From: Amyelois transitella
Taxonomy: Eukaryota > Arthropoda > Insecta > Lepidoptera > Pyralidae
Reading direction: 5' to 3'
DNA length: 64,000 nt
Assembly (NCBI RefSeq): GCF_032362555.1
Contig: NC_083505.1
Span: forward strand, 5,509,501 to 5,573,500
The first letter of the stretch is position 1, and every line of letters begins with the position of its first letter. The position numbers and the translations under genes were made by a program. Positions 1 through 64,000 of this stretch are shown one piece after another. A model generated the notes under the pieces. The model was not told where the DNA came from and did not search any database. It saw nothing but the letters and a program-made list of their open reading frames with translations.

Positions 1-430
1 TTTAACCACACGGCAGTATTTGGATACACTTCTGTGAATATTACTCGAATGAGTCAATAGAGTTTCCCGATACGATTTCTTGAAACTGTATGTAAATATT
101 AAACTCTCGCATCCGAATCGAGCTACCCATGGGCTGGAGCACGCAAAACATCACGATAGATAAATTTCTTGCGATAAAATCTTAGGGTTCCTTTTCATAT
201 AACAAAATATTGAAAATGCACACAAATTTTGTCATGTAAATCGTGTGGTATCGGATAGTTTAAACTAAGTTTCATTTATATGAATTATTAAGCGATTAAT
301 ATACCAATCATTTTGTAAGTATTCATTCCTTGGTATGCGATGGATAACAAATATCTTAAATTTCAACTTGGGTGGTAAATGATGACAGCTGTACTTTTAG
401 GAAACTTGTGAAATGCTTTTTAAGAATCTA

Positions 431-1085
431 TATATATAAAACTCTTCCGTTACTGAGTGACTGACTGACAGACAACGCACAGTCGAAACTACTGGTCGTA
501 GACAGCTGAAATTTGGAATGTAGGTTCCTTGGGATATGTAGGGGAGCACTAAGAAAGGATTTTTGGAAATTCAACCCCCAAGGGGGGGAAAAGGGGTAAA
601 AACGTTTCTATGAAAAATCTTATTCCTTGGGTTTATAAACTTGAAACTTGGCATGAACACGTACATAGGCAAGTAAATATGTTTGACATTATAAGTTTTT
701 TCAAACTTCCCTCCAATCGTGATTTAGGGGGTGCGATTGGGTGACTGATTTATTAACGCACAGCCGAAACCGCTCGGTATAGGAGTCTGAGATTTTGAAC
801 AGAGGTTCCTTTAGTAACATAAGTGAGCACTAAGAAGGGATTTTTGAAATGTCAAACGGGATAAACTGAGCCGGGGCTGCGGGAAAATTCTAACGAGATA
901 CCGTGGCCCCGGAACGCAAAGGGCAACTGAAGGAACGAGGTGGGTTTTAGTCAGTAAAAGTCTGACACTCCCTTCCGTTCCACCCAGAGCGGGAGAGGTC
1001 ATTTGATGATTTCCCATCCTTAAAAAAAAAGACTTTGTATGACAACTTTCAGTCGTCTCTTTAACATACATAATTATGTACATAC
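431..1085. repeat. Two adjacent diverged copies of a dispersed repeat
   Basis: Two neighbouring blocks (about 431-735 and 736-1085) share the same order of words: a gactgact-like start, 'aacgcacag.cgaaac', a 'gaggttcctt'-like stretch, then 'gagcactaagaa.ggattttt'. The second block ends in 'gtctgacactcccttccg' and 'gagaggtcatttgatgattt', a tail I recognise as common in noctuid genomes. A 90-codon minus frame inside is incidental. Similar starts occur near 19030-19120. Confidence 0.55.
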
Positions 1086-1469
1086 ATGCATAACATTAAT
1101 AACATCACGCCTTTAAATCCCTATTTTGTGTTAACACTACCCATACAAACAGCTAAAAGGAAACAAGTGAAGAGACGAAATTTGTCCGCATCCATTTTCA
1201 CCTAAATTCTTAACGTTAATGAGATTTACTTTTTATTATCAGGTCAACCTAATAGCCTCACATGTACGTATAACTTCGTAAGAATTTTCTTTCAACTCCT
1301 AACCGTTGAGGAGTTGTACCTTCCATCATCAGCTCATTCACATGGGATGATGACTATCAGACGCAAATACTTAAACAGATCTATGAAATTGTCAAAAACG
1401 TAATTGCCTGTAAATTTCTTTTGAGACGATGATTTTGTCTCGCTTTACTTTTTCTATATAGATTTGTAT

Positions 1470-1733
1470 GTATACTAATATTATAAAGAGGAACAATCTA
1501 TTTTTTTATATGTTTGTTTGTTTACACATGTAATCGATAAACTCCGAAACTACTGAATCGATTTCAAACATTCACCATTAGAAAGCTACATCATCCCTGA
1601 GTAACACAGGCTATATTTAATTCCAGTTGTAACAAGATTTCAGCCTGTGGAAGAAAAAGCCCTGTCGAGATCATTAAAAAACGCTATATATAACCGAATT
1701 ACACGTGGGCGAAGCCGCGGGCGGAAAGCTAGT
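1470..1733 (+). mobile_element. Non-autonomous Helitron (Lep1-like)
   Basis: The start carries 'tatactaatattataaagag', followed by 'tgtttgtttgtttac', 'aaactccgaaactactgaat' and a 3' end 'gaagccgcgggcggaaag' closing in CTAGT. This word order is the hallmark of the short non-coding Helitrons that are abundant in Lepidoptera. No helicase coding remains. The 5' TC end is not clean, so the left edge is approximate. Confidence 0.7.
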
Positions 1734-4080
1734 GTATAAATGTAAATTTTAGGATGTTTATGATTTTTAGTCATAAAAATAAAATTAATAAATACTCAAA
1801 CTTAAAAAGCCAAAAATATTATCCCTTAGTTCATTAATTCGCATTTTCATAATAAATAAAATGCATTCTCTTATTTAACTATTCATTGCTGCCTTCTTCC
1901 TCGTATTCGATTAAATTAAGACCTAACTTATATCTCACGTCGTATTTACAAATAAATAATAAGCCACATTCAAACATAAACGAGAATACAATTAATTGAA
2001 ACCCTGAGATATGAATCAAGGTGATTCTGAATGATACAAATAATGAGCTCACGGTTCCTGGAGCATTGTCAATTCATATTACGACTGAACTCACAATTGA
2101 CCTTCTTTGATTAGTCCTCAGACTCGGATACCAATGAAGTGAAACGTTCAACCTGGACAAAAAGTCTATAATAGTCTTCAACTAAATTTGAAATAGACTA
2201 ATACAATATTTTATATTGTGAAATGATTAATAGTTACTCAACCGATCTTCTTATACTGATAGCGGGTATCTTTAATTTTTGGCATCGTTCTCCACCGACA
2301 AGAGTTAGCTCTTAAATTAAAGGAGAGACTCTCTCCGTAGTATTTGCGGTAAATAAGCACGTAAACTTAACGTAGGTAATTGAAGTCACAGGCCCAATAG
2401 CTTAAAGGCCTTAGAAAATTCAGACGCGACAAGCTGGAAACTTGAACAAAACATTAAAGATTTTGAATTAGCTTCTCTGAAATATACACGGAAATTAGCT
2501 TTTATTACTGTGTTATTAAATGACGTTTGAAACATAACTGGCATATTATGTTGCTTCGAGAAAAAAATAGATCATGTGATCTTTATGAGTACGCGAACGA
2601 TGATTGTTAGATCCCGAAAAAACGAACACAACACTTTATTATATATGAAACTAAAAAAAAAACGTAAATACATACTTTATTCTAATACACATTATTCAAA
2701 ATTTTATTGTAGTTTATATTTATTTAGGAATCATCGACATCTGGACGATAGAAGTTTAGCGGGAGCGATGACTCTGGTACGGCCTAAAATTCTTTTTGCA
2801 ACTTACGTCAAGCACTTGCGTCACTTTTAAAGTTACAGAAACACTGGTACATAAATATGTAGTATAAATATACCTCTGATGAAAAATGAGCGTTACTCAT
2901 GTATGCCTGATAGTCTGGTGACTGTATTATTTAAGTTTTAAAAATATCTCTTAGTCAAACATCAAATAAAAGATGTTGTTTAAAACTTCCCTTTAATATT
3001 TCAATATCAAACATGTTTTTAAAACGTGATACAACACATTTTTGCTTTCCACTATTGTAAAAAAACATTTTAAAAAAATTAAATTTTGAAATCTTTATCT
3101 TTTATTTTTATGCAACATTTCTTTTGTCCAAAAAGTAAGTAACAAAGTAACAAAATCAATATTCCTGTACGTTCGTAAACCATAATCCCATTTGTAGTCT
3201 GTCGCCATCGTCAACGAACTCTGAGAAATGCTCGATTCTTATAATATACCAAGTCGTTCCTTATGTTACATGACTGTGTATAATACCTGAATTACACAGA
3301 ATATATATACCTACTTAATTATATATGGCATAAGAATCGATGTCAAATAACGATACACGTGTTGAACCTGGTTTTGGGACTCCGACCCACGCAGGATGCT
3401 ATAGTGTAGTGTTGTAAGTGAGGAGTGTATATTAAACAGTAGATTAATATTGAATCTAAATACGTTCGTCGTTCTCTCTACGTGGCGACCCTGCCTGGAA
3501 CTAAAACAAAACAAACGACGACGGTAGAATGATACCGATGCGTATCATAAGCCCAACCTGCATCTTTTGCCTGAATTATTGTGGCATTTAATAGGATCAG
3601 AATCAGAATGAATCAGTGCACTGTGGTTGAAAGTTCGTCCCTTTGCAAGTATTTATCTTGTACTATGTATTCACAAACAACATTTCTTATCATACTCTCG
3701 AATAAGATATGATAGTGACAATGACTCTGTTTGAATGGTGCATACATGCATGATGCATGCCGTTGGTGCATGATTTTTTTTGTTTATACATATAAAGATT
3801 TAGCCGTATTTAAGTTATTAAATTATTTCAGTATGTTATTATTATGTTTCAACCTTTGCATGTGATTTTGCATGTTTTAATGTACTTCACAAAAAGGAAC
3901 ACCTTTAAATATATAGGATACTTTGCTATCCTTGTTTTACACCGACTGCGAGGGTCGTGGGCGATCCAGTACCAGTCAATTGTCTAGCCACGCTGTTTGA
4001 ATCGCCGCCGTAATGATGGAAACTAACACTGACGTGAATAATACAGGTACACTGGACTAATATTCTCTACAAAATAGCAG

Positions 4081-4130
4081 CTAGTGTTTGGCCCAGTTTG
4101 AAGCGCCTCCTGAACGCGCAAGACATGAAG
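4081..4130 (+). other. Exon-like island, unassigned
   Basis: A 50-nt GC-richer segment follows a 'ctctacaaaatagcag' acceptor-like end and is followed by 'gtactt', a moderate donor. In one frame it is open with a plausible peptide (SVWPSLKRLLNAQDMK; phase 1 in, phase 0 out). I recognise no family and can join it to no neighbour. It may be an isolated cassette exon, a non-coding exon or chance. Confidence 0.15.
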
Positions 4131-7100
4131 GTACTTAAATATAACATTAAAAGCAAAGGGCCGCCGTGTCATGTGATTAAAATTTGTTTGAATTGCGATG
4201 TGGAATAACTTAAAAAATAACGCTGGAAATAAATGGAAACAAAAATATTGATGCCCATTTTAACATTACCAATTATGAAGTACAGAGTTTACATTATAGA
4301 GATCAGTGGAGAGTGTCAACATTCCTATTGCCGACGACCGGTCACCGGCACCGTCCCTCCAAGAAGCAGCTCTTTTATCATGCAGTCATAAAATATGGGA
4401 CACGAAATAAATTGTGAAAATAAATAGAAAAGTGCTGAGATTTATTTTAGTGTTTATCTGCAAAATTATCAGATGTTTGAATAACACACTTTTATAGCAA
4501 ATAAAGTGTTAACAAAAAAGCAAATAATCGGCTTTTTGAAGAAGGAGGTTTATAATATATACAGGTAAAAATTATATTAGCATTGTATCATGTCTCACAA
4601 TGATTATACAGTAAAAATAAACTGCAATATATAAAACCAAACTGTATAACTACTGTAAGTAACGGTATTTCGCCGACATGTTTAATTATATAGGTTAAAA
4701 GGCCAACCCGACGCGATACATATTTTTCTATCGTAATTTTGCGTAACACTTGTTAATTTGAGATCCCGTGACGTCAGTTTCTTCACCAATTTATTTCCGT
4801 AGGCCCTTGCGAAAGAAGCCGGACCTTGCTTGGCATGTTTATAAAAGTTTTTAAGAAATGTTACAAATCGGTGAAGCAATCGTATGTTCCTTGATTTAAT
4901 TTAAACATTATGATCATAGAAAAGTTTACAACAACCTTGTTATTCGTAAGCATACAAGTGATATGAACAGTTTGTCATCAAGTCATCAATTATTTTTATT
5001 TCGCAATGATATCTTTACATTCGTTACATAAATAAATTTTAATAGCAGTTTTTATTTGAGTACAGTGATCATCAGTACATATAATGAAACAGTAAAAAAA
5101 AATTGTCTGTACTACTGTACTGTAATGACCTGATCTATAAATAGATCTGATCGGCACATTTTCAAATTATTAATTTTTTTCACGTCTGGATCGAGATCCC
5201 CTCCCCTCCGGGAAGACCTAACTGGGATGAAAGCCAGGCCAGCCAGTTCTATAAATTAAAAAAAATATATTATTAGATACAAGTAAGTACTGTAGCTATC
5301 TGTACAGAATGACGGAGGTATTTATTACCACGCCACGGAACACGAAACACCAACAATTCGTTCAGCCATGTTTTTTATTCCCAGACTTCAGAAAATGGCA
5401 ATCTCTTTATCAAGTTGTGCACGACATATGCTGTCTTCTATTGTATTCAAAACAGTAGTACCTACCTACTTAAAACAATGCGTCTTTTACTTTACATAAT
5501 TTGTGAATAATATAAAATTTGAAATATGTGTCTTAAATCAAATCTTTATTTTTACATTATTTAATATTAATGAAGCATGAAAACGTTATATAAATGTAAT
5601 GATGTTTTTAAACCAAATGATTTTAAGGATTTGTGAAGCTGTCGTTTTTGAGTAAATACCTACTTACTTCTGGGTTTCAAAATCTTTTATTATCATACTG
5701 GACAGTTTTGCGTTGTATTCAAACTAATACAAAGTAAAACTCTTTGATATTTCTAGCTTATCGTAAACACCTAAGTTTACAGGCAGAATGATAAGTCCTA
5801 AAGATTTATGTGATAGACTGAACATTGCGAGGGTTTAATCAAAGAAGAATCTTATCAAACAATCTTGATAGACACATCTCCGATAACCAAAATAAATGAT
5901 AACAAATAACATGAAAATGTTCCATTGACTCATTTCTATTTAATCTAATAGAGATGTTTTCCATATGAAGATGCTCATCAAACTATTTATATCTCGATGC
6001 ATGCATATTTTTTTCAAAAATAACTTAACAAACTTTCTTTGAGACCAAAATAGATATACATACGCCTACGATATTTATTTAACATACAAGCAAGATATCC
6101 TAAATAAACCGGATACATCGTATGACTAAAATTCAGTGGGATTTGGGAGTATTAAGTAAATAAATAAATATATATACGGAACAGAATACAGAGATTGAGT
6201 TAGCCCCGAAGTAAGTTCGAGACTTGTGTTGGGAGATTCCAACTCAATGATACTATATTTTATAATAAATACTCATATAGATAAACTTCCAAGACCTAGG
6301 ACAATCAGGGAAAGTTCGTGTCCCATCTTGCCCTGGCCGGGATTTCCTGCTGATAATTTAAACTTTTCCTTTCCGGTTTTTATAAAAATTATGATTAAAA
6401 TAAATCTTTACTTTTTTTGGAAACTCATTTTGTGGAATCCTCAAATGGCTGCTCTACTAGTGTCATCTAAATGGAAATGAGTAAGTGGCGGCTACAGTGG
6501 TACCGGTGACCGATTCCCCAGACGAGTCGGGCGCCGGTCGGACCACTTTCACTGCTCATAAAGCACATGACGAATGTGAGTACAAACACATCTAGATCTG
6601 TAAGAAGTTTCTCGTTGGATTATTACATACATATCGTCACTTCTATATCCCTTAAGGCGTAGACTAGGCCAACAGTCTCGAAAAGATTGAAAGGACTCCA
6701 AAGGATGGATAGTGACAGTGTATGCTCATATATGATATAGTTTGGTTGGCAACACAAAGACTGCTTGAAATATTAAAAATACTTTTTTTTTGTGAATAGA
6801 AACAAATCCACTAGGTAACGAATATTATTTTCAGCATTCAGCATTTCTTCCATTGTAGGTTTTTGATAATGTTTACGTTTTATATTATATTTTATATATG
6901 ATACTTATAAATAAACAAATTAAAAAGGTAAGTTGCCATTTCTATTTGAAATACGAATAATATTAAAATTTTAAATAAGTAAATATATTATTAATGCATT
7001 TGCATAAAGGTAATGCTAAAATTTAGTTAAACTTATTCATTTTTGAATTTCAAAATGACTATGTTGCCAGCCTTCTGTGCACACGAAGTAGTTGCTATGC

Positions 7101-10100
7101 AGCGACTGTATAATTTGTTAATTTAATTTGAGTTTGTAATCGCCTTTTTTATAAGTAATTTTAGTTTGTATGCATTTCTTGAATACAATTCTACTATAAA
7201 GTATACCGGCTGACTTGTTTAAAGACCAGCCAAATCCTATTGTGATTGATGTTAACTTGTGAAATTACATTGAGTTAGTATATGATTTTATTTTAATCCA
7301 CATGTACACAAAACAAGTGGGTACGTGCTCTGCACATAAGCGTTATCGGGTAAGTACCTTTATTCGAATATGAAGCAATACACACGCAAAAACCCAATGT
7401 TTATCTAACTTTATCTCGGAATTGTGATATGAACAATTCCGAGATTCAAAATAATGGGTCTCTTATTTTCTTACTCGACTACGACGAATAAAAATGGTAC
7501 GTACTATGAATAAGAGTTATATGTGTATAAATCGTGTGTGCCGTCGAAGTGTTTTACTGTTGAATTGATTGCAACGTGAATAAATTGACAAAAGAGTCCC
7601 ACTTTATGTATGGAAAATATTGGTATTGGCAATTTTTAAGACACAATTTTAAATACAAATTGATGAACCCTTAAATATAAAAAATATCTTGATGGAAGAA
7701 AATATTTATCACAGCCCATTAACAGAGCACTTCATAACATAGTGAATGATAAACTGAAAGCTACTACTTATCTTTGAAAGCGCCAAGTCTACATAAAATT
7801 TCCATGAACTTAACCAAAAACCAATATTTTTTTTACTAATATTTCACTGTTATAATGAATAAACCAAAATTTAGAAAGTGATTTAACGAAATAACGCTAG
7901 TTTTTATTTTATCATTCAAATTCTAGATTTAATTTAAATATCTATTAATTAACTACTTAAACATTTTTTTAATCGTAAATGATCTGCTGATCCACATACA
8001 TGTTGAATAACTTTCCATTCGCATTAACGTTTCCTGCAAAATATATTAGTTATTAAGTACATAGTTGGTAAGTAAGTGAATATTAAACAGTTGAAAAATT
8101 TCTTTAGATCCGACCCGCCCCGCCCGACTGAACCAGATCAATTTTTTAAATTGATTTATTGATTCAAACCAATACCAGTAATAAATTTTCTTCTTCTTCG
8201 TTATCTTTTCCCACTTTCTATGTGGCGTCGGCACAGTATATGTTTAGTTCTTTCAATGCAATGAGGAAATGCTGGAAGCTATGGGAATCCTTGGTCCCCG
8301 GAAAAATGCAGGGTTTTTTTAGGTTAATAAATTTTGACTAAATATGTTTATGACGCCTGTTTTTTTTTATTATTATTTTAAACTTGTAAAAAGGACTACT
8401 TATTTCTACCAATTGGTTTGGTAAATTTTTCAATATGACTGTACCAACATAATACATTACCTTCAGTTCAAATAGAAATATTTATTTCTTGTATATTAAT
8501 ACAGTTAATTTCCGGAAAGTTTTATATTCCAGGTAACTGCCAAATTTGAACTAAGAAATGATGTCTCAGAAATTCCCGCGGGAATGGAAATTAACGGTAT
8601 TTTTCCTTTTTCGCAGGCGAAGACGGGGGCGTATGTAGTACATACATAGCCTTATAGCAATAACTATAATTAAGAATTTCAAATTAGCAATTTTATGCAA
8701 ACTGAAAGTTGCAGACCTCATTTATGATGAAAGTAGTCATGCCTTTTTTGAACGAAAAGTGGTAAATTATGAAGATCAATTTTGTGTCAATAAATTACTT
8801 TTATTATATTACAAATTCGGTTTAGTTTTAGATAAAGCTGCTCCCTATATACGAGTATCTACATACTCTCATTGTCTTCATACTTACACAGTAACGACCA
8901 AGAGTCGTCAGTGAAGTTTGAATACAATTAGATCAATGGATAAGAAACGGATAAATAAAATTGAACATAAATAAATCATTTAATTTCTTATTACAAGCCG
9001 CCTCCTACGTATGTTTCTCTTCCAGACTACATCTCTATTCAATAATAAATAAATCATCACGAACAAAACAAAATGGGTGTATTTCGTGAGCCCTGACGTC
9101 ACTAACGTCCAAACACAGCTGTCTTCTCTCAGCTCGACGAAGCTGTCACACACGCTATTATTTTTATCTGAAAATCTTGTTTCATCATTAATCCTTAAAC
9201 TTACATCCAAGATATTGGTATATTCTCCGTGGAGTATTAATCAAAACGAAAGATCAACTAAATTATAATTCAGAGAGTGCATTTCGTAAATTATGCGCAT
9301 AAGCTATTATAAAACTAGGTTTTCATCGTTTAATTAATCCTGGTGAATATGAAAGTTGTAGAGGTACACAGCAACTCGTCAGGATTCAAAGGTTTTATTA
9401 AATACTATAAATTAAAATAAGCTTACCTTCTATCACAGAACTTAAAGATACTAGACTTAAAGATGTATCTATGAATATATGTAGGTGTATCTAGCCCGGA
9501 CTGTCTAGTTCATTCAGTAGGTATATGGAAAAAGACTAAAACTTAAGTTTGAAAGAAACAAAAGAATCTAGATCAGTCTGAAAACGATCAATATAAAGTA
9601 GTTTCAAATAACTAATAGTGAACAAACCGAATGTCTTTTGAAGATGGGGGAATATCCACTTGCAATGTACACACATCGTCAGTCTAAGTGTGTCAAACCT
9701 ACCAATGTATTGATATTTAATTACCTACGTTGTCGACAGCTTTTCTAGTCTAGCTAATAATCTCAACGTAGTGATTAAGGTGTACGTCAAAAAGATATAA
9801 TATATCTTATATTATAAGTCAATCACCTTGTTAGCCAACACCACAGAATAAATAAATGACATTATAAATGGCTCAGTAACCATTCCTACGGGGACCAGCG
9901 TCGCGTCAACACTTCTTTTCAGCAATTACTAAAAACACAATATTTTTTACGCAATTTTTGTGAAGTACATGACAGAGAGCGGATGTAACACTAGAGCTTC
10001 AGTAAATGTAATTCAAGAGACTTCATTCACCCTTGAAAAAAAAACTTTTCCCATTAGTTACTTTTTTTTAGTATTCCGCTGAAAGACTGTCAGATAATAT

Positions 10101-10859
10101 ATAAATTGAAATATCCCTCAGTTTGTACAGGTGGTGAAATATGAATATGATTGTCTGCCTACTCCACCACATGTCAAGGATGGAAGATAATTGTGATCTT
10201 TGGAAGATATCCAACATGTCCCCACTGGTGTCTAGTTCATCCACCTATTTGCGACATATGAATTAATATGAACCAACTCTGATATTTATATATAGGTAGT
10301 AGGTGCTTGAAATTATTAATTGTACACAGAAACATACATGTGCTGTATAACAAATCTACGTTCATAAGATAGAAGTAACTTGGACAGACATCATAAAAAA
10401 AACGAAAAAAGTGTCAAGAACGTAAATCTGTAGTTAAATGTCTCTCCACTTAGCCATGTTCTAATCTTGCTCACTTTTAAGTTCATTGGGTCCCGTATCA
10501 ATCCTCAGCTGTCGACGTCAAACAATGATTTTCAGGCCGCCGAGCTTTAGTAAATGGGGCAAGCTGAAAAAGGGAGGCATAACCAGAAATTTGGCCCTCA
10601 GCTATAGTTTTACTTAATCTTTACGTAAAGATTGTAAGTTCTATATAAAAACGAACTAATTACCAATCACCTAGAACATTTTACGTTTCAATTGTCTCTA
10701 ATTCTAGGTAGTCAATGAAACGTGTTTTAATCAAGTGACCGAAATAAATTACGTTAGCGAAGGTTGGAATTCGCAAACTGGCCAGTCACCAGTCCCTGCG
10801 TATAACAATGAGTTTATTTATTGATATTTTGCTGACAATCTAATGAACTCATGCTGAGA
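4131..10859. other. AT-rich stretch, no gene confirmed
   Basis: About 6.7 kb without a supportable gene. A SINE-like fragment sits near 6642-6720 ('ccttaaggcgtagactaggc', 'caacagtctcgaaaagattg'). Near 8570-8640 there is a fragment with 'cccgcgggaatggaaatt', a word that recurs near 23740 and 34470. Opposed open frames at 8980-9268 lie on the two strands of one slightly GC-richer patch and show no family motif. One exon-like island (6522-6575) is listed separately. Confidence 0.5.
6522..6575 (+). other. Exon-like GC-rich island, unassigned
   Basis: A 54-nt segment lies between an acceptor-like 'gaccgattccccag' and a strong donor 'gtgagt'. In frame it reads 17 codons, ESGAGRTTFTAHKAHDE, with phase 1 on both sides, so it is a symmetric exon candidate. 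The open frame also extends upstream through 'VPVTDSPD', so an earlier acceptor near 6497 is possible. The surrounding sequence is very AT-rich. I do not recognise the peptide. It could also be a transposon relic, since a similar 'accggtgaccg' word occurs in reverse complement near 4335. Confidence 0.2.
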
Positions 10860-10918
10860 AATATAGAAAGGACTTCTTTTAAACATTAACAATGTTTAAA
10901 AGAAGTCCTTTCTATATT
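10860..10918. repeat. Perfect 28-bp inverted repeat with 3-nt loop
   Basis: The arms 10860-10887 and 10891-10918 are exact reverse complements, beginning 'aatatagaaaggacttcttt' on the left, with only AAC between them. It would form a long stem when transcribed or extruded. There is no target-site duplication or coding content to show its origin. It could be the fused ends of a small DNA transposon. Confidence 0.9.
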
Positions 10919-13900
10919 AATTAGAAATATCAGCTAAATCTATTCAATGGAGCTTTACATTTTGATTGAGCACGTAGAGCTTTATTCTTTGACTGAACGT
11001 TAATAATTATATTATATCAGTAACTTTTCACTTTCTTTTCTTAATGTCGCCAACAATTAACTTTATTGTGTCTTACTTAAGTAGTAGGTACTCCCTCAAA
11101 ATGCAGCTTAAGAATACGTGTTAACTAACTTGCAAAGAAATCATCATACTAGTATTAAAAAAGAGGAAATATATGTATTATTAAAATATATAAATCTACG
11201 CATGTTATTTATTATTGTACCCAAAGAACTAGTGAACGAATTTAATTAAAACTACTTTTTTTAAAGCTTTTTGTTGAGTACTACACTATCTTTATAAACA
11301 GGAAATAACGGTCTATGCATATACAAATATAAATTATACTAATTTTTCCTATGGAGATCCACATAAGAAAAAAAATTCTGTTTAGCCGAATGTATGTCCA
11401 CTTCAGATTTCGAGCGAAACATTGTTTTTCAATCTATTGAGTGAGGTTACCTACTCAAACTCATTATATTCATATAAGTAATACTGCCGGCACTGTGACG
11501 TAACCTTATGTGGAGCAGTTAAACTGGAACAAGTCTCGTTTATTAAGCCTGCAGGCGTTCTTATCGTGTTATTCTGCATAATATTTGCTACGTATGTAAT
11601 ACTTTTTTATCTTACACCGGTACTTATCAATGAATTAAAAATAGACGCAAACATAATTTCATACTGGTTCATGTTAAAAATTTTATTATAACTTTCATTG
11701 TAATATTTTAACCCGTGGTTAGGTAGATAGGTCATTGTGAAATGGACGGCGGATTTTTCTGTACACAGGTACATAATATTAAAAGGTATTATGTAGATGT
11801 ATCATAGCTATTTATTTGAATTTGAATTTTTCAGATCTAAGTCCAAAAAGTGTAATACTATTTTTTTCTCATTCTGTTTAAGTAGGTACATATTTACATA
11901 TATTACATAGATATTTACACATAGCACACCTATTTCCCGGAGGAATAGGCATATCCTACATCTTTCCACTTGCGACGCTTACTTCTTTTGCTGCCAAATC
12001 CATTTTTTTTTTTCAAGGAATCGATAAATGGTAGGTATATATACTCTTGACCTGTCTTTTCACCATAACGTCCCCGATTTAGGTAATCAGGACATGTTGG
12101 TCTAACTTCTCTCTTTCTACGTCCTCTTTAGCAGTTTTATACTAGAGTAGTAATTATGCAATACAGTACTTAGTACCTGGATAATTCGCAACGGAAACTA
12201 CGTCCACTATTTCTTAACTGAATTTGATTAAATAATTTCCTTGTTACCCCACATCTTACTGTCCTCTAATCCAGCGATCAACATTTTTTCACTGCATTGT
12301 GCAGTGTACAAACAATAACAATAGAAACCGGAACAAAACAATGCCTACTAAACTGAATGAAAACCGAGACACGTAATGTAAATAAGTTTTTATGACTGTA
12401 TTATTCAAAGTTTCATAATACTATAAATCTTAGTTTACATTAAACGACTTTTCAAAAAATTGGATTTCGTGACAAAGTGAAGGCTCTACCCACTACATGA
12501 GGTGGGGGTGCGTGCCAGCCTCGCGTGCGCTGCTAGGGATCACGACAAACACTAACCTTATACTTAGATACCAAATGCAATGTCTACAAAAGAAGTATTG
12601 ATAAACTCAAACAAAGGCAATACGGTATAATTTTATAATTCTTTATTATAGGTTCGATTTTCAGCCGGGCGTTGAGTTAGTAAATATCATTTAACATATC
12701 ATTTATACGATGCGCTTAGTGTAAAAGGTATAAATGTAAAATGTGCCATATACATAATCAAAACTCATTCGTTTTCTTTACATATTACCATGTGTAGACT
12801 TCATAATCTGTACAAATTATGTAATTCTAATAAAATACTTTCCGATCAATTCTGTAAACCGACCATCATGAAACCGCAAGAAAAATCCACTCAATCAGTC
12901 GTGTTTCGGACTTCTCGATGCTTACGCTGATATTATGCAGGTAAGGTAAGCAATGAATATTTAATGAGAGCGAGTGGACAGTAAACGGTGTTTTATATTC
13001 ATGGGTTCTGGCAGTTCGAGGGCCTTTGATCGCGAGCCGAGTAATCGCTAATGAGTGAGACAGGTCGCCTTTGCTACTACGAATGTATACGAATTGCAGG
13101 AAACAATTTCTCTGCACCGGATGCTTGCTTCAACCAGCGTCTGTGCAATGCACTTTTTGCCTTGATCACTTCCATTGTGTATCTTCAGGTAAAACACACG
13201 TTACAGACACGTATTGCAAGAAATATTTAATAATCTCCTCTATTTTCCTTTTGTTTTTGTTTGAATCGAGAGTTGCTCAAAAAGGTGTATCGAATGAAAA
13301 TTACTATGAATTTTTTTGTAAGAAAATAGAATACTCGTATATAATAGAAGTAACATGTACCTGTAGACGCATATAGCTATAAAAACAATCACAGGAAAAA
13401 CAATGGGTTAACGACCTTTAAGTTATTTTAGCCTCCGCTTTTGGTCTACAAATATTTTAAATGTTGACTTTGTAGACCACAATGAAGGTATGATAATTAC
13501 ATACTTAGTAACCAAATGGGTTGTATAGAATAAAAACGAGAATTTGTAAGAAGATCATCTCTGGCGGACCTTGAGCTGATAAGATGATTATTCTATATTT
13601 GACTATTGAATTTATTGCATTGATGTAATAAATTTACAAATAACGAATGAGTGTATATAGTATTTGAATATAAAACAACGTCGATATAGTTCTTTCATAA
13701 ATCATAACCATATCAATGTTTTATTATGATTTATCGGTATGATCAAAATACATAGTGAACAAATATCGGTATTTCGATCGATAAATGACGCGCATGAAGC
13801 GAAGGGATCAAAATCTTATCGTATTTGTATATTATTAGCTTCCAGTTCCGGGCAGACGGCACGTTTTGGCAACATGAGTTCATGTGCTAATCTCTCATAA

Positions 13901-15372
13901 CAATGTTAAAATATATTTCAACATAATAAAATAAACCACTAAAACAATAATCAATGAAAATCTTAAGTATAAAGCATATTGAAAAATAGCTGATACACTG
14001 TGTGGGATGAAAATTTGACGCACAACTTTTCTTTCATGTGTCAAGAAACTTTTTTACAGACGTCGACTAATGTCGTGACGAATTGTTAATTTAGAATTAA
14101 GATGTTTACATACGACATGTTTTTACGCTTATGTGCGAAAATATAATTCTTATGTAGTTTAACTATTTCCTATTTACATACGTGTTAGTTATTTAATTTT
14201 TGAAATGTAAACATGTTTTTAGTGTTTCATGAAATTAATTATGTTTAAACCTAAATCTCTTTATCTTGTTCTATTTTGTCCTGCACTCGAAAAACTGAAA
14301 ACGGGTATTCTCCTGTATTTTATCACAAAGGCCATCCATACCTCACCAATCACCAAACATATCACTCGCATGTCGAAACAAACTTTCCGTGACGTCGCGT
14401 TGTCGTAAATTACTATAAAATTGACCGTGTTATGAGAGCAAGGAACGCTTTATGAAAGTTACAGGTAATTTTAACATTTACGATACTTTGCTTTTGACAC
14501 TTTATAAATCGTTATAACACTAACGAGTGTTTCCCAGAAGCGTGGGAGTGTGCAGTCACGTAATGTAGGTCGCCTTCGCTGAAAGGGGAAAAATCCACGC
14601 GGCAACCAATGTATTTGACATTATTGTTATTTATGCTACCAAACTCTTAAAAAGTCGCAGCCCGAAACGAAGTGATTCGTTGTAATGAACATATTTTCAA
14701 GATGTCACTTTTTCACACTTTGCCCTACTTTGGGCAATAGGCATTTATCATGAATCCTATCGAAATCGTTCAATTATTTAAAAATCATAAGAGTTCCTAT
14801 GAGAATTTTCTGAGATTGCATGTACGATTTTTTTTTCCTTTTTTACCTATAAATTTCAGGACAGAATGTTGGACAGGACCGATAAGAAAAAATACATACA
14901 TAAAATCACGCCTCTTTCCCGGAGGGGTACTAGACTACCTCTTTCCACTTGCCACGATCTCTGCATACTTCCATAAGAAAAAATATTATTCAGTATTCTA
15001 TGTTAAATCCTAATTCCTTTAGTAACATTAGAATTTATTATGTAAAAAGGGTATATTACTTGCCAGCTTTGAATATTAATTTTCATTGTGAAGGAAAGTC
15101 GATAAACAACTGTTAAATAATGTATGTTCTTATAATATGTAAACTGAGTCGGTGCACTATTTTATTGATGAGCACATACATTACCAAAGTCAAGAGGTTA
15201 ATTTAATCAACTCATTCATTTAGTGCCATTCGTAGAAATAAATTGTTTTCATAAGAATAATTACACGCACAACATACCTACTACTTATAGAAAACAAATC
15301 TGAAACTATGTTTAATAAATTTTAGAAATTGAAACCAGTTTTGCAATTTTAAAACACATATTTGCAAAAAAA
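10919..15372. other. AT-rich stretch with retrotransposon-tail fragments
   Basis: No gene can be supported. Two short copies of a dispersed repeat lie at about 11930-12000 and 14891-14972; the second has 'aaatcacgcctctttcccgg' and 'ccacttgccacgatctctgc'. They match the 3' end of the element better preserved at 28527-28898. A frame at 13071-13376 has a potential donor 'cttcag|gtaaaac' but no recognisable domain and a poor acceptor. Confidence 0.5.
14891..14972 (-). mobile_element. Fragment of a non-LTR retrotransposon 3' end
   Basis: This 82-bp segment repeats almost word for word the sequence at 28557-28632: 'taaaatcacgcctctttccc', 'ggagggg', 'ctttccacttgccacgatct', 'ctgcatacttcc'. At the longer copy the minus strand encodes a retrotransposon-like C-terminus, so this is a 5'-truncated copy inserted in the same sense. 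Confidence 0.55.
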
Positions 15373-15577
15373 TAGCTAACTGGATTCGGTCTGCGACTTC
15401 GTCCGTGTTGATTCTTTATTTTTCAATAAAAAGTAGCCTATGATTTTCCTCATGGTCAACTATATCTCTGTACCAAATATCATCAAAATCGATTAAGTGG
15501 TTTAGCCGTGAAAACGTAATAGACAGACAAAGTTGACAAAGTTACTTTCGCATGTATAATACTTATTAGTAGGGTTT
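15373..15577. repeat. Dispersed lepidopteran repeat
   Basis: It carries the typical words 'tctgcgacttcgtccgtg', 'aaaaagtagcctatgatttt', 'aatcgattaagtggtttagc' and 'gtgaaaacgtaatagacaga', then 'actttcgcatgtataata'. This pattern is common in introns and intergenic DNA of moths and butterflies and belongs to a short non-coding element. The ends are approximate. Confidence 0.6.
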
Positions 15578-15825
15578 TTATCGTTGCGATGCTCAGATTG
15601 TACCTACGTAGGTACGGTCGCGTTCATAATTGCAGTCATAGTTCGCAAAACTTTATAGCTTGCAGTCACCGCTGTCACTCACACATTCACACAAATAACA
15701 CAATAAACAACAAGCGGTTAAGCGTTGGGTAACGCGCCATCAAGAAGAGGGTAGTGTAAAAAGTCGACCGCGCAGCGGCCGTCGTCCGCTTATCAACACA
15801 GCGACACGCCACACAGCGGAGATCC

Positions 15826-16397
15826 ATGGTGGAACAGTACGAAAATAATGGCTTCATACCGAGCAGAACATTTGCGGAACAGTTCGACACATCAGTGGTT
15901 ACTGTTCGTCGAGTTTGCACCGTGAGGGACTATTCCACAGACAGCCAGCAAGAAAGCCGTATTTATCCGAAATAAATAAGCAAAAACATTTAGAATTTGC
16001 TCGGCAGTATTTGGATTTTGAATGGAACACGGCGATATTTACGGACAAAAAGTTCGTTTACGTCATCGCAACACGGTAGGCTTCATTTATGGCGAAGAAA
16101 TGCAACTCGGTATGAAGAAAAAAATATTGTGCCAAATATGGAGTCTGGACGCATATCTGTAAATATGTGGGGCTGGATGAGTGCTGCTGGACCTGGGGAA
16201 CAGGTGTGGATAGCAGGATGCGCTACAGCTGCTCATTATGTGCAAGTGCTGCAAGAAACCATGTTACCAACTGTGCGGTGTATTTATCCGATTGATGATA
16301 TGCAATATCATTTGTGCAAGACAACTACCCTGTGTATCGAGTCCATATAGTGCGTAAAAGGTTCTGCCAGTTTATATTAAAACTACTACTTAGATAG
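15826..16397 (+). pseudogene. Degenerate Tc1-like (mariner superfamily) transposase
   Basis: The relic opens with ATG at 15826 and a helix-turn-helix-like start (MVEQYENNGFIPSRTFAEQF), then meets a stop near 15973. Another frame continues with LEFARQYLDFEW, a segment equivalent to 'FTDEK' around the first catalytic Asp, then LHLWRRNATRYEEKN and SGRISVNMWGWMSAAGPGEQ. After a shift near 16310 a further frame gives QDNYPVYRVHIVRK, which holds the second catalytic Asp in the usual QDN context. Several breaks and the loss of the C-terminal catalytic Glu region make it inactive. No terminal inverted repeats were found. Family assignment rests on the order of these motifs. Confidence 0.75.
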
Positions 16398-16802
16398 TAT
16401 TTTAAGGACAGCTTCAATATCTTTTCTTTATGAAAACGAATAATTAAGCTGTAACCTTAATAACAGGAGATAGGTAAATTAGTGTAATATGCTGTATGTA
16501 TACCTTTATATAATCATCAATATGTAAACAAAACTATAGGTAAACTGTTTCAATAAAATTTACTAATTTTAATTATTGAGTGTTTTATTTTGCTCCCTCT
16601 TGTTTAATATTTCTTGCTGATTTCCGTGTTTGAAGACACGGGTATCGTAATTCTTAGATATCAGTTAGTTAGTTAGTCAGTCAGTTACTTAGTTCAAATG
16701 GCACCTTGAAACATTAAAAATTGTCAGTAACAATATATATTTTTTTTTTAATAGACAGAAATTCCTTGAATAACTTCGGAATCCGCTAGTAACTAGAACA
16801 AG

Positions 16803-16857
16803 CGAGTGTGAGCAAGCGAGATTATCTAATATATCTTAGATCTCACTTGCTCACACG
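16803..16857. repeat. Imperfect inverted repeat, about 18-20-bp arms
   Basis: The left arm 16803-16822 (cgagtgtgagcaagcgagat) and right arm 16840-16857 (atctcacttgctcacacg) are complementary apart from one or two differences, with a 17-nt AT-rich loop. It may be the fused ends of a small transposon. Confidence 0.75.
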
Positions 16858-19800
16858 AAGTAATAAAATTGCTACCCAATAACTTTCAAAGGAACCACTA
16901 CCTATGTTAGGGTCGTGTGCAGACAAACTTTCAACACACATAAGACATAAGTCTGGCAGTCGCAGGCTTCCCTCTATAGGCAAATCTTATGCAAATAATG
17001 AGAGACGACGATATCTCGATCGACAATTATCGGGCCCAGTTCGGCCATCGTTGATTACCCTCTCTTTCTGTTTTGTTATGTTATATGTCATAGAATAATA
17101 AACTGTTTTACTTAGTAATCATTGGTATTAAAGACCGTATTCATTTGAAGGAATATTTATTCTTTTTAAATATGCATGTGTGTGTGTATCTAGTGGAACC
17201 ACAGTGCACGCTATTTTAACCCGTAAGAATTTTAAAACTATGACTGCAGATATGAACGCGATCGTACGTACTTACGCATTGAACACAGAAATAGCCAGCA
17301 ATTACACTTGTGACTTGTGAAATCAGTCGGAGCCATCAAGTTTCCGTCGACAAATACTCGCTTCCCTTCATAAATCGCTTCTCCGCTTTCGAGTTTGTTG
17401 ACTCTCCGAAACATTTCACTTTTTTCGTCTCGAAACTGGCTCCTTAACCCACCAGTCTTCAGTTACGTGGCCATTGCATAACTAAACCTGTTCGCGATTG
17501 ATTAAGCAGACCTTTATTTGGTTTTTGTTCAATTGTTTTTTATAGTCGCAGAATCGTGTAACAATTATTTAATTAGGCACCTATGCTTTAAAATAAATAA
17601 AGTTAAATTTAGTACTTTCTACCTTTGAAAGTAATCATTCAGAAGGATTTTAATACTAGAAAATAGTCATAAAAGTATAAATAATTTTTATTTAAATAAT
17701 ATTGTATCCAATTATAACTCCTGCAACAGATAAAAGTTTCTCTTCGCGTAAAAACAAAACCCACTTTCAATAGATATTAGTCATTTATATTTCATGAAAT
17801 ATCTGTCAAAAACCACTTTCTTAATTTTATGTTAAGAGCTTGAGACAAATTATAATCCAATCTTTCCTTTTAAAAGCTCCTGCATATGAAAATATCTAAA
17901 TGCAAATGAGTTTGCTTTTGAATATCTGTATTAGTAATGACCTGGACGATGCAAGCCGGTAAAGTTGCAATGTCACGGCGCTAGCAGTGTTAGCCGCCGT
18001 GTGTGCGGGAGAAAGTATTGCACACACATCTCGTGAGTTGTGGTGTCTCTCGCAGATGCTGACTGCCGTGTCTCGACTCTAAACCAAAAATAACCTAACT
18101 AAATCTAGAAGAGTAACTAATGTTTTCTAAAACTAAGAATTTGAGTTATAGTATGTTAATTGAATTTGAGTTAAGTTCTTGTTAGCAGTGAGATATGTTT
18201 TGGTCCGTCCGTGACCAAACAAAATAAACGCAGAACATTAACACAAGTAGAATAAAAGTAAAAATAAGAAGAACCTTTGTTGAGAACAATTACTTTGTGA
18301 AAACAATTTCATGGATAAATAGAAGTAAATTTGAATGGGTTACCAACCGGCCTTTGAATTATCTAGTATAAATTCCTTCCCCTGTCTTATTTGTAAATTC
18401 GTATCTTCCTATCTACAATTTCTTTCTAAAAACAGCACACTCTATATCATTTTTATTGTAAATTTGAGATAATTATATAAGGTCGCGTGTCCAAAATGAG
18501 CAGGACGCCTGTAATACTCTAATGTTTGTTTATTTACATTTATGTCTACGAGATAATAATATTAGCGGTTAGCACATGCAACCTTGCATAAATTGAACAA
18601 TCATGTTCCAAATTGAACACTTCGGAATAATGGATAAAAATAAGATACAACATGCAATCTTTTCGTTTATTTGGACTGAGTAAACTGACCTAGTGTGGCA
18701 AAACATTGTGTGATGTACAAATATTTATTAGTGTATTGAAATAGTTCAGAAACTGGGATGAAAGATAACTAACCGGTTTTGATATAATTAGGATGAGGTT
18801 ATTAGCTCTTGGGATGTATCGGCCATTAGATCGCCTCATCCGCAATCATATATTTTAGGTCACAGCTCCTGGTAGTGATGGCACCCCTCCTAATTCAATA
18901 GCGAAACTAATAAGGCACCAGTATGTTCACTTTGTCACAACCTAATTTAATTTGTATCGAAGCACCATAACCTCGTAACTTAATTGTTGTGGATTAAATG
19001 GTCACTTAGATCGAGAGAATCCCGAAAACTATATACATACCACTCTTTCGTTACTTCTACTGAGTGACTGACATAGTAGCAGCTTAAACCATGAGCACCA
19101 GGGTCAGGGAGACTTGAAAGGTACGTTGTTTCCTAAAAATGTTATACTAGTTTCCTTTTCCTTTTCTCTTTGTTATAATTAGTAGTGTTAAATTAATTTC
19201 ATTCAACAAAATTTTAATAAAAATTTTGATAAATCATATGATGAAATATAAAATTTAATTGTCTAGGGCATACTCTTACTCATAAGAGTATGAAAAGATT
19301 TCCCAAAATTTGTGCGGGAACTGTTCAGAACCGCGGTCTAGTCTTTAAAAAAAGTCGCACAACTGTCACACTTAAAATAAATTTACAGGAAAGTATCCAT
19401 AAAAAGATCATAAATTTTAATTATTTTCATAGTTTATGTTTAATAAGTAAACAAACTTTTTATTACTAGTAAAAAAGACATCAACGCTCTAACATGTTAA
19501 GTACCTTGACACACATTATAAAAATTAGCCAACATTTCATACTTCAAAAAAGTTTTACAAATCTGGCGAGTATTTAAATTCTAGAAAATCCTTAACGTTA
19601 TTATACTATTCTGTATCAGGATTAAAAGAGATCAGTTGAAATTTTTAAATTATGTTAAGAACTCATAAATCATCAAAACCGACCTTCGACACCCGCATCC
19701 AAGTTTACAGTTGGATATTAATAATGCGTCAGGTGTAAGAAAACGGCCAAGGTTGCTGCACTGATATGAGAAGTTGCAGTCACCTCACCAGTATAAATAA

Positions 19801-22800
19801 GGCACTACATATTTAATATAATATATTATGTATTAATGTAAGATTAACTGTATTTTTGTCAAACCTTTATAAGTAGACAAAGAGTTCTCTTTAAAAAAAG
19901 CGAAAGGCAAAACAATCAATGGAACCAATTTAAGTGGATAATAAAAAATAATATCTCTTTTTAAGGAAAAAACCATAAAGGTATTTAAAGGTAGGTAGGA
20001 TTTTTAATTAACACTGTATTTAAAATAAGAATTAGTACAAGTAATCAAACCCAAAGGTTAAGTCAAAACTAGCCTCGTCAGATGTTAACCCGATGATGTT
20101 ATACCAGTAATGATTATAATAACCCCGCACTCTGATTCACGACACGCAGCCTGTTATGGGATATTAGTCATCGTGAAATATAACTGTTAGCTTCTCTAAG
20201 TTTCTGACGCTCACTATGAGCCATTGTAACAAAAGGTCACAAAAGCGGTCGCGACTCAGGGTCAGAGGCCCGGGATTAGTAATGGACAGCAATAAATCTT
20301 CATTCAACTTTCTTTTCTCGCTCGACATCTTTATGATCTCTCAGGTGGGAACTATTGCGAGTTTTCTCCAAATGTTTTTATTGTGTGTAAAAATATTAAG
20401 ACATGGGTTGAGATGAAGGATCTCAATGAAGCTATTTAACATAACATTTAGTTAGGTGCGTTCTTCGTTTCACCTTGTAATTAAATATAATTACAAGTAC
20501 CTAACTTCTGCGTATCGCATATATTTTCATATAGGTAACCTTATTAATATTTCTGGTAATTAACACCTGGAGATAAATTAAAGTTGACAAAAGGATCATA
20601 TCACTAAATTATCAGAAGTTTAACGTTTGTGTGGCACACTGCCCTAGATATTTGCAGATGACGCGAGACAATGCACAATAGTTCGCGTGCTAACATGTTA
20701 GCAATGATACCAGTATTCAGACCATTCATTAAACATGTTTACATTCTACACTAACACTCTATTATTGCATTAATTATTCCGAAGTTAACAAACACTATGG
20801 AAGCTATATTAAAACAATTATCGGTTTGGATGGGTGCTCGCCAATTGTTACTCTGGCTTTATGAATTTCTCTAATTAGCCCCGACCAATTTCACAGAATG
20901 CCAGAAACATCATAAATAAATCATGGCAGAACTCCTTTTCGTCCTTTTTTAGATTGATTATTCAGATTAAAAGGAAAACAAAGCAAGTTGTAACGAGATT
21001 GTCGCACATTTGTAAAGTCGTTACCGTAAATGGGGCGGTGACCGAGAATAAAGCACAGCACAAACCCAATCCCGCTGCCCGCACGACGGTTTGCGCTCTG
21101 TTTCATCTGCACAATAACTCACTTCTCCTGTTAATCTGATCCTCACTGAGATTACTCTTAGTAACTCCCCAGACCAACTATTTCAGTGGCCAGGAGATAA
21201 TTAAATGAAGTTTTAAAGTTAATCTCTTTATTTCTCGAGAAAAGATAACATCAACGAAATATCTACAACACATACTTATCACCACAGATCCATCTAACTT
21301 TTCACCTGCAGTAAAAGTGAATAGCTTCTCACGAAATCTAACTTCTCATTCGGAATACTGATTTCTTTATCTGGTTGAATACTTTCGCCATTCATTTGGC
21401 AAATGATTTGTTTTCAAATAAATTTAATTTAAAAAACCAAAGATAAGTTGATTATATAATCAACACACATATGTGTCTGTCCGAAACATAAAAAGTAATT
21501 AAATGAGAATAATCATTAACGACTTCAGTGAAACGTTACTGAAATTTTACTAAGTATAAGATATACCTACGCTAAATCAAAGACGTTTTTAAATGTGCAT
21601 AGAAAGTTTTGATTTCTATTTGCAAGTTTTGTATATATCTCCCACGTCCACGATTCCCAGTAAGTAGGTATATTGCAGCATAAAGGAAAGAACATGTTAG
21701 TATTTGTTACCTACTTATCCGAAGTTACCAATAGTAGACTTAAGTATACTTTTTACTATCAATAGTATCAAAAATGGCTATTTCTTTTGACAATTATTGG
21801 GTATAAAGAGAGATTGATTGCAGGCGTCATTTAAAATTAGGTTTTAATTTAAAAACGTGGACTATGGATGTACTTAGTTCTATGTTATCTAGGCGCATAA
21901 TAAACACTGAAATCTGAGACACTTCCACATTATGAATCGTTGATAAATCATTAACATTCCCAATAATTAGAGACAAAATATTTCCTCCAGTTTCCGTGTT
22001 TATCTTTACAATGTCACAGCTGCAGGCTGCAGCCTTTACTAGGTCAACTCGGTGCTCGATCGCCCTTGGCCCATATATTGCGAGGGATTTGGGTCGAGAG
22101 CCGACCCGGCCCGTACGCCACGGAACCTATCGAGAGTGGAGATCGCTGATACGATATCTAATACTTTCGTCCTTCATATGTTTGGGCGTAAGTACGTAAA
22201 ATTAGGTATGACAAAGTCGACAAAATTGTACTAAGGTTATTGAATTTAAATAATATGCGTCATTAAGTAAACTTGTATGAGTAGTGTGAGAGATTTAATT
22301 GGTAATTTTTTTTTCATCATTTCTCTTAATAGTAAACAAACAAAAAGACGAAGTTGATATAGGTATTTTGGTTAGCTATGTGGCAGATACGAAGGCCCTA
22401 CCCAGTTTTTGTTAAATGTAATATTGTGGTCGAAAAGGAATTTTGACATGAATATTTATTATACTTAATTTGATCTTAGGACCTCGCGTAAAATTTATAA
22501 AGCACATTTTAACAATCCCGAATTTAGTTACACTATAGCATACATTTTTTAATTTTATTTTCTTAAACACTGGACATTTACCCACAAGGCACAAGAAAGC
22601 CGTGTGCAAAAGTAACTAAAATAAACAGAGTAGGAGTTGCTCTAATAAATAATAGAATTGACTTCAGCAATACTCGTATTTAGCCATTTTTACTTTGACA
22701 TGGTATATATATGCTTTATAAACAAATAAAATTATGTTTTCTATATTAAGCCTATTCTATATCATGTACATAAACTACATTAGGTTTAATGTATAATTAA

Positions 22801-23732
22801 ACGAAGATATAAAAGATTTCTATAAAATTCTTATAACGCTTTTAATCCGCCTTTGCTAATCATTGGTATATTCAAGTTGTAATAAATACCCCCTGAAAGT
22901 TAATATAAAACCTATAATAGTATAACTAGCTTCGCTTCTAGAGTAATTTCGGGAAAATATTAGCCCTTGTTTTCCCTAAAGGTGTCTGTTTGTTTGTCAA
23001 TTAAGATCAAAATCAATCCAGTAGTTTTATAACAAAAAAGTACAAATCAGTTTTCTTTATAAAATTAGCTGCTCTTGAAGAGTAGTTATTTAAGCGACGC
23101 TTTCATTTGTATCGTTAATTGTTGCCACACTTCTCCTGGTGATTGTCTTGGTGACATCCTCTCCCTGAGGATGTGCCCAGGGTCCGCTTAAGACTATAAT
23201 CCTAAAATGGGTAAATTGTATCTCTTGATGAAGGTACTTAAATGCGATTCCCGTATCTTTTCAAGGGACCTAAATACGGCATTAATTATATCGATCTTTG
23301 GTACACAAACCGTCAAGATTAAGTATGCACCCCCTTTATTGGCCGTGTGTACCATAACCTATGATTAAATAGAAACGGCAAGGACGAGTCGGGCTCGCGC
23401 ACAAAGGGTTCCGTACCATCATCACTTTTGTTACTTAAATATTTTTTTTTATATTCACGTTTCTATCGTTTATACAAATCGACCAAAATTGGTTAAAAAA
23501 TTCTTTTTTGTATGTGAGCCGTTTTTTAATATTATTGATATTTAAATATTTATTTTGAAATGTAATATACAAGCGTCTCCCTGTTACCTATATATATGTA
23601 TTGAGCAAAAAACACGTTTATTGTATGGGGTTTAATTAATTATGAAAAACTTATTTATACTTGAAAGAATATTTTGACCTAATTTGACCGCATCGACGGA
23701 AATTCTTGAGGTTAAATCGGTTTTGGCAAAAA

Positions 23733-23830
23733 GCTGAATAAGATAAAATTCCCGCGGGAGCGGTAGATAACGGAACGATCAATAAATTTTTCGTTTCAAG
23801 CGGGCGGAGCCGCGGCCGCTCTCTAGTACG
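23733..23830 (+). repeat. Dispersed repeat ending in a GC-rich block and CTAGTA
   Basis: It starts near 'aaaattcccgcgggagcggt', continues through 'gataacggaacgatcaa' and ends in 'gggcggagccgcggccgctc' followed by 'tctagta'. The first part recurs near 8570 and 34470, where 'ggaatggaaattaacgg' or a close form is present. The CTAGT end is Helitron-like. Confidence 0.45.
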
Positions 23831-23915
23831 CCTATATAAATGTATGTACCACAATAAAGATCTAATAATAATTGAAGAATCATCGTATGGAAAACAAATA
23901 AATGTTTCATTTCAG

Positions 23916-23966
23916 AAGATAGCTCTTCCCATCACGATGGGCCACAGGACAGTGATTTATTAGTAG
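23916..23966 (+). other. Exon-like island with strong splice sites, unassigned
   Basis: The 51-nt segment follows 'aatgtttcatttcag', a good acceptor with a pyrimidine run, and precedes 'gtgaga', a good donor. One frame is open with an acidic, protein-like peptide (DSSSHHDGPQDSDLLV). It has two leading nucleotides and one trailing nucleotide, so it is a symmetric phase-1 cassette candidate. It lies on the strand opposite the kinase exon at 24479-24656, so it would belong to a different, overlapping gene. The next exon could not be found. Confidence 0.25.
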
Positions 23967-24478
23967 GTGAGATCAATTTACGCAATAAATAAAGAACGAT
24001 GTGTGAGGAAAGAAACGAACTCATTCTTTTAACATTTTAAAGCAAATCTTTCGTAGACACCCATAATTAAATAGCGTACATAGGAGACTCGACAGCAAGA
24101 GTGAAAGTTGGCTGAACTAATAAAATGTATAATAATGATAAATACACTTATTTTATACCTGACTCCGGTTGCATTTACATTACGCTACTAAAAACCATAA
24201 TGAAGCAAATTTAATGTCTTCTTTGCAGGCCAAACTGAACAAAATCATAAAATAATCGGTTTATAAAATATTATCTCTAGCTCTATAAAATATTCTTTCC
24301 CTTTCTTGTGTTCCCAACTTAGATATAGGTACTATTATAAAAATGCGAAAGTTGGCGCTTTTTTCTTCGCCAATCTAAAAAATCACTCAGCAGCAAATTG
24401 CTTTATTCCTAAAATTAAGCCGTGGGTAAATAAATATACTTAATAAAAGCTACAAACAGCTTTATTTCAAATACTTAC

Positions 24479-24656
24479 CGATTGTTTTTAATATTTGTAA
24501 GTCCTCTAATTCATATTCTTTCTCCTCCTCTGTGTACTCCGACTCCGTCGTGGTAGAATCCTGTTCCTCCGTGGAAGAGGCCACGGACAGCGACCGCACT
24601 TCAGAGCTGAGGTCCGAACTACAGTCCCGCACCAACTTTGCACTGGCCATCATCAT
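24479..24656 (-). CDS. Pka-C3: First coding exon of an AGC kinase, probably Pka-C3 (PRKX homologue)
   Basis: This exon reads from a triplet of ATG codons (24656, 24653, 24650) through a Ser/Glu/Thr-rich leader (SSTEEQDSTTTESEYTEEEK) to YELEDLQILKTIG. It stops at the donor 'atcg|gtaagt' in phase 1, so the last codon starts with G. A segment of the form '(L)(E/D)D(F/L)QILKT(I/V)G' directly precedes the glycine loop GTGTFGRV in PKA-type kinases. An acidic, Ser-rich leader is characteristic of Pka-C3/PRKX rather than the main PKA subunit. The kinase would be cytosolic and cAMP-responsive in that family. No further kinase exon is visible at lower coordinates, so intron 1 would be over 24 kb. Alternatives are another kinase with an 'LLKTIG' start, such as MARK/Par-1. 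The call rests on one short motif. Confidence 0.5.
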
Positions 24657-24840
24657 TATAAAGTTCACTTCACTAATTTCAGAAAAAAGTTTACGTTTAG
24701 TTTTTAAGTTCCAATTTCATTATACCAAACCGCCAAAAATATTTTTTGTTTCTAAATAATTATTTCTTTTTTTAAGTTGTTATTTTAGAAGAGTTTCAAT
24801 GTATTATAATTTTATTCAAATAAAATTAAATCGGTACATA

Positions 24841-24900
24841 TATCGCGATCGCGCGGTCTCGTGGCCCGTAGAGACGTGGAGTCGCGCCCGCGATATTAAT
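24841..24900 (-). promoter_or_regulatory. GC-rich block upstream of the kinase exon, possible promoter
   Basis: A CpG-rich stretch ('tatcgcgatcgcgcggtctc', 'gtggcccgtagagacgtgg', 'agtcgcgcccgcgatatt') stands out from AT-rich surroundings about 200 bp upstream of the ATG at 24656. It holds palindromic 'cgcgatcgcg'. A promoter or 5'UTR role is inferred only from position and composition. Confidence 0.25.
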
Positions 24901-27139
24901 GTCACTGGCGAATGTACAGTCGAACGCAAAATGCGGCATCACGCGGCACGGAGCGATAAATAACATCCTAATAAACCCGCTCATTTCTTTCACGTTTCAT
25001 TTTGCTAACTTGGCATTGTGTCAAATGCATCTTATGTCTGGATTTCTGGAGTGTACTAAAGTTAAAACAACTGAACTGGTTCTGAACAAAATTTTACATC
25101 CTCTTAATTTGCGCTTTGGAAGTGATCGTAGATTTAATTATAAGTTGTCTTGACGTCATTAAGTGTATCATATTTTGTAAATATATTTCTAAACTATAAA
25201 TATTTTCCCACTAACAGGAAAGTGATATTTACATTTCTATCGGTCTACGATACGATATAAAGTATAACCTAAGTCACATTAAAATAAAAATAAAAAGTTG
25301 TTTAAAAAGTTTATTTGATAACAAGCATTAAGTGTTTCTATCACATTTAAAAAATATTGGTACACAACGAATGTTTAATATTAGTATCACTATAATATCC
25401 GATATATTTTCTGCTAGCCTAAGAATAAATACAATTATATTAAAATAAGTATTTTAGATTACATGTATTTACTTATTTTACTGATGTTTAATATAACGGT
25501 AAGTTACCAATATTTGAACAGGCTATTTGAATATGACATTGACCAATATTTTTAATATTGGTAATCATTCAAACAAAAATATACCATAAAAACTTAATCA
25601 TGGTGATACATCCGTAACTACAAGTCACACAGAATAAAAATAGCTTTTGATATCGGCGGACTTAATTGTGATGTTTTAAAAATTAATAAAAAAAAGGAGT
25701 ACATAACCTCATGAATCTTAAAAAATAAACTTCAGTTCTAGCATATACTTGTACACTGTACATCCTCTTACAACAAACAACTGTACAAATAAAAATACTT
25801 GATAAACTGTGTAACTCGGAAAACATATTCGCTCCCGTTCTTAATAACCATAACAAAACTTCAAGCTTTTACCTATTTTAAATTAAAAAACAATATTATA
25901 CATAATGTACAAAATTTCACAACTTAAAAATTAAGGGTTAAAATCAAAAGGGAAATACTTATATTACCCGATACCACATATAACCAAAACTGATGACAAT
26001 TTGAAGCACATCTAATCTGGTCGTCCACATACCAAGAGGAGTATTAACTTTTGGTATTATGGTATCAAATATGTTTTTATTGTCAACTAGCTGTTGCAGG
26101 CAACGCCGTTTGCGTGTTATTGGAAATACGAAGATTAAGGTTATTAAATTTACTCAAATTCGCCAAAATAAATTTCAAGGAAATTTGCCATTACATAGGA
26201 TATAATTTGGATTAACAAAAAATACTTTATACCCCTGAATTCTCACTGCAGCGGAGCCCCAGGGCACATACAGTTGACAACAATTTAATAATCCATACTA
26301 ATATTATATAGAGAAGAAATGATTTATATTTTTGTTTGTTCTGTTAGCGTAGCGTTGTGATAACTTTTGTTAAGACGTCTTCGCGATACCTCCTATAGTT
26401 TAGCTGAGTTGTTCTAGTTCGACATCAGCTGTTCCAGAATCCAAAATAAATTATACCTTATAAGTTGGACATGGTATGTGTATAAGAGCTATACCACAAC
26501 AAAAAAAAACATTCGAATACGTCCGTTCCGGAGATGAATGTGTACACATGAACATACAAACAGACAGATGGTTACTATTTCTTTATCGTAATAAATTATT
26601 TTTTGAAAATACACTCAATGTGCAGGCAAATTTTTTTTTTACAGTTTTTTTATATGTATTGATTGAAGATAATAATAAATCGAAGTAGTATAAAATAGGA
26701 TAAACCCACGCAAAACTCTTTCTTATGTTATCATATTTGAATAGGTATCACTTAAAAATCTTAATAAACAAAATTTACGTACTAAATAATACTTCAACGG
26801 CAATAAAAAAAGAACTTAAACACTAAATAAAAGTTTTTTACTCATATACAACATATCAACAACTTTTCTTATTTTCGGCAAAATATTCTCTTCAATAAAT
26901 CGCATTGTGCATCATGTGTTATTACTACACTTTTTATACAACACAATTTATAAACAACCTGGATAAAATCATTTTATACATTCTGAAAATGTAAGTAAGT
27001 AATAAAGAGAAATGAAACATGAAAAATTAATCCGGAATTTAGTTCCATACAATATGAAACATCCAGGGTGTATATCGAAAATGTAAGGCATTATCCCTTG
27101 GCAGTTCACAGCCGATGCTCATGGTTAATTTTATTTTAA
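24901..27139. other. Intergenic, AT-rich; Helitron relics
   Basis: No gene seen between the kinase exon and the 3' end of the large minus-strand gene. A Helitron-like relic, or two abutting ones, lies at about 26085-26475: 'aactagctgttgcaggcaac' at the left reads as a CTAGT end on the minus strand, and 'tactaatattatatagagaa' near 26297 is a plus-strand start. Confidence 0.5.
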
Positions 27140-27155
27140 TTTATTGAAGTTTATT
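27140..27155 (-). terminator. Poly(A) signals of the TFIIIC110-like gene
   Basis: Two AATAAA hexamers on the minus strand (27140-27145 and 27150-27155) lie 61-78 nt downstream of the stop codon at 27216-27218. This is the spacing expected for cleavage and polyadenylation. They confirm 27216 as the gene's end. Confidence 0.65.
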
Positions 27156-27215
27156 TGACCATGACTAGCTGAAAAAGAGGCTTTTTTCCCAGTAGAAGGC
27201 TAACGAAAATAGTCA

Positions 27216-30200
27216 TCAAACTTTAAGTAGGAATATTATGCCAGAATGTGTGGCGAGGGCTAGTCGTTTGTGATGCTTCGCCGACGGACAAAACGCCATG
27301 GAACGTATTTCCGATATCGGGAAGCACTCCGGGTTTATCTCCTTGTAGTGAGTTAAGGACATTTTATATTCATTCTGGAAAGAAATATTACTTTTCAACA
27401 ATCACTTATTTATCTCTTACGGGGTAGAGCCAACAGTCTTGAAAAAACTGTAAAGCCACATCAGCTGTATGTCTTAATGATGGATATTTTTTAATGATAT
27501 ATTTATGGAAACTTAAATACCGGTACAGTTAAAACAAAAACCTTTTGCATACCATACATAAAATTACACCTCTTTTCTGGAGTGAGCAGAGACTTTCCAC
27601 ATGCCGTAGCAGGCGGATTAATTTAATCCACGTATACTTCTTTCGCATCACTTACATTCATCACTCTGTTTGTTGAAAATCTGTCGGTAAGGTACACACA
27701 AGAAGACATCCCCTGGAGAAGAGCCCGAGGTGCACCTTTTACCGCATTCCTGGATTGGGTAATTTAGGTTTTTTTACGAAGCGACTTCCTAACCTTACAA
27801 TGATAACCTAACCCTTATTGGTTTTTACTGTACAGGTTTCCTTACGTCTGTATAGATAAATATGTACCACTACACTATCTATTGTTAAATTGTGAACTGT
27901 TCTAGTACTCACGTGAAATTTGACGGATATATTAAACCACGGACTCAATTAAATTTCAGCTATTTTCATACTCCTTACACAAATAAACAATGCCGTATTA
28001 CTTACGTCAATATCGACGTCAAACTTTCGATCATCAGTTTTGCCCTTTATCTGTACCATTTGACAAACTGAAGAAGTAATATGTCATCGAAAAATCCTAC
28101 TCAAAACTTTACTTAGATTTATTAATTCTATGATTTAATAACAATAATATTTCCCAGTAAAAGTTTCGAGGGTTCAGACGGGAGTCGCTTCGGGTAAAAA
28201 CCTGACTTACCCATTTCAGAATCACAATCGAAAGGGGCACCCCGGGCTCCACTCCAAAGAGGTCAGAATGAAACCAGAAGAAGCAGGAGACAGGAGGAAG
28301 TAGGTAACTTTAGAAACTTACCTGATCTGTAAGCTTGTTGATCAATTTGAATTCTATCCCGTACTTCGTCACCGCGTCTTCGTACGTCAGCGGCTCAGGC
28401 GTAACCTCCTTTTTATTTTCGGAATGTTTTCTTTTTTTCCCTAAACGTTTCAAGCTGATCCACGCCACCGGCTGTAACAAAATAATAAATGGTAGGTTAG
28501 TTTTCTTAATCTAAATATTTACTAATTTATCTGTCTATAAATGGGTGACATACATTCATAAAATCACGCCTCTTTCCCGGAGGGTAGGCAGTGACTACAT
28601 CTTTCCACTTGCCACGATCTCTGCATACTTCCTTCGCTTCATCCACATTCATAACTCTCTTCATGCAAGCTGGGCGGTTTCGGGTACTCTGGACCTGACC
28701 CTTTGCCAGGACGTCCTTAATTTGATTAAGATACGTTTGTCTAGGCCTTCCCACTCCGACCTTTCCCTCCATACTCTTCTTGTATATCTGCTTAGTCAAC
28801 CTGCTATCATTCATCCTCTCCAAATGGGTGTGAGTAGAATTAAAGGAAACTTGAGGACTTCCTTTAGGCGATAGGCTAGCCACCTTTTTGAATCTCAATT
28901 TTTCCGCTAAGCAACAGAGCGAGCTTATTAGTTCTGTCTGCCTAGTAAGGAATAAAGACGTGATATATTTAGGTAAGTAGAGAACTGCTTATTGACTTTG
29001 AATCGAGGATGGTGCGCGTGAACCAGTCTGAGGTGACCATCAGCGTGCAGTGTCCAATATCGAGAGATGGAGACACATCCCAGATTTGTCAAATTTGTTG
29101 GCCAGTAATTTTGTTGAAGACGGATAAGATTTGCATTGTGGATTGGCGAAAAACTGGTATGAATAGTTTCGCGCAGGCCAAGTTGTGGGTAAAAGCTAAA
29201 AGATAAATAAAAAGATAAGTGACCTGTTTCTTGACATCGGATCGAGTTTGGTGAGCTCGAACCAGCCTCACGAAAGGCGCCATGTACGTGGCCATCAGAG
29301 CGCAGTGATTGCAACCGCAGCAACACTGCGCGGGCCCTATACGCCGCCCTAAGCACCAGTACTCCAATTCGTTAGCCGATAGATTTGCTGTGGACATAAT
29401 GTTATGTTAATCTCTTTCTTTTCTATGAGATATTGAATGAAAGAAGAAAAGAGATAGAAAGTCTAACTTTGAACGTGGCCTTAGCGCGCACTCATGTATT
29501 CTAGCAGGAACGTCGCGCCAAAGCGACACGAATGCCACGATGTCGCGACGTCTACTCGTATCAGAAAAATGTGAAATTGCAAAATCATATTTTCTAAAAT
29601 TACTAAGATTTAAAAAATAAAATAGGAGGGCCAGGCGGGCAGGAAGGCGGCGGCGTGGCTGGCGAGGTGCGAGCGCTCAATGTAAAGCTATCTATATGGT
29701 GACTGACTGATGACGTCCTCCCCGGCGAAGCAGGCGGAGGGCCAGGCGGGCAGGAAGGCGGCGGCGTGGCTGGCGAGGTGCGAGCGCTCAATGTAAAGCT
29801 ATCTATATGGTGACTGACTGATGACGTCCTCCCCGGCGAAGCAGGCGGAGGGCCAGGCGGGCAGGAAGGCGGCGGCGTGGCTGGCGAGGTGCGAGCGCTC
29901 AATGTAAAGCTATCTATATGGTGACTGACTGATGACGTCCTCCCCGGCGAAGCAGGCGGAGGGCCAGGCGGGCAGGAAGGCGGCGGCGTGGCTGGCGAGG
30001 TGCGAGCGCTCAATGTAAAGCTATCTATATGGTGACTGACTGATGACGTCCTCCCCGGCGAAGCAGGCGGAGGGCCAGGCGGGCAGGAAGGCGGCGGCGT
30101 GGCTGGCGAGGTGCGAGCGCTCAATGTAAAGCTATCTATATGGTGACTGACTGATGACGTCCTCCCCGGCGAAGCAGGCGGAGGGCCAGGCGGGCAGGAA

Positions 30201-33200
30201 GGCGGCGGCGTGGCTGGCGAGGTGCGAGCGCTCAATGTAAAGCTATCTATATGGTGACTGACTGATGACGTCCTCCCCGGCGAAGCAGGCGGAGGGCCAG
30301 GCGGGCAGGAAGGCGGCGGCGTGGCTGGCGAGGTGCGAGCGCTCAATGTAAAGCTATCTATATGGTGACTGACTGATGACGTCCTCCCCGGCGAAGCAGG
30401 CGGAGGGCCAGGCGGGCAGGAAGGCGGCGGCGTGGCTGGCGAGGTGCGAGCGCTCAATGTAAAGCTATCTATATGGTGACTGACTGATGACGTCCTCCCC
30501 GGCGAAGCAGGCGGAGGGCCAGGCGGGCAGGAAGGCGGCGGCGTGGCTGGCGAGGTGCGAGCGCTCAATGTAAAGCTATCTATATGGTGACTGACTGATG
30601 ACGTCCTCCCCGGCGAAGCAGGCGGAGGGCCAGGCGGGCAGGAAGGCGGCGGCGTGGCTGGCGAGGTGCGAGCGCTCAATGTAAAGCTATCTATATGGTG
30701 ACTGACTGATGACGTCCTCCCCGGCGAAGCAGGCGGAGGGCCAGGCGGGCAGGAAGGCGGCGGCGTGGCTGGCGAGGTGCGAGCGCTCAATGTAAAGCTA
30801 TCTATATGGTGACTGACTGATGACGTCCTCCCCGGCGAAGCAGGCGGAGGGCCAGGCGGGCAGGAAGGCGGCGGCGTGGCTGGCGAGGTGCGAGCGCTCA
30901 ATGTAAAGCTATCTATATGGTGACTGACTGATGACGTCCTCCCCGGCGAAGCAGGCGGAGGGCCAGGCGGGCAGGAAGGCGGCGGCGTGGCTGGCGAGGT
31001 GCGAGCGCAGGCGCGCGCAGTGCTGGGCGCCGCTGGCGGTGAGCGCGCTGCCGGTGGCGGACGCCGTGCTGACGGCGCCCACGCGGTCGTCGCGCGCCAC
31101 GGGGAACGAGCTCACGTCTGCAAATAGTGTGACTCATTGAAGTGCAAGTTCGACACAGAGCGAGCAATATAGGAAAGCTGTTCAGTTAGAGCTGGTTCCC
31201 ATATGTTGGGTGCGAATTTTAGTCGGATGTTCCAGTAGCAGAACATTTTATATGAAGCTATTTAAACATGACGGAATCCGATTTTGTTTAAGAGACACGA
31301 GAATTGTCGTCAAGACATATTTTTGTCGGATATTGGAACCGATAAACCTATCACCATTTCACCCGTGCGCTCGTCTACCAGTGTAACCGACAACGATCAT
31401 TAATTGAAAATGTGTACAGTGGAGCCGTTATCCAAATATAATCTAGATCCGACAGACGACTAATGGGAATTATACAGTTCCCTATAAATGATTCACTGAC
31501 TTTGCTAAGCTTATGATACGGCATGACTAATTTATGTTTATTACGTAAATTTCGATCAGTTGTGGTCCAAACTTTTTGGAAAAGAGTAGGTACCTCTTTT
31601 TTCCAAAAAGTTTGAGTAGGTTTTTCCTAACATACATTATAATTTTAAAAATGTACTTCGACGCTACTATTTCCTTAAACAGTTGTGATAACGAGTCTCT
31701 TGAACCTTAACCGTATATTGCGCGTAATGTCCTTTTCTGAATTATAAAAATAGTTTGTATATCAACCGCGTTACCCCAAAAAAGTAAACCATATGATACT
31801 CGTAACAAGCTAATAACTGAAATAAAAAAGCCTATCTGTAAAAAATATCCTGGCACTTGGCAGATTTCGATGTTATGCGGGTTGATGTTTATAATAATGA
31901 TCGTTAACATGATTCGAAACATACATGATCAAAAATAAAGGTACGTTACGTGTGCATTGTGTACCTGTACTTTTTATAAATTTTCAAAATACCTAATATT
32001 GGTTGACTGGAAGAGATCCCTTAATGGGATAAGTCCGCCTTTGTTTATTTTGTCTTACTGTATTTTTGTGTTTTTTCGTATGTACAAACAAACAAACAAA
32101 TACCTATACAAATCCAAGACAGACAAGAAACCATAATAGCAGATATAACATCACGGAGCAATAGATATAAACTGTGTATTTGTTCATATTGAACGCACAT
32201 CACTCCGGAAAGCAATATCAAAAACTATACAATATAAATATTTTCTTGCTATATTTACTGGCTGATAAGTATTTTAACAAATAAAAATATGACAGGTATT
32301 TCTGGCGGTCAACTAAAAAGATAATAGTGAGAAGACCAAAATTCATTTTCTATTTTGAAATTTTGATGCATATTATAAAAAAAAATGAAATAGTAATTAT
32401 AACTCTACATACCTGTAATACATCCATTATGTACTCTTTCCTCGTTAAATGGATAAAAAATATCTACGTTGTTTTCTTGTGACTTCAATAAAGGCGACTC
32501 AGTATTTAAATCATAATAAGCAGTTGTTCCATCGGAATATCCCACAATAACTGTTCCATGGCCTTTTTGCTGAAATTTAAAAAGGAAATGTTTGTTCATA
32601 ATAAATAACTGATTTTAAACTTTCGCGTTGTATTATACTACTTATACATATGGTGACCACAGATCATCGTAACATGATTTGAAACGTCCAAGATAAAATA
32701 AAGGTACTACTTCTAAGTAACATATTTTTCTACTAATTTCACTTACCATTGACCAGCAAATGGACGTGGCCTGATATTTTTGCCTTTGTAATTTAGTGGA
32801 AAATCTCAGTTGGGCTACTGGTTCTAATTCGTAGAATATTGTTTCACTGGAAAATAAAATAATAACAACATTATATATATCATCTTAATTTTATAGCTTA
32901 CTTTTTTCATAATTTAAAAATACATATTTCTTTGTTCAATGCGACTTGCTCATTTGAGAAAAGAGTAAAAGAAAAGAGTCATTATTTTTAAGATTTTAAT
33001 GTCATCAGCAATATAATTCGACATTCGATCACTTATATAGAAAAAAAATCGATTAAATCTATTCTTCGGCCGCCAGAAAAATTATCAAAATTATACTTTT
33101 CATTGTGTTTCTTTTCTCAGCACTTCTGAAAGATTTCTTTTCAAATAGGCAGAATGCATATTCCATTTCTCACGTCTATTCATTCATATATATTTTCTGT

Positions 33201-36200
33201 AAATTATTAACAAACAATATGAAGAAACAATTCATAAAAAGTACCTTGTAAGAGTGGAAGGATACGGCACCGACAATATATACGCGGTTCCGTTGGAGCA
33301 GGCGACGGCCAGCAGCCCCAGGCGCACGCAGCCGGCCGCGCCCGCGAGCTCGGCGCGCGCGCCCGACGGGCACCAGTCCATGGCCCACACCGTGCCGAAA
33401 TGTAACACCAGCCCAAATACCAATTTTGGCACCGTTCTTACATGAAAACAGGTTGATTGTGATGGTTCAAATAAATACTACGACACAAAAACGCTACTAA
33501 ACTTAACCGTTTACTTGAATGGCCAGAATCGTGTGAGTTGAACTGTTAGTTAGTATCATCGTTCATCAGGCAGTATTTATGTAAAAGTCGTCAAGAAGTT
33601 TCATTCGATTTGGGTTTTGTATTATTTTCTACCAACCGACATTAAGTAGCGCAAAAAATTAAACGTTTAGAATTTACTTTGGATAACACATTTTTCAAAA
33701 AAATCTTTATCAAATCACTTACTTTTGAAAATCGCCAAAATCCCAGATCTGTATAAGTGTGGGATGTTCCGGCAATTCGTCGACGTTGTACTGCGGCGTG
33801 TCGGGCCCCGCGTGGCACGCCGCGGCCAGCAGGTTGCGCGCCGAGTGCGCGGCCACGGACACGTGCGACGGCACCCACGACAGGCGCTGTATGCTGTACC
33901 CGACGAATATTGTCGTTTTATCTGAAATTTCATACATTCCTCCATCAATGTGATCACGTCAATATCCCTTGCGGGGTAGAGCCTGCAGTGTTTACTGACT
34001 GATATGAAGGCTATGTTCAGCTGATAGACTTAATGATAGAATTGAGATTCAAATAGTGATAGGTTGCTAGCCCATCGCCTAAAAGAAGAATCTCCTAACA
34101 CTTAGTGGCTTTTACGACATCCATGGGAAAGAGATGGAGTGGTCCTATTCTTTTCAATATTGGTGCCGGGAACCACACAGCACTGAAGTTTCAATATAAA
34201 AAAATATATAATAATAATAAATATATATAAATTCACATGTAAAATTACACAATGTATTAACTTCGAAGTTCGAGACTTATTCACCTTAACCACTTACGAA
34301 TCGTAACTTAATGTGTTTTTCTGAAGCAAATTACAGTTACCTTGTATTAGGAAATAAGCATAATAGTAAAGTGAAAAAGCACAGCCTTAATCACTGGCTT
34401 TTTTGAAAGACATTTGAAATGTTGCTACAATATTCCGTACTTACTCTAGGGGTGGGCTAAGAGAGAATTTCGCGGAAATGGAAATTAACGGGTTTTTTCT
34501 TCTTACACAGCTGATTTCTAGTAGTCTATTAATTAATCTGCGGACGGACAGATGGATATGGGGAAACTATATAAGTTCTTATTGCAAAGGACTCACACAC
34601 GGTGTGATACACACTGAATTACAACATTCAACTCATGAGTTACTGCAATACAAACCTTTATCAGTGACGGCAGTCCAACGGTCATAAGTTGACCACTTAT
34701 CATGAGAAAACACTTGACAAGACTTTTCCAAAGGCGGCAGAATTTTCAACAGTTTGTCCTCCGGTACTGCCTTGTAATTACATTCGGTCCATTGGGGAAA
34801 AAGGGTTTCAGTAGTCAGGAAGAAATCGGCGCTGTAAAATTAAAGTACTGTAAATTATTTATTTATAACATAGCATTCATATATGTTTCTTTGACACATG
34901 ACATAAATTTATAATTTGTTCCCACGCTTCTTCTTCACTTGCTCTTTGAAAGTGGTAATAGAAAGAGATAGTGTCTCGTTACTGATTAAACATGAGGAAA
35001 TATGAGAGAGATTCTATCCTACTTTTTACTAACATTATAATTGCGAAAGTTTGGAAGGATGTGTGGATGTGTGCGTTTGTTACTCATACGCAAAAACTAT
35101 TGAACGAATTTTCATGAAACTTTTCAATGTTATCGTTTAAACTTTAAAAGAACATAATAAGTAACAATTTAAAGAGATTTAAGGCTGACGAAATCGCGAG
35201 CAACAGCTATTAAATTATATTCAGACTTCTGCGTAAATTGCTCAAATTATATACTTACGTGTCCTTGACATTTTTTGAAAAATACTTTTTTAAATCTGAA
35301 ACCACAAATGGTATTCTTGGAATCCTAGGTGGAGAATCTGAAAAAAACGACATGTCATTCTTATTTATCCTACAACAATATTATGAAACATCAAACAATT
35401 GACTATAGCACTAAACTAAATTACCCGCTCAGTCAAGAGTTTGATTTCCATCATGACCCGGGCTCAAACCTGGGATACATCTCACAACTCATAACGTTTT
35501 CGATGTAAACTAACTAAACTTACTGTAATCGTTATGTCGCTTTTTTTCCGGCACAGAAACTTCGTCCTCAATTTCCTCATCGATGTTCTCGTCGGCCTCG
35601 GAAACGTTGTCTTCGTCATCCGAACTCGACTCCGGTTCCAGTGACAAATCAATGTCCTCGCTCTTCTTCCGACGTTTCGGACACCTGTGCACTGCCATCT
35701 CTTCTTCGACGTCTGTCGCAAATGAACATATATCGCAAACGTGCTTAAACTGAAACGGAAAAAAATATTATTGTCTACGTAGTAAAAGTTGAGGCAATAG
35801 TTGATTATTCATAACATCAATATAATTACTTAATAAATTAATAATTTTAACACAAATTTTCATACATAACCGTAGATAGCATTTTTATTATAAATTTGGA
35901 CATAGTATCAGACTATGACCAGAAATTTAAGTTGTAGCGAAAGATGTAAGTCAGTTTCAAGCAAAGCACTGTTTGCTTACAAGTTGATTCATTTACATAT
36001 TTTTTTTGTTGAAACAGTACAACAACTGGAACTCTCGATCAGGGTGAGGATACAGAGATTAACATTGTTGGAAAATTTAGTTGTAAAAGAAATCATTACT
36101 TACAAGACTGACGGTTTCTTCAATGACCATTCTGGCTCTGAAATGACAAACAGATCATTAACAACATTTCTTCTACAATTTTTTTTATAACTCAATATGT

Positions 36201-39200
36201 TGATTTTCTAAAGTTTTATTGTACAGTCTTTCCATTCCATACAGGCTAATTCATATCCAATCCATACTCATATTACAAATGATAAAACCAATTTTTTTGT
36301 TTGACCAATTTTTTATAAATATCGCACACAGATTGTTTGGAATACTGAAAGGGTAAGTTTTCATGGTGATTTACGATAAAGAAAAATGGGCGGGGCCATA
36401 TTCTACTGTACTCTTATTTGTGTCTGACTCACTTTGCGGCAGCACGCCTGCGGCCCGGCAATACAGTGATTTCCTCTTCTTTCTTCTCCTTTTCTTTCTT
36501 CATGCTCTCCTGCTCTCTCTTTTTCCCTTGGTTGAGCTCTTTCTGAGAATGCGCAACCATGTGCTGACTTTGATAGAAGCCTAAGTATTTGGTATCACAA
36601 ATGTCGCACAATAATTTAAACCTTTCAGCTTCCTGAAAAATATTTATTTTTACTAATATATAAATAGCATGTATGTAATTATTCTTGGGAACCATTGAAA
36701 TGAAATGATAGAAAATGCAAAGTACCCAGATGTCGTGAAATTTGCAAGTGATAATAAGACCAACCTGTTCCGAGAGTCCACAATTTATTGTATGAGCGAA
36801 AAAACCGATGCCCGATGATCTAGTTATACCGCACACTTTGCAAATATATCTGCCATACTGAAGATACTCTTTCAACAGTTTTGCGATAAGGTTTTGATTA
36901 AATATATCCTGTTGAAATAAATGATTTGTTTTAGAGATTAACCAGCAGCGAGCCTTATAAAAGCATTGGGATAAAATTTTAAAATTGCATAGAAGGGAAT
37001 GAAAATTCGAATAATCATGAGTCACTTATATTAGTTAAAACTTGAGTTTCTTTTGTAAAAAAACTTCTCAATACTGAAATTAAAATAAAACTCACAATAG
37101 GTTCGTCACCAACGACCCAGGCCACATTGTAATGTTTGTCAACAGCATGCTTTTTCCATTCACCATATTTTACTTTTTCTTGACACATAGCGCACTCATA
37201 AAAACCTGAAAACCAAAACTTATTTTAACTTCAATGCATTTCAAGAAATAAGTTTCAGAACTCAAATAAAAACGCCTTTTATTCTCTGCAATGTTGTTCT
37301 TCTTTCGTAACCTTTGCAGGGGAACCTAACCTATATTAGATCATATGATTACATACACATCCCGTTGCCTAAATGTGCAGGTTTCCTCACGATGTTTTCC
37401 CTCACCGTAAGAGCATAGGTTAGTTATCAAACTAATGTACATAACTTCGAAAATAGTCATTGGTACATGGCCATAATAATACAAGTAGGTACTGTTAAAA
37501 TCTTTAAAAAAAATACTTTTTTCTACTGTATATTGAATGGGGTACACATTCAATTGCATCACAATATCCCATAGATAATAATGTTAAACCTTCATCGTTT
37601 TGATTTCAATTACGAACACTCTTGGCCATTGTACTGTGACAAGTAAATTCAAAATAAGCTACTTCTCACTCTTCTTTCATCAGCTGTGTCATGTATTATT
37701 GTATCATAGATTTAATCTACAAGAAATAAAGTAACGTACGTGTTCACTTCACTCTCTGATTTCACTTATTATAATTAACTAGCTGTGCCCGCGACTTCGT
37801 CCGCGTGGAATAGTTATTTTGGGCATCATTTAAGCAAGGAGAAATAATTTTCCCCGTTTTTTTTCACATTTTCTATTATTTCTTCGCTCCTAATAGTTGC
37901 AGCGTGATGATAAATAGCCTTAAGCCTTCCCCGATAAATGGTCTATTAAAGAAAAAAATAATTTTTCAATTCGAACCAGTAGTTCCTGAGATTAGCGCGT
38001 TCAAACAAACAAACACACGCTTCAGCTTTATAATATTAGAATAGATAATTAATTTAAAACCGTCACCTTCTTGCGCCAGCTCTGTCGCTTCACTAAATGG
38101 AGGATCCATTTTGTGAATGGAATTCGATGCGCAAGAGTCGATATGTTTCCGATAAAGCGTAACATCGTCGCTCTTATATCCGCACTTAAAACAATCCAAC
38201 TCTTGAATATGGGCGATGACAGCTCGTAAACGATTCTCTCTATGGTCATTACCTTTCTGGAAATTTTATCATAATATTATACCGTTTTTTTACACTTACT
38301 GACAGAAAATAGATGAATGAATTAAGGTAGTATTAAATGTACAACAAGCTTGCGTGTCGCATAGATGAATACTTACTACGGACGCTTGCTTGTCTTTCCA
38401 AGCTATGTAGTTGTGCATTCTCATATGGCTCATCCACTGATTGATCCGAAGTTTCCGCCGGCACACCCCGCAAATTATTGCTTCGTCATCTGGCTTATCT
38501 TGTTTCGGGCTTGCTTCCTGTTTCACAATTGATTTATTCTAACAATGAAAATAATAGATAACAAGATATTTCATTAGACGCATCTTATCACATAGGAAAG
38601 TCTGTAAGAACACACGTCTTTACCCTAAGGGTTTTAGACGGATAAAGTCGTGCATCATCTTTACATACGTTCGTTGACTCTCTGGGCGAGCGGCCGCAAG
38701 GCACCGCCTCGAATTTTGCATTACAGTAGTACCGTAATCGTAATAAGGAAAGAGCAGTTTTTGAAGTTTTTACTTCACTGAATAAGAAATGCTATTTACT
38801 GCATTGATAACTAAAGTAAGTTTGCTTTCTGAATTAATTATGCAATTTCGTGTCACTTTCACTCAAAAGCCTTATTTAAAAATTATAAAATTACCTTTTC
38901 TTTTTTCGTTTCTCGCTGCGTATTCTTTCCATTGTCTGTCTCGATTTTTTTCCCATCACAATTTGTTACATGGTACAAATACGGCTTTGGGTATTTCCGA
39001 ATCAAACCACACTTAGAGCACTTCAAACAACCGGCTTTTCTGGAAATTTCTTTCAGGTGATCCAACCATATCTGCTTATCTTCAAAATTCTGTCCAAACA
39101 AATCTTAGTTAATTGCAGTCATAAATAATTAGTATATAAGAATAAGAAGAATAATTTGAATGTCATGCAGCTTACCGGCGCTTTTTCGCCTTCTTTCCAT

Positions 39201-42200
39201 GCCCGGTAGTTATGTTTCAATGAAATATGGTCAAACCATTCAATAGAATCTACATCTTCTTCGCACACTGCGCATTTGTAAATAGCTTTTACGGCCGTTG
39301 CGGGTTTATCTGCAGATTGTTCAGTTTCAGCGCTTGATTCATTGGCATTCTGTAACATAAAATTGAATAAATGGAAAATATTTTTTTAAATGACAAGCTA
39401 CTCAGTAAAATATCTTAACATGCCTAACTATGAAATATTCTTCAATCTTTTTCTTCCATCTCCCATTCCATCTGAAAATCTCTAGTAGGTCCTCACATCT
39501 CAAGCCACGAGCACATATTTGATCATGATCCTGAATTGGGTAAGTCTGTCTTACATGAAACAATTCCCATCTGACCTTCTCATGACCTAACTCATATTAT
39601 ATCATGGGAACATATACAGTTGCCTGCATATAAAGATGAATAGAAATGCCAAAAACGCGAAAACATTTCAGTAGTTATTTTTTGTTTGCTACACTTATTT
39701 AGACTGTTTAATACGCCACTTTTTCTTGTGCGAAGCTTCGCATTACACTCTACAAAAAATTACGAATACTTACTTTTATATTACAAGTCTCAATATGCAT
39801 CAGATATTTTTTTATAGATTTAGCTGTATATTTCTTAAGTAAACCGCACTTGGCACAAATAAGGTGACCATATTTTTTTACTATATTTAATAGATGGCTA
39901 TTTACTTCATTTTCATCATCAATTTTCTGAAAAGTAAAAATTATATTATTTTTAGCATTGTGTGAAAGCATTGTGAATTCATATTATTTCTTTTTAATTT
40001 TTAAACTATAAAAAGTTCTTAATGTTTAAACGATTGCCATAAGAAATCGCATCGGTAACCATCGCATCAGTTTATAGTACACTAAATGAGGTAAAAATTA
40101 AAACAAATGGTTTAATTCGTGATAAGGTTGGAGAGTAGGCTGAAACATTGGATGCCAAAAAAAGCTTGCCAAAACAGTTCTTACCAATGGAGAATCTCCA
40201 TCCTTCCAGGCAAGATATTGGTGCTCCTTGGATATGTGATCGATCCAATTCACGTCAGACACTTCAAGCTGGCAGACGCCACATTTACATATTGAATTTG
40301 TTGGGGTTGGCTTTTCGTTATCGAGCGTGAATGTTGATATCTATAAAAATGTACAATGATATGTAAAAGAGCATAAAACAAAATATAAAAAATAGCCACT
40401 TTAAATTTTTGGTGTTCTAGTCTTTACTCCAGAAAGATCTTTTAGACGAAAATAAAAATTTAAAACAAGATAAAATTACCTTTTTTAAGTAACATTTCTT
40501 TACATGCGCTAGGAATTTTGCCAATTTGACATATTCAAATCCACAAAAAGTACATATAAGACTTCCTTTGGTTTGTAATTTATTTTTAATTTTTTTCATT
40601 AATAACAAATTATCAAAATCCTGAAAAAGACATCATCATTTATAAATAGGAAATAATAAACCTTAGGCAAAACAAATCTCTATGCCTTACGGCATAGGCA
40701 GGACCGACAGTATCGAAGGATTTGAAGGCCACGTTCAGCTGGATGGCTTAATCATTTAAATGGAGAAACAGATTAAGACAGGTTGCTAGGCCATCGCCGA
40801 AAGGCAGAATCTCTTGTTAATGAAATGTTTAATAAACAAGCCTTCCCCTTGATAAGAATATGTGCGGATAAGAGAAAGGTTGCCATGCTATTTTATTTAT
40901 TATTTATTTATGTACAACAAGGAAAATAAGAAAAAAACTTAAAATAAAGAGAAATTCAGTATAAGGGCACTACTTATTTCTAGATAAATTTCTTCCAGCA
41001 GGCCCAGGACAGGAAAGTGTAAAGAAAGGCATTGTACATAATAATTAAGATATAAACTTTAACCTAAAACATATTATCATAAAGTAACAAATATCAAATA
41101 AATATATCAAGTCAATCATACATGAATACAATATAATATAATACAATATAAATGAATAGTGGATGCATCACGACGACAACGACAGGTAGTGTCCTCTCAC
41201 TACCCTCTTAAAACCTGATAAGGATTTACTATCACGTCTGGCGGTAAACAATTCCACAATCTGACAGCCTGGACAGAAAACGAGTGGCTGTTTGAAGCAG
41301 TACTATGCTGTGGCAATTTCACGCAGGTAAGACGGGTAAGAAGGGTTATGGAGAATGTTGTATAGGAGATTTAGAATTATGTGTATTGGACAGTAGCGGA
41401 TAGGAAGCCATTTAAGTCGTTTTCGGAATTCACAATGTTTTTTCTTTGCTACCAGACTGACATGGAAGAATTCATTAGATTTAGATATCAGAGAAAGAGA
41501 AAATATCACTTCGATCTCTTATCTATACTTACAAAATTATGACCTTCTTCCCAAGCAATATAACAATGCTCTTTCGATATGTGAGAATTCCATTCCGATT
41601 CTGCGAAAATTTGTTTACACACACCACATTTTATAATTGCGGGCTCCTCCGGATCATTCGTTATTTTTCGTTTCTGAGACAAAAACCAATAGTTTTTAAG
41701 ATATAAGTAAAAAAAATGTCGTGAAGCTGAAACAGCAAAACAGCTGAGAGTGGAACACAAAAATACAGCTGAAATTATTTAATTAAATTTTCTATTTCGC
41801 CTCAATAACAGAATATAAGTCCGCCTTCCGATTCCGCATGTATGGCCCGCTGTAGTAGTATGGTGCACCATGCAGCAATGGACATTCAATTTGATTGAGA
41901 TCTGAGTTAATTGTTAATTCTGAATTAATTGATTAATAGTGTTCACGTGATGCGGGTACAAATATACAGGCAGAAATTCTAAGAATCACATTTTTGGTTT
42001 CTTTTGGTTATTTATTCATCCCCATATTGATTTTTAGCAATATCCTTCAAGTACAGACATCGGCCATTTCATGACATCTATACTAATATTGTAATATTAA
42101 AAAGAGGTAACCATTTGCCAAATTGTGGATTTTTTAAAATTATATTGTACTACAAGAATATTTTATTAGGAGATCTATAAAAAAGTCCACGACACCATTT

Positions 42201-45200
42201 ATCTAACTTCTATAATTATATAATTATAAGGTACTTATTTCATATTTTAAAAGGTGCATTTAGAGAGCCAATTCCACAAGCATATCCTGATGATTAATCC
42301 TTATAATTAATAAATATTATAAAACAAACTTACTTTGTTTAATTTTAGAACATCAGTAGTTTCAATTACGTTGTCTTCATTAGTATTTTGTTTATTCACA
42401 AGCATATTGCCTTCTCTTTCTTTGGTTACAGTTTCCTCCTGGGATTCCTATAATGCATACATTTTTATATTATTTTCTGTGAAAATATCTGCATTCCCTA
42501 TAAAATTAGCGAATTGTTCCGGCTTTGTACTTGTAGCATTTATAGATGTAGATCTTCCTCAGAAATCCATTTTTTCAACTTTTCAAACAGGAATATAATC
42601 ATTCCCAACTTTCCAAGATTAAAAAAAAATAGAGGGAAACAATATGTAGTGATAGTGATGATATAATCTGAAGGTGAGATTAAAATTAAAATGTGTCCAA
42701 CTAACGCATCAAGCAAATAATTTAAGCTGTATTTTGATGAAGAGCTATTTTGAAGTGTTGGGCGTGTGGATCTAGATTTGAAGATGAAAATGTTATAACA
42801 AATACCTTTGATGATACCTTTTAATAGCTTTGATGTGGTTCTCAGCACTTTAGAATCCACTCCATCTATGGAGGTGTAAAAGGCGACTAAGGCGGAAAGG
42901 CTATAAACTTGGTACTCTTATTTTAGGTGATTGGCTAGCAAACTGCCACTATCTGAATTTCGATTCGATTCTATAGTAAGGGATAAAGACGTGACTGTAT
43001 GTATGTATGTTGATGAATGATCTGTTCTAGAAAATAAATTGAAAAAATAATTTGCCACTGCCATAATGTCCCAGGCAAAAACTAGTTTTAGTGTGGCATA
43101 CTCACTATTATACTTTCATCAATTATTATTAATTCAGTCAAATTTTCAGTTATCTCCTCTGAATCATTTGCTTCCTTTTCCTGTGCCGTCTTATTTTCAC
43201 TTGATATAACCGATTGCTTGTGAATTTCTGTACAAATCTGTGTATTCATCTCATTATCAGCACCTGTATTGTGGTTCAACTGCATTTCTTCACAAATACT
43301 TTTACTTTCAAAATATTCAAATTTCTGCCAGCAAATGTGATCAGTATCACATTCATGGCAATCCTCTTTTTCTTGAATGTATTCTTTCCTTTCAATATCA
43401 GAAAAACTTCCATATTCGTTATATATTTCGAACACTGTAGAAATCGGACAATTGACACTTTTGTTAGAACCAAAGTGAATATGTTCATATAAACCATCAA
43501 TATGTGTTAATTTACCAAAGTCACCACATAAACAATATTCTTGGCGTTTCGTAAGAGATGAGTCAATGCATGTTTTAATTTCAATACAAATATCTTCTGG
43601 ATTATTGATACTTTTGAATGAAATTTCCTTAATTGTACAAGGCACAGATTTTTTCACTTGATTTTTCTTTTTTTCGTATGTTTTTTTAATTTTTATTCTA
43701 TCTAATTTACAGTCATATGAGCCACCAGGCTTTTCAACACCGTGAATAAATATTTTTGATTTGACAATGCTTCCAAGTTTTGGTTTTAATATTTGTACAC
43801 CTCTATTTATAGCTCTTCTTTGATAAGCCTGCTTCAAATATTTAGCTATTTCTTGAGCCTTGTTTTCATAACCAGGTTGAAAATTTTCATTATTTAATCT
43901 ATGACATGAAAGGTCCATTTCATTTCCTGCAGTCTTAGATGTTAGTAACATTCCGATCGAACCAACTTTTGCCGAACTTTTTATGAAACTATGATTATTA
44001 CACAGCGTTTCAGTAGAAATATTACCTTTTACTTTATCCCTTACATTTTCGATGACTTTGAGATCATTTCCTGAATTTGGTAAATTTTCGAAATCTTCCA
44101 TCATGTTATAATTTTTTCCACAATTGTAAATAAAATTATTATTGTCGACTGCAGTAACAATATTTCTTTTGGGTCCTTCACTAAATTCTTGGGCATAATC
44201 TTTATAAGGACAGTCTAATAATGACATTGATTTTTTTTCAAAAATAATGTTTTTGTTTGTTGGTTTACCACTAGGTGAAATGTTACCTAAATTCTTTGTA
44301 TTTTTGAAATCAAACATTTTATCATGTGATATTAATAGATTTTGATTGAAAACGACTTTTGAATTTTGTGGTGTAGGGATATTAAAAACAGAATCATCTA
44401 TCTGCTTCGCAATATTTTCCCTGTTTACTTCTATCGGGTGTGTTGCTTTAGTATTAGTAACAGTACTAATATTGCTTTTCGATTCAATAACATCGTCTCT
44501 CTCAACCCTCATTACGCATGTTTCGTATAATTGTTTGTTTTCTTTGTCAGATATAGGTGCATTTGTTATATCTGGAGGTGCTAATGGAGTAGAAGTTAAA
44601 ATCTCCGTTTCATGTAACATATGATCAAGTTCCATATCACTTGTTTCTTCACATTCAATATGATTAGAAGCATTTAAATCAGCAAAATTATTTTGGTTTA
44701 CTTCTTGTAAATTGCAAAGGTGTAAATTAAGATTAATAAGCTTTTCATGTTGGTCTATACTGGTTATTTCTAATTTACTGCTATTATTTTTTTCATCAAG
44801 TGATTCACAAAGAAAGTTTATGTTATTTTCTTGTGTATTGACAATATTTTTACTCAAGTTTGAAATATTTGGCAACTGTGGGGATAGGCTTATGAAAACA
44901 TCTTTTTCTCTCCTTTCATTATGCAGTTCTTTTCCACTGTTAAAAACTGTACCATTAGTACGATTTATTTCATTATCAAGAATATGAATATCTTCAGTTG
45001 GCAAAACAGGAATTACAATTTCTGGTTCCTGTAAAATGACAGTTTCCATAGAAACTTCATTGACATTTTTTATTAATTCAGAAGCAGATGAAGTAGCAAT
45101 TATATAATGTGGTTCCTGCGTTTGAATAAAATTTTGATCAATAAATGACTGAATTCCATCCAAAACAATATCCGCAGTATTTGTGAATTCCGGGTTCACT

Positions 45201-46160
45201 GACGACGAAATAGGAATCATTAAATCGTCTGGAATACTTCTGGCCTTGACACTTTCACTTTCTATCTTGTGGTTTATGCTGTTTGTATCTGAATCATATA
45301 TTATTTGGATAGTCTGTGAATTGTCTTGTTTTGGTATATGAATTGACTGAATACTATCATTTGGATTGAGTAATCCATAGGGTTCATATTCTTCTTTCCT
45401 ACATTTCGATTTTGCCATCTCACCATCATCCAATTTTAATTTGCTACATATGATGTCATTTGAATTAGTTTGTTTGTTTAGTACACAGTTTTCGTGAACT
45501 GCAAGTGGTATTCGCATATGATTCCTTACATTTTTATTGCAAATTATTGAAGGGTTTGTTTCTTTCAATACTCTACTGTCAGATTTATATTTGGAACTCA
45601 ATACTATGTCTCTTTGTTTGTCTTGTTGCACCTCAAAATTAACATGTTCAAGGTTCGAAACCTTGCTGTAAATTTCATTTGTGGTAATTGATTCTGATTG
45701 TTGTTCATTAGAAATCAAATCTAATTGATTAGCTATCTCATCCTCTCCTTCTTTAGCATCAACCACTAAAGGTAAAAATGTAGGACTTAAAAATATTGAA
45801 TCATTCATTAACTTTGCAGTTTCTAAAATAGAAGATTCTTCATTATTTTTACTTGATTCAGATACATTATTTTCTATTCCTTCAGGATTTGAATATGAAG
45901 AATTATTTACACAGAATTTATCTGAAAAAATAAAAAATTTATATGATTATGTTACAAAATGAAGGTAAGCAATTAAGAATTAAATTTAGATATTAACTAT
46001 TGAATAATTTAAACTTACTTTTTTTTCTCTTAACTTGCTTCTGTTCTTGAACATTATGTGTTATATTACTAATGTCAATCCCTAGTTTTTCAAGAACATT
46101 TGGTGATAACACAAATACCTCAGCTTCATCTTTGTTAGTCGTTGTTTGCGTGTTGTTCAT
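27216..46160 (-). CDS. TFIIIC110/GTF3C2-like WD40 protein with N-terminal zinc-finger array (26 exons)
   Basis: Assembled exons, 5' to 3' on the minus strand: 46160-46019, 45921-43106, 42447-42334, 41673-41533, 40620-40480, 40340-40185, 39926-39774, 39349-39176, 39089-38895, 38538-38377, 38256-38067, 37205-37096, 36908-36765, 36632-36433, 36137-36104, 35749-35524, 35337-35259, 34831-34656, 33921-33723, 33436-33245, 32846-32747, 32569-32413, 31117-30929, 29387-29224, 28471-28322, 27374-27216. All junctions are GT-AG and phase-consistent. Total 6663 nt, about 2220 aa. Residues 1-986 are low-complexity, 1025-1650 hold zinc-finger modules, 1650-1700 are acidic and 1700-2220 are WD40-like. Segments such as WAMDWCPSGAR and RLGLLAVACSNGTAYILSVP match the GTF3C2 subunit of TFIIIC, which helps place Pol III on tRNA genes in the nucleus. 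Exon 23's donor is the least certain point. The zinc-finger half is unlike vertebrate GTF3C2 (about 900 aa). Confidence 0.8.
27411..27480 (+). mobile_element. SINE-like fragment
   Basis: Contains 'ctcttacggggtagagccaa' and 'cagtcttgaaaaaactgtaa', then an 'agctgtatgtcttaatga' block. This order is shared with better copies at 33960-34160 and 46732-46935. It lies in the last intron of the large gene. Confidence 0.55.
27560..27860. repeat. Two adjacent dispersed-repeat fragments in an intron
   Basis: About 27560-27670 resembles the retrotransposon tail at 28557 ('ttacacctcttttctggagt', 'tccacatgccgtagc', 'cttcttt.gcatcacttaca'). About 27700-27860 has 'gagaagagcccgaggtgcac', 'tttttttacgaagcgacttc' and 'tttactgtacaggtttcctt', resembling the repeat family at 57925-58150 and 37295-37500. 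Both are non-coding relics. Confidence 0.45.
28527..28898 (-). mobile_element. Non-LTR retrotransposon C-terminal fragment
   Basis: The minus strand has an open frame of about 120 codons containing RMNDSRLTKQIYKKSMEGK, then VGVGRPRQTYLNQI. A 'RMNDxRLxK...G.R..GRPR..W/Y...I' stretch is characteristic of the end of RTE-type and related reverse-transcriptase ORFs in insects. There is no polymerase domain, so it is 5'-truncated. It sits in the intron between exons 24 and 25 of the large gene, in the same sense. Shorter copies lie at 14891-14972 and about 11930-12000. Confidence 0.6.
28990..29062 (-). pseudogene. Decayed partial duplicate of exon 24 of the TFIIIC110-like gene
   Basis: Within the intron downstream of exon 24, the minus strand carries a diverged copy of that exon's end. 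Exon 24 reads CALMATYM... and then VRAHQTRSDVKKQ. The copy reads VHAHHPRFKVNKQ, preceded by a 'cactgcacgctgatggtcac' stretch equivalent to exon 24 'cactgcgctctgatggccac'. An internal deletion of about 15-20 nt shifts the frame between these halves, and the donor has decayed ('aagcag|ttctct' in place of 'aaacag|gtcact'). It is therefore a dead exon. Alignment was made by eye. Confidence 0.6.
29625..31008. repeat. 111-bp tandem repeat, about 12.5 copies
   Basis: The word 'atgtaaagctatctatatgg' recurs every 111 bp, at 29680, 29791, 29902 and so on to 30901, giving 12 complete periods plus a partial. By eye the copies look identical. Each unit, read on the minus strand, holds the end of coding exon 23 (SHLASHAAAFLPAW, PSACFAGEDVI), the probable donor 'atca|gtcagt', then intron sequence including an in-frame TAG. 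The array replicates an exon-intron junction. Only the copy nearest 31008 is attached to the rest of exon 23. A 432-codon frame through the array (SARTSPATPPPSCPPGPPPA...) is a by-product of the 111-nt period being divisible by three. Confidence 0.95.
31118..32412. other. Intron 22 of the TFIIIC110-like gene with retroelement relics
   Basis: Contains an imperfect inverted repeat at 31568-31614, a jockey-type fragment at 31690-31922 and a dispersed repeat at about 31999-32110 ('gttgactggaagagatccct', 'aatgggataagtccgcctt', 'ttttgtcttactgta'). The last is repeated near 63776-63850. Nothing else is recognised. Confidence 0.6.
31690..31922 (-). mobile_element. Non-LTR retrotransposon (jockey/CR1-type) RT fragment
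   Basis: The minus-strand frame ends in SYGLLFWGNAVDIQTIFIIQ followed by KRTLRAIYG. The pattern 'YG...WG......IF.LQKR..R.I' lies just downstream of the polymerase motifs in jockey, CR1 and related non-LTR elements. Only this small piece is intact. It lies in an intron of the large gene. Confidence 0.6.
33960..34180 (+). mobile_element. SINE-like element
   Basis: A well-preserved copy of a family found about eight times here. Ordered words are 'atatcccttgcggggtagag', 'gaaggctatgttcagctgat', 'gattcaaatagtgataggtt', 'gctagcccatcgcctaaaag', 'ggcttttacgacatccatgg' and 'gagatggagtggtcctattc'. It lies in the intron between exons 18 and 19 of the large gene. No coding capacity. Ends are approximate. 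Confidence 0.65.
35030..35210 (+). mobile_element. Helitron-like short element in an intron
   Basis: Starts 'tactaacattataattgcga', continues 'ggatgtgtggatgtgtgcgt', 'aaaaactattgaacgaattt' and ends 'cgaaatcgcgagcaacagct' followed by ATTA rather than CTAGT. The word order is that of lepidopteran non-autonomous Helitrons with a damaged end. Confidence 0.5.
37295..37500. repeat. Dispersed lepidopteran repeat in intron 11
   Basis: Carries 'cctttgcaggggaacctaac', 'ctatattagatcatatgatt', 'aggtttcctcacgatgtttt' and 'ccctcaccgtaagagca', then 'tcattggtacatggc'. The same order is found near 62270-62435, and parts near 57925-58150 and 39470-39620. The family is common in moth genomes. Confidence 0.55.
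37778..38045 (-). mobile_element. Non-autonomous Helitron, both ends present
   Basis: On the minus strand it begins TCTATTCTAATATTATAAAG, runs through 'gtgtttgtttgtttgaacg' and 'ctcaggaactactggttcga', and ends 'cgaagtcgcgggcacag' with CTAGT. On the plus strand that end is 'actagctgtgcccgcgactt'. Insertion is between A and T, the usual Helitron target, with no duplication. The element sits 21 bp from the donor of exon 11 (38067), wholly inside intron 11 and in the gene's own sense. Confidence 0.75.
39470..39640. repeat. Dispersed repeat fragment in intron 7
   Basis: Includes 'atctcccattccatctgaaa', 'atcctgaattgggtaagtct' and 'aacaattcccatctgacctt', then 'catgacctaac'. It is a weaker member of the family near 62270-62435 and 57925-58150. 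Confidence 0.4.
40683..41420. mobile_element. SINE fragment plus long non-coding retroelement relic
   Basis: About 40683-40815 matches the SINE-like family ('ccttacggcataggcaggac', 'caggttgctaggccatcgcc'). From about 40890 an AT-rich segment starting 'atttattatttatttatgta' 'caacaaggaaaataag' leads to 'cctgataaggatttactatc', 'ggtaaacaattccacaatct' and 'gacagcctggacagaaaacg', a set of words I associate with 3' ends of lepidopteran LINEs. It lies in the intron between exons 4 and 5. Confidence 0.4.
42840..42995 (-). mobile_element. SINE-like element, reverse orientation
   Basis: Complementary to the SINE at 33960: 'taaaaggcgactaaggcgga', 'ggctataaacttggtactct', 'taggtgattggctagcaaac' and 'tagtaagggataaagacgtg', followed by a TATG run. 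It lies in the intron between exons 2 and 3 of the large gene. Confidence 0.6.
43106..45921 (-). other. Exon 2 of the TFIIIC110-like gene: long low-complexity region
   Basis: A single 2816-nt exon, residues 48-986, bounded by acceptor 'ttttttcag' at 45922 and donor 'ata|gtgagt' at 43105. The translation is rich in Asn, Ser, Glu, Ile and Lys with no recognisable fold. Its last third becomes basic (IKKTYEKKKNQVKKS) and has scattered Cys pairs (EYCLCGDFG with YEHIHFG; CHECDTDHICWQ) that might bind zinc but match no family. An internal ATG at 45808 opens the largest frame, but the true start is ATG 46160 in exon 1 (MNNTQTTTNKDEAEVFVL), because exon 1 joins in phase. Frames on the opposite strand are shadows. 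Confidence 0.75.
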
Positions 46161-46216
46161 ATTAAAATAATTTATGTCTTTTTCTTATTTTAGATAATTT
46201 ACCTCTATTCATGTGG
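46161..46216 (-). other. 5'UTR part of exon joined to the start codon of the TFIIIC110-like gene
   Basis: Upstream of ATG 46160 the minus strand runs back to a good acceptor 'tatatttttcag|ccacatgaat' at 46217. The 56 nt between are AT-rich 5'UTR with an in-frame stop ('aaatag', 'ctaaaataag' region) before the ATG, supporting this start. Confidence 0.5.
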
Positions 46217-46731
46217 CTGAAAAATATAAATTATAAGCTATTAAATGCAAAGCCAGGAATCACAATACATGTTGACATTATGAACTCTTCCTAAATCATC
46301 ATAGTACATTCCCTTGCTTAAAAACCAGCATATGAATAGTATTAAGACAAATTTTGACAAATCATAAAATCAATTACATTTTGTGATACAATGGTTCAAT
46401 ATCTCCTGAATGGATACCTAAATTATAAAATTATGCAAGAATCTAAACTGAACAATACTGTGTTCTAACTCAGAACCACCAAAATCGGACTTTGTGATTT
46501 TTTTAATGCTTCACATCCAAGTACACTTTGTTCAAGGTCACTATGTTTTACCAGCCAGACCCAGATAGATATGTTGTTTATAATATCAAAAAATATACAT
46601 AAATATATAGGTACTTGACAAATTACACAGGTTGAGTTACCTTTGAAGTGAGTTTGAAAGTAATGTGTTTAAGTTCGAAAATTTAATGGAATGGAATAAA
46701 TGAAGTTAATATACAAATAGCTACGTCTATA

Positions 46732-46935
46732 TCCCTTGCAGGGTAGATAGCCAATAATCTTGAATATTAAAAAGACTGATGGGCCATGTTTAGCTGTTGG
46801 GCTTAATGATAGAATTAAAATTCAAAAAGTGACAGGTTGCTAGCTCATCCCCTAACAGAAGAATCCCAAGTTTAAAAGCCTATACCTTAGTCGCCTTTTA
46901 CAGCATCCATGGTAAAGAGAAAAAGTGATCCTATC
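46732..46935 (+). mobile_element. SINE-like element
   Basis: Contains 'tatcccttgcagggtagata', 'gccatgtttagctgttgggc', 'ttaatgatagaattaaaatt', 'gtgacaggttgctagctcat', 'ccttagtcgccttttacagc' and 'atccatggtaaagag'. It is the same family and orientation as 33960-34180. Confidence 0.65.
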
Positions 46936-48188
46936 TTTATTTGGATACTTAACTAAGAATAACATTTTTCTATGGTGTATTGATGAGTGGCTTATTTATA
47001 ATTGATCCTTGCATTCCAAATTTTTTAGAGATTTAGTAATGTGGTTTACAATATACGATCGTATTTCATAATTTCTTCAGAAGGTATTGTTTTTGTAAAC
47101 AGTATCAATATAATTGTTTAAAAGTATGGTTATTACTTGTAGGTTACAAACAGTTGATAATGTAATGAAAACAACATTAAATATAAAATTGTTTAATTTG
47201 AATCTATGGTAGATATCTACTTCACTAAACTAATTCTAGTAATATAATCATATCACTAAACTTGGACTGTTTTAAATCAAACCATTAAAGATAATAATGA
47301 ATCACTTTCTTTTAACTTTTTCTATCTTACTGTGAAATATATGTATATACATAGGGACGGACTAATGAAAGAAAGCAATCTTTTTGATTCTGGTGAAAGT
47401 GACAATAATCTGAATTCTTCTTCTTCATCTTAGGACAAATGGACATGATAGAAATAATATCTAATATATATAAAATAGCACACAATTTGTTGTGGTACAG
47501 CAACCCAGTTTGTTAGTAGATCCTGAAAAAATATCCTAAGCCCATCATTTTTCATTACAAAAACAATTCTTTATTTTGACATAAGTCCAAGATTTTGTTA
47601 TTTTGTTTCTTCCATTTGGTAATTAACCCTATTAAAACATTAAAATAACCCTAAGTCTAACTAAAAGTGACTTTTTGGGCTTAGTGATTTGTTAAATTGA
47701 GAATTCTAATTACATCTGGATAACTTGACACACTAATCTACTTGGACAAAATGTTATGTAGAGAGTTCTTCACTGGTAGGTATGCTTAACTTTAGAATAA
47801 CTAACAGCAGGACCACTAACGCCATCTAGTTGTAATAGGCATTCAGTGGCGCCTCCTACATTCAGAAATAAAGAATGTAGAATACTAGGTAGGTTTTAAA
47901 TCAAATAAAATTATTTTGTCAGTAACCTTAATACCTACCTACCATAGAAATTATATATTAATATTTTATAATTTTTAAATATTATGATATACAAGTACCT
48001 ATGTAAGCCGCAGTAAAGATTATAGGTATCGTCAGAATGGGACATTTTATATAAGATTTAGATGGTTTGTGAAAAATAAAACTAATATAAATATAAAGCT
48101 GAAAATTGTTGCATCAAAATGAGTAAAATAAAAAAAATCATTGAAAAAACAAAATACATAATTATAATAGTATATAAAATATTATTTT

Positions 48189-48255
48189 CAGAGGCAGGAT
48201 TTGAACCAAGAAACCCTAGAACGAAATACACGTGTTTCCTACAGAGCCAAAAATA
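48189..48255 (-). repeat. tRNA-like segment (SINE head or decayed tRNA)
   Basis: On the minus strand an A-box-like 'tggctctgtagg' is followed about 44 nt later by a B-box-like 'ggttcaaatcc', the spacing of an internal Pol III promoter. The T-arm and acceptor stem do not pair well, so it is not a working tRNA gene. A tRNA-derived SINE head is the more likely reading. Confidence 0.35.
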
Positions 48256-48387
48256 CCGGCGAGCGCTCCGAAGTAATTATCGATATCTTTGTGAAAACGT
48301 AACAAATTTTAAAATAAAAAAATATAGAAATACATATTTATATGTATGATATAAATTGAAGTAAGAGTGAAAAACGAAAAGACTTAC

Positions 48388-48470
48388 ATGCCCAACCACC
48401 GCAGTCACCGTAGACAATAATTTTTACACGAGTACACGAAATCTTTATAAACACCGGTTAAATGCCTTTT
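48388..48470 (-). other. Candidate non-coding first exon of the TFIIIC110-like gene
   Basis: The minus strand has a strong donor 'ggttgggcat|gtaagtct' at 48387, preceded by GC-richer sequence ('ctacggtgactgcggtgg') and a 'ttaaccggtgtttataaag' stretch. Position and sense suit a first exon spliced to 46216. The upstream limit is a guess. Confidence 0.35.
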
Positions 48471-48844
48471 CATTAACTATGACGATCAAAGTGAAAAGAT
48501 TTTTCCATTGGAAGGCAGAATTTATGAAGATGTTATTTGTAGGCAGATTTTCAGAACTCAAAACCTGCAAGGGGATGTCTGTCTATCTGTTGATCTGTTC
48601 TGATCTATGTTTGTCAGACTCTCTGACAGAGAGTTCCATTCCCATTTGTCAAAATGATATTTTTTTGTTTTCCCCTCGTTTAATGGAGGAGGCAAAGAGT
48701 GCTACCCCATACAGTCATATCTTTAACAAAATATTTTAGTACCTACAAGAAAAGTGACTCAAGTCCTATGAAGAAGATACAATTAAGACCCCAGAGGCCT
48801 AGTCTTTTCTTTAGTAATTGAACATTATATTGCCAATTAAAAAA

Positions 48845-49035
48845 AGAATAGGACCACTCCATCATCTTTCATGGATGTCGTAAAAAGCGACTACTGGATA
48901 GGTTTATAAAATTGGAATTCTTCTTTTACGGGATAGGCTAGCATTATTGTGGACATTGTCGCATGTAACACATTACACTCCAGCATTTTCACCGGACGTC
49001 AATTTACAAATAAAGATGTCTTATTCTGTCTGTAG
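48845..49035 (-). mobile_element. SINE-like element, reverse orientation
   Basis: Reverse of the SINE family: 'agaataggaccactccatca', 'tttcatggatgtcgtaaaaa', 'gcgactactggataggttta', 'ttcttttacgggataggcta', then 'aataaagatgtcttattctg'. It abuts the retrotransposon relic that starts near 49050. Confidence 0.6.
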
Positions 49036-49049
49036 CAGTCAAGTTAAAA

Positions 49050-50329
49050 ATGTACCTGTAGCGGGAGCGATGATTCGGCTCGACCGCCACCAAATGGAAG
49101 ATCTTCCGCCAGGCTAGGTGTTATGCCTGGGGAACCGCGGCTCCAACGATGACGACAAGGGGTCTTCCCAAACTCCTAAGGAGGAGTCGGAGTGAATGGT
49201 CAGGGCTTTTGGCCCTCTTCATTGGCTTCTTCGCTGCCTACAGCTGTAGGCAGGTCAATGGGGTGGCCGTGGCGGCCTGGGTCTTCTTCTTCTTTCTTCT
49301 GGGAGTTCCCATCGGCGGCGGCGTCGTCACTGGGCGACGACGTCTGCCGCAAGGCAGCCAGGTGAGGGCTTCACCCGACGGTCCGGAGGGCGGGCGTGGA
49401 GAGGCGCGATGCCGCGCAGGTGGCGATGTGATGATGCGTCCGCCCTCTCGAACATCTTCGTGGCCAGCCTGGCCACAAAGTCGTCTAGGCCCTCCCACTT
49501 CAAGTCCCTGAGGATCGTCGAGTTCCTCACGTAACGCGGAGCGCCGACGACTGCTCTGAGACTGGGGTTCTCTTGAGCTCTGAGTTTTCTTCTGTTGGTC
49601 TCAGAACAGTAGGCGTACCACGCCGGGGCCGCGTACGTGAGGCGGGATCTGACATATGTTCGGTAAGATCCAGAGCTTCGTCCTCAGGGGGAGGCTGGAG
49701 GAGAGGACTGCGTGAAGCTTCCCCCTGGCTGCCTTGGTCTTCGCCACGACGTCTCCCACGTGCTTCTTGAAAATGAGACGCCGGTCGATGGTCACTTCCA
49801 GATACTTGACACGCGGCCGCCACGGCACCGATTCGCCGAGCAGTAGCAGTGGAGGCGGATGGGGTCTTGTCCCCGTAACGATTGCTTGAGTCTTGCCGAC
49901 GTTTACCGAGAGCCTCCATTTGGAGAGCCAGCCCGGCAGAGCATCAAGAGTGGGCTGCAGCCTCTTGGCGGCGTACAGCGGGCGCATGGATGACGCGTAG
50001 TACGCCGCATCCTCAGCGTACAGCGCCAGCTCCACCTGGCCAACGGCAGGGATGTCGTCGGTAAACGCGGCGTAGCAGGCCGGGGACAAGCAGCTTCCCT
50101 GTGGCACTCCCGCGCGCACAGGGCGCACGGAGAGAACTTGCTCAGCAGCGCGCGATCGGCCGAAATCCGTTTGGTCTTCGGTGATCCTTTCCCGGTTTGG
50201 GCAGCATAATGGTTCTTGCATTTTTCCAGGATGAAGGAAAGTGACCCGAGCGCAGTATACCATTAAAGAGGCGCGTGATCGCCGCGATTGCTCGCGGCGG
50301 GAGATGGCGTAGCGCCTGGTTGGTGACAA
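49050..50329 (-). pseudogene. Jockey-type non-LTR retrotransposon, reverse transcriptase relic
   Basis: The minus strand encodes VRAGVPQGSCLSPACYAAFT, then VELALYAEDAAYYASS, then LSVNVGKTQAIVTGTR and VKYLEVTIDRRLIFKKHV, in the order of reverse transcriptase motifs 4-7. The usual catalytic YADD reads YAED. Frame breaks follow near 49600, after which NSTILRDLKWEGLDDFVARL marks the RT C-terminus at about 49500. The 5' ORF and most of the polymerase are missing. The 3' tail near 49050-49140 ('cctgtagcgggagcgatgat', 'tcggctcgaccgccaccaaa') recurs alone at 54758-54838. Its GC-rich codons contrast with the surroundings. Confidence 0.8.
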
Positions 50330-50535
50330 CGATGTTGTGTCGGAGGTTGTATATATAGCTCCAATCCTTGAAATCGCGATTTAGTTTATTCGCTGCTATT
50401 GGTTGAGCGCGTCAATTTCTTCGCGATGATTGACAGTTGTTGTGTGATTTGATGTTGTGACAAGTGGCGTAGAGATGTCGCCACATACCTTTTAATTTAC
50501 AATTTTTTTAATATATAGTTACCTAATTATAGAAA

Positions 50536-50745
50536 TTAGATATATTGTGTCGCGACCTTTTTTATAGATCTTTTGAAAACTTTTATTTTTGAAGTACATT
50601 GTATGCATATATCATCAACCAAATAATCAAATATGGCCAGCGTAAGCAAGAAAAGGTTACCGGATGCGTCTTTTCCCCAGATTTCTTTATTAATTTTGAT
50701 AAATGTGTACCACATACCTTCAGCAATCTCCGATAATGTAGCATT
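50536..50745 (-). CDS. Candidate terminal coding exon of an unidentified gene
   Basis: After an acceptor 'tatctttaaccattag' at 50746, the minus strand is open for exactly 70 codons to TAA (50536-50538) in phase 0. The translation starts NATLSEIAEGMWYTFIKINK, continues EIWGKDASGNLFLLTLAIFD and YLVDDICIQC, and ends in a basic tail KIKVFKRSIKK. The composition is protein-like and unlike translated AT-rich noise. I recognise no family and found no convincing upstream exon; a 42-55 nt intron to possible donors at about 50787-50800 would be very short. It could be a domesticated or decayed transposon ORF, a small gene or chance. Confidence 0.3.
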   Translation of the reverse strand, partial: NATLSEIAEGMWYTFIKINKEIWGKDASGNLFLLTLAIFDYLVDDICIQCTSKIKVFKRSIKKVATQYI

Positions 50746-51507
50746 CTAATGGTTAAAGATACATTACTTTTGAGTTTATTCACGTACGTTACAAACATAC
50801 AAAAATAATTTAATAATTAGTTTGGATATGGATGACCGAAAGAATAGATTGTAAATAAAAATTATTAGAAAAGATTACAGATGTATTTATCGGGTTTCTG
50901 CGTTTTGTTTAGGCCATACATAATCTGTAGTTATGTTTGAGAGTTGGTAACTCTGCAATTGACTTGACGTCTGGTAGGTTTGGAGGGATGTGACATTGCT
51001 GATAAAAAACGATTTTTATCTATTCGATTTATTTCTTAAGTATGAATAATAAAAAACGAAAATAAACGAATAATAAATAATCGATTTGTCTTAAGAAAAT
51101 AATCGTTATTATTATATTGTAATTTTTTTTTCTTATTTTTCAATTAATGTCATAATAAACATTATATCAATAGATTTATTAATTTAAAATAAACAACAGA
51201 AACAGTAAGTTCTTATATAATCAACACATATTAAAGTTTTAAAATAATCAAGTTTGAGAAATGAAGTTTCAACAACAAATAATGAACCGATATGAACCGA
51301 TAATATCAACCGATTGTCGGTAAAAAATAGTTCATCGACTAACTCCATCTAGTGAATGTTTGATTAAATGAATCATCTAAACTGTTTTAAAAGCACAGAA
51401 AGAATACACAAATGGTGTTAATGTAATATTACGGAGCTTTGATAGTTTTCGATTTTTAATAGATTATTTCCATAATTGATATTTTTTCACATTCCTAGTT
51501 TGGGACT
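50746..51507. other. AT-rich stretch, nothing recognised
   Basis: About 760 bp of AT-rich sequence between the candidate exon and the inverted-repeat element. A small repeat 'tgaaccgatatgaaccgata' occurs near 51283. No gene signal was seen. Confidence 0.5.
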
Positions 51508-52168
51508 TAGTGATGGGACTTGAATCGAAATTCTGTACTCGAATCAGTTCGAATCATCAGGAAAAAGTTCGAATGGTGATTCGAATCAGCCTTCGATTCG
51601 AACTAACTGATGATTCGAATCAATACGAATCGATTTGACGATTCGAATTAGCCTTTGATCCGAATTAACTGATGCTTCGAATCAATAAGGATCGATTTGA
51701 TGATTCGAAGCAATGAAAATATACAAAAAAATTTTTAGCTTATATAAAAGTCATAACCCAAAAAATACTTTGTTTTGCCGGTACCATATTTTTTACCTAT
51801 ACAACACGGTGTTCAAGTTTAGTATACCTACTAACACTTTATGAATAACACAAATCCAGTTAAACCCTAAACTCGATATAGATATATAAACTCAACACGA
51901 TATAAACTTCAAAAATATTCAAAATCGCAATACAAACTTGTACAAATATCCCAGTGGTCTCACCTGTAAGGTAGGTAAGAGGAAAATTGATTTGAATCAG
52001 AGAGTTGATTCGGATCAATTTGAATCACTGTATGATTCGAATCAACTTTTTGATTCGAATCAATTGGACAATTCGAATCATCAATCAATCGAATCAATAT
52101 ATCATACAATCCGAATGGGGTAATGACTGCGATCATTCGAATTAAATGTGATTCGAGTCCCATCACTA
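51508..52168. mobile_element. 661-bp inverted-repeat element (hAT-like MITE) with GATTCGAATC words
   Basis: The left end 'tagtgatgggacttgaatcg' and right end 'gattcgagtcccatcacta' are inverted copies. A TAGTGATGGGA-like end is typical of hAT transposons. The inside has two zones (about 51520-51715 and 51985-52150) packed with the palindrome GATTCGAATC and variants. Flanks 'tttgggac' and 'tttgagtc' may be a decayed 8-bp target duplication. Frames at 51938-52123 and 51960-52196 are shadows of the repeats. Confidence 0.65.
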
Positions 52169-52332
52169 TTTGAGTCCCCATGTGCAGTCTATCCATTCTG
52201 TCTGATCCAAGTTCTTTTCTCGTGTCGAGCTAGACAGTGCCGGGCCACTCGAAGAATCTTAATATTTTAAAATAATCCTCAGTAATAAGACGCGATCTCT
52301 GTGGTTTTCTAAAAGCTTTTTAACTTCACAAC

Positions 52333-52495
52333 ATGAGAGCAAAGGTATTTTCATGTTACGATTAAAAGAAAATGGAATAAGTTCAACTTTATCGTAGTAA
52401 AATTTAACGTGTGATTTGTTTTGTTTTAGTGGCGTAAGAAGCGTATGCGGAGGCTAAAGCGTAAAAGGAGGAAGATGCGCGCGAGGTCTAAATAA
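52333..52495 (+). CDS. RpL41: Ribosomal protein L41 (eL41), 25 aa
   Basis: Exon 1 (52333-52344) gives MRAK and exon 2 (52430-52495) gives WRKKRMRRLKRKRRKMRARS plus K and a TAA. Together they form the invariant 25-residue eL41, the smallest and most basic protein of the large ribosomal subunit, placed at the subunit interface in eukaryotes. Both introns are GT-AG: 'aag|gtattt' to 'tgttttag|tgg' (85 nt), and a second one in the 3'UTR from 'atg|gtaagt' (52500) to 'ttatttcag' (53699). The stop lies only 4 nt before that second junction, so nonsense-mediated decay would not be triggered. The gene is too small to be caught by length-filtered ORF searches. Confidence 0.95.
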
Positions 52496-53699
52496 AATGG
52501 TAAGTGCATAATTTTTGTTGTTAGGTTATGTTCTGCGAACGTAAATACCACGCTAAACATGTGGTTATCATTAGTTAGTATCAACTAACACAGTAGAGAT
52601 TATCTATCTACATATCATGAAGTTAATTTAAATGAATTTCTCATGAAAATTTGTATATACCTACCTAACCTAATGTTATAATTTAGTTTTAATTCTTTTG
52701 TCAAACTTTGAACAGAAACTCTCAATGTGATAAGTCTCCTTATTAAGCGTATTTAAATTGTTTAAACAATGACACCATGCAACTTAAAATAATTTTGATG
52801 TTCTCTTCTGTTATTAACATCTTTTAGTCTTACAACTAGTTAATCAAGATAGGATTTTCCTGATTTCTCTTAATTTATATGAATGGTAACTAGAGAATGC
52901 CTCTGGTACCGATCAGGTAAAACAAGAAATCTGGTTAATTTGATAAGGGAATATTGGGAAAATTTTCTGTAATACCTAGTGAATCCCTAGACTAACAATT
53001 TACATGGCAATTTTTAAATCTTATAGTCCTAACTGTTCAGGCAGGCTTTGCAATTGAATTGACAATCATTCAAAAGTGTCAATAATGATCTTTGTAGAAT
53101 GCTATTGTAGTTACCCAAAGATTAAAAGAGGAAGGATAGCTTTTTGAACTTAATAATATTTTTCTTAGATCTATATTTCCCTTCAAGGCGGTCATTGTTA
53201 TGTTTTGATGTAACTAATGAAAAGAATTGAAGGGTATAGTAGTAAGGCCATCTCCACCCTTGTGATGTTTAATATGATATCATGAGGACTATAATATGGC
53301 ATACAATTTTTTAATAATTTTTGTATGGTATGCTTTTACTATTTTTGATTTGTATTATCACCCATTTTTTACTACATACTTACATCAATCTTTTTATCCT
53401 CTGTGAATCAAATCCAATTTTTTTAGAAAGAATTCCTTGTGTTGAGTGACTAGAACATCTTTACAGGTGAAAAGAAAGTTTCATTGGGTGATATCAACTT
53501 AGTAAATCAATAAGAGCAAACCATGTAAAGAATTGGTTGGCCTGTTTGCGGCATCGGATTATTTATTTTGAAATATAGTATCTATCACTACTGAGCACCA
53601 AAGTATCCCATTAAACACATCTCAAACTTACTTATTAGGATGATTTTACTCTGTGATTTGTCCCATATGTACTTTAAATTTTATTTTCTTTTATTTCAG

Positions 53700-53775
53700 G
53701 TACATTGGGGGGAGTCTGGAAAAATTGCTTTTTGTGCTTCTGCTGGTGTATCAAATAAAAACTAAAAATCCATTT
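53700..53775 (+). other. RpL41: 3'UTR last exon of RpL41 with poly(A) signal
   Basis: After the acceptor 'cttttatttcag' the exon reads 'gtacattggggggagtctgg' and reaches AATAAA at 53754-53759. The cleavage site is probably about 15-20 nt further on. The size of the exon, the signal and the strong splice site support a 3'UTR intron. Confidence 0.65.
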
Positions 53776-55929
53776 GCTTGTTTCATTTAAGTTATATAAA
53801 TAGTACCTTCTTATTAATTTCTATTAAATTTTTGCTTGGAAGTGCAGAACACTTAGTGTAAAACGATAGAAATCGACAATGACTACATTACTCAATTGCC
53901 ATTGGTCCAAGCAGACTACATTTACGTAGCGCTCTGAAACTATCCTATGGACTTTATAGGAAAAGTACATGCATAGGGCTCTTGCCATAAGCATATACTT
54001 TTCGTGCATACCTAAATAAACCGGGATACCAACATGGCGAACTAGAGATGTTCTTTAGTCGATAATATTTTATTGATGGATGAGTGACTTGAGATTGTTC
54101 ATTTCCTATCACAGTTGTAACTACAAAGTTTAAAATACGTCTGTGATTTGGTTCTACATCGGGAATCCTTACTACGGTCCAACAATATTTTATCTCTCAC
54201 CTATGCCATTCTGATAATTAAAAAGAAAATTAATATATTTGTGATGAAATTTGGTAAGGATGTATTTAAATACCCGAGTTCAAATTAAGGTTTCTCTTTA
54301 TGTAAATAAATCAATCCCCCAAAGGGCTGCAATTAGGGATGTACCATGCCCGAGAACATTGCCAGGGACTGAGAATTTTGCTGGAATTGCTGCCGGCAAC
54401 GTTCCCAAAATAGGATTTCATTCTACTAATGTAAGTCAAATATGTTGTATTCACAAATGTTTATGTGCGCCTTGATACTGAAATTATTCATTATATACTT
54501 AGGTATAATAAGTCCGAAAATAATTATAATGTGCAAATGTTTGTCGGATGACTCCGACATTCACGTTTAAAGGGTTAAAAGATAAATGATATCAATACCT
54601 AAGAGATAAATAATAACAATTGTTCGTGTCTTCTTTGAAATATTTTTGTTTTTTTGAATCTTTTAGACTGCGTTTTGACTAAATTATATAAACTTTATGA
54701 TAAGCGATTGCCAAAAGAGTTGTAAAATCGATTGCACTTTCGTGGCCCTTGAAGAGGCCTGTAGCGGGAGCCATGATTCGGGCTCGACCGCCACCAAAGA
54801 GAAGATCCGCCAGGCAAGGTGTCTGGAAAACCGCGGCACAGATGAATATATTTTGTTCCTGCCCGGATATTTTCTATGCCAATCATTTATAGCCATTCCC
54901 TTCGCCAAGATTCGTTCCTTGGTGAACTAAAACGAGAAAAAATACTTTAACATAACTTAGATCCTAATTTATCGATAAGATGCTATGTTCGACACTAGAA
55001 CCCGTGTTTATGTTTTCGATGTGAATGAAATATTGAGAATATTACAAGTTTCTTTAGTTCACAACTAAGAACATTAAAAGTAGTAGGTTTTAAAATATAT
55101 TGTTGTAAATGCACTTTATGATAAACAATAATTTATTTAACAAATATTAACCCCTTACCGGTAAAAGGTTAGATTCAACCTATTTTTGCTTTGGCATACA
55201 CTATAGAACACGTCATCTTATAGTTTATTTTCGATTAATAAGCAAACTCAAAATATTTATTGCATAACTGTGTAAATATATAGATGGAAATACATTTAAC
55301 AGTATCAACAGTTTGTTCTTTCAGGCATGCAATATTTTTTAGTATTTAAAATACTAACGTATATAAAATAATGCAAGCTTCGTACAAAGTCGAAAAACAC
55401 GGGAAAACGTAAAAAAAAACGTTATAATTTAGTTAGTTAGACGACAACTTCTCACAAACAAAGCTGTAATGTTCGATGGCGACAGCGGCAGCAAAAGAAG
55501 TAGGTACATCGAAGGCAATGAAGAGTGTGCTGATAAAAGAGTGTAAATATATTTTCGCCCATAAAACCACTGTTGTGAGAAAGAGACAGATATATCATTA
55601 TAATTTCTGAGTCAAGTTGAAGAATTACGGCATTTACATAATTATGATGATTCTTCATGGATTATTACTAAACGGTTGAAATAAACCGTTCGTTCATTTA
55701 GTTCAATGCCCATCCCTACCAGCAGCTTCTGTCAAAGTTGTTTTTACTTTATGTTTATTTAAGTTCTGATTGAATTAATATTTTGCCCGAATGAGCGACA
55801 AATGAAAGAAGATAGTAACTTTCAATAAATGTGCGTATTAAGTTACTTTTTACCTATTTATTACGAAACTCAAGTGAAATATTGGTGCTAAATTATACAG
55901 GCTTTCAACAAAAACGTTAACCGTTCACA
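53776..55929. other. Intergenic between RpL41 and the BARD1-like gene
   Basis: AT-rich with no gene seen. A fragment of the retrotransposon 3' end lies at 54758-54838. Just before the BARD1-like start, 'ctaaattatacag' at 55900 resembles a 3' splice site, so a short 5'UTR intron is possible. Confidence 0.5.
54758..54838 (-). mobile_element. Fragment of the jockey-like element's 3' end
   Basis: 'ctgtagcgggagccatgatt', 'cgggctcgaccgccaccaaa', 'gaagatccgccaggcaaggt' and 'aaaccgcgg' repeat, with small changes, the tail at 49055-49140 of the retrotransposon relic. It is a solitary piece. Confidence 0.55.
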
Positions 55930-57531
55930 ATGTCTTCAAAAGATTTGAACGCATTTCTAAAAGCACTAGATGTTGTAAAGCAAGACTACACTTGCGGATG
56001 TTGTTCTGAACTGTGCAGGGATCCAGTCATGCTAAGTAAATGCTTCCATATTATTTGTTCCGAACATTCTTCAACTTTGAAAAACTGTCCGATATGTAAC
56101 ATTACCTTAGAAGGATGTAATACATTTTCTGACCATCGAATAAAGAAATGTGTTGAATCTGCAAAGGAATTGGACATTGTTTTTAATAAATTCAAATCAA
56201 AAGGTCATAAAGCTACAGTCGAGTATGATCTTACAAAAGGTAATACTTCTAAAAATATATCGGACAACAAGGAAGATAATACAAGTGTTAAAAAAATTAC
56301 AAGGAAAGCAAGCAAACACATACTTTCTGATAAAACAAATAAGGCTACAAAAAATGATCTGGATTCTTCTTTAGTGTCCAGTTTGAGTTTAAAAGCAGCG
56401 GAGAAACGGAATCACAAGGGTGAAACTATGCTACATATAGCATGTAGACTTGGTAAAGTAGAGAAAGTTATTGACTTGCTTAAAAATGGGGCTAATTCTA
56501 ACACTAAAGATAATGCTGGTTGGACACCATTGCATGAAGTAGTTCAAAATGGCCGATTAGATCTTGTGACACTGTTGCTTCAATACAACACTTTAATTAA
56601 TGTGCCAGGACCAAGTAATGAAACTCCTTTACATGAAGCTGTAAGATATAATCATGTGGATATAGTGAAAGAATTGGTACAGAATGGAGCTGATATAAAT
56701 TCAAGAAACTGCAAGGGTGAGTCACCAATTCAGCTGGCTAACGAAGACATGAAGAAAGTGCTGTTGACAGCAGCTAGTAATGTAATTCAGACCCAAACTG
56801 TAAATATAACACATATGTCTGAATTACATTCTGAATTAGATTTTGATGATATTAGAGTGTTTTGTTCTTCAGAGCAACGTTCAATAATTAATAAACTAAA
56901 ATTATTATCAAAGCACCATTCAAATTTAAATATTGAAGCTAAATTTACTAAAAAAGTCACTCATTTGATTGTGGAAACTGATGATAGTGGTATCTGTACC
57001 TCTAGCATTGATGTACTGCAGGGTATTGTGTCTAGTGTGTGGATACTATCCTCACAATGGGTCATGAAATCATCAGAAGAGAAATTAGAACCATTTAATA
57101 ATTATGAAGTAAATGGTGTCGGTTCAAAAGTGTACAATGGCCCTAAGAACTCCAGATATAATAAATACAAACAATTACCTGGAATCTTCAATGGCTGCCA
57201 TATTTATCTGCACAATTTTAATACTAGATATGAAATAACAAAATCTATTGTTGTTACAAAGGCAATTTTAACAAAATTAATTATGGATGCTGGGGGTATT
57301 GTTCTCAGAAGAGTACCAAATCCAGAGTCAATACCAGAATCAGAAAAATTAATCCCATATCATGCTCAAAAAGATGGTAAACTGAGTAATTGTGCTCACT
57401 ATATTATTTTCAAAGACCTTTATGAGCCAATGTATAATATGCAACATTTAAAAGCATTGCCGGTTGGGTGGCTCATTGAGTGTATTGAAAAATATGAATT
57501 ATGTGAACCAATAGCTTATAGTTATGTTTAA
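55930..57531 (+). CDS. BARD1: BARD1-like protein: RING, ankyrin repeats, tandem BRCT
   Basis: A 533-aa protein in one uninterrupted exon. A RING finger at residues 22-56 has C22-x2-C25, C38-F-H40, C43 and C53-P-I-C56, with His46 in the place usually held by the sixth ligand Cys. Ankyrin repeats follow at about 161-278 (GETMLHIACRLGKVEKVIDL; GWTPLHEVVQNGRLDLVTLL; ETPLHEAVRYNHVDIVKELV), and two BRCT domains at about 303-398 (KKVTHLIV, WILSSQWV) and 419-533 (WLIECIEKYELCEP). This order is unique to BARD1, the partner of BRCA1 in a nuclear E3 ligase that ubiquitinates H2A and supports homologous recombination. It is shorter than vertebrate BARD1 (777 aa in human), mainly in the linker between RING and ankyrins. 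The ATG at 55930 directly precedes the conserved helix of the RING region. Confidence 0.93.
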   Translation: MSSKDLNAFLKALDVVKQDYTCGCCSELCRDPVMLSKCFHIICSEHSSTLKNCPICNITLEGCNTFSDHRIKKCVESAKELDIVFNKFKSKGHKATVEYDLTKGNTSKNISDNKEDNTSVKKITRKASKHILSDKTNKATKNDLDSSLVSSLSLKAAEKRNHKGETMLHIACRLGKVEKVIDLLKNGANSNTKDNAGWTPLHEVVQNGRLDLVTLLLQYNTLINVPGPSNETPLHEAVRYNHVDIVKELVQNGADINSRNCKGESPIQLANEDMKKVLLTAASNVIQTQTVNITHMSELHSELDFDDIRVFCSSEQRSIINKLKLLSKHHSNLNIEAKFTKKVTHLIVETDDSGICTSSIDVLQGIVSSVWILSSQWVMKSSEEKLEPFNNYEVNGVGSKVYNGPKNSRYNKYKQLPGIFNGCHIYLHNFNTRYEITKSIVVTKAILTKLIMDAGGIVLRRVPNPESIPESEKLIPYHAQKDGKLSNCAHYIIFKDLYEPMYNMQHLKALPVGWLIECIEKYELCEPIAYSYV

Positions 57532-58517
57532 TTAATTGAAAACATACCCAAAACTTAAAATGTAATGTGCCTATAAAATATTGTGATAATTATCTTGAAT
57601 AGTAATTGCTGACTCAGATTGCAAGTTTCTTTAACCAATTATACATATCAAAAACACAAATTGTTTATCATTTTCATAGGTCCAGTGGGACTTTTCATGT
57701 ACACAGGGATATAGCAGGACTTTCCATCAAACCCAAAGAAAAAGATAGAAGATAAACCTATGCTTTCTCAATGTTGTGATTAATAACCCCGCAGGTCACA
57801 TGTTAATATCTGTTAGTGTGATTCAGAGTCAAGTAGGGACTGTGTAAACTCCTAAAAAAATTTAAAAAACTTTCATAATTGAAAAAAACTTGAAAAAAAA
57901 AGGTCAAATTGAGAACCTCTGTTTGCCCTCTAATGGATAAGATTTGAATGTTTGTACCTTCTTCCTCTGGCTTTTATCCCAGTTGCATTCTCACCACTCT
58001 TGAGAGGAGCCTGGGGTATACCTTTGACCATTGGCCCTGGTGGGTGAGTGTTTTTACACGAAGTGACTCCCATCTGACTTCCACAACCTTTGCAGGTTTG
58101 TTCCCAATGGGAATTTTTTTCCCATTGAGTAACACTGTTACACAATGGCACTTGTATTCCCGATCAGTAACACTGGTTAAGAATATTTTTTATAAAAGCA
58201 TATCTAATGTTTGTTTAATTAGTTCTTAATTGAAAAAGAATAAGACATGTAACGAATTAGTGTAGAAAATATATATATTGTAGTCTTCGATCTTATCTCT
58301 TTTTGGCCATCCAGTTCCACGAAAACTATTACTGGGTTCAATTAATTCAGGTAAGTAAATGACGTCACTTAATAAACAATGAAAAACATAAGCGAATGGC
58401 CACTTTTTGCTAAAATAAATAACCAATGGGGTGGTCAAAACAAAAACAAACCAATACTTGTATATATATAGGTACTTAATAAGGGAATTTCCGACATTGT
58501 AGGTATATAACCTTTTG
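57532..58517. other. BARD1-like 3' flank with dispersed repeat
   Basis: No gene. From about 57925 to 58150 a dispersed repeat is present: 'tacattctccctctggc'-like text ('accttcttcctctggctttt'), 'ccagttgcattctcaccact', 'cctttgaccattggccctgg', 'cacgaagtgactcccatctg' and 'ttgcaggtttgttcccaatg'. Minus-strand frames over it are shadows. No AATAAA signal is obvious near 57531. Confidence 0.5.
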
Positions 58518-58696
58518 ACTAATGCAAGCTCCTTTGTATAATTTAGGACAATATTCTCACAAATAAAGTTGTTAAAATAAATAACATTGATATTATTGTA
58601 ATACCTCATAACGCAAAATAATAGCAATGTTATTTATTTTAACAACTTTATTTGTGAGAATATTGTCCTAAATTATACAAAGGAGCTTGCATTAGT
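58518..58696. repeat. Perfect 72-bp inverted repeat with 35-nt loop
   Basis: Arms 58518-58589 and 58625-58696 are exact reverse complements over 72 nt, starting 'actaatgcaagctcctttgt' on the left. The 35-nt spacer 58590-58624 has further partial pairing (tattatt with aataata). RNA from either strand would form a long near-perfect hairpin. No transposase or target duplication was seen. The minus frame 58226-58627 runs through the left arm by chance. Confidence 0.92.
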
Positions 58697-59163
58697 ACTT
58701 TTATATTATTACCTACTTTGATATTTGCTCAGAGCCAGGGGATATATATTTTATTTGATTGTTTAATCAAAGAGTTTGTATGTATAATGGGTAACCATTA
58801 CGTGTTCAATGTCAAGTCAAGAGCCATTGAGATCGATAGAGATCATAAATTTTCCAATTTTCTAAATTCAAGTCATCATTGAGATTATGAATTAATTTTA
58901 CTATAATTGCTTAATTTATATCTACTCATTCGAGTATTTATAACAAAGCTAGATAATAATCGTTTACCCGTGGTTTTGTCAAGAAAAAATATAATAAAAT
59001 GTTTATAGTTCTTTGTTAATAATGGGTCGTATGGTAGGTATAAAATGGGAAAAGGCCACCCAGTGTCGTCCAGTCCATAATATAATATCATCGGATTTCC
59101 CTAAGTATAACCCTCAACCATGGAAGTTTATGGTAAGTCTCAACCATATTTATTATATTACTT

Positions 59164-59228
59164 ATGTTTGGCGCAGTTGTCGGATTCGTCCGACGCCTCT
59201 GAACCAAAAGTTCGATCCGAGGATTTTC
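59164..59228 (+). repeat. tRNA-like SINE head
   Basis: 'tggcgcagttg' fits the Pol III A box and 'gttcgatcc' about 41 nt later fits the B box. Between them 'gtcggattcgtccgac' is a 6-bp stem with a TTCG loop. The acceptor stem does not pair, so this is a SINE head or tRNA pseudogene rather than a tRNA gene. Confidence 0.4.
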
Positions 59229-59658
59229 CTTGTTATTTTGATAAAATAACAGTTATTTTGTCATCTTAGAAACGCATCCATTTTATTGTTATATTTTTTA
59301 AATGGTACCTACTTATTCAACGATAGGTTAGTGGGGAAAAAATATCCCCTCTTGTATAAGAGCTACTCATTTAGCTAATTTTTTCAAGACTGTTTTCTAA
59401 ACTTTTTCCCATTATAAATATACATACCCATACCAAATTACAGCTTTCTACCATTAAGCCCCCCCATTTAAAACCGCGGACAGACATGGCGTAACTATAA
59501 GGATTCCTCGTTCGCTGCGGAACCCTAAAAGGTGTAGCCTGCTTCTCGTCGTATGCTGAAAATCATAGAATAATTGTTTGTCTTGCCTTCACGCCGTGTG
59601 TGATATTTCCGTGTGAAGATATTTAAAAGGACATAAGTGGCATAGACTTCATTTCATT

Positions 59659-60590
59659 ATGGAAGATTGTCTTATTTCTACTTTCATCGAAGTGCTTAGC
59701 TATGAAAATTATGTTAAATTGTCACAGTTGCATGCTAATCGCTTTTTCAGAGCCGTAGGTAACAGTTATACCTACGGCTGCTACGTACATAAGTTGACTA
59801 ACATGATCTTACGGCGAGGGTATCGTGACGCTACAGTAAGTATCATACAATGCAAATGAAAACGGCTTTGACCCAATCTGGTCAGGGACATATTTCCAGC
59901 AACAGGTTCTCGGATGTCAGACGGAGTAAAGTTTTATAAGGAGGTACCTAAAATAATTTAATTTAATTATTCGAATAATTGACAATTTTAAATTAGTATA
60001 CATTTTAGGAGGGCCCGTCTCGTATAGAGTGGTTGCTATCTTATGAGTATCAGAGGATGTGGGTAGAGGAAAGGGAGCAATGGAAGAAGCGAATGTATCC
60101 CGAGAATACAACAGTCAACGTAGACATCGTTAAGCGTTACGTACTATCTTTCAAAACTAATAATCCGCCTCCAAAACCAGAAAAGAAAACTCCTTTTAAA
60201 ATGAAGAAGTAAGTTATCCTTTTAGTGTAGCGACACACGTCCTAAAAGTTGATGTCAAGAATATATTAAACAGATGAGCTTACATAAAGAGCTCAATGCA
60301 TGTATAAAATAAATGTAGTGAATACAGGGATCATGGCAAATTAAAAATGTTTAGTAAGCCTTTAAGTGGTTCGCCTGGGCGTGTACTTATAGTAACTTTA
60401 TCAGTTTTAATAAAGACTGCAATTGCAATATCTTTGCAAATCTAAAATATTGTAGTGGCACATTTTAATATAAGTACCTTAAACTTTTTCCAGATTTAAT
60501 GGAATTGGAAGCAAAACTACAACAAAACGCCCAGCTGATGACAAAGCAATGAGTTATGAGAAGAAAAAGAAGCCTGGTGATAAGAAATAA
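59659..60590 (+). CDS. Unrecognised three-exon gene, 157-aa protein with lysine-rich tail
   Basis: Exons 59659-59835, 60009-60208 and 60494-60590 join with GT-AG introns ('aca|gtaagt', 'ttttag|gag', 'gaa|gtaagt', 'tttccag|att') in phases 0 and 2, giving 157 codons and TAA at 60588. The protein begins MEDCLISTFIEVLSYENYVK, has aromatic helical segments (RIEWLLSYEYQRMWVEEREQ WKKR), and ends in a Pro/Lys-rich part (NNPPPKPEKK) and a basic tail (AMSYEKKKKPGDKK). There is no signal peptide or membrane segment. I do not recognise the family. An in-frame stop at 59614 precedes the ATG, so this start is likely. ATTAAA at 60647-60652 is a possible poly(A) signal. It is convergent with DNAJC7. Confidence 0.7.
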
Positions 60591-61669
60591 TGCTTCCCCT
60601 AAGTTCCTATGTATTTGATTTATTTTTACATTATGGCTTCTTGCCAATTAAATGAATGTTTATATTTCTGAGTAATTTTTTTTGTACCTACCTGAAAACT
60701 CAAATGAGGAATAGATTTGTACAATAATAACATAGAATATAGGCGTAAATTTCTCGTTTAATACCAATAACACTAACTTTTTCAAAGAATTTTTTTTTAC
60801 AATTTAATACATACAAAGGGTGCGTTCGGATATTTTTATTTTTGAATTATTCTTCGAATTACCAGCAGGCTAACAAAATATCGTTTACATTTCAATGTAA
60901 TCGCACCCTTAGTAATATGTAATCAAGACACTATCTTTTTATTTATTACGCACTACCCTGTGGCACTAGCTGTCCCTCTAGGGGCTAAAACAAACATGTC
61001 CATTCTATTCCTGATTGAGTATTGTATAATCTAATCGAAAAGTTTGAACACGATACCATTTTCTCGTTCGATACTTTGTTTTCGTCGAACTTTTAAATTA
61101 ATTAGTACGGCAACTAGTCTGCTTAGTATAGTCGTTAGCGACTGTCGTATTCACATAAATACCACAAGACACTCAATTATCCACCAGAAACTAGCATTCC
61201 ATACGCGATAGTCGCGAGCGACTTAATTTAACCAGAATTAGCCGTACGAGGTTTTACGTGGTTCAGAAAGCTTTATAGAAACACTATCAAAACTTTTTGA
61301 GAATAAACAAAATGACGCTATAAACACTTTAAAAAATTATAATGGAAAATTAAAATTACTTAATCAAATCAGTCAATTATATAAATAGAATTACTAGAAT
61401 ATGAATTGTAATCTATATAAACCTTAGTTATTCCTTTATTATCCCTTATAAGACTTGCGTCATCAAAAGACATTTTTAAACTACAATTAATTTGATATTG
61501 GGAAAATATTCTATAGAAAGGCATAAAATTTTGATTAAAATCTTTGTTCAATATTTTGGAATGACTTGTGTGATGGGATCGAATTAGTTGAAAAGCTATG
61601 GAACAACGAATTATAGTTTTAATTGTACACTCTTGGTTTTATGGTCACGTTGCGTTGCCGGTCGGCAGT
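60591..61669. other. Region between convergent genes
   Basis: Contains the 3'UTR of the plus-strand gene and probably the 3'UTR of DNAJC7; an AATAAA on the minus strand lies at 61435-61440, about 230 nt past that stop. Two similar palindromic words, 'gtcgttagcgac' near 61130 and 'gtcgcgagcgac' near 61210, flank the middle. No further gene seen. Confidence 0.5.
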
Positions 61670-64000
61670 TTAACCAAACTGGAAGGTGAATCCGGCATTG
61701 GAAAAGCCGCCTGCGCCCGAGTCGAAGTTGAAGTGTTGTCCACCGCGGTTGAAGAATGACTGGAACACCACGTTGGGGTCGATGTCTGGGAAACAAACAT
61801 TTTACGTCAAGTCCCAACTGGGATTGTACTTTTTTGTTGTTGCTGTATTTTTTTATTTTATTATTTATAGGTATCGTCTATATGACCGAGCGACATGAAT
61901 AGTGCCCGTTGTAAGCCCTATACAAAACACTGCCACATTTCTTTTAACATGAAAGTGGATATAAGATATGGAGTGTTTTTTTGTGAAAGAATTAACTTCC
62001 ATATACATATTTATTACTTAGAAACATTTAAATTTATAATACAAGCATGAACAGAGTATGCCAGCGGCTCTGCTCGCAAATAACTTATTAGACGGTCTTT
62101 AGGCTGTACGGAGTAGACAGCGCCAACAGTCTCGTAGACTGAAAGGTAACATTCAATTGGATGGCTCTATGTAGGAATTAGGCACTTTAGTAACGGGCTT
62201 TTCACCTAAGAGTTTGTTAGCCGTGAAAAATAATCTACTTTTGCCGATAGGACCGGTTACATCTTGCCCTTCTTTTGACCAATGATCCTATATTGGGTGA
62301 GTCAGGGTTATACGAACTCCCCGTTTGATCTCCGCATCCTTTGCAGAGGAACCTAACCCATATTAGATTATGGTTACACAGCACTCAACTAATACTCATA
62401 AAAGTCATTGATACATGGGCGAGATAATAATATGCGTGTAAACTGACCTCCCATGCCGGTGTTGTCGTCGTCGAGGTCGTGGCCGTGGTCGTAGCGAGCT
62501 CGCTTCTTCGGGTCGCTGAGGATGCCGTACGCCTCGCCCACTTCCTGCAATCACAACACTCTTATCAATATTATTATTTTATACTAGCTTTTATCAGAGA
62601 TATTTTACATACATACATACTTTAAATCACAATGTATTGTTGTGAATTTGATGATGTTGAATGCAAAAATGCTGCAGTGCAATTCTTTTACCGCGTCTTC
62701 TGTGTGACTTTTTTGAAGCGGCACTAAAATTTTCTATTTTATGTCAACTAATATTGTGAACACAAAAGATGCGGCAATTATTGAGTGACGTTCGAAATGT
62801 GTCACACTAATAATTAAAAATGAGTTTGTAATGGGAGGCCTAGACGCCGTGTGCCGTGTGGTGTGTGCCGTGCGGAGTGTGGAGTGTGGAGGCCGACCTT
62901 GAAGCGGCGCTCCTGCTCGCGGCGCTCGCCGTCGGGCGCGCCGGCGTGGCGGTCGGGGTGGTGCACGAGGGCTCGCTTCCTGCAAACATTACATTCTATG
63001 TGTAACTACGTAGCGTCCCGGTACCATTTATGATTAATTTCATACATGATTTATAAATAAATAAAGTATTCTATGTGACAACTCGGTTTTTAACTATGTA
63101 TAGGTATGCTTTCCAAATTTTATACGAATTGGAATGTGTCTGTGAAAGTGTAACAGGCAAATAGACAACAGTTACTTTCGTATTTATGATATTAGTAAGA
63201 ATTCCAATGCGGCGCGTAATATATGTTCTTTTTTATTCTTTTATTTCCCTCTAAGGCAGGCGTAGTTTTACGTTTGCTATTTATATTATATACTAACTAT
63301 AGAACTTCAAAATTACCTGTAAGCCTTTTTAATGTCATCTTCCGAAGCCGTCTTATCAATTCCCAGTATTTTATAATAGTCCTTGCGCTTGGACTTCTTT
63401 AGCGCCAACTTGGCTTCCTGCAGCAGTTGTTTGTTCTCCTTGCTCTTGTCAATCTTGTACAGTCTCTCGTAATCCTTCACAGCTTCTTCGAATTCACCGA
63501 GTTCGGTGTAGCATTTAGCGCGGCGGAGTAGAGCCTAGTTATAGCAAGAACAGACAAATTTTGGTCAGTAAAATGTTAATTTCAAATGTAAAAGTCAATT
63601 AAAGGAAAGGCTAATAAACTTGGTATTTTTTTTTGGCACTACACTAGCAACTTGTTATTATTGAGTCCAGTTCCATCATTAAGCCAATAGCTGAATGTGG
63701 CCTTTCAGTCTTTTCTAGAATGCAGACTCTGTCTACCACGTAAGAGATAACGACATGCTAAAGCACAAAAATTCACTGGTTGACTGGAAGAGACCCCTTC
63801 ATAAGTCATCTTCATGGGATAAGTCCGCCATTGCAAGCAATTTATTTCTTGTATAACTACTGTGTTCTATTACTAAAAAATGTGTAAGTTTCTATGCAAT
63901 AAACAAATTCATGCCAATCTTCTATAAGCAAAATGGTGACTTACCTTTACATAGTTTTCGTCTAGTTCGAGAGCAGCAGTGCAAGCTTCAGCCGCCTCCT
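61670..64000 (-). CDS. DNAJC7: DnaJ homolog subfamily C member 7 (TPR2), 3' part
   Basis: Six exons on the minus strand: 64000-63945 (runs off the window), 63534-63317, 62979-62898, 62544-62448 and 61785-61670, all GT-AG and in frame, with the first one partial (five exons in all visible). They encode the last TPR repeat ([20 protein letters not shown]), the linker [17 protein letters not shown], a full J domain with HHPDRH (the HPD motif that stimulates Hsp70), [20 protein letters not shown], and a glycine/phenylalanine tail ending FTFQFG and TAA. DNAJC7 is a cytosolic co-chaperone whose TPRs hold Hsp70 and Hsp90 while the J domain drives Hsp70 ATPase. The tail and motif order match the family closely. 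The N-terminal TPRs lie beyond 64000. Confidence 0.93.
62096..62435. repeat. SINE fragment and dispersed repeat in DNAJC7 intron
   Basis: About 62096-62210 resembles the SINE-like family ('gtacggagtagacagcgcca', 'acagtctcgtagactgaaag'). About 62250-62435 has 'tgatcctatattgggtgagt', 'ctccgcatcctttgcagagg', 'aacctaacccatattagatt' and 'gtcattgatacatgggcg', the same order as 37295-37500. Both lie in the last intron of DNAJC7. Confidence 0.5.
63776..63850 (+). repeat. Dispersed repeat in DNAJC7 intron
   Basis: 'ggttgactggaagagacccc' and 'catgggataagtccgccatt' are shared with about 31999-32060. The family is widespread in Lepidoptera and is probably a LINE or SINE 3' part. Confidence 0.5.

Follow-up and report, generated by a model that had tools for sequence, protein, structure and literature searches.

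TFIIIC reads the A and B boxes and also occupies TFIIIC-only and domain-border sites, the choice of which is unexplained. Human TFIIIC110 (GTF3C2), which is expected to be needed by the cell, carries an acidic stretch ahead of its propeller, as does the moth protein described here, and to our knowledge lacks any finger array comparable to the one reported below. Proteins of the ZNF512 family recruit SUV39H, and ZNF512 has long linkers between its finger pairs; in ZNF512 and ZNF512B such linkers reportedly allow the fingers to read non-consecutive motifs. The fingers of CTCF-like insulator arrays, in turn, are joined by short canonical linkers, and these proteins lack a WD40 part. Within the tau-B part of TFIIIC, the WD40-containing subunit TFIIIC90 has two C-terminal zinc fingers that bind TFIIIC220-WH1 (PMC11811891). 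Excerpts of PMC11602157 describe ZNF512B as having eight fingers in four pairs, each composed of an atypical C2HC finger followed by a typical C2H2 finger, and as binding DNA in EMSA and oligomerizing via its fingers; citing Ma et al. 2024, they also place ZNF512 and ZNF512B at pericentric heterochromatin in vertebrates.

The window analyzed here is a stretch of 64,000 nucleotides from the moth Amyelois transitella (C1:5509501-5573500 of the searched genome), in which a gene was rebuilt on the minus strand from open frames, splice sites and phases. The resulting chain runs from 46160 to 27216 and comprises 25 exons that total 6492 nt and encode 2163 aa in a single frame, with GT-AG borders in 24/24 introns and its sole in-frame stop at the final codon. 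An earlier note on this DNA had proposed 26 exons, 6663 nt and about 2220 aa; its start (46160) and stop (27216) are identical to ours and its continuity of frame stands, whereas its exon count and length differ from ours. The surplus of 171 nt is probably one exon, but the exon accounting for it was not found: intron 32412-31118 offers ten candidates, none of them WD40-like by eye. By leave-one-out codon usage, the chosen frame outscores the alternatives in 22 of the 25 exons (the exceptions being 15, 20 and 23). Donor scores range from 6.0 to 10.5 for 23 of the 24 donors, the weakest being that of exon 23 (3.0), against a background of GT sites with a median of 3 and a 90th percentile of 6.0. 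Three AATAAA and one ATTAAA signals (27155-27135) lie 61-81 nt 3' of the stop codon.

The first exon (46019..46160, minus strand, as are all exons below) contains the start codon at 46160; its donor scores 8.5, and its junction with exon 2 is in phase 1. Exon 2 (43106..45921) is an open frame of 2816 nt and accounts for the disordered exon of roughly 940 residues described previously, here 938 aa (45919-43106) of low-complexity, S/N-rich and acidic sequence (net charge -47) in which a Pfam search at E ≤ 0.1 recognized nothing. Exon 3 (42334..42447), assigned from the exon chain and its codon score, is a linker of 114 nt between the disordered exon and the first finger, and the introns that flank it, introns 2 and 3 (within 41674..43105), are of 658 and 660 nt.

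At the other end of the protein, a phmmer search of the last 510 residues against the PDB retrieved human GTF3C2 (8cli_C) with E=3.3e-17, query residues 129-344 aligning with residues 398-628 of the chain; the second of the five hits had E=0.099, so GTF3C2 is the only strong match and the TFIIIC110 identity already suggested for the WD40 part is upheld. The aligned residues fall in propeller exons 19 (33723..33921), 20 (33245..33436; VWAMDWCPSG...RLGLLAVACSNGT), 21 (32747..32846) and 22 (32413..32569), the match ending near the last residues of the latter. Exon 18 (34656..34831), placed by the exon chain, precedes the propeller. Pfam WD40 models gave nothing above cut-off over the C-terminal part (the best, WD40_CDC20-Fz, had E=0.0035 and 17.1 bits, for a cut-off of 200), and a genome-wide profile search with PF00400 placed none of its 150 listed places in the window. 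When the C-terminal part was searched against the 327-Mb genome (33 contigs), 21/21 matches at E ≤ 0.01 fell inside this gene, ten of them on exons and the other 11 on copies of a 111-bp tandem array discussed below, and no second TFIIIC110 locus was found at that threshold.

Upstream of the propeller, alignments and HMMs identify 12 Cys/His modules, in agreement with the dozen or so fingers reported before. Ten of them form five tandem exon pairs (exons 4-13) in which C2H2 modules (A) alternate with C2HC modules (B). The A modules, on exons 4 (41533..41673), 6 (40185..40340), 8 (39176..39349), 10 (38377..38538) and 12 (37096..37205), follow the pattern C-x2-C-x11-H-x3-4-H, and the residues C, C, W, H, H, A and W are identical in all five. 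Besides aligning with one another, they are recovered by HMMs built in each case from the other four with domain E values of 7e-13, 4e-14, 4e-14, 1e-8 and 5e-6 (A1 to A5), while the reversed protein, used as control, gave hits no better than 0.8. The B modules, recognized through their mutual alignment on exons 5 (40480..40620), 7 (39774..39926), 9 (38895..39089), 11 (38067..38256) and 13 (36765..36908), share C-x2-C-G...H-x3-C, in which C, C, G, H and C are identical in all five. Module 11, a C2H2 finger with a K/E-rich tail, is on exon 14 (36433..36632), as given by the exon chain and the module listing, and module 12, an atypical finger (C-x2-C-x12-H-x-C) followed by an acidic linker, is on exon 16 (35524..35749). 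The array repeats show 26-45% identity to their first member; the A-to-B gap is 32-34 residues in 5/5 pairs, that from B to the next module is 12-42, and the start phase of the array exons is 0 in nine out of ten and 1 in the other. The even A-B spacing, the alternation and the shared phase make up the pattern expected if a cassette of two exons was duplicated in tandem.

AlphaFold models of single exons, computed with the alignment of their sister exons, predict a beta-beta-alpha finger for the A module of exon 6 (mean pLDDT 79, rising to 91-92 over residues 21-40) and a helix followed by a beta-beta-alpha finger for the B module of exon 7 (mean pLDDT 85). The B fingers are mostly basic (net charges of +3, +5, +5, 0 and +2), and the A fingers have net charges of 0, -2, -4, +5 and +1. 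Canonical 7-residue TGEKP linkers are absent, and the inter-module gaps of 12-53 aa rule out a canonical DNA-reading C2H2 array. The finger array of the earlier note is thus present, but not as a generic run of fingers, since alternating C2H2 and C2HC modules are separated by long linkers.

A likeness of these finger pairs to ZNF512 and ZNF512B, newly seen here, is suggested, short of proof, by predicted fold and by profile-profile comparison. The fold alignment spans 48 residues, including the helix before the C2HC finger, and the alternation of C2HC and C2H2 fingers, a trait of the ZNF512 family, is present in the moth array. Leave-one-out profile probabilities against ZNF512 range from 10 (without the pair B5-F11) to 79, and from 32 to 76 in a second comparison; the A finger alone does not score above its own shuffles. 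Direct searches with two pair profiles (hmmsearch) placed ZNF512 at E=5.4 (17th of 20) and E=4.4 (19th of 23), with nothing significant and with several other finger proteins outranking it, and ZNF512 was not among the listed phmmer matches of B5-F11, the pair most like it. The Pfam models ZNF512_C2HC and ZNF512_zf-C2H2 do not match the finger region at E ≤ 1, and match 0/5 pairs at E ≤ 10 (a search in which the HMMER filters drop most matches above 0.1); the PF21276 profile finds nothing at E ≤ 1 in the 327-Mb genome. Because the sequence searches and the Pfam ZNF512 models fail to link the array to the family, we call it ZNF512-like rather than a member.

It is quite possible, although we lean the other way, that this resemblance is convergent and that any C2HC finger with a preceding helix would score in the same manner, a view that can be overlaid on the other explanations considered here and does not exclude them. 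Against it, shuffles that keep Cys and His rarely match the ZNF512 profile (2/300, 1/200 and 0/200; 0/100 when columns are shuffled), the whole pair aligns in register and the finger types alternate alike in both. The genomic neighborhood in cattle points in the same direction: an excerpt of Table 5 of PMC9602073 has ZNF512 and GTF3C2 in a single segment of BTA11 (71.6-72.7 Mb), separated by ten other genes. This linkage, noticed after the fact, is a post-hoc coincidence of about one in a thousand by our own estimate, and not a test. It would fit a history in which TFIIIC110 and the heterochromatin-initiating fingers of ZNF512 descend from one ancestral protein, or from two linked genes that became fused in insects, the halves being kept by vertebrates as separate linked genes; we regard such a history as unlikely, though worth stating.

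The explanation we favor, and consider probable, is that of one gene encoding TFIIIC110, the counterpart of yeast tau91 and a subunit of tau-B, the module that binds the B box, with an N-terminal finger array acting as an added DNA or chromatin tether. The propeller would place the protein next to TFIIIC90 and TFIIIC220 within tau-B, at what would correspond to the DNA contact that human TFIIIC110 makes immediately beyond the B box, and a finger array attached there would lie close to the B box on its downstream side. Joined by the acidic linker, the long-linker array may supply another set of contacts, spaced along DNA or chromatin, and, by analogy with the fingers of ZNF512B, it could perhaps self-associate. 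The array might in this way tether TFIIIC to the flanks of tRNA genes, to TFIIIC-only (ETC/insulator) sites or to repeats. We favor a tether because the B fingers are mostly basic and because gaps of 12-53 residues would allow contacts to be spaced out as is reported for ZNF512; protein binding would be the main alternative.

That alternative is part of a rival reading in which the design is an ordinary and conserved one and all arthropod or invertebrate TFIIIC110 proteins carry the fingers, unremarked in databases, as protein-protein modules. The divergence of the repeats points to an old array, the conserved W and AW positions fit a protein interface and no second copy was found in the genome, all of which can be accommodated by this explanation; the charge of the B fingers rather suits nucleic acid. 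Considered as a whole, it appears possible but rather doubtful. A search confined to open-access papers in PMC found no description of a finger-bearing TFIIIC110 architecture.

That fingers and propeller belong to one protein is supported without being proven, and the argument turns on the 1601 nt between exon 14 and exon 18. These are spanned by exon 15, a microexon of 34 nt (36104..36137) in which the codon score is not best in this frame, by exon 16 and by exon 17 (35259..35337). We searched this interval for the longest open, phase-matched chain and compared it with 500 dinucleotide shuffles, the outer sites being fixed and the thresholds having been chosen after the chain was known. With donors of at least 6.0 and acceptors of at least 5.0, the search returned exactly exons 15, 16 and 17 (339 nt), a length reached by 1/500 shuffles, and at 7.0/5.5 it returned them again, with 0/500 shuffles reaching it. 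At 4.5/4.0 the real chain is of 456 nt and 33/500 shuffles reach it (139/500 give at least 339 nt; an earlier run at these thresholds had given 14/200 and 35/200), and at 7.0/6.0 the real sequence yields no chain. The single-frame chain and the stricter settings support the continuity of frame and splicing from fingers to propeller claimed in the earlier note.

Two adjacent genes, a finger protein made of exons 1-14 followed by an independent and ordinary TFIIIC110 whose start would lie near 35.4 kb, nonetheless deserve consideration. Signs compatible with such an arrangement, of which the earlier note had named a separate promoter and start codon near 35.7 kb, do occur: reading through the exon-14 donor meets a stop at once (36431), AATAAA occurs at 36220 and at 35889, TATA-like and TCAGT words lie within the interval, M1642 is inside exon 16, and an in-frame ATG (35353..35351, minus strand) directly before exon 17 is a possible start of a WD40-only form; the bridge is also within chance at the lax thresholds. 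Such signal words are, however, common in AT-rich DNA and the ATG at 35353 sits in a polypyrimidine tract, while exons 15 and 16 have acceptors of 6.0 and 6.1, donors of 7.0 and 7.0 and matching phases. Exon 16, moreover, codes well (score 0.30) and unites finger 12 with the acidic linker, gaps within 36.43-34.83 kb reach at most 427 nt, and the bridge is seldom or never equaled by shuffles at the stricter thresholds. Taken together, these observations make two genes improbable.

The last three exons of the single-gene model are less certain. Exon 23 (30936..31117), a probable WD40 blade supported by its frame and acceptor, has a weak donor (GAC/GTCATC), which is uncertain because the exon ends at the edge of an array built from its own 3' end. 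This tandem array (29625..31008) consists of 12.5 copies of a 111-bp unit with 100% match, each unit combining the end of exon 23 (its 3' part) with the sequence after it. Its length is a multiple of 3, leaving a spurious open frame of 502 aa, and the copies examined contain the exon-23 3' end and a stop in the frame of the gene. Exon 24 (28322..28471) was placed by the exon chain and splice scores, and exon 25 (27216..27374), with the stop codon, is probably the last blade. A phmmer search with exons 22-25 alone (215 aa) recovered nothing relevant up to E=10. Comparison with human GTF3C2 suggests that about two blades of the seven-bladed propeller may be missing between exons 22 and 23, and no blade exon was recognized by eye among the ten candidates of intron 32412-31118; the gap may possibly reflect a lost piece, an unrecognized exon or an assembly fault. 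A decaying, non-functional locus, with two blades lost and transposon remnants and the array in its 3' part, would account for the weak exon-23 donor, the unrecognized blade exon and the long identical array, but is very improbable given 6492 nt without internal stop, mostly good frame scores and the lack of another genomic copy of a protein that the cell is expected to need.

Several other features were observed in the window. Two intronic open stretches on the minus strand (31600..31930 and 28530..28988) resemble LINE reverse-transcriptase remnants by eye, and no Pfam reverse transcriptase was found in the intronic frames 31710-31928 and 28530-28988. A reverse-transcriptase fragment (49604..50380, minus strand; PF00078, E 1.2e-8) lies upstream of the gene and marks the remnant of a GC-rich retroelement. 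On the plus strand, a single frame of 536 aa (55921..57531) that begins with a RING match below threshold (E 0.01) and also has ankyrin repeats (E 5.6e-23) and a BRCT domain (7.4e-6) is predicted to encode a BARD1-like protein.

A finger array within one of its subunits would let TFIIIC directly select or retain its TFIIIC-only and domain-border sites. The link to ZNF512, if true, would join the Pol III machinery to a heterochromatin-tied family and reveal a history of gene fusion or fission; were the two to derive from a single protein or from a linked pair that later fused, TFIIIC would have a direct connection to a module that targets repeats or heterochromatin, with the array reading spaced DNA motifs.

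Compared with the known systems, the moth protein is alike in its WD40 part to human TFIIIC110/GTF3C2 (PDB 8cli, 8clj and 8cll) and to yeast tau91/Tfc6, but reaches 2163 aa and adds 12 Cys/His modules, whereas the human GTF3C2 chain in the PDB is of 925 aa. TFIIIC90 likewise combines fingers and a WD40 domain in a tau-B subunit, its two fingers being C-terminal whereas the array of the moth TFIIIC110 is N-terminal. CTCF-like arrays differ in their short linkers and in having no propeller. ZNF512 and ZNF512B (PDB 2ctd and 2gqj; Pfam PF21276 and PF21367) share with the moth array the pairing of an atypical C2HC with a typical C2H2 finger, and with its B modules, by fold alignment, the helix before the C2HC, but are not fused to a propeller, and their within-pair finger spacing is of 6-8 residues in human, against 13-43 by the same count in the moth array.
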